From the IMG/VR virus record IMGVR_UViG_3300046674_000521, positions 1 to 33,769 of that record: 33,769 nucleotides of DNA; one strand, given 5' to 3'. Source of the stretch: a virus. A program made the translations under genes and the position numbers. The notes beneath the pieces were generated by a model. The model had not been told where the DNA came from, ran no database searches, and saw nothing but the letters and a program-made list of their open reading frames with translations. The stretch's first letter is position 1; each line of letters opens with the position of its first letter. Shown piece after piece: positions 1 through 33,769 of this stretch.

Positions 1-5
1 GCAGC

Positions 6-566
6 ATGACAACGATCGGCGGTCGGCAGTCGTCCCGGATGCAGTCCGATATCTGGCTCACGCCCCCCGGAATTCTGCGAGCCCTGGGGACGTTCGACCT
101 TGACCCCTGTGCCGCGCCTGAACCTCGCCCGTGGCCGACAGCTGCGAAGCACTATGCGCTTCCTCAGGACGGGCTGTCCCTTCCGTGGCAGGGGCGCGTC
201 TGGTGCAACCCGCCTTACAGCAGGCAGGCCGCGAAGTGGCTTGAGAGATTGGCCGACCACGGCACGGGCACGGCTTTGATATTTGCCCGGACCGAGACTT
301 CGTGGTTCATCCAGACGGTCTGGCAACGGGCGGACGCAGCACTGTTCTTGCATGGGCGCGTGAACTTCCACCATCGGGATGGCTCCCGTGCCGAATGGAA
401 CGGAGGCGCACCGTCTGTGCTGGTCGCCTATGGCAAGGAAGACGCCGAGGTGCTGCGTAGGTGCGGTCTGCCTGGAACGTTCGCGTCGGGATGGCAGACG
501 GTGGAACCTGCTGGCCAAATGCAACCGCTTCTGATCGCGGCAACAGCAAGTGAGGGCGCAGCATGA
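6..566 (+). CDS. Phage-type DNA N-6-adenine methyltransferase (Dam family)
   Basis: The 186-residue product matches the phage Dam-type adenine methyltransferase family (PF05869). This family transfers a methyl group from S-adenosylmethionine to adenine in DNA, usually to protect phage DNA from host restriction. Visible marks are the N-terminal DIWLTP segment, the FDLDPCA block around residues 30-36 (SAM-site region) and the catalytic NPPY motif near residue 69. The length is typical for the family and no residue of these motifs is missing. The ATG lies 6 bases into the window, so its ribosome site cannot be judged. The stop overlaps the next start (ATGA), which makes it the first visible gene of a four-gene coupled operon. 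Target specificity cannot be read from the sequence. Confidence 0.9.
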   Translation: MTTIGGRQSSRMQSDIWLTPPGILRALGTFDLDPCAAPEPRPWPTAAKHYALPQDGLSLPWQGRVWCNPPYSRQAAKWLERLADHGTGTALIFARTETSWFIQTVWQRADAALFLHGRVNFHHRDGSRAEWNGGAPSVLVAYGKEDAEVLRRCGLPGTFASGWQTVEPAGQMQPLLIAATASEGAA

Positions 567-1066
567 CCGATCAGACAGCCCCGCAGCCCGCAGAGGGTCT
601 GCGCCATCACCTTGCCGAGGCCATGGCGAAGGAGGCCGGGTCGAAGGTGTTTCGCGAGTCCGGCCGCGAGTGGGACCACATGCGGTCCGTGTGGCTGGCC
701 CACGCCGATGCCGCGGTAAACGCCCTGCACCGGTGGGAGCAGCAAGGGACCCTGTTCCGCCTGTGCACCATTCCGGGCTGCATCCGGGAGTTGAACATTG
801 CCACGCCCGAACCGGGATGGTTTCAGTCCCGTGCGGTCGGCTATGCCTGCCCTGACCACGCTGCAGCCCTGTGGGGGAACCCGGATGGCCCGCACGTCCC
901 GAACTGGGGGCACTCCGGACGGGCCTGGGAGCTGCGCACGAAGGACAACGCGTTGCTCCGCTGCTCCTGCGGGTGGGACGCAGGAAAGACCCGGTTCCGC
1001 GGCCACGGCACCACCCTCTGGCAGGCGCATGCCCTCGAGGTCCTCGAGACGATGGAACAGAACTGA
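563..1066 (+). CDS. Hypothetical protein with paired Cys/His motifs
   Basis: The 167-residue product starts at the ATG that overlaps the methyltransferase stop (ATGA). I do not recognise the family. The middle holds CTIPGC and a later CPDH, and the C-terminal third holds CSCGWDAGKTRF followed by several His residues. This suggests one or two small metal-binding folds, perhaps zinc. No signal peptide or membrane segment is visible. The coupling on both sides shows it is expressed with the methyltransferase and the NERD protein, so a DNA-related accessory role is plausible but unproven. Confidence 0.75.
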   Translation: MTDQTAPQPAEGLRHHLAEAMAKEAGSKVFRESGREWDHMRSVWLAHADAAVNALHRWEQQGTLFRLCTIPGCIRELNIATPEPGWFQSRAVGYACPDHAAALWGNPDGPHVPNWGHSGRAWELRTKDNALLRCSCGWDAGKTRFRGHGTTLWQAHALEVLETMEQN

Positions 1067-1371
1067 TGCGTATCCCGATCTGGCCGGGTGTCCGGCTGTC
1101 CATGTGGGAGCCGCAGAACCCGGACGCGGTGAAGGTCACGATGGCCTGTTACTACAAGCCGTTCAGGGTGACGCGGGTGCTGTCGAAGCGGGGCTGGGCT
1201 CTGTTGCTGATCCGGTACGACTGGCGGGACACGGGGACTTACGAGCCGCCGAAGCGTGACGCCCTTGCTGATACTCCGACCCCCGGATGCTCTTGCGGGC
1301 ACGATGGCATGGGCGCAGCGTGGCACGAGCGTGGCGTGTGCCAGTGGCTGGTTGGGGAGGCTGGCCGATGA
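1066..1371 (+). CDS. Small hypothetical protein with Cys-rich C-terminus
   Basis: The product has 101 residues. The start is the ATG at 1066, which overlaps the preceding TGA (TGATG); the same frame is open further upstream, but that part overlaps the previous gene. The first 60 residues look like a small beta-rich fold (WPGVRLSMWEPQNPDAV, RYDWRDTGTYEPP). The last 30 hold CSCGHD, then His and a further Cys, a possible metal site resembling the CSCGWD motif of the upstream protein. No known family recognised. Its stop again overlaps the next start (ATGA). Confidence 0.65.
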   Translation: MRIPIWPGVRLSMWEPQNPDAVKVTMACYYKPFRVTRVLSKRGWALLLIRYDWRDTGTYEPPKRDALADTPTPGCSCGHDGMGAAWHERGVCQWLVGEAGR

Positions 1372-2024
1372 CGCCCCGGAACTCTGCGGCCGCGCAGGCT
1401 GCTGCCATCCGTGCGGGGGCCCGGCGTGGCCCGTGGCGGCGTCTCCTGGTCCTCCTGGGTGTCCGTACCCCGGGGATGCGTAGGGCGGACAGTCGGGCGT
1501 TCCTGTGGGGACACGGTGCGGAAGGCGAGGCGGTCACGGCCCGGATGCTGACCGCGCTCGAGGCCCGCGGGTGGGCGATACGGCACGACGTCCGATTACG
1601 GGGCAGACGGTTCAACGTGGATCACGTCCTGGTGCCCCCGTGCGGGACCGCGGTGGTTGTCCTCGACACGAAGGCGTGGCACCGCGGCCGCACCACCGAC
1701 CTGGTGAACGGCCGGGTCCACTGCGGGACGGAGGACCGGCACACGCAGGTCCAGCGGGTGGCCGAGTACGCGCTGCTCGTCGGCCAGGCCCTGGGACTGC
1801 CAGACGTGGCGGTGTGGCCGCTCCTCGTCGTCCACGGCTCCCCAGTGGCCGGCGGGCAGCTCGAGGCCCGGGTGAACGGCTGGGATGGTCCGGTGTACGT
1901 GCTGGGCCCGGAGATGCTGCTGCCACGCCTGGCGGGTGCGCCAACAGCATGGGATCCGCGGCGGGCGCAGGCAGTGGCGGACCGAGTCGATTCGGTGCTT
2001 CTGCCGTACACGGAGCCCGGCTGA
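1368..2024 (+). CDS. NERD (nuclease-related domain) protein
   Basis: The 218-residue product carries a NERD domain (PF08378), a restriction-endonuclease-like fold related to Holliday-junction resolvases. The pattern is GxxGE at about residues 50-53, a long helix, VRLRGRRFNVDHVLV (residues 75-89, with the catalytic-type Asp of NVDH), then VVVLDTKAW (residues 97-105), the D-x-K pair expected of this fold. A basic segment precedes the domain (residues 20-40). Start chosen at the ATG overlapping the preceding TGA. Leucine 77 is encoded by TTA (1596-1598), the rare bldA-dependent codon of Streptomyces. Pairing with a methyltransferase in one operon recalls modification/nuclease partnerships, but cleavage activity is inference. 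Confidence 0.8.
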   Translation: MTPRNSAAAQAAAIRAGARRGPWRRLLVLLGVRTPGMRRADSRAFLWGHGAEGEAVTARMLTALEARGWAIRHDVRLRGRRFNVDHVLVPPCGTAVVVLDTKAWHRGRTTDLVNGRVHCGTEDRHTQVQRVAEYALLVGQALGLPDVAVWPLLVVHGSPVAGGQLEARVNGWDGPVYVLGPEMLLPRLAGAPTAWDPRRAQAVADRVDSVLLPYTEPG

Positions 2025-2059
2025 GACGTACGGTGGGCGTGCTTCACGATCCCATCGAG

Positions 2060-2097
2060 CGGCCCGCTGTCCCTGGGGGGATGGCGGGCCGTTTCGT
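2060..2097 (+). terminator. Intrinsic terminator after the methyltransferase-NERD operon
   Basis: A perfect 8-bp stem CGGCCCGC (2060-2067) / GCGGGCCG (2084-2091) with a 16-nt loop is followed by TTTCGTGCGTT. It lies 36 bases after the NERD stop, just before the convergent minus-strand gene ending at 2102. A similar TTTCGTGCGTT tail follows the hairpin at 15630-15657. Confidence 0.65.
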
Positions 2098-2101
2098 GCG
2101 T

Positions 2102-2374
2102 TCAGCGCAGGGCGTTGGCGTGATCTGCTTCGGGGTCGGCGTCGGGGAGTGGCCGGTGGCCTTCGTCCGCGTGGTTTGACCATGAACAGAGGCCACACGC
2201 GTATCTGCCGTCGAGCCCGTAGACCTCGGCGTCGCAGCCACGGCAGCGTGTGGTGGTGATCTCCGGGGAGTACGCGGTGGCGGGGGTGTTCGAGGACCAG
2301 CCGCATTGTGCGGAGCAGATCCACGACCCGCCGGGGCCTTCGATTGCTGCTGCGCCGCAGTTTCCGCACTGCAT
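2102..2374 (-). CDS. Four-CxxC zinc-ribbon protein
   Basis: The product has 90 residues with two CxxC-CxxxC/CxxC ribbon pairs: CGNC then CSAQC in the first 25 residues, and CRGC then CGLC around residues 44-60. The spacing is that of a double zinc ribbon. The C-terminal tail is acidic and His-containing. The ATG is preceded by GGGAGG at good distance. It reads toward the methyltransferase operon. It has no recognised specific family; such small ribbon proteins are common in actinophages. The role could be nucleic-acid or protein binding. Confidence 0.7.
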   Translation of the reverse strand: MQCGNCGAAAIEGPGGSWICSAQCGWSSNTPATAYSPEITTTRCRGCDAEVYGLDGRYACGLCSWSNHADEGHRPLPDADPEADHANALR

Positions 2375-2543
2375 GAGGCCTCCCGTGGTGCCCGTGGTGG
2401 CCTCGCCGACGGGGGTGCAGCGAGGCCGATCCCAGTGTGGCAGGGGCGGGCGGCGGTGGGCAGGGTTTCGGGGCGAGGGCGGTCGTGGCGGCCTGGCGGC
2501 GCGCCATTCGCATCACGAATTCGAACAGACATACCATCGGCGT

Positions 2544-2894
2544 GTGCCCACGAACGACGCCTACGACTTCCCCCAGGACCTCCTGGACGCCCAGCTCGCC
2601 CTCCATGAGACCCGTGCCGCCTACGAGGAGTACGCCCAGACCCTGCCGTGGTCGGCCGTACCCATGCCGGGGTGGGAGGCGGACAAGCAGCTCCACTCCA
2701 ACTACATCTCAGGGAAGCCGGACAGCCCTGGGTACACGGACGAGCAGGCTGCGGAGGTCGCCCGGTTCCAGGCCCACCTCGTCGAGCTGTCCACCCTCGT
2801 GTCGACGCACCCGTACTGGGCGTCCCTGGGCGAGGGTGTCGTCATGGCGCGGATGGCGTTGAAGCACGCCCACGAGCAGCCGGCCGGGTCGTAG
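2544..2894 (+). CDS. Hypothetical protein paired with DUF6233
   Basis: The product has 116 residues from a GTG start at 2544, chosen because the recognisable protein begins there (PTNDAYDFPQDL) and the upstream frame is out of character. There is no clear ribosome site, so the gene may be read leaderless from a promoter just upstream. The protein is mostly helical with two acidic helices and a conserved-looking HPYWASLGEG segment near residue 90. I recall similar proteins next to DUF6233 genes in Streptomyces but know no function. It ends 2 bases before the next GTG, indicating co-expression. Confidence 0.7.
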   Translation: MPTNDAYDFPQDLLDAQLALHETRAAYEEYAQTLPWSAVPMPGWEADKQLHSNYISGKPDSPGYTDEQAAEVARFQAHLVELSTLVSTHPYWASLGEGVVMARMALKHAHEQPAGS

Positions 2895-2896
2895 CC

Positions 2897-3226
2897 GTGT
2901 CCGACCCATCGCAGATGTCCGACCTGGACAAGAACCGGGCCCTGGTCGAGTGGCTGGAGTGGCAGCTACGCCACGCGAAGAACCGGGTTCGTGAGCTCGA
3001 GGTTGCCGAGGAGCAGGAGCGGCGGCGTAGGGAGCGGGCGCGGGCGGAGATGTCGTGGAAGATCCAGCCGCAGCGGGGTGGGATGCAGGCGATGCTGCAC
3101 CGCGGGGGCTGCACCACGTACAGCGAACAGTTCGGGTTCATCAACCGCGAGGAAGCGTTGATCGCGTTGGGGGAACCGGATATCGAGGCGTGCCCGATCT
3201 GCAACCCGCAGACAGGGCTGACCTGA
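2897..3226 (+). CDS. DUF6233-like protein
   Basis: The product has 109 residues from GTG 2897, 2 bases after the previous stop. The layout matches Streptomyces DUF6233 proteins: an N-terminal helix with LVEWLEWQLRHAKNRVRELE, a charged EEQERRRRERAR coiled coil, then a compact C-terminal domain with LHRGGC (around residues 67-72), INREEALIAL and the closing CPICNP motif that can bind metal. The function of the family is unknown. It is accessory in actinobacterial genomes and mobile elements. Confidence 0.75.
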   Translation: MSDPSQMSDLDKNRALVEWLEWQLRHAKNRVRELEVAEEQERRRRERARAEMSWKIQPQRGGMQAMLHRGGCTTYSEQFGFINREEALIALGEPDIEACPICNPQTGLT

Positions 3227-3272
3227 GCGACCCCCGGTCGGGTGCGGGCCGACGCAGGGGGACGGGCGGTGG

Positions 3273-4322
3273 TCAGTCCTGCCAGGTGCCGCGGAGCGCT
3301 GCGGTGATGAACCCGGGCCCGTAGGCGACGGCGACACCGGTGGACCCGTCCGCAGGGGGTGTGGTGTGGGTGCGCTCGAGGATCCGGAGCACGCTGACGC
3401 CGCCGAGGTTGCCTTCGTCGGCGAGGGTGTCCGTGGAGTGCCGGGTGTCGTGGGCGTCGAGACCGAGGGCGGTGGCGGTGTCCGTGATGATGCGGGCGCT
3501 GCCGGGGTGGATGGCCGCGAAGTCGACGATGCGGGGGCCTAGCCAGTGCAGGAGGTGGGGGAGGACGTCGTCGGCGGCGGTGAGGGCTTCCTTCGTGGAG
3601 TCGAAGTGGAAGCCGGTGTGGTCGACGCGGCCGGCGTAGCGGTCGAGGCTGCCGGGGAGGACGTGCTCGTACGTGTCCGCGGGGCTGTCGACGCGGAGGC
3701 CGGGGCCGAGGGGTTGGCTGGTGACGAGGACGGCTGCGGCGGAGTCCCCGAACAGGGCTTTGTAGATCATGTGCTCGACGTCGGTGTCCTGGTGGTTGTA
3801 CACCGCGGAGATTACCTCTGAGGCAACGACGAGGACGGTGGTGTCGGGGCGGGCGGTGACCATGTCGACGGCCCGGATGAGTGCTTGGGTGCCGCCGGCG
3901 CACGCCATGGTGGTCAGGGCGATGCGGGAGACGTCGGGGCGTAGGCCGAGCCGTTGGACGAGGTGGATGTCGAGGTTGGGGACGGACCAGCCGGTGGAGT
4001 GCGTCGTGATGATGGCGTCGACGTCGGTGGATTGCACCTGGTGGGTGGTGAGGGTGTGGCGGGCTGCCTGCTCGGCGAGGTCGAGGGCGTCCGTGAACGC
4101 GGCCTCAGCCCTCTCCCCGATGCCGGCGGCGCCACTGATGGTGGGGGAGTTCAGGGGCCGGGTGAAGTACCGGGTCTGCACTCCGGTGTTGGCGACGACG
4201 CGCAGGAAGTACTTCAGCCGGGGGTGGTTGTAGTGGTGGGTGCGGATGTCGTCGACGATTTCGGCGGTGGTGACCTTGTGGGCGGGTAGCGCGGTGGTGG
4301 GGCGAGCTATGTACGCGGGCAC
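3273..4322 (-). CDS. Type III polyketide synthase (chalcone synthase-like)
   Basis: The 349-residue product is a complete type III polyketide synthase, a homodimeric ketosynthase that extends an acyl-CoA starter with malonyl-type units and cyclises the product. The catalytic triad is intact: Cys141 in TMACAGGTQ, His272 in AIHPGSARI and Asn305 in EGNLGGVSVL. The 33-residue His-Asn spacing equals that of chalcone synthase, and GPGF near the C-terminus is also present. The best start is GTG 4322, preceded by GGAGG at 5-nt spacing; an ATG 93 bases upstream lacks a comparable site and adds unmatched residues. It reads in the same direction as, and downstream of, the XRE regulator. The sequence is closest in my memory to germicidin/alkylpyrone-type bacterial enzymes, but the product cannot be assigned. 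It is very unusual cargo for phage-type DNA. Confidence 0.92.
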   Translation of the reverse strand: MPAYIARPTTALPAHKVTTAEIVDDIRTHHYNHPRLKYFLRVVANTGVQTRYFTRPLNSPTISGAAGIGERAEAAFTDALDLAEQAARHTLTTHQVQSTDVDAIITTHSTGWSVPNLDIHLVQRLGLRPDVSRIALTTMACAGGTQALIRAVDMVTARPDTTVLVVASEVISAVYNHQDTDVEHMIYKALFGDSAAAVLVTSQPLGPGLRVDSPADTYEHVLPGSLDRYAGRVDHTGFHFDSTKEALTAADDVLPHLLHWLGPRIVDFAAIHPGSARIITDTATALGLDAHDTRHSTDTLADEGNLGGVSVLRILERTHTTPPADGSTGVAVAYGPGFITAALRGTWQD

Positions 4323-4402
4323 GGCATCCTCCGGCGGGCAGAGTCCATCGGTGTGGGGGTGGCCTAAACCTATGGCACCGGCGGACGGGTATTGCCCCTG
4401 CT

Positions 4403-4463
4403 CAACGCATTGCAAGGAACAGAACGGGTGGTCGGTTCTCGGCCGGTTCTTTGCAATGCGTTG
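4403..4463 (-). promoter_or_regulatory. 18-bp inverted repeat, candidate operator upstream of the polyketide synthase
   Basis: CAACGCATTGCAAGGAAC (4403-4420) is repeated in inverted orientation as GTTCTTTGCAATGCGTTG (4446-4463), 17 of 18 positions matching, with a 25-bp spacer. It lies in the 151-bp gap between the regulator stop and the synthase GTG. It has no U-tract and so fits an operator for the neighbouring XRE protein better than a terminator. A minus-strand promoter could overlap it (TTGCAA followed at suitable distance by an AT-containing hexamer). The core is echoed at 5358-5370. Confidence 0.6.
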
Positions 4464-4473
4464 ACTTTGCAGG

Positions 4474-5298
4474 TCAGTAGGCGCGGAGCATGTGAGTCCG
4501 GATATGGGCGCGTCGCGACCCGGGATGAAATACCAACACGATCAGCCGGGCCCCGGGGGCGGTCATGGGTTCCGCGGCGCACATCGTGACCCACCCCGGG
4601 CCGTCGATCGCATGGAGGAGGGGGCGTTCGTCGCCGTCGGGATGAATGTGCGCACCACTGTTGGCTTCCCAGAGCGGGGCGCACTCCGGGTCGGCCAAAA
4701 CTTCCTTCTCCAGGGTCTGGAGGATGTCGTCGTCGGGCCGTGCGGCCAGGGCTGCCCGCAACTGAGGCAGGACCAGCGGCGCCCAGGCGGTCGCCCAGTC
4801 GGTCAGGGTGTTCCGCCCGTCTTCGTCGAGGAGCATCCACCGCATCGTGTTCGTGGGGACGCGGCGGCCGGGGAACAGGCGGGCGAACGGGGCGTTGTAC
4901 GCGATCAGTTCCCACGATGCGTCCGTCACGTAGGCCATGTGCCGCATTCCGTCGACGGCCTCCTGCCATACGCCGGGGATCTCTTTCCCGGAGCGGGGGG
5001 TGAGGGGGCCGGGCGGGTTACCTATCCCGGCGTACCGGCACAGTGACACCCACTCCTGCTCGTTCAGCGCGAAGAGCATCGCCACGTCGCGGAGCAGGTC
5101 GGCCGGCGGGTTCGGGTAGGACCCGGACTCGAGCCTGCGGTACGTCCCGAGGGTTCGGTGGCACAGCTGGTCGACTTGGTACTGGGTGAGCCCGGGGGCG
5201 CGCCGCCCTTGCCCGGTCGGGCGTTCGAACCCGTGCTCGTTGGGTTCGACGAGGTTACGGCGTTCCCTGAGGAGATCCCGTAGCGCCTTTTTGTTCAT
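4474..5298 (-). CDS. XRE-family regulator with MmyB-like ligand-binding domain
   Basis: The product has 274 residues. Residues 1-90 form a Cro/C1-type helix-turn-helix domain (LTQYQVDQLCHRTLGTYRRLESGSYPNPP region). Residues about 105-274 match the MmyB-type ligand-binding domain (PF17765), with the typical WELIAYNAPFARLFPG and late LVFHPGS segments. In Streptomyces such proteins usually control an adjacent, often divergent, metabolic gene and are thought to sense fatty-acid-like ligands. Here the adjacent target is plausibly the type III polyketide synthase downstream on the same strand. The ATG is preceded by GGGGGA. Operator-like sequences occur on both sides of the gene (see 4403-4463 and 5358-5370). 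Confidence 0.88.
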   Translation of the reverse strand: MNKKALRDLLRERRNLVEPNEHGFERPTGQGRRAPGLTQYQVDQLCHRTLGTYRRLESGSYPNPPADLLRDVAMLFALNEQEWVSLCRYAGIGNPPGPLTPRSGKEIPGVWQEAVDGMRHMAYVTDASWELIAYNAPFARLFPGRRVPTNTMRWMLLDEDGRNTLTDWATAWAPLVLPQLRAALAARPDDDILQTLEKEVLADPECAPLWEANSGAHIHPDGDERPLLHAIDGPGWVTMCAAEPMTAPGARLIVLVFHPGSRRAHIRTHMLRAY

Positions 5299-5329
5299 CG
5301 TGTGAAATCCCCCATGTATAGGTCACGTT

Positions 5330-5395
5330 GCGCACCACGAACCCTATTTATGTGCATGGTTCTTGGCGATAAAAACCGGCAGTAGAAAACCAACA
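5330..5395 (-). promoter_or_regulatory. Candidate promoter and operator half-site of the XRE regulator
   Basis: Read on the minus strand this AT-richer stretch holds TTTATC and, 17 bases later, TAAATA, a plausible -35/-10 pair for the regulator gene. The spacer contains GCCAAGAACC. The plus-strand form GGTTCTTGGCGAT (5358-5370) matches GGTTCTTTGCAAT of the inverted repeat at 4445-4457 at 11 of 13 positions, suggesting autoregulation. A second possible -10 (TATACA) lies closer to the gene. Confidence 0.4.
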
Positions 5396-5398
5396 CTG

Positions 5399-5837
5399 GA
5401 CCCGTCATGCTCTCTGGTGTGGGGCACTGGCCTGCGGTCCTTGCGGACCGTGAACACAGTGCTACATGCGCAGGATTCTTGACTAGACCGCTTCCTGAAA
5501 AGGACCGGTTTGCCTTCAGGGCAAGGAATCCTGCAGCCCGCCGGAACAGTGGCGGGAAGGAACGGAGGCGTCTCGTATTCCGTCTTTCAGGGGCGGAGCT
5601 TCGCAGCACGAGCGTCCTCTGCACTTCCCCGCTGGTTGTTCCTGGGGCCGCCGACTGTGGTCGGTGCCGTCACTCGCCATTCGTCGCGGCCACGGCACCG
5701 GCTACACCCATGTGTTCACGATGCATCAGATGCCCGTGGTTCCATCCAGGCGAAGCACGTTCGTGCACACATGCCGCCCCTTTGGGCTGGATCCCGATTC
5801 CACCGCGTGGATTGCCGCGCACCCTGATAAGGGTCGG
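5399..5837. other. Gene-poor stretch with nested inverted repeats; possible IS200/IS605-type right-end remnant
   Basis: No open frame here has convincing coding character. Visible structures are: CGGTCC/GGACCG hairpin (5435-5450); GCAGGATTCTTG (5470-5481) facing CAAGGAATCCTGC (5522-5534); inside it CCTGAA/TTCAGG (5494-5520) and a TTGCC-TTCAG-GGCAA hairpin (5510-5524); and CCCGCC/GGCGGG (5538-5554). On the minus strand the TTCAG-loop hairpin, GGAATCC and a GTCAAG motif resemble the right ends of IS200/IS605 elements that follow tnpB genes in Streptomyces. A 60-codon minus-strand frame (5516-5698) could be the tail of such a gene. No tnpA or catalytic tnpB segment is present. Alternatively this is a structured RNA or simply spacer. 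A Cys-rich plus-strand frame from 5710 was not called because it runs into the convergent gene. Confidence 0.3.
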
Positions 5838-6392
5838 CTACCGGAATTCCGTTGCCTCGGGCAACTCAGCCCGGTCGAGGGCGGCGCGCAGGGCGCTCAC
5901 AACGGCTGGTGTTCGGATTACGTCGGGGAGCTGCTTCTCCCAGTGGTCGGCCATTTGTCGCACGCGGGCGAGGACAGCCTCGGCAGCGCGGGCGCGCTTC
6001 TCCTCTGCGGTGCGCGCTGCCCGCTCGCTCTCCCGGTCGGCGAGGACGGCGTCCAGGCGCCGGGAGTTGAGCCGCAGGGCTTCAGCGACACTGCAGGCCT
6101 TTTGCTGCACGCGGTTCAGCTCGGCCCGCAGCTCCTCCAGCTCCCGGTCACGCACGGCGCTCTGGTTGTGGGCCAGCCATGCGGCCGACCGCTCGCTGGC
6201 GGCGGCTGCCTGGGCGGCGCGTTCCTCCGCCTTCCGCTCCATCTCCGGGTCGACCGGGGCGGCGTGGAGCCGGTTCGCGTGCTTGATCGATTCCCACGCG
6301 CTTTGGATCACGGCCCGGCATTCGGTGGTGCAGTCCATCGTGCAGGCGTCGTTCAGGCACTCCGGGGGTGTCGGTGTCGGCTGGTCGGTCAC
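5838..6392 (-). CDS. Coiled-coil hypothetical protein
   Basis: The product has 184 residues from GTG 6392, chosen for the strong GGAGG-ACGAA-GTG site; the open frame extends 35 codons upstream but that part overlaps the preceding small gene. Near the N-terminus are four Cys in CLNDACTMDCTTEC. Residues about 45-150 are an almost continuous charged, Ala-rich coiled coil (KAEERAAQAAAASER, LEELRAELNRVQQ, ERAARTAEEKRARAAEA). Coiled-coil proteins with a Cys-rich head of this kind recur in actinophage accessory operons. Function unknown. It is the last gene of the long coupled minus-strand operon. Confidence 0.7.
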   Translation of the reverse strand: MTDQPTPTPPECLNDACTMDCTTECRAVIQSAWESIKHANRLHAAPVDPEMERKAEERAAQAAAASERSAAWLAHNQSAVRDRELEELRAELNRVQQKACSVAEALRLNSRRLDAVLADRESERAARTAEEKRARAAEAVLARVRQMADHWEKQLPDVIRTPAVVSALRAALDRAELPEATEFR

Positions 6393-6553
6393 TTCGTCCT
6401 CCGTGCTGCTGCTCGCCGGGCGGCCCGGTTGGCCTGGGGTGTGGGTGCGTTGTCGGGGATGACCGTCTCGCCGGTGGTGCGGAGGACGGTGCCCCACTGG
6501 GATCCGGGGCGGCCGGCACGCTCACCCCGAGGGGTGCTGGACGGGGTACTCAT
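6389..6553 (-). CDS. Small basic hypothetical protein (54 residues)
   Basis: This short frame is supported by tight coupling at both ends: its ATG at 6553 overlaps the upstream TGA (TGATG), and its TGA overlaps the GTG of the downstream gene (GTGA). The product begins MSTPSSTPRGERAGRPGSQW and ends in an Arg/Ala-rich tail (NRAARRAAARRTK), so it is small and basic, possibly nucleic-acid binding. No family is recognised. Without it there would be an unexplained 160-base hole in an otherwise gap-free operon. Confidence 0.6.
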   Translation of the reverse strand: MSTPSSTPRGERAGRPGSQWGTVLRTTGETVIPDNAPTPQANRAARRAAARRTK

Positions 6554-6957
6554 CAGAACCTCCACCACCCGTCGTAGCCGTCGGGCAGGGCCGGGTAGTT
6601 GGCCAGCATCGGCCGCAGGAGTTCCAGGTGCTCAGCGATCGTGTCGGGCTTCTGCGCGCCCCAGTAGTTCTCGCCGTCCCAGCGACCTTCGCAGTCGCCG
6701 CCGTACCGGCCGTCCAGGTCCGCCGATAGAACGGCGTGGGGGTCGTCGACGTCCAGACGGTCCGGCAGGTAGTGGCTCCACAGCTTCAGCGTTCCGAGGC
6801 ACGCCCGGGTGACGCCGGCCTGTCGGCGGAACCAGACGGCGTTGATCGAACCGCTGAAGGCGATGAGATCACCGCGCGCGTGTTGGTCGCCGCTCAGGGT
6901 GGCCAGGTCGACGGCGAAGCCCTTGCGGGAGATCAGGAAGCGGTCGTCTCGGATCAT
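6553..6957 (-). CDS. Hypothetical phage accessory protein
   Basis: The product has 134 residues. Start at ATG 6957, which overlaps the upstream stop (CGATGA) and has GAGGAGG 7 bases before it; the frame is open upstream but lies inside the neighbouring gene. The sequence is rich in Asp, Trp and Tyr (RLDVDDPHAVL, RYGGDCEGRWDGENYWG, GYDGWWRF at the end), typical of small globular phage proteins. No known domain is recognised. Expressed as part of the twelve-gene operon. Confidence 0.7.
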   Translation of the reverse strand: MIRDDRFLISRKGFAVDLATLSGDQHARGDLIAFSGSINAVWFRRQAGVTRACLGTLKLWSHYLPDRLDVDDPHAVLSADLDGRYGGDCEGRWDGENYWGAQKPDTIAEHLELLRPMLANYPALPDGYDGWWRF

Positions 6958-7340
6958 CGGGTGGCCTCCTCGGGCTTGGGCTCGGCGAGGGCGTCGGCCA
7001 CGGTGTACCCGCGGTACTGCAGCTTCGGGGCGGCCTCCTTGGCGAGGCGCAGCGCCGTGTCGTGGTCGAAGTGGTGCGCGGCAGTCCACGCTTCCTGCTC
7101 CTTGTCGTGCAGCTCCTGCTCCGCATCGGTGGCCGGCCCTTCGATGTGGCCGCTCCACTCGAAGCCCCACGACCAGGTGCCGTCGGCGCCGAGGAGTTGG
7201 CTGCGCTGGATGACGGCCCACAGGCCCCCGTTGCGGCGCTCAACTTGGATGGTGAAGAGGTCCCAGTCGGCGTGTCCTTCGGGGAGGCAGGACACGAGGT
7301 ACTTCCACGGCTGGACGGACGGCTCGGGGATCTCGGTCAT
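6954..7340 (-). CDS. Hypothetical phage accessory protein ending in EEATR
   Basis: The 128-residue product starts MTEIPEPSVQPWKYLVSCLPEG. The N-terminal two thirds look like a small alpha/beta domain (HADWDLFTIQVERRNGGLWAVIQ, WSWGFEWSGHIEGPATDAEQELHD). The C-terminal third is helical (FDHDTALRLAKEAAPKLQ). The last five residues, EEATR, are encoded by the ribosome-binding region of the next gene, a pattern shared with several neighbours. Function unknown. Confidence 0.75.
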   Translation of the reverse strand: MTEIPEPSVQPWKYLVSCLPEGHADWDLFTIQVERRNGGLWAVIQRSQLLGADGTWSWGFEWSGHIEGPATDAEQELHDKEQEAWTAAHHFDHDTALRLAKEAAPKLQYRGYTVADALAEPKPEEATR

Positions 7341-7690
7341 CGGGTGGCCTCTTCGGTGGCGGCGGCGTGTCGGTCGAGTGCGTCAGCAGCGCGGCGGATG
7401 TGCAAGTCGAGGTCGGGCCCCGGGTACTCGACGCGCAGCCAGTCAGCGGCTTTGCGGATCGCTGCTGCTTCGAACGTGGCTTGCGCGGCGCGAAGCCGCT
7501 CGCCGTAGTCCCGTTGGCCAGCCTCACGCTGCTGGAGTGGCAGGTACTGGCCGGTGGCACGGTCTGTCAGCGGGGCGTAGGTGTAGTGGCCGAACGCGCC
7601 AAGCTGGTACAGCTGGTACAGCTGGTATTGCGCGGCGTAGTACGCCTTGTCGGTTTCGGTGAGTTCGGGATCGGCGTCAAGGTCGCTCAT
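7337..7690 (-). CDS. Hypothetical protein with YQLYQLYQL repeat
   Basis: The 117-residue, largely helical product carries a short internal repeat (YQLYQLYQL, near residues 22-30), visible in DNA as tandem agctggtac units around 7610-7635. The second half (LRAAQATFEAAAIRKAADWLRVEYPGPDLDLHIRRAADALDRHAA) predicts an amphipathic helix pair. No known domain. Start ATG 7690 overlaps the upstream stop, preceded by GAGGAGACGACCCG. It ends in EEATR as do neighbours. Confidence 0.75.
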   Translation of the reverse strand: MSDLDADPELTETDKAYYAAQYQLYQLYQLGAFGHYTYAPLTDRATGQYLPLQQREAGQRDYGERLRAAQATFEAAAIRKAADWLRVEYPGPDLDLHIRRAADALDRHAAATEEATR

Positions 7691-8004
7691 CGGGTCGTCT
7701 CCTCGGTTGCGGTGGCCTGCTGGGCGATGTCGGCCACCCAGTCGGGCCAGGTGTCGACGGGCCCTTCGAAGTGCTGGCCGAGGGGGTGGTCGGTGGGGGT
7801 GTCGGGGTCTTTGCGCCGGTGCCCGTCTACGTAGGCGGTGACGGCGGCCTGGCGGGGGTGGTCATCGGTGCGCCATTTGATCTCGACGCGGGCGGGGGTG
7901 ATGAAACCCGGGCCGTACTGGTTGGGCAGGTCGGGTGCGCCAGCGACGACGAACGTCGTGGAGCGGACTATGGCGGTCGCGGCGACAGCGGTGGGCGCGC
8001 TCAT
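7687..8004 (-). CDS. Hypothetical protein, paralogue A of a duplicated pair
   Basis: The 105-residue product is about 86 percent identical, without gaps, to the one encoded at 8614-8931 (15 differences by eye). Conserved blocks are LPN-YGPGFITPARVEI, WRTD-HPR and RKDPDTPTDHPLGQHFEGPVDTWPDW. It is a small, soluble, beta-rich protein with no family known to me. The pair lies 927 bp apart within the same operon, so the duplication included at least one coupling junction. The end, EETTR, is again encoded by the ribosome site of the next gene. Confidence 0.75.
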   Translation of the reverse strand: MSAPTAVAATAIVRSTTFVVAGAPDLPNQYGPGFITPARVEIKWRTDDHPRQAAVTAYVDGHRRKDPDTPTDHPLGQHFEGPVDTWPDWVADIAQQATATEETTR

Positions 8005-8225
8005 CGAGTCGTCTCCTCAGGGATGAAGTTTCGGACCTCGAAGCCGAGCCACTGAACGACCTCGTCGCGGTTCAGTTCGCCGCCATGCAGGTTCCCCTTG
8101 GGGTCGGCGCGCACGGCATCGATGACCGCCTCGCGAAGGGCTGCAGGTGGGGGTTCGGCGGTTGACCAGTCGATCGGGTACCCGGCGCGGACGAGCCACG
8201 CTGCAGCATCGCGGAGGTCGCTCAT
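8001..8225 (-). CDS. Small helical hypothetical protein
   Basis: The product has 74 residues. Start at ATG 8225 (MSDLRDAAAWLVRAGYPIDWS), overlapping the stop of the ASCH gene; the frame is open upstream but within that gene. The sequence alternates short helices (LREAVIDAVRADP, NRDEVVQWLGFEVRNF) and looks like a compact helical domain. No family recognised. Ends in EETTR through the shared junction. Confidence 0.65.
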   Translation of the reverse strand: MSDLRDAAAWLVRAGYPIDWSTAEPPPAALREAVIDAVRADPKGNLHGGELNRDEVVQWLGFEVRNFIPEETTR

Positions 8226-8617
8226 CGAGCAACCGCCAGCTGCTCGTTGACGGCGGCCAGGACATCCCCGGGCGGGTTCCAAAAGCCGAGGGCACCCTTG
8301 CATGGCACCGGTGTCACCAGGGCGGTCACGTCGTCGAGTTGCCAGTGGTAGACGTCGGGGAATCCCCAGGGTCCGCAGCAGGTGCCGTCCATGTGGGCGG
8401 CGTGGCATCCGGTGAGGGTGGCGATGCCGATGATTGCGCCGTAGTCGCCGAAATGCGGTCCGTAGATCTCGGCGTTCTTGTCGAGCTGGGTTCCGGCGTG
8501 GATGAGGATGCGGGCGCCGTGCTGCTTGGCGGGCAGCTTCCAGGTGCGGTTTTCGACGCGCTTCGTCTGGTGGACAATCGCGCCAGCCCAGGGCTGGCGA
8601 ACGGTCAGGGCCTTCAT
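8222..8617 (-). CDS. ASCH-domain protein
   Basis: The 131-residue product begins with the hallmark ASCH-domain segment MKALTVRQPWAGAIVHQTKRVENRTW, followed by ARILIHAGTQLD and GAIIGIATLTGCH. ASCH domains adopt a PUA-like fold that binds RNA or modified nucleosides, and some members hydrolyse N4-acetylcytidine. They are common in phages. Cys residues at CH and TCCG could add a metal site. Length is typical for a stand-alone ASCH protein. Its end (LAVAR) is the only product of the nine CGATGA junctions that lacks an acidic residue just before the last few residues, and the ribosome site for the next gene is correspondingly weaker. Confidence 0.88.
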   Translation of the reverse strand: MKALTVRQPWAGAIVHQTKRVENRTWKLPAKQHGARILIHAGTQLDKNAEIYGPHFGDYGAIIGIATLTGCHAAHMDGTCCGPWGFPDVYHWQLDDVTALVTPVPCKGALGFWNPPGDVLAAVNEQLAVAR

Positions 8618-8931
8618 CGGGTCGCCTCCTCGGTTGCGGTGGCCTGCTGGGCGATGCCGGCCAGCCAGTCCGGCCAGGTGTCGACGGGCCCTTCGAAGTG
8701 CTGCCCGAGGGGGTGGTCGGTGGGGGTGTCGGGGTCTTTGCGCCAGTGCCCGTCTACGTAGGCGGCAACGTTGGCGCGGCGGGGGTGGTTGTCGGTGCGC
8801 CAGGTGATTTCGACGCGGGCGGGGGTGATGAAGCCGGGGCCGTACGGGTTGGGGAGGTCGGGGACGCCTGCGACAACGAACTTCGTGGAGCGTTCTATGG
8901 CGGTCGCAGCGACAACGGTGGGGGCGGTCAT
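8614..8931 (-). CDS. Hypothetical protein, paralogue B of a duplicated pair
   Basis: The 105-residue product, from ATG 8931, is the same length as and about 86 percent identical to the product of 7687-8004. The C-terminal halves are nearly identical in DNA as well (8640-8770 against 7710-7845), which points to recent duplication or gene conversion. It lies between the ASCH gene and a zinc-site protein. No function known. Confidence 0.75.
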   Translation of the reverse strand: MTAPTVVAATAIERSTKFVVAGVPDLPNPYGPGFITPARVEITWRTDNHPRRANVAAYVDGHWRKDPDTPTDHPLGQHFEGPVDTWPDWLAGIAQQATATEEATR

Positions 8932-9248
8932 CGGGGCACCTCGCTCAGCAGGGACTCCCAGCACTCGTCTTCGTCTGCCTGCTCGGACGCTTCGAACCGC
9001 TCGAGGGTGCAGCCGTCCTCGGTGCACGGCCAGGGAGTGACGGGCCGGCCGACCAGATCACCCATCTCGGCGGCCTCAGGGTCCTTCTCAACGATCCGCA
9101 GGCCGTGCGGGCAGTACACGCCCCACGCCTCGTCGGCTAGCTTGGCGCGGGTCTCGCAGTCCGGGAACGGGCAGTTCTCGATCAGGCCTTTGTGCTGGGA
9201 CGGGAAACCCATCTGGTCGGGGCCGTCGTGCGTGATGTTGATGGTCAT
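8928..9248 (-). CDS. Hypothetical protein with Cys/His metal-site candidates
   Basis: The 106-residue product starts MTINITHDGPDQMGFPSQHK at ATG 9248. Cys residues fall in CPFPDC, YCPHG and PCTEDGC, a spacing compatible with a zinc-binding fold. The C-terminus is acidic (EASEQADEDECWESLLSE). The start overlaps the upstream stop and has GAGGAGCCGACCCG as ribosome site. No family recognised. Confidence 0.7.
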   Translation of the reverse strand: MTINITHDGPDQMGFPSQHKGLIENCPFPDCETRAKLADEAWGVYCPHGLRIVEKDPEAAEMGDLVGRPVTPWPCTEDGCTLERFEASEQADEDECWESLLSEVPR

Positions 9249-9535
9249 CGGGTCGGCTCCTCGGTGGGGGTCCACTGCGGGCAGCCGACGGGGAGACCCG
9301 CGGTGATGTCCCGCCCGTCCTCGCAGTCTTCGGGCCAGCCGGGGTGTTCCGGGTACGGCCCGTCGGAGTCGGCAGGGGTGAAGTGCTGGCAGGTCTTGCA
9401 GCTGCGGGCGGCCGGGTTGTGCCAGCAGCGGGCGATGTGCGCGGTGGCAGCGGCCGACTTGGACCAGGTGCGTCGGCAGTACGGGCACTGGTGGCGGGTG
9501 ACGACGACGGGGATCGGCAGGGACACGGCGGTCAT
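9245..9535 (-). CDS. C2H2-type zinc-finger-like small protein
   Basis: The 96-residue product starts at ATG 9535. Near residue 17 is CPYCRRTWSKSAAATAHIARC, which has the Cys-x2-Cys ... His-x3-Cys spacing of a classical zinc finger. Further CKTCQH and GCPQW elements follow. The C-terminal half recalls proteins in phage accessory operons that carry a CxxC followed by HFTPAD and a C-terminal CPQW. Likely binds zinc; a DNA or RNA role is inference. Ends in EEPTR. Confidence 0.75.
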   Translation of the reverse strand: MTAVSLPIPVVVTRHQCPYCRRTWSKSAAATAHIARCWHNPAARSCKTCQHFTPADSDGPYPEHPGWPEDCEDGRDITAGLPVGCPQWTPTEEPTR

Positions 9536-9936
9536 CGGGGCTTCACCTCGGCTCCGAGGATCTGCCTGGCCACGGCAACGGCGTGCCGGGCGAGGCTGCT
9601 GTCCGGGTCGGCCTGTGCGGCGGTGGTAAGGATCTGGGCGTGTGCGTCCAGCCAGTCGGCGAGAGCGAGACCGACGCCGGGGTGCATGAGGGCCATCCAT
9701 CCGGCGTTCCGCCACGCGTTGCGGGTCTCGTCCCATGGTTCGTGGCTCATGGTCGGTACCCAGGCGATGAGGTAGGAGGCGTTCAGGTCTGGTCGGTCGG
9801 TCATGACGGTGGCGGTGTGCCCGCCGTGGTCGAGATGGGTGTCATGGGGGCGCCACGGACCGTCCGTGGCGTGGGAGGCGGCTTCGCGGAGCAGCGAGGC
9901 AGCCTCGCGGAGTTCGGCGGTCGGGGTCTTTGGCAT
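9532..9936 (-). CDS. Hypothetical phage accessory protein, first gene of the coupled operon
   Basis: The product has 134 residues. The ATG at 9936 is preceded by AGGAG at 7-nt spacing. The sequence is a helical start (TAELREAASLLREAASHATDGPW), a His-rich middle (HDTHLDHGGHTA) and the segment AWMALMHPGVGLALADWLDAH, which I have seen in many Streptomyces phage hypothetical proteins. Function unknown. It opens a run of twelve genes without gaps to 5838, so the promoter should lie just upstream or before the small gene at 10030-10188. Confidence 0.75.
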   Translation of the reverse strand: MPKTPTAELREAASLLREAASHATDGPWRPHDTHLDHGGHTATVMTDRPDLNASYLIAWVPTMSHEPWDETRNAWRNAGWMALMHPGVGLALADWLDAHAQILTTAAQADPDSSLARHAVAVARQILGAEVKPR

Positions 9937-9987
9937 GTGACGGCTCCTGGGAAGGGGGCTCTTTCAGGGTGACGCGGAATGGGGCTG

Positions 9988-10020
9988 GCACTCCCCCCGG
10001 TCGCTGGTTGGGGGAGTACC
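9988..10020 (-). terminator. Hairpin between 10030 gene and the operon
   Basis: A perfect 8-bp inverted repeat, ACTCCCCC (9990-9997) and GGGGGAGT (10010-10017), with a 12-nt loop, lies just downstream of the minus-strand gene ending at 10030 and about 55 bases before the ATG of the operon. It has no U-tract, so it may act as a weak terminator or a 5-prime stabiliser. Confidence 0.45.
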
Positions 10021-10029
10021 GGGTGGGGG

Positions 10030-10188
10030 TCAGGTGGCCGTTGTGCGCTTGTGGCGGGCGAGCAGGCGGGTTCTGATCTGGCTTGCGACGAGCTGTCCCC
10101 AGGTGTGCCAGCCGGTGGTGTTTGTGTACTGGCGGCCGTGGTGGCGTTGGTCGATTCCGCACCAGCGGCAGGCGTTCGGGTTGGGCAC
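10030..10188 (-). CDS. Small CxxC actinophage protein
   Basis: The product is a 52-residue protein if read from GTG 10188, which has GGAG 6 bases upstream and places NACRWCGIDQRHHGRQY near the N-terminus, as in similar small actinophage proteins. An ATG at 10254 in the same frame would add 22 residues but has no ribosome site and overlaps an 18-bp promoter-like repeat. CRWCG followed by HH suggests a single zinc site. The rest (GWHTWGQLVASQIRTRLLARHK) is a basic helix. Function unknown. Confidence 0.6.
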   Translation of the reverse strand: MPNPNACRWCGIDQRHHGRQYTNTTGWHTWGQLVASQIRTRLLARHKRTTAT

Positions 10189-10238
10189 GGGTGCTCCGGT
10201 GGCTGGTTGGGTGGTGTGGTTCCACCCTACCCCGAAAC

Positions 10239-10270
10239 CTATTGCGTACGCCATGAGAATGCGGGAATGG
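10239..10270 (+). promoter_or_regulatory. Promoter/operator element, copy 1
   Basis: CTATTGCGTACGCCATGA (10239-10256) occurs again at 13517-13534 on the other strand. It contains a TTGCGT -35-like hexamer and a near-palindrome around TGCGTACG. Resemblance between the two copies continues through GCGGG toward the expected -10. In this copy the -10 (GAATGG) is weak. It points toward the plus-strand membrane-protein gene at 10339. Confidence 0.45.
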
Positions 10271-10338
10271 GTGAGACCCGATACGTCTCAACTCCCACAC
10301 CGCTACGCCGCGGAGCTGTGGTCCGGCAGAATCCCGGC

Positions 10339-10800
10339 ATGAGCGAATGGGTGAGTGCCGCAATAGGCGCCGGTTCTGCGGTCGTTGGCGGCATCGTCAC
10401 GGGATGGTTCACACGGTCCGCCGGCCACCGCCAAGCCGACGCAGCAGCACACGCAGGGAACCGGCAGGCTGATGCGCTGATCTCCTCGGTTCGGGAGACC
10501 CTGGACGAGCAACGTGCACAGTCGCACTGGGAGGCCCGGCGGAACGTCTACGTGCAGTTTCTCGACGCTGTCGGGTCCAGGGCTGGTGGAGGCTACGGTC
10601 TCTTGTTCCAGTCGGGGGATGAGACGGCAGTGCCGCGCGCCTTCATGCTTCTCGAGCTGGAGGGGCCGGCGGAAGTTGTGCAGAGCGGTCAGGCCCTGAT
10701 GGAGGCCGTGGACCGCCGGCAAGGGCCAGAGGGGCTATCTGCCTTCGATGCGGCCCGGGTCGCCTTCATCAATGTGGCCCGTTCCGCCATGGTGCGCTAA
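10339..10800 (+). CDS. N-terminally membrane-anchored hypothetical protein
   Basis: The 153-residue product begins MSEWVSAAIGAGSAVVGGIVTGWFTRSAGHRQADAA: residues 4-24 form a single membrane helix, followed by a basic stretch and a cytoplasmic helical domain. This architecture (GG-rich helix, then a coiled coil and a helical body with RNVYVQFLDAV) is common in Streptomyces but has no assigned function. The frame is open upstream; the ATG at 10339 is chosen because the hydrophobic start follows it and the upstream residues lack coding character. It is alone on its strand and flanked by a promoter-like repeat before and a hairpin 12 bases after. Confidence 0.75.
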   Translation: MSEWVSAAIGAGSAVVGGIVTGWFTRSAGHRQADAAAHAGNRQADALISSVRETLDEQRAQSHWEARRNVYVQFLDAVGSRAGGGYGLLFQSGDETAVPRAFMLLELEGPAEVVQSGQALMEAVDRRQGPEGLSAFDAARVAFINVARSAMVR

Positions 10801-10811
10801 CCGGCACGACT

Positions 10812-10843
10812 GCGCCCCGGACCAGAGCGCAGGTCCGCGGCGC
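10812..10843. terminator. Shared hairpin terminator, copy 1
   Basis: GCGCCCCGGACC (10812-10823) pairs with GGTCCGCGGCGC (10832-10843) with one mismatch and an 8-nt loop. It lies between the convergent genes ending at 10800 (plus) and 10917 (minus). The sequence that follows, AGGGTGGGACGGTGCGGCGC, is repeated exactly after copy 2. Confidence 0.6.
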
Positions 10844-10916
10844 AGGGTGGGACGGTGCGGCGCACCTGGCGCGACCGGTGAGGCCGAAACCGGGATGGGG
10901 TGCGCCTGAACAAACC

Positions 10917-11342
10917 TCAGGCTGCGCTAATGCTGATGTTGCCCACTTCAGCGATCGCCCGCAGGACAAGCCGCAGCTCGACATCATTGAGGGCGTGAAT
11001 GGCGCGGCGAAGGTCCAACGTCCACTCGCCCATCAGCGACGCCGCGACCTGGAGCACCGCAATCTCGCTGGATGACGCCTTGGGCCAGTCCCCGCCGCTC
11101 ATGGTCAAGCGACGGCCGATGGAGTCCCACGCGATGCACGGGTGGGCGCCGGAACGGTCGATGATTGGCGGGGTGCCCCAGATCGGGATGGTGGGCAGGT
11201 TGGTGTCGAGGAAACGGCGCAGCCAGTAGCCGTCTCGGTGCGCGCCAAGGAGACGGGTGGCCGCCTGCCAGTTCTCGTTGCCGATGCCGCGGAGCAGACT
11301 CTCGGCCATAGCCGGTCCACTGGTGGTGTCAATTGCCGTCAT
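10917..11342 (-). CDS. Hypothetical protein
   Basis: The product has 141 residues from ATG 11342, preceded by GGCGGAG; the frame is open 29 codons upstream without a ribosome site. The sequence is soluble, with an N-terminal helical part (ESLLRGIGNENWQAATRLLGAHRDGYWLRRFL) and a C-terminal helix bundle (LDLRRAIHALNDVELRLVLRAIAEVGN). The middle (HPCIAWDSIGRRLTMSGGDWP) looks beta-stranded. No family is recognised. A monocistronic cassette followed by the shared terminator copy 1. Confidence 0.65.
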   Translation of the reverse strand: MTAIDTTSGPAMAESLLRGIGNENWQAATRLLGAHRDGYWLRRFLDTNLPTIPIWGTPPIIDRSGAHPCIAWDSIGRRLTMSGGDWPKASSSEIAVLQVAASLMGEWTLDLRRAIHALNDVELRLVLRAIAEVGNISISAA

Positions 11343-11455
11343 GGTGGTCTCCGCCCTATGCCGCTGAGTCTCACAGGCCACTGTGCAGGGCCCTGGGCTG
11401 GCGGCCGCCCGTACACGCCGCACTCTCACCCTGACGGGCGGGAAAGCACACGGCT

Positions 11456-11487
11456 GCGCCCCAGACCAGTCTGTCGGTCCGGGGCGC
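11456..11487. terminator. Shared hairpin terminator, copy 2
   Basis: GCGCCCCAGACC (11456-11467) and GGTCCGGGGCGC (11476-11487) pair at 11 of 12 positions around AGTCTGTC. It lies 43 bases beyond the stop of the minus-strand gene 11530-11787 and before the start region of the next minus-strand gene. The 23 bases after it match those after copy 1. Confidence 0.6.
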
Positions 11488-11529
11488 AGGGTGGGACGGT
11501 GCGGCGCACCAGTCCGCTTGGGCCGGTCC

Positions 11530-11787
11530 CTACCGGCGGCCTAGGGAGTACACGTCCGTCGAGGCCTGCCGGGGGTGCTCCTCGTACAGGCGGTCCTCAA
11601 GGCTGTGGAGCGCCTCGCCAAGGACCTGTCGGGCTTCGTCCAACTTCTTGGCCGGCACCGATTCACGGCCGGTCTTCGGGTAGGCGTTCGTGAGCTGAAT
11701 GCTGAGGGTGTGGAGCTCATGGCGGATTGCTGCGAGGTGCGCCCCGAGCTGATCGTGCTCCTCGAAGGTCAGTCTCGGTTTCGTCAT
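11530..11787 (-). CDS. Small coiled-coil hypothetical protein
   Basis: The product has 85 residues from ATG 11787 (MTKPRLTFEEHDQLGAHLAA). A TTG seven codons upstream is also in frame, but the ATG gives the natural start. The ribosome site is poor (GATGATGAC upstream), so translation may be nearly leaderless. The protein is two long helices joined by KTGRESVPAKK, with a helix-friendly LHTLSIQLTNAY / LDEARQVLGEALHSLEDRLYEEH pattern. It is probably a helical hairpin or small dimer. Function unknown. Flanked on both sides by copies of the shared terminator. Confidence 0.65.
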   Translation of the reverse strand: MTKPRLTFEEHDQLGAHLAAIRHELHTLSIQLTNAYPKTGRESVPAKKLDEARQVLGEALHSLEDRLYEEHPRQASTDVYSLGRR

Positions 11788-11883
11788 GACGTCATCATCT
11801 CTATTCAACGGGCGTGGGGCTGGGGAACTGTTCTGCTGGCCCTGGATCGCAAGGGCTTCCTGGGCCAGGTCGAGAACGCGGCC

Positions 11884-11915
11884 GCGCCCCAGACCGGTCT
11901 GTCGGTCCGGGGCGC
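11884..11915. terminator. Shared hairpin terminator, copy 3
   Basis: GCGCCCCAGACC (11884-11895) and GGTCCGGGGCGC (11904-11915) pair at 11 of 12 positions around GGTCTGTC, 12 bases beyond the stop of the membrane-protein gene at 11927. The arms are identical to copy 2 and the loop differs by one base. The flanking sequence after the hairpin is not shared. Confidence 0.6.
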
Positions 11916-11926
11916 GCCGTCCGGGG

Positions 11927-12568
11927 CTACTTGCGGGGGGTGAGCGGCTCGCATCCGCTGATGCTGACGACGCCGTCGGACTTCTTCAGCGTGATGATGA
12001 TCCGTTCGTCTGCGTTCGCGGACTTCAGCTGCGGCCACGTCGACTCGTTGGTCGGGTCGGTGGAGACCATGCACACCTCGAAGATTCCCTTCTCCGCACC
12101 GGGTGTCGTATACGTGCCTTCGGGGATGTCCTCGCCGACGACGTAGTCACCGTTGGTGTACGTCTTGGGCTTCGGCGGGGCCGGCTTCGGCTTGTGCGTG
12201 GGCTTGGCGGCCGGGGTCTCCTTCTTCGGGGCGGCCTTCGACGGTTCGGCCTTCGACGGTGCCGGGGTCGGCTTCTCCGTGGTGGGCGCGGCCGCAACGT
12301 CGCTGCTGGCCTTCCCGTCGCTGGTGTCCTGCGGGCCGACGATCGCCCCCAGGACTCCCAGGGCCACGACCAGGCCCGCGGCGGTGATCCCGGCGATCGC
12401 CCACCCGTTGAGGCCCTTCTTCGGGGGTCTGGGCGGCATGGGAGGGACGGGATTGCCCGGATAGGTGTGACCGTACTGCGGGTGCCCCCATGCCGGGTTC
12501 TGCTGGCCGGTGTGGCCGTGCTGCGGCTGCTGGGGCTGGTTGGGGTTGTACGGGTTCTGCTGGGACAC
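11927..12568 (-). CDS. Membrane-anchored protein with extracytoplasmic GTY/GC domain
   Basis: The product has 213 residues from GTG 12568 (AGGAGG 7 bases upstream). In order: a Gln/Pro/His-rich cytoplasmic tail (1-50), one membrane helix (about 53-77, AIAGITAAGLVVALGVLGAIVG), a Pro/Lys/Ala-rich extended linker (80-135) and a compact C-terminal domain with GDYVVGEDIPEGTYTT, a mid Cys and a closing SGC. The last domain occurs in many Streptomyces secreted or lipid-anchored proteins. A related domain ends the lipoprotein at 27740-28399. Topology implies surface display. A role in phage exclusion or mycelial surface change is only a guess. Confidence 0.8.
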   Translation of the reverse strand: MSQQNPYNPNQPQQPQHGHTGQQNPAWGHPQYGHTYPGNPVPPMPPRPPKKGLNGWAIAGITAAGLVVALGVLGAIVGPQDTSDGKASSDVAAAPTTEKPTPAPSKAEPSKAAPKKETPAAKPTHKPKPAPPKPKTYTNGDYVVGEDIPEGTYTTPGAEKGIFEVCMVSTDPTNESTWPQLKSANADERIIITLKKSDGVVSISGCEPLTPRK

Positions 12569-12713
12569 GGGCGGGCCTCCTGCTGGGGTGAAACGGGACG
12601 GTGGGCGTGGGGGTGCGGGCGTGAGGGTGCGAGGGGGCACTGCGGTACGGCGTGGGGGGTTCGTGCACGGACGCAGGGGTGGGGCGTGGGCGGAGAGGCG
12701 GTGGCCGGCGGGG

Positions 12714-13331
12714 TCAGCCCAGCGAGCCGGAGAAACCGCCAGACGTGGCCTCCTCAGCAGACAGCTGGATCTTCCCGCGGTGACTGATCTCCACCTGGTA
12801 AAAGTCCTGGCCACCCGGAACGTCGTCCACGGACACGTCGAACGTGCACGTCCCGGCCGCCTCGTCGTACTCCGACAGCAGCAGGAAACTCGTCGCGATC
12901 ACCGCACCCGCGGCGTCGTACACGGTCACCGACGTACCGAGGCTGATGTCGTCGTACCCACCGGACCCTTCGCAGCCGTCCGTACCGTCACTGATCACAC
13001 CGTCGGTCAGGACGAACTCGCCGGTCAGGGTGAACGTGCCCTTCGGGGCGGCCTCAACAGCAGCCGGCTTTCCGTCCGCGGTGATGCTGCTGCCGCTGGT
13101 GGCGCCGTTGTCGCGGCTGGTGGCGTACCAGGTACCGCCGACGATCGCAGCACCGGCAACTGCGCCTACGAGGAGCGTGGTGAGGGTCCGTCGGATACCG
13201 GGCTTCCCGGCGGCCGGGACCGGCGCGGGCGGGGCGGCCGGCATCGGCGGAACGGCCGGAACCTCGGGGCTGGGCGTGGAGTTGGTGGTCGGCTGGTCGC
13301 CGTCGGCCCAGGAGGGCGTGGAATCGGTCAT
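12714..13331 (-). CDS. Membrane-anchored secreted-domain protein
   Basis: The product has 205 residues from ATG 13331. A Pro-rich cytoplasmic tail (1-45) is followed by a single membrane helix (about 47-66, LTTLLVGAVAGAAIVGGTWY), then an extracytoplasmic beta-rich domain (about 95-205) starting GTFTLTGEFVLTDG. Two Cys (in DGCEGS and GTCTFDV) probably form a disulphide. The ending, FYQVEISHRGKIQLSAEEA...LSLG-like, resembles a widespread Streptomyces surface domain of unknown function. The frame is open upstream to 13502, but that part lacks coding character. A promoter-like repeat lies about 175 bases before the ATG. Confidence 0.8.
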   Translation of the reverse strand: MTDSTPSWADGDQPTTNSTPSPEVPAVPPMPAAPPAPVPAAGKPGIRRTLTTLLVGAVAGAAIVGGTWYATSRDNGATSGSSITADGKPAAVEAAPKGTFTLTGEFVLTDGVISDGTDGCEGSGGYDDISLGTSVTVYDAAGAVIATSFLLLSEYDEAAGTCTFDVSVDDVPGGQDFYQVEISHRGKIQLSAEEATSGGFSGSLG

Positions 13332-13502
13332 GGGTACCTGCCTGTCGCGAGGGTCTGCCGGTGGTGGGGGCACGACGGCATCATGTGGATGATTTGTGTG
13401 ACAACCGTGGAGCTCCGGTGGTTGCAGTCGGTGGGGGTGATTTCCGGAGCGTCGGGTTGCCGGCCTGCCGGGGAGTCCCGGCGGCGTCTTGGCGCATCGC
13501 AC

Positions 13503-13534
13503 ACGCTACCCGCTTGTCATGGCGTACGCAATAG
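13503..13534 (-). promoter_or_regulatory. Promoter/operator element, copy 2
   Basis: On the minus strand, TTGCGT (13531 down to 13526), a 17-bp spacer and TAGCGT (13508 down to 13503) form a good vegetative-type promoter for the gene starting at 13331. The 18-bp CTATTGCGTACGCCATGA is identical to copy 1 at 10239-10256. The 343-base gap 13332-13674 otherwise contains an untranslated leader of about 165 bases and the hairpin at 13559-13594. Confidence 0.55.
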
Positions 13535-13558
13535 AGAATGAGTGTGGGCCAGGCACGA

Positions 13559-13594
13559 CAACGCCCCCAACCCGGGGAAGGGCTGAGGGCGTTG
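13559..13594. terminator. Hairpin in the divergent gap
   Basis: CAACGCCC (13559-13566) and GGGCGTTG (13587-13594) form a perfect 8-bp stem around a GC-rich 20-nt loop that can pair internally (CCC/GGG). It stands between the divergent promoters of the 13331 and 13675 genes, with no U-tract, so its role as terminator or leader structure is uncertain. Confidence 0.45.
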
Positions 13595-13674
13595 AGCCGC
13601 TTCGGTGTCTGGTCTGGCCTCGTACGGGGATTATGTGAGGGAACGTCGTTGACCGGGACGTACAAGGGGGCAGC

Positions 13675-13842
13675 GTGAACTTCGGGTTTGTGTGCGGGTG
13701 GTGCGGCACCGACTGCATCGTCTGGGGAGAGCCCGTGATGTCGTGGTGGACGCAGAAGTACCGCATCGGAGAGACCTTCGACTGCTGGTGGTGCGACGGC
13801 ACCAACATCACCCCGCCCCCACCGTGGACGCCCGACGAGTAG
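13675..13842 (+). CDS. 55-residue twin-CxxC protein
   Basis: A short frame from GTG 13675 with a strong AGGGGG site 5 bases upstream. The product begins MNFGFVCGWCGTDC and later has FDCWWCDG, so it holds two CxxC pairs about 33 residues apart plus an extra Cys, a classic small zinc-ribbon layout. The tail is Pro-rich (TPPPPWTPDE). It ends 6 bases before the stop of the convergent GIY-YIG gene. The ordered Cys pairs and ribosome site support a real gene despite its length. Confidence 0.65.
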   Translation: MNFGFVCGWCGTDCIVWGEPVMSWWTQKYRIGETFDCWWCDGTNITPPPPWTPDE

Positions 13843-13847
13843 GCGGG

Positions 13848-14402
13848 TCAGGAAGGCCGAGAGGGCTGCCCGGCCACCCAGAAGCCGCTGGTTCGCTGAT
13901 CAAGCACGCGTTCTGAATAGAGATCCTCCAGAGCCGACCTGACCATCGCTATGGAGACTCCATACAAGTCGGCCAGAGCACGTACTGCTGGGAGCCGCTC
14001 CCCCGGCTGGTACTCGCCAGCGTGTAGTGACTTCCTCAGGCGATCGGCAACATCGGCGACCCCTTGCTTCAGCTCTGGGGCGTCCCTCCTGGCGGGCCGT
14101 TCACGCATGCCACCAAATCGGTGGGTGTCTCCGAAGCGAGGCTTCTCCGACCGCTCAATCGCCTCCTCGGCTGCGAGGGCTTCAACACGGCTGCCGACCC
14201 ACTCGACCTCCTTTCGAGCGACCAGGTGCCACCACAGCTTCTGCAGCGCGTGTTCCTCCCATCGCCGCTCGGGGGCCATTGAGATCCCGACGTACAACAG
14301 GCGCTCCTCGGCGTCGTAGAGCCGGTAGATCGCTGTCCTGCCCGCCATTGCGGCGTTGTACGAAGACTTGGTGCTGAAGTTGATCGTTCGTCGGCTTGTC
14401 AC
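13848..14402 (-). CDS. GIY-YIG nuclease domain fused to a GntR-type winged helix
   Basis: The product has 184 residues from GTG 14402 (GAGAGGA about 9 bases upstream); ATG 14348 is the alternative, without a visible ribosome site. Residues about 24-100 form a GIY-YIG endonuclease-like domain: AIYRLYDAEERLLYVG (the two motif strands), RRW for the catalytic Arg region and EEAIERSEKPRFG for the Glu region. Residues about 115-180 are a GntR-type winged helix (LHAGEYQPGERLPAVRALADLYGVSIAMVRSAL). The architecture suggests a DNA-targeted nuclease or a repressor with a GIY-YIG sensor. It may help control replication or transfer of the element. Activity is not proven. Confidence 0.85.
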   Translation of the reverse strand: MTSRRTINFSTKSSYNAAMAGRTAIYRLYDAEERLLYVGISMAPERRWEEHALQKLWWHLVARKEVEWVGSRVEALAAEEAIERSEKPRFGDTHRFGGMRERPARRDAPELKQGVADVADRLRKSLHAGEYQPGERLPAVRALADLYGVSIAMVRSALEDLYSERVLDQRTSGFWVAGQPSRPS

Positions 14403-14475
14403 GGACTGGCGTCCTCTCAGTGATGAGGCAGAGGGGCGCCGGGCCGACCACGAGAGGGCCGGCCCGGCCAGGGAG

Positions 14476-15483
14476 TCAGACGGAGATGCTCTGCTTGGCT
14501 GCCTGGTCAGCGCACGTCCTGCAGAGGCGGCCACCAGGAAGAGCCGGACGACCGCACAGGCCGTCGTTGCCGTTGCACTCGAGTTGCTGACGCTGGGCTT
14601 CCGCGGCCGGCAGGCTCGCCAAGCTGTCTGGCGTCCATGTCAAGGCCTCCGAGTCGCCGCTCTCAGCCTGACGGGGAAGCGCCGGAGCTGATGACGGAGG
14701 AGGCGCAGCAATAGCGGCGCGCAACCTTCCGGCCACGATCGCCCCGACAGTCGTCTTCACCGGGTCCGGAAGAGGCCGGCCAGCAATTACCTGGTGCAAC
14801 TGCGGTTCGGTCCAGCCCTCCAGCAGCATCCCCGTGACCGTCAGACCCTGATCGGTGAGCGTCTTGCCGGTCAGCAGGAACTTGGGGTTCTCCGCTCCGA
14901 TTGCAAGCAGCAGGTCAACTCCTGGGCTACAACTCGACCTCTCGCTGCCGTCCTTCCCTCCCGACCCGCAGCTCGACGAGCCCGCAGGAAAGGAAGGACG
15001 GTTCGTATTCTCTTCGCTGGTCTTCTTAGAGCTGGTCTTCTTAGGCATGCGATCAGCCGCTTGCGGATCAACCGCGTGCGGAAAATCGCTAACCGGTTCC
15101 GAGCTGGGAGTTTCCATGTCTTCGCAGGTCATGTCCGGTTGCAGATTTTCGCCCACCGGCTCTGAGCTGGGCATATCTGTGATGCTGTAGCTCATCTGGC
15201 CCATGGTCCCGTCATCGTTGCGGTCCTGCCTACGGACGAGGTAGCCGTACGACTCGAGCTCGCGGAGGCCCGTCCTGACCGAGGCCAGCCCGTCTGTGCT
15301 GGCATTTGCGATCCACTTCGGGGTGACGCCGTAGCCGTTTCGGTGCGTGCTGATCAGACCGAAGATGCCCTTGGCCTTGAAGGACAGACGCACATCACGG
15401 AACAGGCGGTTGTGGATCTGGGTGAAGTCTCGCTGGAGGACATCGGCAGCCATGGGGCCGCGATCGATGCGGCCATGGGTCAT
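14476..15483 (-). CDS. Winged-helix replisome-organizer/replication-initiator-like protein
   Basis: The product has 335 residues from ATG 15483 with GGGGGTGA upstream. The N-terminal 105 residues form a winged helix of the type found in plasmid Rep and phage replisome-organizer proteins (FTQIHNRLFRDVRLSFKAKGIFGLIS, then VRTGLRELESYGYLVRRQDRN). A long Ser/Lys-rich linker with repeated SSEPV motifs follows (105-185). Then comes a helical segment with LLEGWTEPQLHQVIAGRPLPDPVK and a C-terminal four-Cys zinc site (CNGNDGLCGRP...CRTC). It is the best candidate for replication control in the window. No relaxase, primase or helicase motif is seen, so a true initiator role is uncertain. Confidence 0.7.
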   Translation of the reverse strand: MTHGRIDRGPMAADVLQRDFTQIHNRLFRDVRLSFKAKGIFGLISTHRNGYGVTPKWIANASTDGLASVRTGLRELESYGYLVRRQDRNDDGTMGQMSYSITDMPSSEPVGENLQPDMTCEDMETPSSEPVSDFPHAVDPQAADRMPKKTSSKKTSEENTNRPSFPAGSSSCGSGGKDGSERSSCSPGVDLLLAIGAENPKFLLTGKTLTDQGLTVTGMLLEGWTEPQLHQVIAGRPLPDPVKTTVGAIVAGRLRAAIAAPPPSSAPALPRQAESGDSEALTWTPDSLASLPAAEAQRQQLECNGNDGLCGRPALPGGRLCRTCADQAAKQSISV

Positions 15484-15596
15484 GACGTCACCCCCGCCGC
15501 CCGGAGGATCACGGAGCGTGGTCTTGTGGGCGATGCGCTTGCTACGGGTACAGTTCTCACTGCGGTTCCTACTTTCACACGCTGGGACTTGCTTGA

Positions 15597-15660
15597 TCAG
15601 CGGGCTGCGATCCGCTGAGACGCTTGAAGGGCCGGGATAGCTGCGAACTCCCCGGCCTTT
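15597..15660. terminator. Two hairpins downstream of the 15703 gene
   Basis: TCAGCGG/CCGCTGA (15597-15618) is followed by GGCCGGG (15630-15636) / CCCGGCC (15651-15657) with TTTCGTGCGTT after it on the plus strand. They lie 43 bases beyond the minus-strand stop at 15703. They could end that transcript, and the second can act in either direction. The 219-base gap otherwise shows no gene. Confidence 0.45.
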
Positions 15661-15702
15661 CGTGCGTTCTGGGCCAGGCGTAGCGCCGGCCAGGTAACCC
15701 GG

Positions 15703-15996
15703 TCATGACTGTCTGGAACGACGGGCCCGCGGCTTCTTGTCAGGGCCTCGCACGTCGGGCTGGGGAGGATGCTGCCTGAAGTACTCCAGGAACGCCCCGG
15801 TCTCCATCGTGCGAGCGTTCGAGATCCGGATGTACGGCAGCCGCTGGCCCTCGCCGAACGGCCAGTCGTCTCGAGTCCTGGCGATGTACCGGATGGTGTC
15901 GCCAGTGGCGTGCCGGGTGATGTCGAGCTCGACAAGCAGGCGCGCGCCAGCCTCGAACGTCACGTACGGCGGCAGGTTGTCGGGAGTGTTCACCAT
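15703..15996 (-). CDS. Small conserved element protein, possible DNA-binding
   Basis: The product has 97 residues from ATG 15996 (GGGGGG 9 bases upstream). The sequence ARLLVELDITRHATGDTIRYIARTRDDWPFGEG looks like a short helix-turn-helix. It is followed by PYIRISNARTMETGAFLEYFRQHPP and a basic tail (PDKKPRARRSRQS). Position beside a Rep-like gene and a GntR repressor is that of the excisionase/accessory genes of actinomycete integrative elements, but I cannot confirm an Xis fold. Confidence 0.6.
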   Translation of the reverse strand: MVNTPDNLPPYVTFEAGARLLVELDITRHATGDTIRYIARTRDDWPFGEGQRLPYIRISNARTMETGAFLEYFRQHPPQPDVRGPDKKPRARRSRQS

Positions 15997-16185
15997 GCGA
16001 GGTGCACCCCCCGGGGACCTTTTCTGAGTCCCGCAAAAAAGACTAGAGTCACTACGAACCCTTCTAGCGGAGCGGTTCACGTGGCCGCTTGTCTTCGCAG
16101 GTCGGCGGCCATAAGGACGGTCGGCCGGTGTGATGAACCGGTCGGCCGTCATTGAACGTCTAACGGCAGGTGGCTACCCCAGGGC

Positions 16186-16204
16186 ACCACCCTGTCTGGG
16201 TGGT
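16186..16204 (-). terminator. Hairpin after the MUG113 gene
   Basis: ACCACCC (16186-16192) and GGGTGGT (16198-16204) form a perfect 7-bp stem with a 5-nt loop, immediately beyond the stop of the minus-strand gene at 16209. No U-tract follows. Confidence 0.45.
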
Positions 16205-16208
16205 TGGG

Positions 16209-16769
16209 TCACGCTCGGGAGCCGGCCACGAGGGCGTACTGCTGATTCATCCAATGCAACCGTTCGGGACCCCTCGTCACCTTGCCCAGGTCGGTTAGCT
16301 CGGCCAGGCCCGCTCGCATGGACGTGTAGTCGAAGCCGATGTGGTCAGCAGTTCCGCCAAGCGAGAACCAGACCCCGGCGTAATACCTGCGCAGCTCCTT
16401 CAGCATCAACCGAGCCCGGATCGACATGTCCGGCTCTGGCGTCGGTGCAGCTTCCTCGATCGTTGGCGTACAGGCAGCTACCGCTTCGAGCAGCCCGTCG
16501 TCGAGGGCAGCCTGGATCAGAGGCAGCGGGTCTGAGCTGAACTCGAACCACTCGCCGTGTGATCGCTGCTCGGCAAAGTGCCGGTGCAGCGCCCGCTCAA
16601 GGGCATATGGCGAAGGAACGGCCCAGAGCACCTCAATCTTCACCGGACTCATCCGCTGAATCTGGCTGCACCGCGCTTCGAGGTCAGTCGTCATCCCGAT
16701 CTTCACAGTGAAGCTTCCCGGCTCACCCATTACGTACAGGTACGTGGGCTTGTTGATGCGCTGGTTCAC
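16209..16769 (-). CDS. MUG113/T5orf172 (GIY-YIG-like) domain with C-terminal winged helix
   Basis: The product has 186 residues from GTG 16769 (GAGAGGA 8 bases upstream), 19 bases after the GntR gene stop, so probably co-transcribed. Residues 9-85 match the MUG113/T5orf172 branch of the GIY-YIG superfamily: YLYVMGEPGSFTVKIGMTTD (the two core strands), then EARCSQIQRMSP, ERALHRHF and GEWFEF, which carry the conserved Arg, Glu, His and Trp-Phe. After an acidic Pro-rich linker, residues about 115-180 look like a winged helix (LMLKELRRYYAG...MRAGLAELTDLGKVTRG). It is the second nuclease-plus-wHTH fusion within 3 kb. Confidence 0.85.
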   Translation of the reverse strand: MNQRINKPTYLYVMGEPGSFTVKIGMTTDLEARCSQIQRMSPVKIEVLWAVPSPYALERALHRHFAEQRSHGEWFEFSSDPLPLIQAALDDGLLEAVAACTPTIEEAAPTPEPDMSIRARLMLKELRRYYAGVWFSLGGTADHIGFDYTSMRAGLAELTDLGKVTRGPERLHWMNQQYALVAGSRA

Positions 16770-16788
16770 TTTGCAGATCCTCTCTGGG

Positions 16789-17523
16789 TCACTGGGTGTC
16801 CACCTGCCACAGGCCCGGCGCGTAGACGTCCTCCCAGACCTCGAGAGGGCCGTCCTCGTCCGAGAACGTGTTCACGAGCACCAGGACTGGCACGGGAGTC
16901 CCCGGCTCGACGTCGACTCCGAGGGCTTCCAGTTCGTAGTCGTATGCGAGCCGCGCGCTCCTGCGCTCCGGCGACTTGGTGACTGTCCGTCCGGTGCGTG
17001 CTGTGTAGATCTCCTGCCAGAACCGGTCGAACGGCTCTGGGCTGAGCAATTCGGGCACATCGTCGAGGGCGCGGACGTGGATGCATGAGACAGCGAACAC
17101 GGTGCGCTTGCCGTCCCGGACGAAGGTGCGCGTCCGTAGGACCACCTCCTCGTGGAGCTCGACATTGAGCTGGTCGGCGAGGATCGGGTCGACGAGGGAT
17201 CGCAGCTGTGCTGTGTGGTCCACCGAGATCTCCTTCTTCGCGTAGGGCTTCCCGGTTCGCGCAATCCGATCGAGGCGGGCGGACGCTGTTGCCGCCACTC
17301 GCGGCTGATCCACAACGACGGTGCCGACCCCGGGCTTCGGCATGGTCAGACCTTCCGACTTGAGCAGCCGAAACGCGCGGTTAGCCGTGGTGATGGAGAC
17401 GCCGAACTCCTTGCACACGTCCGTCATGGAGGGCATTTGTGTGCCAGGGGCGAGCGTGCCATCGGTGATCAGCTTCCGGTAGTGGCTGGCGATTTCCGCG
17501 TAGCCGGGCTTTTTGTCGCTCAT
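16789..17523 (-). CDS. GntR-family repressor with UTRA domain (KorSA-like)
   Basis: The product has 244 residues from ATG 17523 (AAGG 5 bases upstream); GTG 17529 is the only close alternative. Residues 1-75 are a GntR winged helix (YAEIASHYRKLITDGTLAPGTQMPSMTDVCKEFGVSITTANRAFRLL). Residues about 90-244 fit a UTRA effector-binding domain. Such GntR proteins (KorSA of pSAM2, for example) repress transfer and replication genes of actinomycete conjugative elements and their own gene. It is divergent from the transfer operon, with duplicated operator-like sequences between them, which supports this role. Confidence 0.85.
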   Translation of the reverse strand: MSDKKPGYAEIASHYRKLITDGTLAPGTQMPSMTDVCKEFGVSITTANRAFRLLKSEGLTMPKPGVGTVVVDQPRVAATASARLDRIARTGKPYAKKEISVDHTAQLRSLVDPILADQLNVELHEEVVLRTRTFVRDGKRTVFAVSCIHVRALDDVPELLSPEPFDRFWQEIYTARTGRTVTKSPERRSARLAYDYELEALGVDVEPGTPVPVLVLVNTFSDEDGPLEVWEDVYAPGLWQVDTQ

Positions 17524-17540
17524 CTTCACCTTCTCTCTAA

Positions 17541-17578
17541 GTGTAGTGCTTGCGCGTTCCGGTGTAGTGCTCTACGTT
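17541..17578. promoter_or_regulatory. Divergent operator-promoter between the GntR gene and the transfer operon
   Basis: Two direct repeats GTGTAGTGCT (17541-17550 and 17562-17571) are spaced 21 bp, two helical turns. A plus-strand promoter TTGCGC (17550-17555), 17-bp spacer, TACGTT (17573-17578) overlaps both. On the minus strand TACACT inside the first repeat could be the -10 of the GntR gene. The arrangement is what an autoregulating repressor would need to silence both directions. Confidence 0.7.
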
Positions 17579-17582
17579 AGTA

Positions 17583-17662
17583 CTTGTCGGGGCACAACGC
17601 AACGACAAGCCAGGACCAACGAGGCCAGAAACGCCAAGAGGCCCAGGTGGTAGGACACCTGG
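17583..17662 (+). other. Structured 5-prime leader of the transfer operon
   Basis: Between the promoter and the first ATG (17726) the leader can form CTTGTCG/CGACAAG (17583-17609) and CCAGGTG/CACCTGG (17643-17662), both perfect 7-bp stems, followed by GGGGGCCCC. It may be an attenuator or a stability element. No short coding frame is convincing. Confidence 0.4.
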
Positions 17663-17725
17663 ACCCCGATGGGGGCCCCGAAGGACCCGGCAGATCGCTA
17701 TCAGCCTTCACCAGGAGCGTCTGCT

Positions 17726-18100
17726 ATGCAGAACGGTATCCGACGAGTGCTCAACGTGGACAGCAAGCACTCCACCTCTTCAGTCTCTACCCAGTCCGAT
17801 GAAGCCCTGCGCCAGGCAACGGTCGCTCAGATCGGCCCGCGCCGGCTGATCGCCGCCGGTATCAAGCGCGGCAGCGGCCAGCTGGTCGTCACGGCCGACC
17901 AGACCCCCGAGGTCCGTCGTGCGGTGGCCCTCTTCCGTTCGGCCGCTCTCACCGTTGCCCAGTACGAGGCAATGGACTCCGCCGACATGACGCCGGACGA
18001 GCACAACACCTGGTACGACAAGTTGAACGTCATGCGCGAGGCGCGTGCCGTCCTCGAGGCCGCCGGCCAGTCCCATCTGGTCGAGGCGGTGGCGGCATGA
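17726..18100 (+). CDS. Hypothetical protein, first gene of the transfer operon
   Basis: The product has 124 residues from ATG 17726, with AGGAG 8 bases upstream; the open frame before it covers the leader. Ser/Thr-rich N-terminus (NVDSKHSTSSVSTQSDEAL), then a soluble helical body (EVRRAVALFRSAALTVAQYEAM, NVMREARAVLEAAGQSHL). Family not recognised. Its stop overlaps the next ATG. As the gene closest to the repressed promoter it could be an early regulator, but the sequence gives no proof. Confidence 0.7.
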   Translation: MQNGIRRVLNVDSKHSTSSVSTQSDEALRQATVAQIGPRRLIAAGIKRGSGQLVVTADQTPEVRRAVALFRSAALTVAQYEAMDSADMTPDEHNTWYDKLNVMREARAVLEAAGQSHLVEAVAA

Positions 18101-18522
18101 GCGTCCCCGACAACATCCGCGCCCTCGTCTACGCCCTGCACCAGCTGGGCGGCGGTGAGGTCACCCGAGGCCAGGCCGGCATCCGTATCAACGTGTCGGG
18201 CCTGAACGTTCCGACGGACGCCCCGTGGGAGAACTGCTTCAGCATCGACCTGAGCGCCGAAGCGTTGGCCCGGGTCGTCAAGGCAGCCGAGCAGGCCGTA
18301 CAGCCGACGCAGGCCCCGCTCGTGGCGGCCACAGAGCCACGCGACTGGTCGGCGGCCGCGGTCGCCCACACCCACTCCCAGGTCTACGCCGACGTGCAGG
18401 ACCTGTTCGAGGGCATCGACCCCGACTCTCTCCTCGACGACGTGTTCGCCTCCCCGGACGCCGACGCTTCCCTGGTCGCGTACGAGCAGCTCGTCACCGG
18501 CGACTGGGACGGGGAGCTGTGA
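18097..18522 (+). CDS. Hypothetical acidic protein
   Basis: The 141-residue product starts MSVPDNIRALVYALHQLGGG at the overlapping ATGA. The first 65 residues look like a small alpha/beta domain and the last 50 are acidic helices (LFEGIDPDSLLDDVFASPDADASL). No motif, signal or membrane segment is seen. Coupled on both sides. Function unknown. Confidence 0.7.
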   Translation: MSVPDNIRALVYALHQLGGGEVTRGQAGIRINVSGLNVPTDAPWENCFSIDLSAEALARVVKAAEQAVQPTQAPLVAATEPRDWSAAAVAHTHSQVYADVQDLFEGIDPDSLLDDVFASPDADASLVAYEQLVTGDWDGEL

Positions 18523-18656
18523 CCGCCGCTGAGCAGCAGGCCAACGCTGACGCCGCGGCCGCGCTGCAGGAAGCCCTGGAACGGAACGCCGAAGCCCTTA
18601 AGGCCGCAGCGGAGGCATCCGAAGCCCTCGCGAAGCTCCTCGGAGGCCAGAAGTGA
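18519..18656 (+). CDS. 45-residue Ala-rich helical protein
   Basis: A short gene whose GTG (18519) overlaps the upstream TGA and whose own TGA overlaps the next GTG. The product is one long amphipathic helix (AAEQQANADAAAALQEALERN, then KAAAEASEALAKLLGG), probably a small coiled coil. Coupling at both ends is the main support for it. Confidence 0.6.
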   Translation: MTAAEQQANADAAAALQEALERNAEALKAAAEASEALAKLLGGQK

Positions 18657-19042
18657 CCACCGTCCACACCGCAGGCAACGCAGTCCCGCCCCTGGGCGAC
18701 GACCTCGCCGACGTCCTCGACCGCCTGGCCGGTGTTCACGCCGGCATCGACCTCATCCGCGACGGCATCCGCCTCATCGCCCTCGATCGCCTCGACACCG
18801 ACCAGAGCCAGACCGTCATCGGCTTCCTCGCCGGGTCGTCCGAGGGCACCGACGTCCTCACCGCCCTTGCCCACCTCATCGCCCGACTCTCCAACGCCGA
18901 CACCAACCCGTCCCTCCGAACCCTGCCCCTCGACCAGCAGAAGACCGCACAGCACCACGGGGAGCAGGCCCAGTTCCACCTGACCGACGAATGGCTCCAC
19001 CAGCACGCATCCGAAGCCTCTGCCGCCATCGACGGAGTCTGA
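18653..19042 (+). CDS. Hypothetical helical protein
   Basis: The product has 129 residues from GTG 18653, overlapping the previous stop. The middle (LADVLDRLAGVHAGIDLIRDGIRLIALDRLD...VLTALAHLIARLSNAD) suggests a helix bundle. The C-terminal 35 residues are Gln/His-rich. It has no transmembrane segment. Family unknown; it stands with other small soluble proteins before the Spd-like membrane genes. Confidence 0.7.
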   Translation: MTTVHTAGNAVPPLGDDLADVLDRLAGVHAGIDLIRDGIRLIALDRLDTDQSQTVIGFLAGSSEGTDVLTALAHLIARLSNADTNPSLRTLPLDQQKTAQHHGEQAQFHLTDEWLHQHASEASAAIDGV

Positions 19043-19137
19043 CCACCCCCCGCCGGGGTCCGGTCGCCGAGCCGACAGACGACCGGACCCCACACCACCC
19101 GACCACCCGCCCGCACCACCCGTCAGAGGAGCAGCAC

Positions 19138-19386
19138 ATGACCGGCACCGAGTTCCGCACCCTGCACGGCGACCCCACCACCTGGACCACCACCGACATC
19201 GAATCCCAGCAGAACCTCGCCGAGATCGACGCCCTCACGACCACCGCCGCCCGCTGGGCCGGCGAAACCCCCGAACACACCCTGCGGACCCGGCTCACCT
19301 TCCAGGCACACGGCCTCTACCGCGCCGTCAGGAACACGGGCCGGGTCATCCGCCGCCACAACCACCGCACCTCGACCACCGCCTGA
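19138..19386 (+). CDS. Small hypothetical protein
   Basis: The product has 82 residues from ATG 19138, chosen for the strong AGAGGAG site 6 bases upstream; the frame is open back to 18991 but that region is partly inside the previous gene. The product is Thr/Arg/His-rich with a helical middle (RLTFQAHGLYRAVRNTGRVIRRHNHR), basic at the end. No family recognised. Its TGA overlaps the ATG of the next small membrane gene (TGATG). Confidence 0.65.
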   Translation: MTGTEFRTLHGDPTTWTTTDIESQQNLAEIDALTTTAARWAGETPEHTLRTRLTFQAHGLYRAVRNTGRVIRRHNHRTSTTA

Positions 19387-19532
19387 TGAGCAGACACCAG
19401 ATGCGCAGCCGCCTCGGCGGCTACGCGTTCGCCGCCCTCACCCTCCTCGCCATCTACGCCGACATGACCGGCCCCGCACTCATCTGCGCAGGGCTCACCG
19501 CACTCACCTGGAAAGGAAACCGAAAGCGATGA
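19386..19532 (+). CDS. 48-residue single-span membrane protein
   Basis: A short frame coupled at both ends (TGATG at 19384-19388, ATGA at 19529-19532). The product has a basic start (MSRHQMRSRLGG), one or two hydrophobic stretches (YAFAALTLLAIYADM and PALICAGLTALTW) and a basic tail (KGNRKR). Small membrane proteins of this kind are typical of the spread (spd) genes of Streptomyces plasmids, which extend plasmid transfer along the mycelium. The spd link is by analogy of position and topology only. Confidence 0.6.
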   Translation: MSRHQMRSRLGGYAFAALTLLAIYADMTGPALICAGLTALTWKGNRKR

Positions 19533-20410
19533 CCAGCACCCCGGCTACCCCCTCGGCGAACCACATTGCACGCGTGCTCGCCTGGGCGTGCCAGGCGGCC
19601 GTCGCCTCCATGTACCTCGTCGTCATCGGCACCCCGGCCGCGTGGCGTCCGGTAGTTGCCGCTGACAAGGTCGGCGCCGCCTGCCTGGGGCTGTTCGTGA
19701 TGTGCATGGCGTTCCTCTGGGGAACCAGCCTTTGGTCCGAGCAGAAGCACTTCTACAACCGCAGCAGGCGCGGCATTCACCAGAGCGCCGCCATCGCCGG
19801 CCACCTCGGCCTGTTCTTCATCGCGATGGTCGCCGCGACGGAGCAGCCGAACCCGATCGCCATGTGGGTCATCATGCCGATTTTCTCCGCCCTTGCGATC
19901 GTCGTCTGGATCAGCTGGATGCAGAGCCTGGCCCTTCCCCCTGAGGACCAGGCCGTCATCGACGCCATTCACGCTCAGCAAGCCCAGGCAGCAGTGGCCC
20001 TCTTCGACGCCAGCGAGAAGGAACGCCGCCACGCACGGCTCGGCGCGATCGTCGCCAGCCTCGGCTACGAACTGACCGACACGCCTGCTGTCGCCCCGAA
20101 GGAGGAGGCACCCCTGCAGACGTGGGTGGTCCCCTCCCGCAAGCACAGCCCGCTCGTCTACTTCATCCGCAACGGCAACCGACTCAAGATCGGCACGAGC
20201 ACGGAGCTGAAGCGGAGGGTCCGAACCCTCGCCCTCCGCGCCGAGAACGTCGTTCTCCTGGTCAACGGAGGACAGGACATCGAGCGCGCCTTCCACCGCC
20301 AGTTCTCCGACCTCCGCATCGGCAACACCGAGTGGTTCGCCTACGAAGGCGCCCTCGTCGACTACGTCACCACCGAGAACCACCGCATCCGACAGGAGCA
20401 GGCCAAGTGA
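19529..20410 (+). CDS. Four-span membrane protein with C-terminal GIY-YIG-like (T5orf172/MUG113) domain
   Basis: The 293-residue product has four hydrophobic helices (about 15-37, 48-68, 84-104, 112-133), a helical linker (135-200) and residues 210-285 with a GIY-YIG-superfamily core: VYFIRNGNRLKIGTS, then LKRRVRTL, DIERAFHRQFSDLRI and GNTEWF. The conserved Lys-Ile-Gly, Arg, Glu, His and Trp-Phe positions match those in the 16209-16769 protein. The four-helix half resembles DUF2637/SpdB-like membrane proteins of actinomycete elements. A nuclease-like domain on the cytoplasmic face of a membrane anchor could process or recognise transferring DNA; this is inference. Confidence 0.8.
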   Translation: MTSTPATPSANHIARVLAWACQAAVASMYLVVIGTPAAWRPVVAADKVGAACLGLFVMCMAFLWGTSLWSEQKHFYNRSRRGIHQSAAIAGHLGLFFIAMVAATEQPNPIAMWVIMPIFSALAIVVWISWMQSLALPPEDQAVIDAIHAQQAQAAVALFDASEKERRHARLGAIVASLGYELTDTPAVAPKEEAPLQTWVVPSRKHSPLVYFIRNGNRLKIGTSTELKRRVRTLALRAENVVLLVNGGQDIERAFHRQFSDLRIGNTEWFAYEGALVDYVTTENHRIRQEQAK

Positions 20411-20475
20411 CCACCGTCCAGGCCTCGCCCCGAAACGCCGCCTAACCCCACACCACGAATCGAAAGGACCGGCCC

Positions 20476-21669
20476 ATGCTGTCCCAGGTACAGAACACAG
20501 TCGAGCAGGTGCCCGTGCAGGCATGGGCCGTCCCGATCGCCCTCGTCGCCATCACCTTCGGCTACCGCGTCGCCTTGAACCGGGCCCGCAACGTCCGCAA
20601 GAAGCCCCGCGACGCCCAGAAGCGCCGCAGCCTCATCGGATTCCTCGGCATGGGCCTCGTCGTCGTCGCCGGCCTCGCCCTGTCCACCAACACCTCCGCC
20701 CGCTTCGCCGAGAAGCGCCTCCACATGGAGTCGCCCTGGCACGTGACCGTCGGCCTCGTCCTCGAAGCGATCGTCCTCGGCCTCTCCGTCTACGCCTGGG
20801 CGTTCAACGACAAGGGCGCCACACGGGCCGCGTACCTCCTCGTCCTCGCCCAGGCGGTCGGCGCCATCGAAGTCGTCCGGCAGGAGCACGAGGACCTCGG
20901 CACCGCCCTCGTCCGCATCGTCGGACCGGTCATGCTCGCCTACGGCCTCCACAAGCTCCTCGGCCTCGAAGCGAAGCTCGGCAAGGTCGAGATCAAGTCC
21001 GACGGGCTCCTGGCCCGCGCCTGGAGGGACCGCCTCAAGCGCCTCGAGTCCAAGCTCGGCATCGGCTCCCGCGGCGCGGACGCCGAGTCCATCAGCCGCC
21101 GCAACGCCCAGGACAAGCTCGTCTCTCTCGTCACCCTCGGTAGGCCTCGGATCATGGGGAAGCGCCGTTACGAGAAGGCCCTGATGCGCGCCGGCGACGC
21201 CTCCTTCAACGGCCTTGGAGACACCCTCGACGAGCTCGGTGTCGAGCTGCGAATCACGACCCGTATCGACCGCATGCGCGCCTTCAAGAACCTTCCCGGC
21301 CGGGCCGAGGACTACAACCTTCGCTCCCTGCGCCCCTCCACGGCGCCTCAGGGCGCACCGGACGCGGCGCCCGACGACATAAGCGCTCTGACCAGCGAGG
21401 GCGCAGCAGGGCGCACCACAGGACGCGGTGAAGGCGCGCCCGGGGCGAACCCGGGCGAGGCGCAGGCGAACAAGGGGCCCAACGGGGGCGACACGGACCG
21501 TCGCACCCTCGCGTTCGACCTCTACTTCGACCTCCAGAGGAACGGTCAGCCGCCCTCGCAGAACGCCTTCGAGAAGGCATGGCGGGAGGAGGGCTACGGG
21601 CTCAAGACCGACGACATCCGCGCCCTCTACAAGGACGTCCACACCAAGGTCACCGGCAACAACCCGTAA
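20476..21669 (+). CDS. Spd-like multi-span membrane protein with C-terminal DNA-binding-like tail
   Basis: The 397-residue product has hydrophobic helices at about 14-35, 50-71, 87-109 and a pair in 115-160, followed by a long cytoplasmic part. The latter has a basic helical segment (about 170-270), an Ala/Gly/Pro-rich linker and a C-terminal winged-helix-like region (RTLAFDLYFDLQRNGQPPSQNAFEKAWREEGYGL). This topology fits the SpdB-type proteins adjacent to TraB translocases. GAAAGGA provides a ribosome site for ATG 20476. Exact family assignment is uncertain. Confidence 0.7.
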   Translation: MLSQVQNTVEQVPVQAWAVPIALVAITFGYRVALNRARNVRKKPRDAQKRRSLIGFLGMGLVVVAGLALSTNTSARFAEKRLHMESPWHVTVGLVLEAIVLGLSVYAWAFNDKGATRAAYLLVLAQAVGAIEVVRQEHEDLGTALVRIVGPVMLAYGLHKLLGLEAKLGKVEIKSDGLLARAWRDRLKRLESKLGIGSRGADAESISRRNAQDKLVSLVTLGRPRIMGKRRYEKALMRAGDASFNGLGDTLDELGVELRITTRIDRMRAFKNLPGRAEDYNLRSLRPSTAPQGAPDAAPDDISALTSEGAAGRTTGRGEGAPGANPGEAQANKGPNGGDTDRRTLAFDLYFDLQRNGQPPSQNAFEKAWREEGYGLKTDDIRALYKDVHTKVTGNNP

Positions 21670-21695
21670 CCCGAACCGACGAAAGGACACCCCTG

Positions 21696-22199
21696 ATGCC
21701 GACCACCCAGACCCAGATCCCGACCTCTTCCGCCTTCACGTCCCCCGACATTCGCCCCACCGGCCCGGCCGGTATCCAGACGCCGGCCGTGGAGCTGGGG
21801 CACGCCGGGACACCCCCATGGAGCCATCGGCTTCTCCCGCCGTTCGTCCGCGGGTTACTGGCCGACCTGGGCTGGTGGCAGGACCCGGCACCGCAGCCGC
21901 CGTCCGTCCACCTCGAGCAGGTCCTCGCCGTCCTCAAGAAGTACGGGTGGTGCCAGTCCCTCGACGTCACCCCCACCGGCCGGCTCTGCATCCGCGGCGC
22001 CCAGAACGTTCTCGAGAAGACCGGCCACACCACCCCGGAGGCCCGCGAAAAGGCCGTCGGCTACATGCAACAGGCCCTCGCCCAGGCCGGAATCAGCATG
22101 CAGTTCTTCGCCTGGAACGACCTGCCTGACCAGCAGTTTTCCGCAGTTGAGGCCCTTCTGACGGGGGCCGCCCGCCTAGCCCGAGAGAACGGAGAGTAA
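21696..22199 (+). CDS. DUF6197-like protein with a TTA codon
   Basis: The product has 167 residues from ATG 21696 (GAAAGGA upstream). The region from about 70 to 165 has the pattern of DUF6197: VHLEQVLAVLKKYGWCQ, GRLCIRGAQNVL, a long helix, FFAWND and a closing helix with AVEALLTGAARLA. The function of the family is unknown; it is common in Streptomyces and its phages. Leu54 is TTA (21855-21857), so translation should depend on the bldA tRNA and favour late growth or sporulation stages. It sits inside the transfer operon. Confidence 0.75.
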   Translation: MPTTQTQIPTSSAFTSPDIRPTGPAGIQTPAVELGHAGTPPWSHRLLPPFVRGLLADLGWWQDPAPQPPSVHLEQVLAVLKKYGWCQSLDVTPTGRLCIRGAQNVLEKTGHTTPEAREKAVGYMQQALAQAGISMQFFAWNDLPDQQFSAVEALLTGAARLARENGE

Positions 22200-22201
22200 A
22201 A

Positions 22202-22807
22202 ATGCCCGCCCCCGAAGACGAATTCGACCGCATCATCAAGGAATTCCGCGTGAACCCCTCGGAAATCATCGACCAGAACCCCTACAACGCCCCCACGCAG
22301 CACCAGAAGGCGGGCCTCACGAAGCGCGGAAAGGCCGCCCTCGGAATCGGCGCCGCGGTAATCGCCGGTGGCAGCCTGATCGGCTACCAGGTGCATTCCG
22401 CGAACGTCGCGGAAAGCGAGGCGAAGGCACAGGAGATCGCGCTGAAGTCGCAGGCCCTGGAGCTGGAGAAACTCCGCGAAACGAACCGTGCGAACGAGGC
22501 CGCCCGCCAGGTGCAGGCCAGCCAGGCGAAGGCCCGGCAGGTGTCCATCGACACGTGCGTCAAGGACAGTGCCGACCTGGTCGGGAAGGGCTTTGGCTCC
22601 CCGTCGCACCGGGACATCGTGAGCGACTGCCAGGCCCAGTACGCCGACGTCCCGAGCACTGGCGACATGGAGGCCGCGGCCTCCGCGAAGGACGCCGGCA
22701 ACGGCAGCGGTGGCGGCGTGAACCAGGGCCTCCTGGTCGGCGGCGCCGTCCTCGTCCTGTTCCTTGTGGGCGCCGCCAAGAAGGGCACCCGCACCAACCC
22801 TGCGTAG
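22202..22807 (+). CDS. Two-span membrane protein with coiled coil
   Basis: The 201-residue product has a polar N-terminus (1-38), a first hydrophobic helix (about 43-63, GKAALGIGAAVIAGGSLIGY), a coiled coil (64-115, rich in Glu/Lys/Ala) and a short domain with two Cys (IDTCVKDSAD and VSDCQAQY). After a Gly-rich linker there is a C-terminal helix (about 174-192, GLLVGGAVLVLFLVGAA) with a basic end. A paired-helix arrangement with a disulphide-capable loop suggests an extracytoplasmic middle. Unknown family; probably part of the transfer membrane complex. Confidence 0.7.
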   Translation: MPAPEDEFDRIIKEFRVNPSEIIDQNPYNAPTQHQKAGLTKRGKAALGIGAAVIAGGSLIGYQVHSANVAESEAKAQEIALKSQALELEKLRETNRANEAARQVQASQAKARQVSIDTCVKDSADLVGKGFGSPSHRDIVSDCQAQYADVPSTGDMEAAASAKDAGNGSGGGVNQGLLVGGAVLVLFLVGAAKKGTRTNPA

Positions 22808-22904
22808 TACTTCCCACTTACTGATCACCCCGAAAATGACCGATCTTGAGCGTCAGGGAGCCCCCTGGCCGGGTCTTTTCGGGGCGGGAAGTCAGTAGGA
22901 AGTA
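22808..22904. repeat. Long composite inverted repeat in the transfer operon
   Basis: Outer arms TACTTCC-CACT-TACTGA (22808-22824) and TCAGTAGGAAGTA (22892-22904) match apart from a 4-base insertion. Inner arms CCCCGAAAATGACC (22828-22841) and GGTCTTTTCGGGG (22872-22884) match apart from one base. A CAGGG/CCCTG hairpin caps the top (22854-22866). The structure fills the gap between the 22807 stop and the next ATG. It has no U-tract typical of a terminator. An attenuator, an RNA processing site, or a replication/transfer origin are all possible. Confidence 0.65.
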
Positions 22905-22935
22905 ACCCCAGGGACTACCGAGAGTGAGGAATGAG

Positions 22936-24738
22936 ATGGCATCCGACGCGATCAATCCGGCCGTTCCCGGCCCGGCCGACCCGCCCGACGCGAACGCCCC
23001 TGGCCGTCCCGCCGGGGGTCTGATCGCGTCCGTGCTCGCCCCTGTTGCCGTCGCCCGGCCGACGTTCGACCTGACCGCTCCTGCGGGGGCGGACGGGGCC
23101 ACGGATGCGGCTGTCACGGGCGTCTCCAGTGCCGCCTTCCACGGCACCGAGGAGACCACCCAGCAGGACAGCAAGACCGCGGCCAGCAGTGCCCAGAAGA
23201 AGGGCATTTGGCGGGCGTGGATGCTGGCCGGCGCGGCCCGCTGGGGAAAGGGTGGCGGCACGCAGAACAAGCGCCTGGACATGAAGAAGGCAAAAGCCCA
23301 GGCGCAGCAGGTGAAAGAGACCCGAACAGTCACGATAAACCGCACCCCAGCCCCGCTCGGCAAGGGTTCTTCCAATGCCGGTTCGAAGGGATCCGGCAAT
23401 AAATCTCTGAATTCGAAGGGTAATTCGGGCGGGGCGGTGAAGGGTCCGCAGAATTCCAACGGGAAGGCGCACCAGGGTCCCGCCGGTCGTTCCGGCGGCA
23501 GTGCTGGAACAGGCCCTGGTGGCAGTGGTGGCCGCGGACCGAGTGGCGGCCGCACAGCCAACGGGCCGTCCGGGCGAGACCGCAACGCGTCTCCGAAGGG
23601 CCCCAAGACGGATGCCAGTGGCGGCCGTACCCCGAAGCAGGAGAAGACCAGCCTGACGAAGGGCGGTACCACCAACAGCCCGAAGGGCATGTCGGGTGGT
23701 TCCGCGGGCGGGAAGAAGGGCGCCCCGGGTCCGGCAGGAAGCCCCGGCAAGAGCGGCGGGACGGGCACCAGCGGTTCGGGCGGCAGTAAGGGATCCGGGT
23801 CCGGCTGGTTCTCCAGCAGCAAGAACGGCAAGGCCCCCACCGGCAAGGACACCAAGCAGGCCCCCACCCAGGGCGACAAGGCGGCAAAGGGCAAGGACGC
23901 CAAGACCACCCCCGCCCCCGCATCGGCCGCCACGGACCCGGCCAAGGCGGGCGGCAAGACGAAGGTCAACCTGCTCAAGCGCAAGCGCCAGACCCCCGAC
24001 GCAGCCGGTCAGAAGACCAGCCCGGACACCCCGGCCAACGGGAAGCGGTTCTCCACCCGGGAGTCCCGCGAGACCGGATACCGCGACGGCACCCGCGCCG
24101 CGAAGGTCGCCGCCCACACCAAGGCCTACCGCGACGGCGTCAAGGACGGATGGGCCGACACCACCCAGGCCGCCGACCGGGAGAAAGCCCGCCTGGACCA
24201 GGCACACCAGACACGCAAGCAGGCCCGAGACGAGGAGAAGCCGGTGCCCGGCACCCAGAGCAGCGCGGACTACCACCAGCCCGAACCGATCGGCGTGAAG
24301 GAAGTCACCGCCACCCACATCGTCCTCGGCGACGGCGCCGCGAAGGACTCCGTGACCCGCGGCGAAGTCCGCACCCTCAAGTCGTTCGAGCGCCGACTGA
24401 CCGAGAAGTCCAACTCCATGACGAAGGTCGCGGAGATGACGAAGGGCATGCAGGCGCACGCGGAGGAGCAGGCGAAGAAGGCCACCAAGCTCCTCGAGGA
24501 CGCCAAGGCCGTCAAGGGCGGCGAGAAGCTCGCCGGAACCCTCGCCCGGATGGAAGAAGCCGCGAAGATCCAGGCCGACAAGGCCAAGGAAATCCACAAG
24601 CGGGCCGTCCGCGCCGCAGAAGCCTGCGCCGTGGTCCTGACCAACGTCGAGACCCGGTACGGCGGCATGTACAAGGCCGTCGTCGACTCCGACGAGACCG
24701 CCCCCGCCGAACTCCACTTCTACAAGGACCAGGGGTAA
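22936..24738 (+). CDS. 600-residue low-complexity and coiled-coil protein of the transfer operon
   Basis: Start at ATG 22936 (TGAGGA 5 bases upstream); GTG 22924 is a weaker alternative. Residues 1-75 are Ala/Pro-rich, 95-130 contain a basic helix (KKAKAQAQQVKETRTVTINR), and about 130-360 are Gly/Ser/Lys/Asn repeats (GGSGGRGPSGGR and similar) expected to be disordered. Residues 370-600 are charged helices and coiled coil (YRDGTRAAKVAAHTKAYRDGV; MQAHAEEQAKKATKLLEDAK). No Walker motif is present, although similar proteins are often labelled ATP/GTP-binding. It may act as a DNA-coating or scaffold partner of the translocase. The repeat region has noticeably lower G+C around 23330-23430. Confidence 0.75.
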   Translation: MASDAINPAVPGPADPPDANAPGRPAGGLIASVLAPVAVARPTFDLTAPAGADGATDAAVTGVSSAAFHGTEETTQQDSKTAASSAQKKGIWRAWMLAGAARWGKGGGTQNKRLDMKKAKAQAQQVKETRTVTINRTPAPLGKGSSNAGSKGSGNKSLNSKGNSGGAVKGPQNSNGKAHQGPAGRSGGSAGTGPGGSGGRGPSGGRTANGPSGRDRNASPKGPKTDASGGRTPKQEKTSLTKGGTTNSPKGMSGGSAGGKKGAPGPAGSPGKSGGTGTSGSGGSKGSGSGWFSSSKNGKAPTGKDTKQAPTQGDKAAKGKDAKTTPAPASAATDPAKAGGKTKVNLLKRKRQTPDAAGQKTSPDTPANGKRFSTRESRETGYRDGTRAAKVAAHTKAYRDGVKDGWADTTQAADREKARLDQAHQTRKQARDEEKPVPGTQSSADYHQPEPIGVKEVTATHIVLGDGAAKDSVTRGEVRTLKSFERRLTEKSNSMTKVAEMTKGMQAHAEEQAKKATKLLEDAKAVKGGEKLAGTLARMEEAAKIQADKAKEIHKRAVRAAEACAVVLTNVETRYGGMYKAVVDSDETAPAELHFYKDQG

Positions 24739-24744
24739 ACCGCC

Positions 24745-25122
24745 ATGGCTGACCTGACGTACAAGCGCCTCCAGAAGGCCGTTACCGACCTCGCGAAGGA
24801 CGTCGCCAAGGGATCGGAGGCGATCCGGTCCGCCGCCCAGTGGATCGACGAGGAAGCACAGGACACTTCCCGCGTTGCCGAGGCGATCGGCGGGATGGGA
24901 GTCGACCGCGAAACCGTGTCCGAGACCCACGAACTGTCCAAGGCGATGCGCGGGGTCTCCGAAGGCGCCATCGACTACGCGTCCTCTGGTGACACCACCA
25001 CCAAGGCCGCCAAGGCCGCATACGACCAGGCCCACACCACCCACAACGGGATACAGGAGGCCTACTCCCGATCATCCGCTGACGTGAGCAACCTCAACCG
25101 CGAATGGCTGCGCCAGGAATGA
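24745..25122 (+). CDS. Small coiled-coil transfer-operon protein
   Basis: The 125-residue product begins MADLTYKRLQKAVTDLAKDVAKGSEAIRSAA. It is nearly all helix, with heptad-like spacing over residues 5-60 and 80-120 and no Cys. It starts 6 bases after the previous stop and is the last gene before the hairpin that precedes the translocase. It is probably a partner of the 600-residue protein or of TraB. Family unknown. Confidence 0.7.
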   Translation: MADLTYKRLQKAVTDLAKDVAKGSEAIRSAAQWIDEEAQDTSRVAEAIGGMGVDRETVSETHELSKAMRGVSEGAIDYASSGDTTTKAAKAAYDQAHTTHNGIQEAYSRSSADVSNLNREWLRQE

Positions 25123-25129
25123 CCCGGCG

Positions 25130-25170
25130 GGCGGGACCAGGAGGCACCCCGGTCCCGCCCCTCTTACCTC
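25130..25170 (+). terminator. Strong hairpin before the translocase gene
   Basis: GGCGGGACC (25130-25138) and GGTCCCGCC (25151-25159) form a perfect 9-bp stem with a 12-nt loop, followed by CCTCTTACCTC. It lies 8 bases after the stop at 25122 and 43 bases before GTG 25202. It could attenuate read-through into the translocase gene. Confidence 0.6.
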
Positions 25171-25201
25171 GGATTACCTACAACCCACGAAGGAGTATCC
25201 A

Positions 25202-27484
25202 GTGACCACGTCCACGAACGCCACGACCACCCCGGCCGCCACGTCCGCAGAGCGCGCCGCAGCCATCGCCACGACCGTCGCCCCGCTCGCCGTCGGAATC
25301 GTCGCCCCGTTCCTCGACGGCGGCACCGCATTGACCGCAGTCATCGCCTACGCCGGCGTGGCTTCCGGGACCGCCCTGAACTACTTTGAGCGCCTCCCGC
25401 AGGCCCTGACGGACAACCTCCCCGCAGAGGACATCGTCCAGGCCCACAAGACCCCGCTGTTCATCTCCACCATCACCACCGGAATGTCCCTCGGCATGGG
25501 AACCATCATGGGGCCGGACGGCGCCGATGCGTTGATGGCAGGAATGCTCGACCCGATGTCCATCCCTGGCATCGTCTCCCTCGGCTGGTGGGCTGCCGTC
25601 GCCCTCGTCCCGTGGAAGCTGCGCAACGTCCTCGGCCGCAAGCCCAAGGCGGCCAACCTCGTGCAGGGTGCCCCGGTTGGTGCCCCCGTGCCCGCCCTGC
25701 CGCTCACTGGCGCGCAGGCGATCCTCAAGCGGTGGGCCGAGCACGTCTCCAACCCGCAGAACGGAGCACACCGGGGCCAGGAGCTCACCGTCCGCACCTT
25801 CGGGACCACCCGCTGGGTCGGCACCATCACCGCGCCCGTCGGATCATCCGTCACCGTCACCGCCGACACCGTGTCCTCCGTCTACCAGATCCCCGCCGCA
25901 TGGATCTCCTTCAAGGCCGGCGCCCACGCAGGGGAGCGCCACATCGCCGTGAACCTGACCGCCCCCGCCGACCTCGACCCCTCCACCCTGATCGGGGCAT
26001 GGAAGAAGTGGGTGGCCAAGCCCAACGGCCTCATGGCCGGCACCCACCTCAAGGACCTTCGCGACGACCCCAACACCGGCGGGCAGGTCGCCCTCGTCGT
26101 CGCCGGAGATGACCTCGACCGACTCCGCCACCCCGACCGCATGGACCTTGCCGGAGCCATGCGCGTCACCAACCCGCTGCTGATCTCCTACGAGCCCCGC
26201 CAGAACCCCCGCGAAGCCGTCATCCGCAAGATGGACCGCAACCCCCTCGAGCAGGGCACCCCGTTCCCCGGCGTGCACGTCCTCAAGGCCAACGCCAACG
26301 GCTACATCGAGCTCGGCCGCGGCGTCTCCGGATTCCCCGCCCGTATCCAGCTCCACGACCCCGCCCTCGGCGCCCAGCACTGCATCGTTGCCGGGGTCAC
26401 CGGCTCCGGAAAGGGCGGCACCCTCCAGATCATTGCCCTCGCCCACCACGTCAACCGGTCCGCGATCATCTACGCCGACCCCAAGGGATCCTCGAACCCG
26501 GCGATCGAGAAGATGGCCGCTTACTCCGGTCTCGGCCCGGACGATGCGATGGGTGCGCTCCGTATCTGGTACCACGGTCTGATGCACCGAGTCGCCGAGT
26601 CCGCGCGCCTCGGAATGAAGAACTTCAAGGCCAGTCCGGGCCGCCCCTGGGTGCCCCTGATCCTCGATGAGGCCAGCAAGCTCCTTGGCGAGAACGCCGA
26701 GCACCGTAAGGAAGCCACGTTCATCATCAACGCCGGTGCGACCCTCGGCCGCTCTCTCGGTATGCCCGTCGACCTCGCCAACCAGCTCATGCAGCTCGCC
26801 CAGCTCGGAGGCGACGCAGCGATCCGCGACAACATCTTCTACGGCGGCTCTCTCGTCCTCCTTCGCTCCGACTCCCAGCAGAAGCACCTCGTCGACCTCC
26901 CCGAGAACTTCGCCGGCTGCAACCCCGCCGACATCCCCCCGGCCTGGTCCGGAGACCGCGACATGGTCTACGACCCCAGCACGCCCCCGAACGACCCCGA
27001 GCGCACCTTCGGTCTCGCGTTCGCCGCCAGCCCCGGCGCCCACGCCGAGATGATGCGGAACTGGATCCTCGAGGACGCCACCCCGTACATCGACACCGAC
27101 AACATCGTCATCCCCGAAGACTGGCCGTTCTGGGATCAGCGCCACGAGCTCGCCACCCAGTCCGTCCTCCCCGACGACCAGGCCGGCGGCGACGATGACG
27201 ACTTCGCCAGCGGAATGCTGTTCGGCGGAGTCACCGTGGCAAAGAAGGGCCCCTCCGCCGACGACAAGATTGTCCGGGCGCTCGAGGAGGTCGCCGACCC
27301 CCTTGGCTTCGAGGTCATCTACAAGCACAAGAACGACATCGCCAAGCTCGCGGGCGTGACGGGTTCCACCTTCGACAACGCCCTGTCCCGCCTCGCCGCG
27401 GAAGGGAAGATTCACCGGCAGATGAAGGACGGCAAGGAAGTCCGCGGCCACTACGGCCTCGGCCCGGCCCCCGAAGGCCAGTGA
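25202..27484 (+). CDS. FtsK/SpoIIIE-type DNA translocase, TraB-like conjugal transfer protein
   Basis: The product has 760 residues from GTG 25202 (GAAGGAG site). N-terminus: four hydrophobic helices (within about 20-145). Middle: an FtsK-type ATPase with Walker A GVTGSGKG (398-405) and Walker B PLILDE (485-490, Asp489-Glu490). C-terminus: a winged helix (about 690-750, DIAKLAGVTGSTFDNALSRLAAEGKIHR) in the position of the DNA-recognition domain of Streptomyces TraB. TraB proteins are hexameric membrane pumps that move double-stranded plasmid DNA between hyphae without a relaxase. No GACCCGGA-type clt repeat cluster was found in the window. It is placed directly upstream of the terminase genes, which is unusual. 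Confidence 0.9.
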   Translation: MTTSTNATTTPAATSAERAAAIATTVAPLAVGIVAPFLDGGTALTAVIAYAGVASGTALNYFERLPQALTDNLPAEDIVQAHKTPLFISTITTGMSLGMGTIMGPDGADALMAGMLDPMSIPGIVSLGWWAAVALVPWKLRNVLGRKPKAANLVQGAPVGAPVPALPLTGAQAILKRWAEHVSNPQNGAHRGQELTVRTFGTTRWVGTITAPVGSSVTVTADTVSSVYQIPAAWISFKAGAHAGERHIAVNLTAPADLDPSTLIGAWKKWVAKPNGLMAGTHLKDLRDDPNTGGQVALVVAGDDLDRLRHPDRMDLAGAMRVTNPLLISYEPRQNPREAVIRKMDRNPLEQGTPFPGVHVLKANANGYIELGRGVSGFPARIQLHDPALGAQHCIVAGVTGSGKGGTLQIIALAHHVNRSAIIYADPKGSSNPAIEKMAAYSGLGPDDAMGALRIWYHGLMHRVAESARLGMKNFKASPGRPWVPLILDEASKLLGENAEHRKEATFIINAGATLGRSLGMPVDLANQLMQLAQLGGDAAIRDNIFYGGSLVLLRSDSQQKHLVDLPENFAGCNPADIPPAWSGDRDMVYDPSTPPNDPERTFGLAFAASPGAHAEMMRNWILEDATPYIDTDNIVIPEDWPFWDQRHELATQSVLPDDQAGGDDDDFASGMLFGGVTVAKKGPSADDKIVRALEEVADPLGFEVIYKHKNDIAKLAGVTGSTFDNALSRLAAEGKIHRQMKDGKEVRGHYGLGPAPEGQ

Positions 27485-27550
27485 CCGGCAGGGGGAACCG
27501 GGGGAGGAGCAGCCCGGACAAACCCCCATCCATGCGCCACGATTGAAGAG

Positions 27551-27605
27551 CACGGCCGGCCAGGGAGCCCCGGTGTCCCCGCGCCCACTCCCCGGCCAGG
27601 CCGTG
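27551..27605 (+). terminator. Inverted repeat after the translocase gene
   Basis: CACGGCCGGCCAGGGAG (27551-27567) faces CTCCCCGGCCAGGCCGTG (27588-27605), complementary apart from one inserted base and one mismatch. It lies 66 bases after the translocase stop. Either the operon terminator or a DNA site for the transfer machinery. Confidence 0.5.
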
Positions 27606-27690
27606 CCACACATAACCCCCGACAACCGGGGCACCAGACCGTACGACCCGAGCTCCAGCAGGTACTTCCCCCGACCTGCCCGAGCCACCC

Positions 27691-27725
27691 GGCCCCCATC
27701 AGGCACCCCCCGCCTGGTGGGGGCC
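27691..27725. terminator. Bidirectional terminator between translocase and lipoprotein genes
   Basis: GGCCCCCATCAGGC (27691-27704) pairs with GCCTGGTGGGGGCC (27712-27725) over 14 bp with one T-G wobble and a 7-nt C-rich loop. It lies 14 bases from the stop of the minus-strand lipoprotein gene and serves both converging transcripts. Confidence 0.7.
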
Positions 27726-27739
27726 GCGGCTTGCCCCGG

Positions 27740-28399
27740 CTACTTCACCAGCTTCCAGATCCCGCAGCCCCGCGTCGTGAACTGCCCATCCGACGCCCGG
27801 ATCGTCACCGTGATCTCCTGCGTCGACGTCGCGAAGCTGTTGTCGATGATGTCCCCACCCCTGGAAGTCCGCTCCCAGTAGCAGTCCGCCAGATCACCCT
27901 TCGCCTGGTACGTGCCCGGCCCGATCGCATCGTCGGCCGTCCCCGGCTTCGCCTTCACCTTGTACGTGCCATCCGAGTACGACCGGGACGCCTTCCCGTC
28001 CAACGCCTTCGTCACCGTCTTCATCAGCTCCGGGCACAGCTTCGGCACCCCCATCCGCAGCACCGCAGCCTCGTCCTCGGTCGGCTTCCGCATCATCAGC
28101 CACTCAGCCGGATCGTCATCGACCTCCGTGCGCTCCGGCAGCGCTTTGCAGATGTCCGCCACGTAGGCCGACGCCGACTCGCCAGGCATCCACCCCTTCG
28201 CGGTCGCCTCCTGATCGATCTCGTCCTCCCAAGTCGGCGGCTCCTCCACCGTCAGAGAAGGTGCTGGCGCGACCTCCGACACCGATGGACTCGAGGCCGC
28301 CGGCTTCGCGTCATCACTGCCGCCCCCACCGCACCCCGACACCAGCGCCACCGCGACAATTCCTGCCGCAACAGCCCCCACGCCCCGCATAAGCCTCAT
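27740..28399 (-). CDS. Secreted lipoprotein with GTY/GC C-terminal domain
   Basis: The product has 219 residues from ATG 28399 (an ATG 9 bases later is an alternative start). The signal peptide GVGAVAAGIVAVALVSGC ends in a lipobox (LVSGC), so the mature protein should be lipid-anchored on the outside of the cell. After a Ser/Pro linker come a helical DUF732-like segment (AYVADICKALPE ... CPELMKTVTKAL) with two Cys, and a C-terminal beta domain (GPGTYQAKGDLADCYWERTS ... TTRGCGIWKLVK) common in Streptomyces lipoproteins and related to the end of the 11927-12568 protein. It is on the opposite strand between the transfer and packaging modules, as expected for a lysogenic-conversion gene. Superinfection exclusion is a guess. 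Confidence 0.85.
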   Translation of the reverse strand: MRLMRGVGAVAAGIVAVALVSGCGGGGSDDAKPAASSPSVSEVAPAPSLTVEEPPTWEDEIDQEATAKGWMPGESASAYVADICKALPERTEVDDDPAEWLMMRKPTEDEAAVLRMGVPKLCPELMKTVTKALDGKASRSYSDGTYKVKAKPGTADDAIGPGTYQAKGDLADCYWERTSRGGDIIDNSFATSTQEITVTIRASDGQFTTRGCGIWKLVK

Positions 28400-28466
28400 G
28401 CCGCGCAGGATCCCACCAGGATCGGGCAGGGGGAAGAAAGACCGGCACATCGGGGATCATCGGTTA

Positions 28467-28481
28467 CAGGCGCGGGGCCTG
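28467..28481 (+). promoter_or_regulatory. GC hairpin element, copy 1 (before small terminase)
   Basis: CAGGCGCGGGGCCTG can form a 5-bp CAGGC/GCCTG stem with a GCGGG loop. Its core GGCGCGGGGCCTG recurs before the portal and scaffold genes. It ends 29 bases before the terminase ATG. Confidence 0.5.
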
Positions 28482-28510
28482 ACGACAACAAAGCGGGAGC
28501 CCCGACCGCC

Positions 28511-29035
28511 ATGCCAGCCTCCAGAGCAAAACAAGCCGACACCGCCCAGCGACGCACCGAGATGCTGCGCATGAAGATCAGCGGCAAGTCGGTCACGCAG
28601 ATCGCCGAACACTTCGGCATGACGCGCGCCACCGCGTCCAAGGACCTCAGCCGCATCGTCCGCAAAGCCCGCGAACTCGAGATCCAGGAAGCCGAGCTCT
28701 ACCGCGAAGTGCAGCGCGGACGCCTCGAAACGCTCCTGCTCGGCGTCTGGCCCGACGCGGTCACCGGCGAACCGAAGGCATCAGAGACTGCCCGAAAGCT
28801 GATCTCCGACCTGTCCGACCTCCTCGGCGTCAAGGTACCCGTCCGCACCGAAATCTCCGGCCCCGAAGGCGGCGACATCCCCTTCAGCAGTGGCGACCTG
28901 ACCGAGCTCCGCACCCTCATCGCCATCTCTGACCAGCCGGGCGCCGAAGTACCCGACTTCGGTCACGACGACGAAGACGAGGAAGAGGACAGCGAAGGCG
29001 ACCAGCCAGACGACGATGACGACGACGACCAGTAG
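28511..29035 (+). CDS. Terminase small subunit-like protein
   Basis: The product has 174 residues from ATG 28511; the only upstream ribosome site is a rather distant GGGAG. Residues 12-60 hold a helix-turn-helix (MLRMKISGKSVTQIAEHFGMTRATASKDLSRI) for binding the packaging site. A coiled coil (60-110) follows for oligomerisation, and the tail is strongly acidic (EDEEEDSEGDQPDDDDDDD). The gene overlaps the large subunit gene by 20 bases in another frame. Position and architecture are those of phage small terminases, though sequence similarity in this family is low. Confidence 0.8.
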   Translation: MPASRAKQADTAQRRTEMLRMKISGKSVTQIAEHFGMTRATASKDLSRIVRKARELEIQEAELYREVQRGRLETLLLGVWPDAVTGEPKASETARKLISDLSDLLGVKVPVRTEISGPEGGDIPFSSGDLTELRTLIAISDQPGAEVPDFGHDDEDEEEDSEGDQPDDDDDDDQ

Positions 29036-30593
29036 GCGGCACCAGGAGTTCCTCGACGAGTACCGTTCCCTTCCTGCCGAGCAGCGCTACCTCGTTGCCG
29101 CCCGCGCCACCCCGGACCAGCGGCGCAAGCTCATGGCGATCGAGCGGAACATGGCCATGGACCGGTCCCCCGGAGCCATGGCGTCAGTCCTCACCGAGGG
29201 CCGCGAACTTCAAGCACCGCACCTGAATCTGATCGACCAGGCGTTCCAGCGCATCGCGGCCGGAGAGAAGCTGCAGGTCATGCTGACGATGCCGCCACGC
29301 CACGGGAAGTCTCAGAGGGCCTCGCGCTGGGGGCCCCTCTGGTATCTGCGGCGTCACCCCGAGCACCGCGTCATGATCGCCTCTTACGGTGCCGACCTTG
29401 CTGAAGGCCACGGACGGTGGGTGCGAGACCAGCTTCGCGAGTACCCCACAGCGCTCGGCATCCGCCTGCACTCCGGATCCCACGCCGCGAACCGGTTCGA
29501 CCTTGAGCAGCGCCGGGGATCATCCGTCACCGGCGGCATGGTCACCGCAGGCGTCGGAGGCGGTTTGACCGGAAAAGGCTTCAATTTGGGCATTATCGAC
29601 GACCCGTTCAAAGGCAACGACGACTCCGGAAGCCCCGCGCAGCGCGACCGCGTCTACGACTGGTACCGCTCCGTCTTCTACACCCGGCGTGCCCCCGGCG
29701 CCTCAATCCTGCTGATCAATACGCGTTGGCATGAAGACGACCTCTCCGGCCGGCTCCTCGCCCACGAACCCGAACGATGGATCCAGATCGACCTGCCCGC
29801 CATCGCCGACAACGCCAACGACGCCCTCGGACGCACCCTCGGACAGGCCCTCTGGCCCAGCCAGTACGACGAAACCGACCTCGCCGACACACGCCAGACC
29901 CTCGGCGAACGCATCTGGTACGCCATGTACCAGCAAAAGCCCCGCCCCCTCGAAGGCGGCGTCTGGAAATGGGCATGGATCACCGGGCACCGCGTGGACC
30001 CCAAAGCGTGGCCCGGCATCACACCTACCCGTGTCGTCGTCGCCGTCGACACCGCCGGTGGCGACACCGTCCGACGCGACTCCGCCGGCAACGACGAAGT
30101 CGGGCTCGTCTGCGCCGCCCGCGACGCAGAAGGCCACCTCTACGTCCTCGACGACCGCTCACGCAACATGGGCGCCGAGACATGGGGCACCGAGGTCTGC
30201 CAGCTTGCGATTGACCGGCAGGCTGACGCCATCGTCATCGAGAAGAACTTCGGCGGCGACATGGCCGCACAGATCGTCCGCCAGGCCTGGAGCGAACTCG
30301 AACGGGACGGCGGCACGAACCGGATGCTGATGCCCGCCATCATCGAAGTCCACGCCAAGCAGGGGAAGCGCCTGCGCGCCGAACCGATCGCCCAGCTCTA
30401 CAAGCAGGGCCTCGTCCACCACGTCGGAGAGCACACCGAACTCGAGGGGCAGCTCGTCACCTGGATCCCCGGTATGGACTCACCGGACCGCATGGACGCT
30501 GCCGTGCACGGCCTCACCGAGCTCGCCAACCCGGCTGCCGCATCCGTGGGCAGCGGTTCGTACAGCGACCACCGCCTGTCCGGGCGTCGTTGA
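29016..30593 (+). CDS. terL: Phage terminase large subunit
   Basis: The 525-residue product is the packaging motor: an ATPase that drives DNA into the capsid and a nuclease that cuts it. ATPase part: Walker A-like PPRHGKS (93-99) and Walker B-like GIIDDP (192-197). Nuclease part: VVVAVDTAGGD with Asp345, VIEKNFGGD with Glu409, and the late DRMDAAVHGLTEL motif with a further Asp, which form the RNase H-like metal site. Length is normal for the family and no key residue is missing. The gene starts within the small subunit gene (20-base overlap), suggesting translational coupling. Confidence 0.95.
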   Translation: MTTTTSRRHQEFLDEYRSLPAEQRYLVAARATPDQRRKLMAIERNMAMDRSPGAMASVLTEGRELQAPHLNLIDQAFQRIAAGEKLQVMLTMPPRHGKSQRASRWGPLWYLRRHPEHRVMIASYGADLAEGHGRWVRDQLREYPTALGIRLHSGSHAANRFDLEQRRGSSVTGGMVTAGVGGGLTGKGFNLGIIDDPFKGNDDSGSPAQRDRVYDWYRSVFYTRRAPGASILLINTRWHEDDLSGRLLAHEPERWIQIDLPAIADNANDALGRTLGQALWPSQYDETDLADTRQTLGERIWYAMYQQKPRPLEGGVWKWAWITGHRVDPKAWPGITPTRVVVAVDTAGGDTVRRDSAGNDEVGLVCAARDAEGHLYVLDDRSRNMGAETWGTEVCQLAIDRQADAIVIEKNFGGDMAAQIVRQAWSELERDGGTNRMLMPAIIEVHAKQGKRLRAEPIAQLYKQGLVHHVGEHTELEGQLVTWIPGMDSPDRMDAAVHGLTELANPAAASVGSGSYSDHRLSGRR

Positions 30594-30636
30594 CCGGGGG
30601 CAGCGCCCAGGCCCTGCGCCCGTACGCTGATCACAT

Positions 30637-30649
30637 GGCGCGGGGCCTG
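30637..30649 (+). promoter_or_regulatory. GC hairpin element, copy 2 (before portal)
   Basis: GGCGCGGGGCCTG, identical to the core of copies 1 and 3, ends 16 bases before the portal GTG and just before its AGAGGAG ribosome site. Flanking TGATC-ACAT before and TACA after resemble the surroundings of the other copies. Confidence 0.5.
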
Positions 30650-30665
30650 GTACAGAGGAGTTCTG

Positions 30666-32555
30666 GTGGGTCTCAGGCAGATCGCCATCCACGCATGGAG
30701 CTGGCTGAACTACAAGCCGGTCTACTCCGACTCGATGGGCATGCCCAACCGTCGTGCGTTCCCCGAAGCGCAAGCGATGTGGGTACCGGCCGAGGACGAA
30801 CGGCGCCTCGCCGCGTACAAGCTGCTGTCCGCCTACGACCACAACCAGGCAGCGGAGATCGCCGAGGTCGTCGACGGCCCGAACGCCCGCGACCGGCGCG
30901 AGTTCGGCGACCCGTCGATGTTCATCGACACCCTCGTATCGAACGTGCTGGGGCGCGAACAGAAGATCGTGGTCCCCGGTGCGGAGCAGACCGGCACGGT
31001 CCAGAACGGGGCTGTGTCAGCCGCGGCTGCGGAACGCGTCCAGGAACTCCTGCGCGACTGGGCCAAGGCCGAACTGCTGCCGATGCGCTTGCAGCAGTGC
31101 GAGCGGAAGACCGTCGCGCTCGGAGACGGCGTGTACCGGATGGCGTGGGACCCGGCGAAGCGTCGCCCGACCCTGCGCGTCACCGACCCCGGGTTCTACT
31201 TCCCCGTCATCGGGGAGGACGACGACGGTGGGGAGTACCCGCGCCGTGTTCACTTCGCCTGGGAACTTCCCGCGGATCCGAAGCGGGACCTCAAGGCCCG
31301 GCTGCGGCGGATCACGTACGAGCTGGACTGGATTCGGCCGCTGACCGTGACCGGGGTCGACGAGACCGGCTCCCGTGCGGTCCGCGCCTTTCCCCCCGCC
31401 CCTGTGGTGGAGGGCGAAGACGGTACGGAGCCCGCCGTGCCCGTGCTGACAGCTGGCGACACCATCGAGCCCGTCACCGGGGCCATCGCCCGCCAGTACG
31501 CGTGGAACGACGAACCCTCCTACTTCACCTGTTACCTCACCGACGCCACCTGGGTCATCGGCGACATCAAGGGACCCGTCGACGTCGACTCGCTGCCTCT
31601 CGCCAGTGCCACCTACGCCACCCGGTCGGACGGTGAAGTCCTCGACCACCTCGACCTCCTCATCGACTTCATCCCGGTCATCCACGTCCCGAACACGGTG
31701 CCGCCGGCCGAAGAGCACTGGGGGCAGTCGTCGCTGGCGAAGGCCCTGCAGGTCTTCGACGAGCTCGCCGGATCGGACACCGACTCCGCCCGCGCTTCCG
31801 CAACCACCGGGCTGCCCATGCTCGCCGTGTCCGGTGTCACCGACTCCCGGCAGGAACTGGCCGCCGGCCCGGGCATGGTCTTCAAGCTCGGGGAGAACGG
31901 TCGCCTGACCGCCGTCGACACCTCCACCGCCCTGGCAGAGCTCCGCAATCACGTGGCGGACCTGAAGGACCGGGCCTCCAACATCGTGCGGCTGCCCGCC
32001 GTATCCCTCGGCACCCTCAGCCCGTCCGAAGTGCCGTCCGGGTTCGCCATGCAGGTCTCCCTGGGCCCCCTGGACTCCCTCATCGGCAGCATGCGCCTGG
32101 CCCGCGAACACAAGGAACGGCTCCTCCTGAAGTTCGTCCAGCGCCTCTACCTGGCAGGCCAGCACCCCGACTGGGCCGGGATCACCCCGCAGGACGCCGA
32201 ACTCGTCCGCGGCCCCTACACACCCACCGACAAGGCGGCGGTTCTCGAACAGGTCGCCAACGGTGTCCCCAAGGGCGTCATCTCCCTCGAGACCGGGGTG
32301 CGGATGCTCGCCGACGCCGGGTTCCCCATCGACGACATCGAGAAGGAGATCGAGCTCATTCAGTCCCGGGCGTTCGAGCAGGCCCGGTTCCTTGCCGACG
32401 CCCTCGGCAACCCCGACGAAGTCGCCTCCTTCCTCGGCCGCCAAGCCCCGGAAAACCCGGAGCCTCCCGTGCCGAACCTGCCGCCTGCTGCGGCCGACGA
32501 CACTGTTCAGAACCTCCTGGAACAGGGGCAGCAGGGGAGCAGGGGGAACGAATGA
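30666..32555 (+). CDS. Phage portal protein
   Basis: The product has 629 residues from GTG 30666 with AGAGGAG upstream. It is placed directly after the large terminase. The sequence has the features of a tailed-phage portal: an N-terminal head (VPAEDERRLAAYKLLSAYDHNQAAE), a beta-rich middle with PGFYFPVIGED, the segment FIPVIHVPNTVPPAEEHWGQSSL followed by a long helix (DSARASATTG), and a C-terminal part with VSLETGVRMLADAGFPIDD typical of portals. The tail (residues 600-629) is Pro/Gln-rich. The portal dodecamer forms the DNA entry channel and docks the terminase. Confidence 0.88.
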   Translation: MGLRQIAIHAWSWLNYKPVYSDSMGMPNRRAFPEAQAMWVPAEDERRLAAYKLLSAYDHNQAAEIAEVVDGPNARDRREFGDPSMFIDTLVSNVLGREQKIVVPGAEQTGTVQNGAVSAAAAERVQELLRDWAKAELLPMRLQQCERKTVALGDGVYRMAWDPAKRRPTLRVTDPGFYFPVIGEDDDGGEYPRRVHFAWELPADPKRDLKARLRRITYELDWIRPLTVTGVDETGSRAVRAFPPAPVVEGEDGTEPAVPVLTAGDTIEPVTGAIARQYAWNDEPSYFTCYLTDATWVIGDIKGPVDVDSLPLASATYATRSDGEVLDHLDLLIDFIPVIHVPNTVPPAEEHWGQSSLAKALQVFDELAGSDTDSARASATTGLPMLAVSGVTDSRQELAAGPGMVFKLGENGRLTAVDTSTALAELRNHVADLKDRASNIVRLPAVSLGTLSPSEVPSGFAMQVSLGPLDSLIGSMRLAREHKERLLLKFVQRLYLAGQHPDWAGITPQDAELVRGPYTPTDKAAVLEQVANGVPKGVISLETGVRMLADAGFPIDDIEKEIELIQSRAFEQARFLADALGNPDEVASFLGRQAPENPEPPVPNLPPAAADDTVQNLLEQGQQGSRGNE

Positions 32556-32579
32556 CCCGAGCCGTGCTTTCCTTGATCT

Positions 32580-32594
32580 CAGGCGCGGGGCCTG
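32580..32594 (+). promoter_or_regulatory. GC hairpin element, copy 3 (before scaffold)
   Basis: CAGGCGCGGGGCCTG, identical to copy 1 over 15 bases, preceded by TTGATCT and followed by GGAACA. It ends 26 bases before ATG 32621, which supports that ATG as the start of the scaffold-like gene. Confidence 0.5.
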
Positions 32595-32620
32595 GAACAA
32601 GTTCGGGAGGACTTGCGCTT

Positions 32621-33364
32621 ATGCGTCGCCCCACGCAGCACCACAACATCCCCGCCATCCACTCGGCGTGGGCGCACCCGTACACCGGCGTGACCGGTCT
32701 CGGCGTGTTCTACAACGACGGCGGCGACCCGCCCGCCGGTGGTGCGCCGAACCCCCAGGACCCCCCGAAGCCCGGGCCGCCCACCACCCAGCGGACCTTC
32801 ACCCAGGACGAACTCACCGCCCTGGCCGCGAAGGAGAAGGCTCAGGGAGAACGTGCCGGCGCGAGGGCCGCTCTAGAGAAGGTCGCCGCCGACCTCGGCT
32901 TCACGAACCTCGACGACGCCAAGGCGTTCATCGAGGAAGGCCGCAAGGCCAAGGAAGCCCAGCTGAGCGAGCACGAGAAGAAGGAACGCGAACTCGCAGA
33001 CCGTGAGGCCAAGGCCGAAGCCCGTGAGAAGGCTGCAGCAGAGCGTGAGCGGATCGCGAACCGTCGGGCCATCCTGGTTGGGCTCGGAGCGACCGGAGTA
33101 GACCTCGAGGACGCTGTGGCCCTCCTGCGCGTCCCGGACGACGCTGACGACGCCACGATCACCGAGGCTGCTGAGGCGCTCAAGGGGCGCCGCGGTGAAC
33201 TCTTCGGTGTCGCCCGGCAGGACGACCCGGCCGTCACGCAGCTCCCCCCGGCACCGGGCGGTGCACCCGCAGGCGGCCCCCCGGCACGACAGGCACCCAC
33301 CGGCAAGCCCGGCGACCGAGGCCGCGAAATGGCCCGCCTCCGCGGCCACAAGCCCGCCGCATAA
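32621..33364 (+). CDS. Scaffold-like capsid assembly protein
   Basis: The product has 247 residues from ATG 32621 (GGGAGG 10 bases upstream, repeated hairpin element before it). ATG 32552, which overlaps the portal stop and follows AGGGGGAACG, is in frame and would add 23 residues, so the start is open. N-terminal part: His/Tyr-containing (HHNIPAIHSAWAHPYTGV) and Pro-rich. Middle: a long charged coiled coil (KEKAQGERAGARAALEK ... KEAQLSEHEKKERELADREAKAEAREKAAAERERI). Then LVGLGATGVDLEDAVALL, and a Pro/Gly-rich basic C-terminus. Position between portal and head gene, acidic/helical middle and basic tail fit an internal scaffold; no protease motif is seen. Confidence 0.75.
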   Translation: MRRPTQHHNIPAIHSAWAHPYTGVTGLGVFYNDGGDPPAGGAPNPQDPPKPGPPTTQRTFTQDELTALAAKEKAQGERAGARAALEKVAADLGFTNLDDAKAFIEEGRKAKEAQLSEHEKKERELADREAKAEAREKAAAERERIANRRAILVGLGATGVDLEDAVALLRVPDDADDATITEAAEALKGRRGELFGVARQDDPAVTQLPPAPGGAPAGGPPARQAPTGKPGDRGREMARLRGHKPAA

Positions 33365-33374
33365 CCACAGACTT

Positions 33375-33392
33375 CCCGGCCCACCAGCCGGG
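33375..33392 (+). terminator. Hairpin after the scaffold gene
   Basis: CCCGGC (33375-33380) and GCCGGGG around CCACCA form a 6-bp stem 10 bases after the stop. A second hairpin (GCAC-CCCC against GGGGTGC, 33421-33438) precedes the next gene. Neither has a U-tract; they may set relative head-gene expression. Confidence 0.4.
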
Positions 33393-33473
33393 GTTGGGAC
33401 CACGCCCTCTCCTCGTGGACGCACACCCCCAGGGGTGCAGCTGTCACCGCCGTTTTCATGAGGAGAGGCAGTC

Positions 33474-33769
33474 GTGAACGACTTCCAGCCCTACTCCTAC
33501 ACGGACAGCGTCACCGCCGACCGGCCGTGGCTCGCGTCCCTGGTAGGAGTCCAGGACACCAACACCATCACCCTCGACCTGAGCAAGTTCGTCGCGGGCA
33601 CCCACTACGTCGTCTCGGCGAACCCGCTGCTTCAGGGCCGCACGGTCATGAAGTCCGGCATCCCGCTCGGCAAGGTCGCCGCATCCGGGCTGTACGCCCC
33701 CTACGGCGGCACGACCAGCGAGCTGCAGACCGTCACCGTCACCGGCACCCCCACCGGGGGCACCTACAC
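33474..33769 (+). CDS. Head decoration/head protein, truncated by the window edge
   Basis: The frame from GTG 33474 (AGGAGAGG 6 bases upstream) is open to the end of the window, giving 98 residues. The product begins MNDFQPYSYTDSVTADRPWL. It has ITLDLSKFVAGTHYVVSANPLLQGRTVMKSGIPLGKVAASGLYAPY, typical of small head-decoration proteins with a beta-rich start (gpD-like). The last residues (TVTVTGTPTGGTY) could open an Ig-like or beta insertion. Gene order (portal, scaffold, then this) supports a capsid role; the C-terminus is not visible. Confidence 0.7.
   Translation, partial: MNDFQPYSYTDSVTADRPWLASLVGVQDTNTITLDLSKFVAGTHYVVSANPLLQGRTVMKSGIPLGKVAASGLYAPYGGTTSELQTVTVTGTPTGGTY

Follow-up and report, generated by a model that had tools for sequence, protein, structure and literature searches.

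Violapyrone loci and their relatives

The two-gene pair described here is of an already known kind, the vioA/vioB locus, and lies on a known type of element. In the published accounts of vioA and vioB, which span 2016 to 2018 (PMC4924298, PMC5898002), a type III polyketide synthase (PKS) gene, vioA, and an XRE regulator gene, vioB, are reported on a circular plasmid of about 85 kb in Streptomyces somaliensis SCSIO ZH66 (PMC4924298). VioA is reported to make violapyrones, which are 3-methyl-4-hydroxy-6-alkyl-α-pyrones, and deletion of vioB is reported to increase violapyrone B eightfold, VioB acting as a repressor; VioA and VioB are also given there as 95% identical to proteins of plasmids pCQ3 and pCQ4 (PMC4924298). 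According to the later paper, VioA clusters with Gcs-type enzymes, its residue S242 is essential, and 21 further genomes carry vioAB loci, mostly plasmid borne (PMC5898002). The literature searched, in which the vio papers were represented by part of their text, did not identify the violapyrone plasmid as a phage-plasmid.

Type III PKS genes in plasmid prophages have been noticed before (PMC4487206, PMC10023795). Plasmid pSLE1 of S. leeuwenhoekii, a ZL12-like circular plasmid, carries a type III PKS gene and an mmyB gene, and no product is reported in PMC4487206. Among regulators of the MmyB/MltR family, MltR holds a fatty acid (myristic acid) in its pocket, MmyB answers furan signals, and MmyB relatives respond to alkylated signal molecules (PMC3406030). 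The methylenomycin MmyB is an activator, whereas VioB is reported to be a repressor.

The window analyzed here is a linear DNA of 33,769 nucleotides (33.8 kb) that makes up an entire IMG/VR virus record (IMGVR_UViG_3300046674_000521). A first-pass annotation of its letters had proposed that a synthase gene and an adjacent MmyB-type regulator gene at positions 3273 to 5298 are mobile-element cargo through which the host could gain a small polyketide. We add that ZL12-type phage-plasmids commonly carry the pair as an exchangeable cassette, usually accompanied by an undescribed conserved RNA structure.

A Gcs/VioA-like synthase

The synthase gene (3273 to 4322, minus strand) encodes a VioA/Gcs-like type III PKS of 349 amino acids, recognized by its Pfam domains, invariant triad and AF2 fold. 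The open reading frame as listed begins at a TTG at 4415; the true start is most likely the GTG at 4322, which is preferred because GGAGG lies immediately 5′ of it and because homologues are annotated with equal length. Counted from that GTG, the triad is C141, H272 and N305, exactly as numbered in the first-pass annotation of a full-length synthase, and all three residues are unchanged across 24 aligned homologues. S242, the residue essential in VioA, is invariant in the PKS alignment, which includes the window copy. Pfam scored Chal_sti_synt_N at 80.5 bits (E = 1.6e-22; cut-off, 27) and Chal_sti_synt_C at 26.1 bits, just below its cut-off of 27. The AF2 model (pLDDT, 93.4) found its best PDB fold match in germicidin synthase, Gcs (SCO7221; 3v7i; E = 2.9e-37). 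Gcs, the product of a chromosomal gene, is the closest solved structure by both profile and fold and falls in a common clade with the window PKS, although the two are only about 30% identical. The features of a type III PKS are present, namely a Cys-His-Asn triad and a predicted thiolase fold with N- and C-terminal CHS domains. Both the PKS and the mmyB reading frames have coding-type GC3, and neither protein found a match in the defense-system libraries searched.

The first-pass annotation had allowed for both alkylpyrones and a naphthol redox pigment. An RppA-type THN synthase, leading to a naphthol/flaviolin pigment, would agree with a single-sequence search, in which THNS (1u0m) came out on top at 158 bits versus 145 for Gcs, and with the ZL12 record, which annotates similarity to RppA. 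A profile search, however, ranked Gcs first, and the synthase phylogeny that the annotation had proposed as a check placed the cassette with Gcs, itself a long branch, at a support of 100/99 against THNS, PKS11 and PKS18. Moreover, the relative VioA is reported to yield α-pyrones (PMC5898002), and no P450 partner gene was seen around the pair. We consider a THN synthase very improbable. Since the enzyme falls with Gcs and VioA in this family, an alkyl-α-pyrone is to be expected as its product; that part of the earlier proposal stands, and the naphthol pigment does not.

A VioB-like regulator in a probable separate transcription unit

The adjacent gene (4474 to 5298, minus strand) encodes a VioB-like, MmyB-type XRE regulator of 274 amino acids, assigned by the Pfam MLTR_LBD domain, AF2 fold and adjacency to the PKS gene. 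The MmyB-like ligand-binding domain MLTR_LBD scored 63.6 bits against a cut-off of 26.3, which bears out the family named in the first-pass annotation, and HTH_31 scored 25.2 bits, slightly below its cut-off of 27. The best fold match of the AF2 model (pLDDT, 89.6) was MltR (3pxp; E = 4.5e-10), at a TM score of only 0.44. The regulator has in common with MmyB/MltR (3pxp, PMC3406030) an XRE helix-turn-helix and a PAS-like ligand domain, the combination that defines the family, at about 20% identity.

The pair compares closely with vioAB. A VioA-like PKS gene adjoins a VioB-like XRE regulator gene on a Streptomyces element, in the same order and with proteins of 349 and 274 amino acids versus the 350 and 272 reported for VioA and VioB, and the S242 reported for VioA is kept. 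The window PKS is 71% identical to the pCQ3 protein and the window MmyB is 65% identical to the pCQ4 protein; both plasmids are of the ZL12 type by terminase. One difference is that the window copy has a predicted structured RNA in divergent orientation to mmyB, while none was recognized in pCQ4, the nearest analyzed relative of vioAB. By analogy with VioB, the regulator is a probable repressor of the window PKS.

Between mmyB and the PKS gene lies a hairpin (4403 to 4463, minus strand) formed by a 13-bp perfect inverted repeat, CAACGCATTGCAA/TTGCAATGCGTTG. The repeat was considered as a shared operator and rejected, as it is present in the closest copies only; other hairpins take its place in more distant relatives, which suggests that it is probably a terminator. 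A candidate PKS promoter (4367 to 4398, minus strand), consisting of a GGGGCAAT block and a −10-like TAGGTT, recurs in phage-plasmid copies. As the intergenic region contains both this hairpin and a −10-like box, mmyB and the PKS gene appear to be separate transcription units.

The pair is cargo of ZL12-type phage-plasmids

The phage identity of the contig is given by genes for terminase large subunit, portal and scaffold (29016 to 33364, plus strand; PHROGs). These head and packaging genes are related to those of the ZL12 type, and the nearest named relative of the contig is the plasmid-phage ZL12. The window terminase shares 67% identity with its ZL12 counterpart and 54 to 87% with those of 34 plasmids, mostly of 85 to 95 kb. 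A replication-initiation-like protein is encoded at 14476 to 15483, and no ParA/ParB partition genes were identified among the scanned open reading frames of this linear fragment. Since the contig is a fragment in which no partition genes were identified, assignment of the element to a phage-plasmid state rests on its relatives.

The pair sits between a minus-strand series of small open reading frames and two convergent genes, one for a DUF6233 protein (2648 to 3226, plus strand; Pfam), which marks the cargo slot and is also present in relatives, and one for a NERD-domain protein (1287 to 2024, plus strand; Pfam), a conserved neighbor in relatives. The order of small open reading frames, mmyB, PKS gene, convergent DUF6233 gene and NERD gene is constant in ZL12-type plasmids, and its recurrence in the window places the pair inside the element. 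In a relative, pSAM1, the equivalent DUF6233/NERD junction contains neither the pair nor the RNA. The constant slot and its empty counterpart indicate that the pair is cargo, as had been proposed, and contrary to the possibility that positions 3273 to 5298 are chromosomal sequence outside the element.

Phage ZL12/pZL12 (GQ919031) has the same adjacent pair, pZL12.99-pZL12.100, at about 74 to 75% identity each; its surrounding gene content is partly unlike that of the window, which is a 33.8-kb fragment. The pSLE1 PKS is 59% identical to the window copy, and the RNA is also present in pSLE1 (L011). The 34 ZL12-type plasmids were picked by terminase alone, and 25 of them carried the pair, with PKS identities of 50 to 84% and mmyB adjoining the PKS gene in 25 of 25. 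The remaining nine had no PKS among the best 40 matches and no close MmyB. The survey of phages and plasmids that the first-pass annotation had called for thus found ready homologues, and the view of the pair as unusual gene content does not hold: the pair is not rare, and its kind had been noticed earlier.

Variants were seen among the relatives. Three plasmids of 88 to 102 kb (L016, L021 and L023) have the cassette in the usual slot and were absent from the best 60 terminase matches, which suggests that their head genes were swapped. Two other plasmids (L026 and L027) have a larger form of the cassette, consisting of a divergent fabG, mmyB, an MBL-fold hydrolase gene and the PKS gene. Close MmyB homologues (63 to 65%; at about 6001 to 6837) occur on two large Streptomyces plasmids without a PKS gene (L014 and L015), where a sigma factor and ParA/ParB are among the genes downstream and where the RNA was not recognized. 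In ZL12-type plasmids, several terminase genes (records H50, H57, H71 to H73 and H76) are split by inserts of about 1 kb, some annotated as HNH endonucleases, that are probably intervening elements, and a LAGLIDADG homing endonuclease is present in H65.

Exchange between phage-plasmids and chromosomes

The first-pass annotation had taken frequent occurrence of the pair at a conserved chromosomal locus to speak against cargo, and chromosomal copies do occur. A search of a genome collection gave 80 PKS loci; some 60 lay in Streptomyces contigs that lacked ZL12-like flanks, and in most of these contigs mmyB was immediately upstream of the PKS gene. At E ≤ 1e-100, the PKS was found in 23 of 247 Streptomyces genomes, each a species; a close MmyB was present in 18 of 20 PKS-positive genomes tested and adjacent to the PKS in nearly all. 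Several chromosomal clades have their own conserved neighbors, for example a Gfo/Idh/MocA oxidoreductase gene upstream and GNAT and acyl-CoA dehydrogenase genes downstream, as clustered with a GC3-based gene call (a version using all open reading frames gave antisense noise).

A tree of 98 PKS proteins required at least five switches between phage-plasmid and chromosome, although it was built by a quick method with midpoint rooting, such that the direction of transfer is not proved. Phage copies formed several clades, and two chromosomal clades were nested among those of phage-plasmids. Across 26 elements, PKS identity followed MmyB identity (rho = 0.93) and did not follow terminase identity (rho = −0.26, not significant), nor did MmyB follow terminase. 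We conclude that the pair has been exchanged as a unit, and given repeated exchange, chromosomal occurrence does not remove the pair from the element. The ratio dN/dS was below 1 for both genes and, in the clade of the window, was 0.33 to 0.44 for the PKS gene versus 0.12 to 0.19 for mmyB, and thus the enzyme may be under relaxed selection or in the course of a shift in specificity.

These results bear on whether an ordinary chromosomal secondary-metabolism pair was acquired by chance by this one phage, as a passenger without function for the element. The chromosomal copies, mostly with adjacent mmyB and with clade-conserved neighbors, are what such an origin would leave behind. That account was already weakened by the same slot being occupied in most ZL12-type plasmids and by the dN/dS values, and it fits poorly with several phage clades that have chromosomal clades nested among them; we regard it as quite unlikely.

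A candidate conserved structured RNA divergent from mmyB

The first-pass annotation was right that the pair is real and guessed its meaning well. It overlooked a feature adjoining mmyB. The 540-base stretch separating mmyB from the next gene appears empty, yet its sequence is conserved across phage as well as chromosomal copies. The window copy of this stretch alone matched more than 40 other loci, every time just 5′ of mmyB, including chromosomes down to an E of 7e-16. A covariance model, covariation, a strand test and folding scores support a candidate structured RNA at about 5363 to 5717 on the plus strand; the left boundary of the model was fixed by where the alignment begins, such that 5363 need not be the RNA 5′ end. 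The idea that the conserved block derives from a protein-coding gene was rejected, as most gaps inside it have lengths not divisible by 3.

Across 27 aligned copies, 97.2% of cells in the consensus structure were paired, changes on both sides of a pair occurred in 44 cells versus 12 in shuffles, and sliding the partners lowered pairing to 37 to 56%. The distal part is a long hairpin (5657 to 5710, plus strand), with a 12-bp outer stem and a conserved, asymmetric internal loop, that lies 385 to 427 nucleotides before mmyB in most copies, usually 408 to 414. In 35 more diverse sequences, 99.1% of hairpin cells were paired and seven pairs had changed on both sides; in 12 of 34 sequences a G-C pair was exchanged for C-G.

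Imperfect pairs were G-U in 112 cells when read on the window plus strand versus 10 if the other strand was read, a count to be weighed with the structure having first been chosen by folding the plus strand, which favors G-U pairs. For the distal hairpin alone the counts were 30 versus 3, and these are less exposed to that bias because the stem is evident on both strands. The G-U bias suggests an RNA of opposite sense to mmyB. An RNA on the mmyB strand, as in the first fold, was rejected, as it would require C-A intermediates and the opposite strand fits better. In single folds, the window copy had a z-score of −4.74 relative to shuffles on the plus strand, and the other strand was 3.5 standard deviations below its shuffles.

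The covariance model scored the window copy at 255 bits and recognized the RNA in 21 of 25 phage-plasmid cassette copies, the exceptions being pCQ4 (L019), L013, L018 and L024. Of 20 PKS-positive genomes, 14 also had the RNA, which adjoined mmyB in every case, and 16 chosen PKS-negative genomes gave one weak partial match only (E = 3.5e-4). Because the RNA is missing or unrecognizable in pCQ4 and the three other exceptions, the basic two-gene function does not require it. Rfam gave no match at its gathering threshold and, with E ≤ 1, only a chance-level match (E = 0.57). When viral contigs were scanned for an exact hairpin pattern, no match was obtained, the pattern being strict and the result uninformative. 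By these comparisons the predicted RNA is a previously undescribed, usual companion of the pair.

The same conservation could arise if the block were regulatory DNA with several inverted-repeat operators and no RNA, as it adjoins the mmyB promoter, contains palindromes and folds better than shuffles on both strands. Operators, however, should be strand-symmetric, whereas the G-U pairs fall on one strand; the 12-bp stems, the conservation of their asymmetric loop and the exchange of G-C for C-G also speak against this reading. We judge operator DNA alone unlikely. We lean toward an undescribed noncoding RNA of about 300 to 350 nucleotides within the cassette that is encoded divergently from mmyB, moves with enzyme and sensor among phage-plasmids and chromosomes, and controls the module.

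An imperfect palindrome, TTTTTATCGCCAAGAA (5360 to 5375), lies in the shared divergent promoter region and is a candidate operator for the regulator; a perfect palindrome, TTTTTAGCGCTAAAAA, occupies the corresponding site in two relatives. Alignment of upstream regions also suggests a −10-like box of mmyB, TAGGGT (5341 to 5346, minus strand), kept as a TAG(A/G)CT type in relatives. With this palindrome in a common promoter region, regulator and RNA may be controlled together.

A model for the cassette

We consider it likely that the window carries a vioA/vioB-type cassette as cargo of a ZL12-type Streptomyces phage-plasmid, in which the PKS makes alkyl-α-pyrones, MmyB represses, and an RNA is encoded divergently. 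The PKS would probably take β-ketoacyl or acyl starters out of fatty-acid metabolism, extend them by (methyl)malonyl units and close the chains into violapyrone-like 4-hydroxy-6-alkyl-α-pyrones, which the lysogen would release. MmyB/VioB would probably repress the PKS promoter until an amphipathic ligand, of the kind suggested by MltR and MmyB, fills the PAS-like pocket; candidates are a fatty acid, a signal or the pyrone itself. Alternatively, the PKS could be released as expression of MmyB itself drops during development. The RNA, if transcribed from the promoter region common to both, would most likely tune mmyB expression or be co-regulated with it.

Product class and repression have been shown by others in relatives, and the earlier proposal that the element gives its host a small polyketide holds experimentally for vioA/vioB as reported (PMC4924298, PMC5898002) and, by analogy, would hold for the window copy. 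Thus, a host of this virus probably gains the capacity to produce a bioactive small molecule, from which phage or host might benefit. The pyrone might instead serve the phage-plasmid as its own small-molecule switch, binding MmyB and coupling lysogen density or development to the choice between plasmid and lytic states, without benefit to the host. Joint inheritance of enzyme and sensor, the alkylated signals answered by MmyB relatives and the fatty acid in the MltR pocket (PMC3406030) would suit such a switch. It accords less well with the nine ZL12-type plasmids that lack the pair, with the pair and RNA on chromosomes without phage genes, and with a candidate operator that has no second occurrence within the window, and we hold it to be rather improbable.

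With the cassette taken as a source of pyrones for the host, a characterized antibiotic-type locus, that of the violapyrones, is linked to a Streptomyces phage-plasmid family that passes it on as a unit, which offers a case in which lysogenic conversion via secondary metabolism can be tested. The three parts, RNA, sensor and enzyme, make the regulation of minimal pathways directly testable, and the RNA offers a sequence handle for finding more such cassettes.

Other genes of the window

Elsewhere in the window, an open reading frame at 13848 to 14534 (minus strand) encodes an unusual fusion, in which a GntR-type winged helix comes after a GIY-YIG nuclease domain, and adjoins the replication-initiation-like gene; it is possibly a targeted nuclease or a misjoined reading frame. 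T5orf172/MUG113 (GIY-YIG-like) domain proteins are encoded at 16209 to 16769 (minus strand), with a weak match to candidate defense family PDC-S57, and at 19529 to 20410 (plus strand). Two closely similar small proteins, at 7687 to 8004 and 8614 to 9027 (minus strand), represent an apparent duplication within an accessory operon and are separated by an ASCH-domain protein (8222 to 8617). Finally, an FtsK/SpoIIIE-like gene (25202 to 27484, plus strand; weak PHROG match) and a GntR/UTRA regulator gene (16789 to 17529, minus strand) recall the Streptomyces TraB/KorSA conjugation genes, though on a phage contig.
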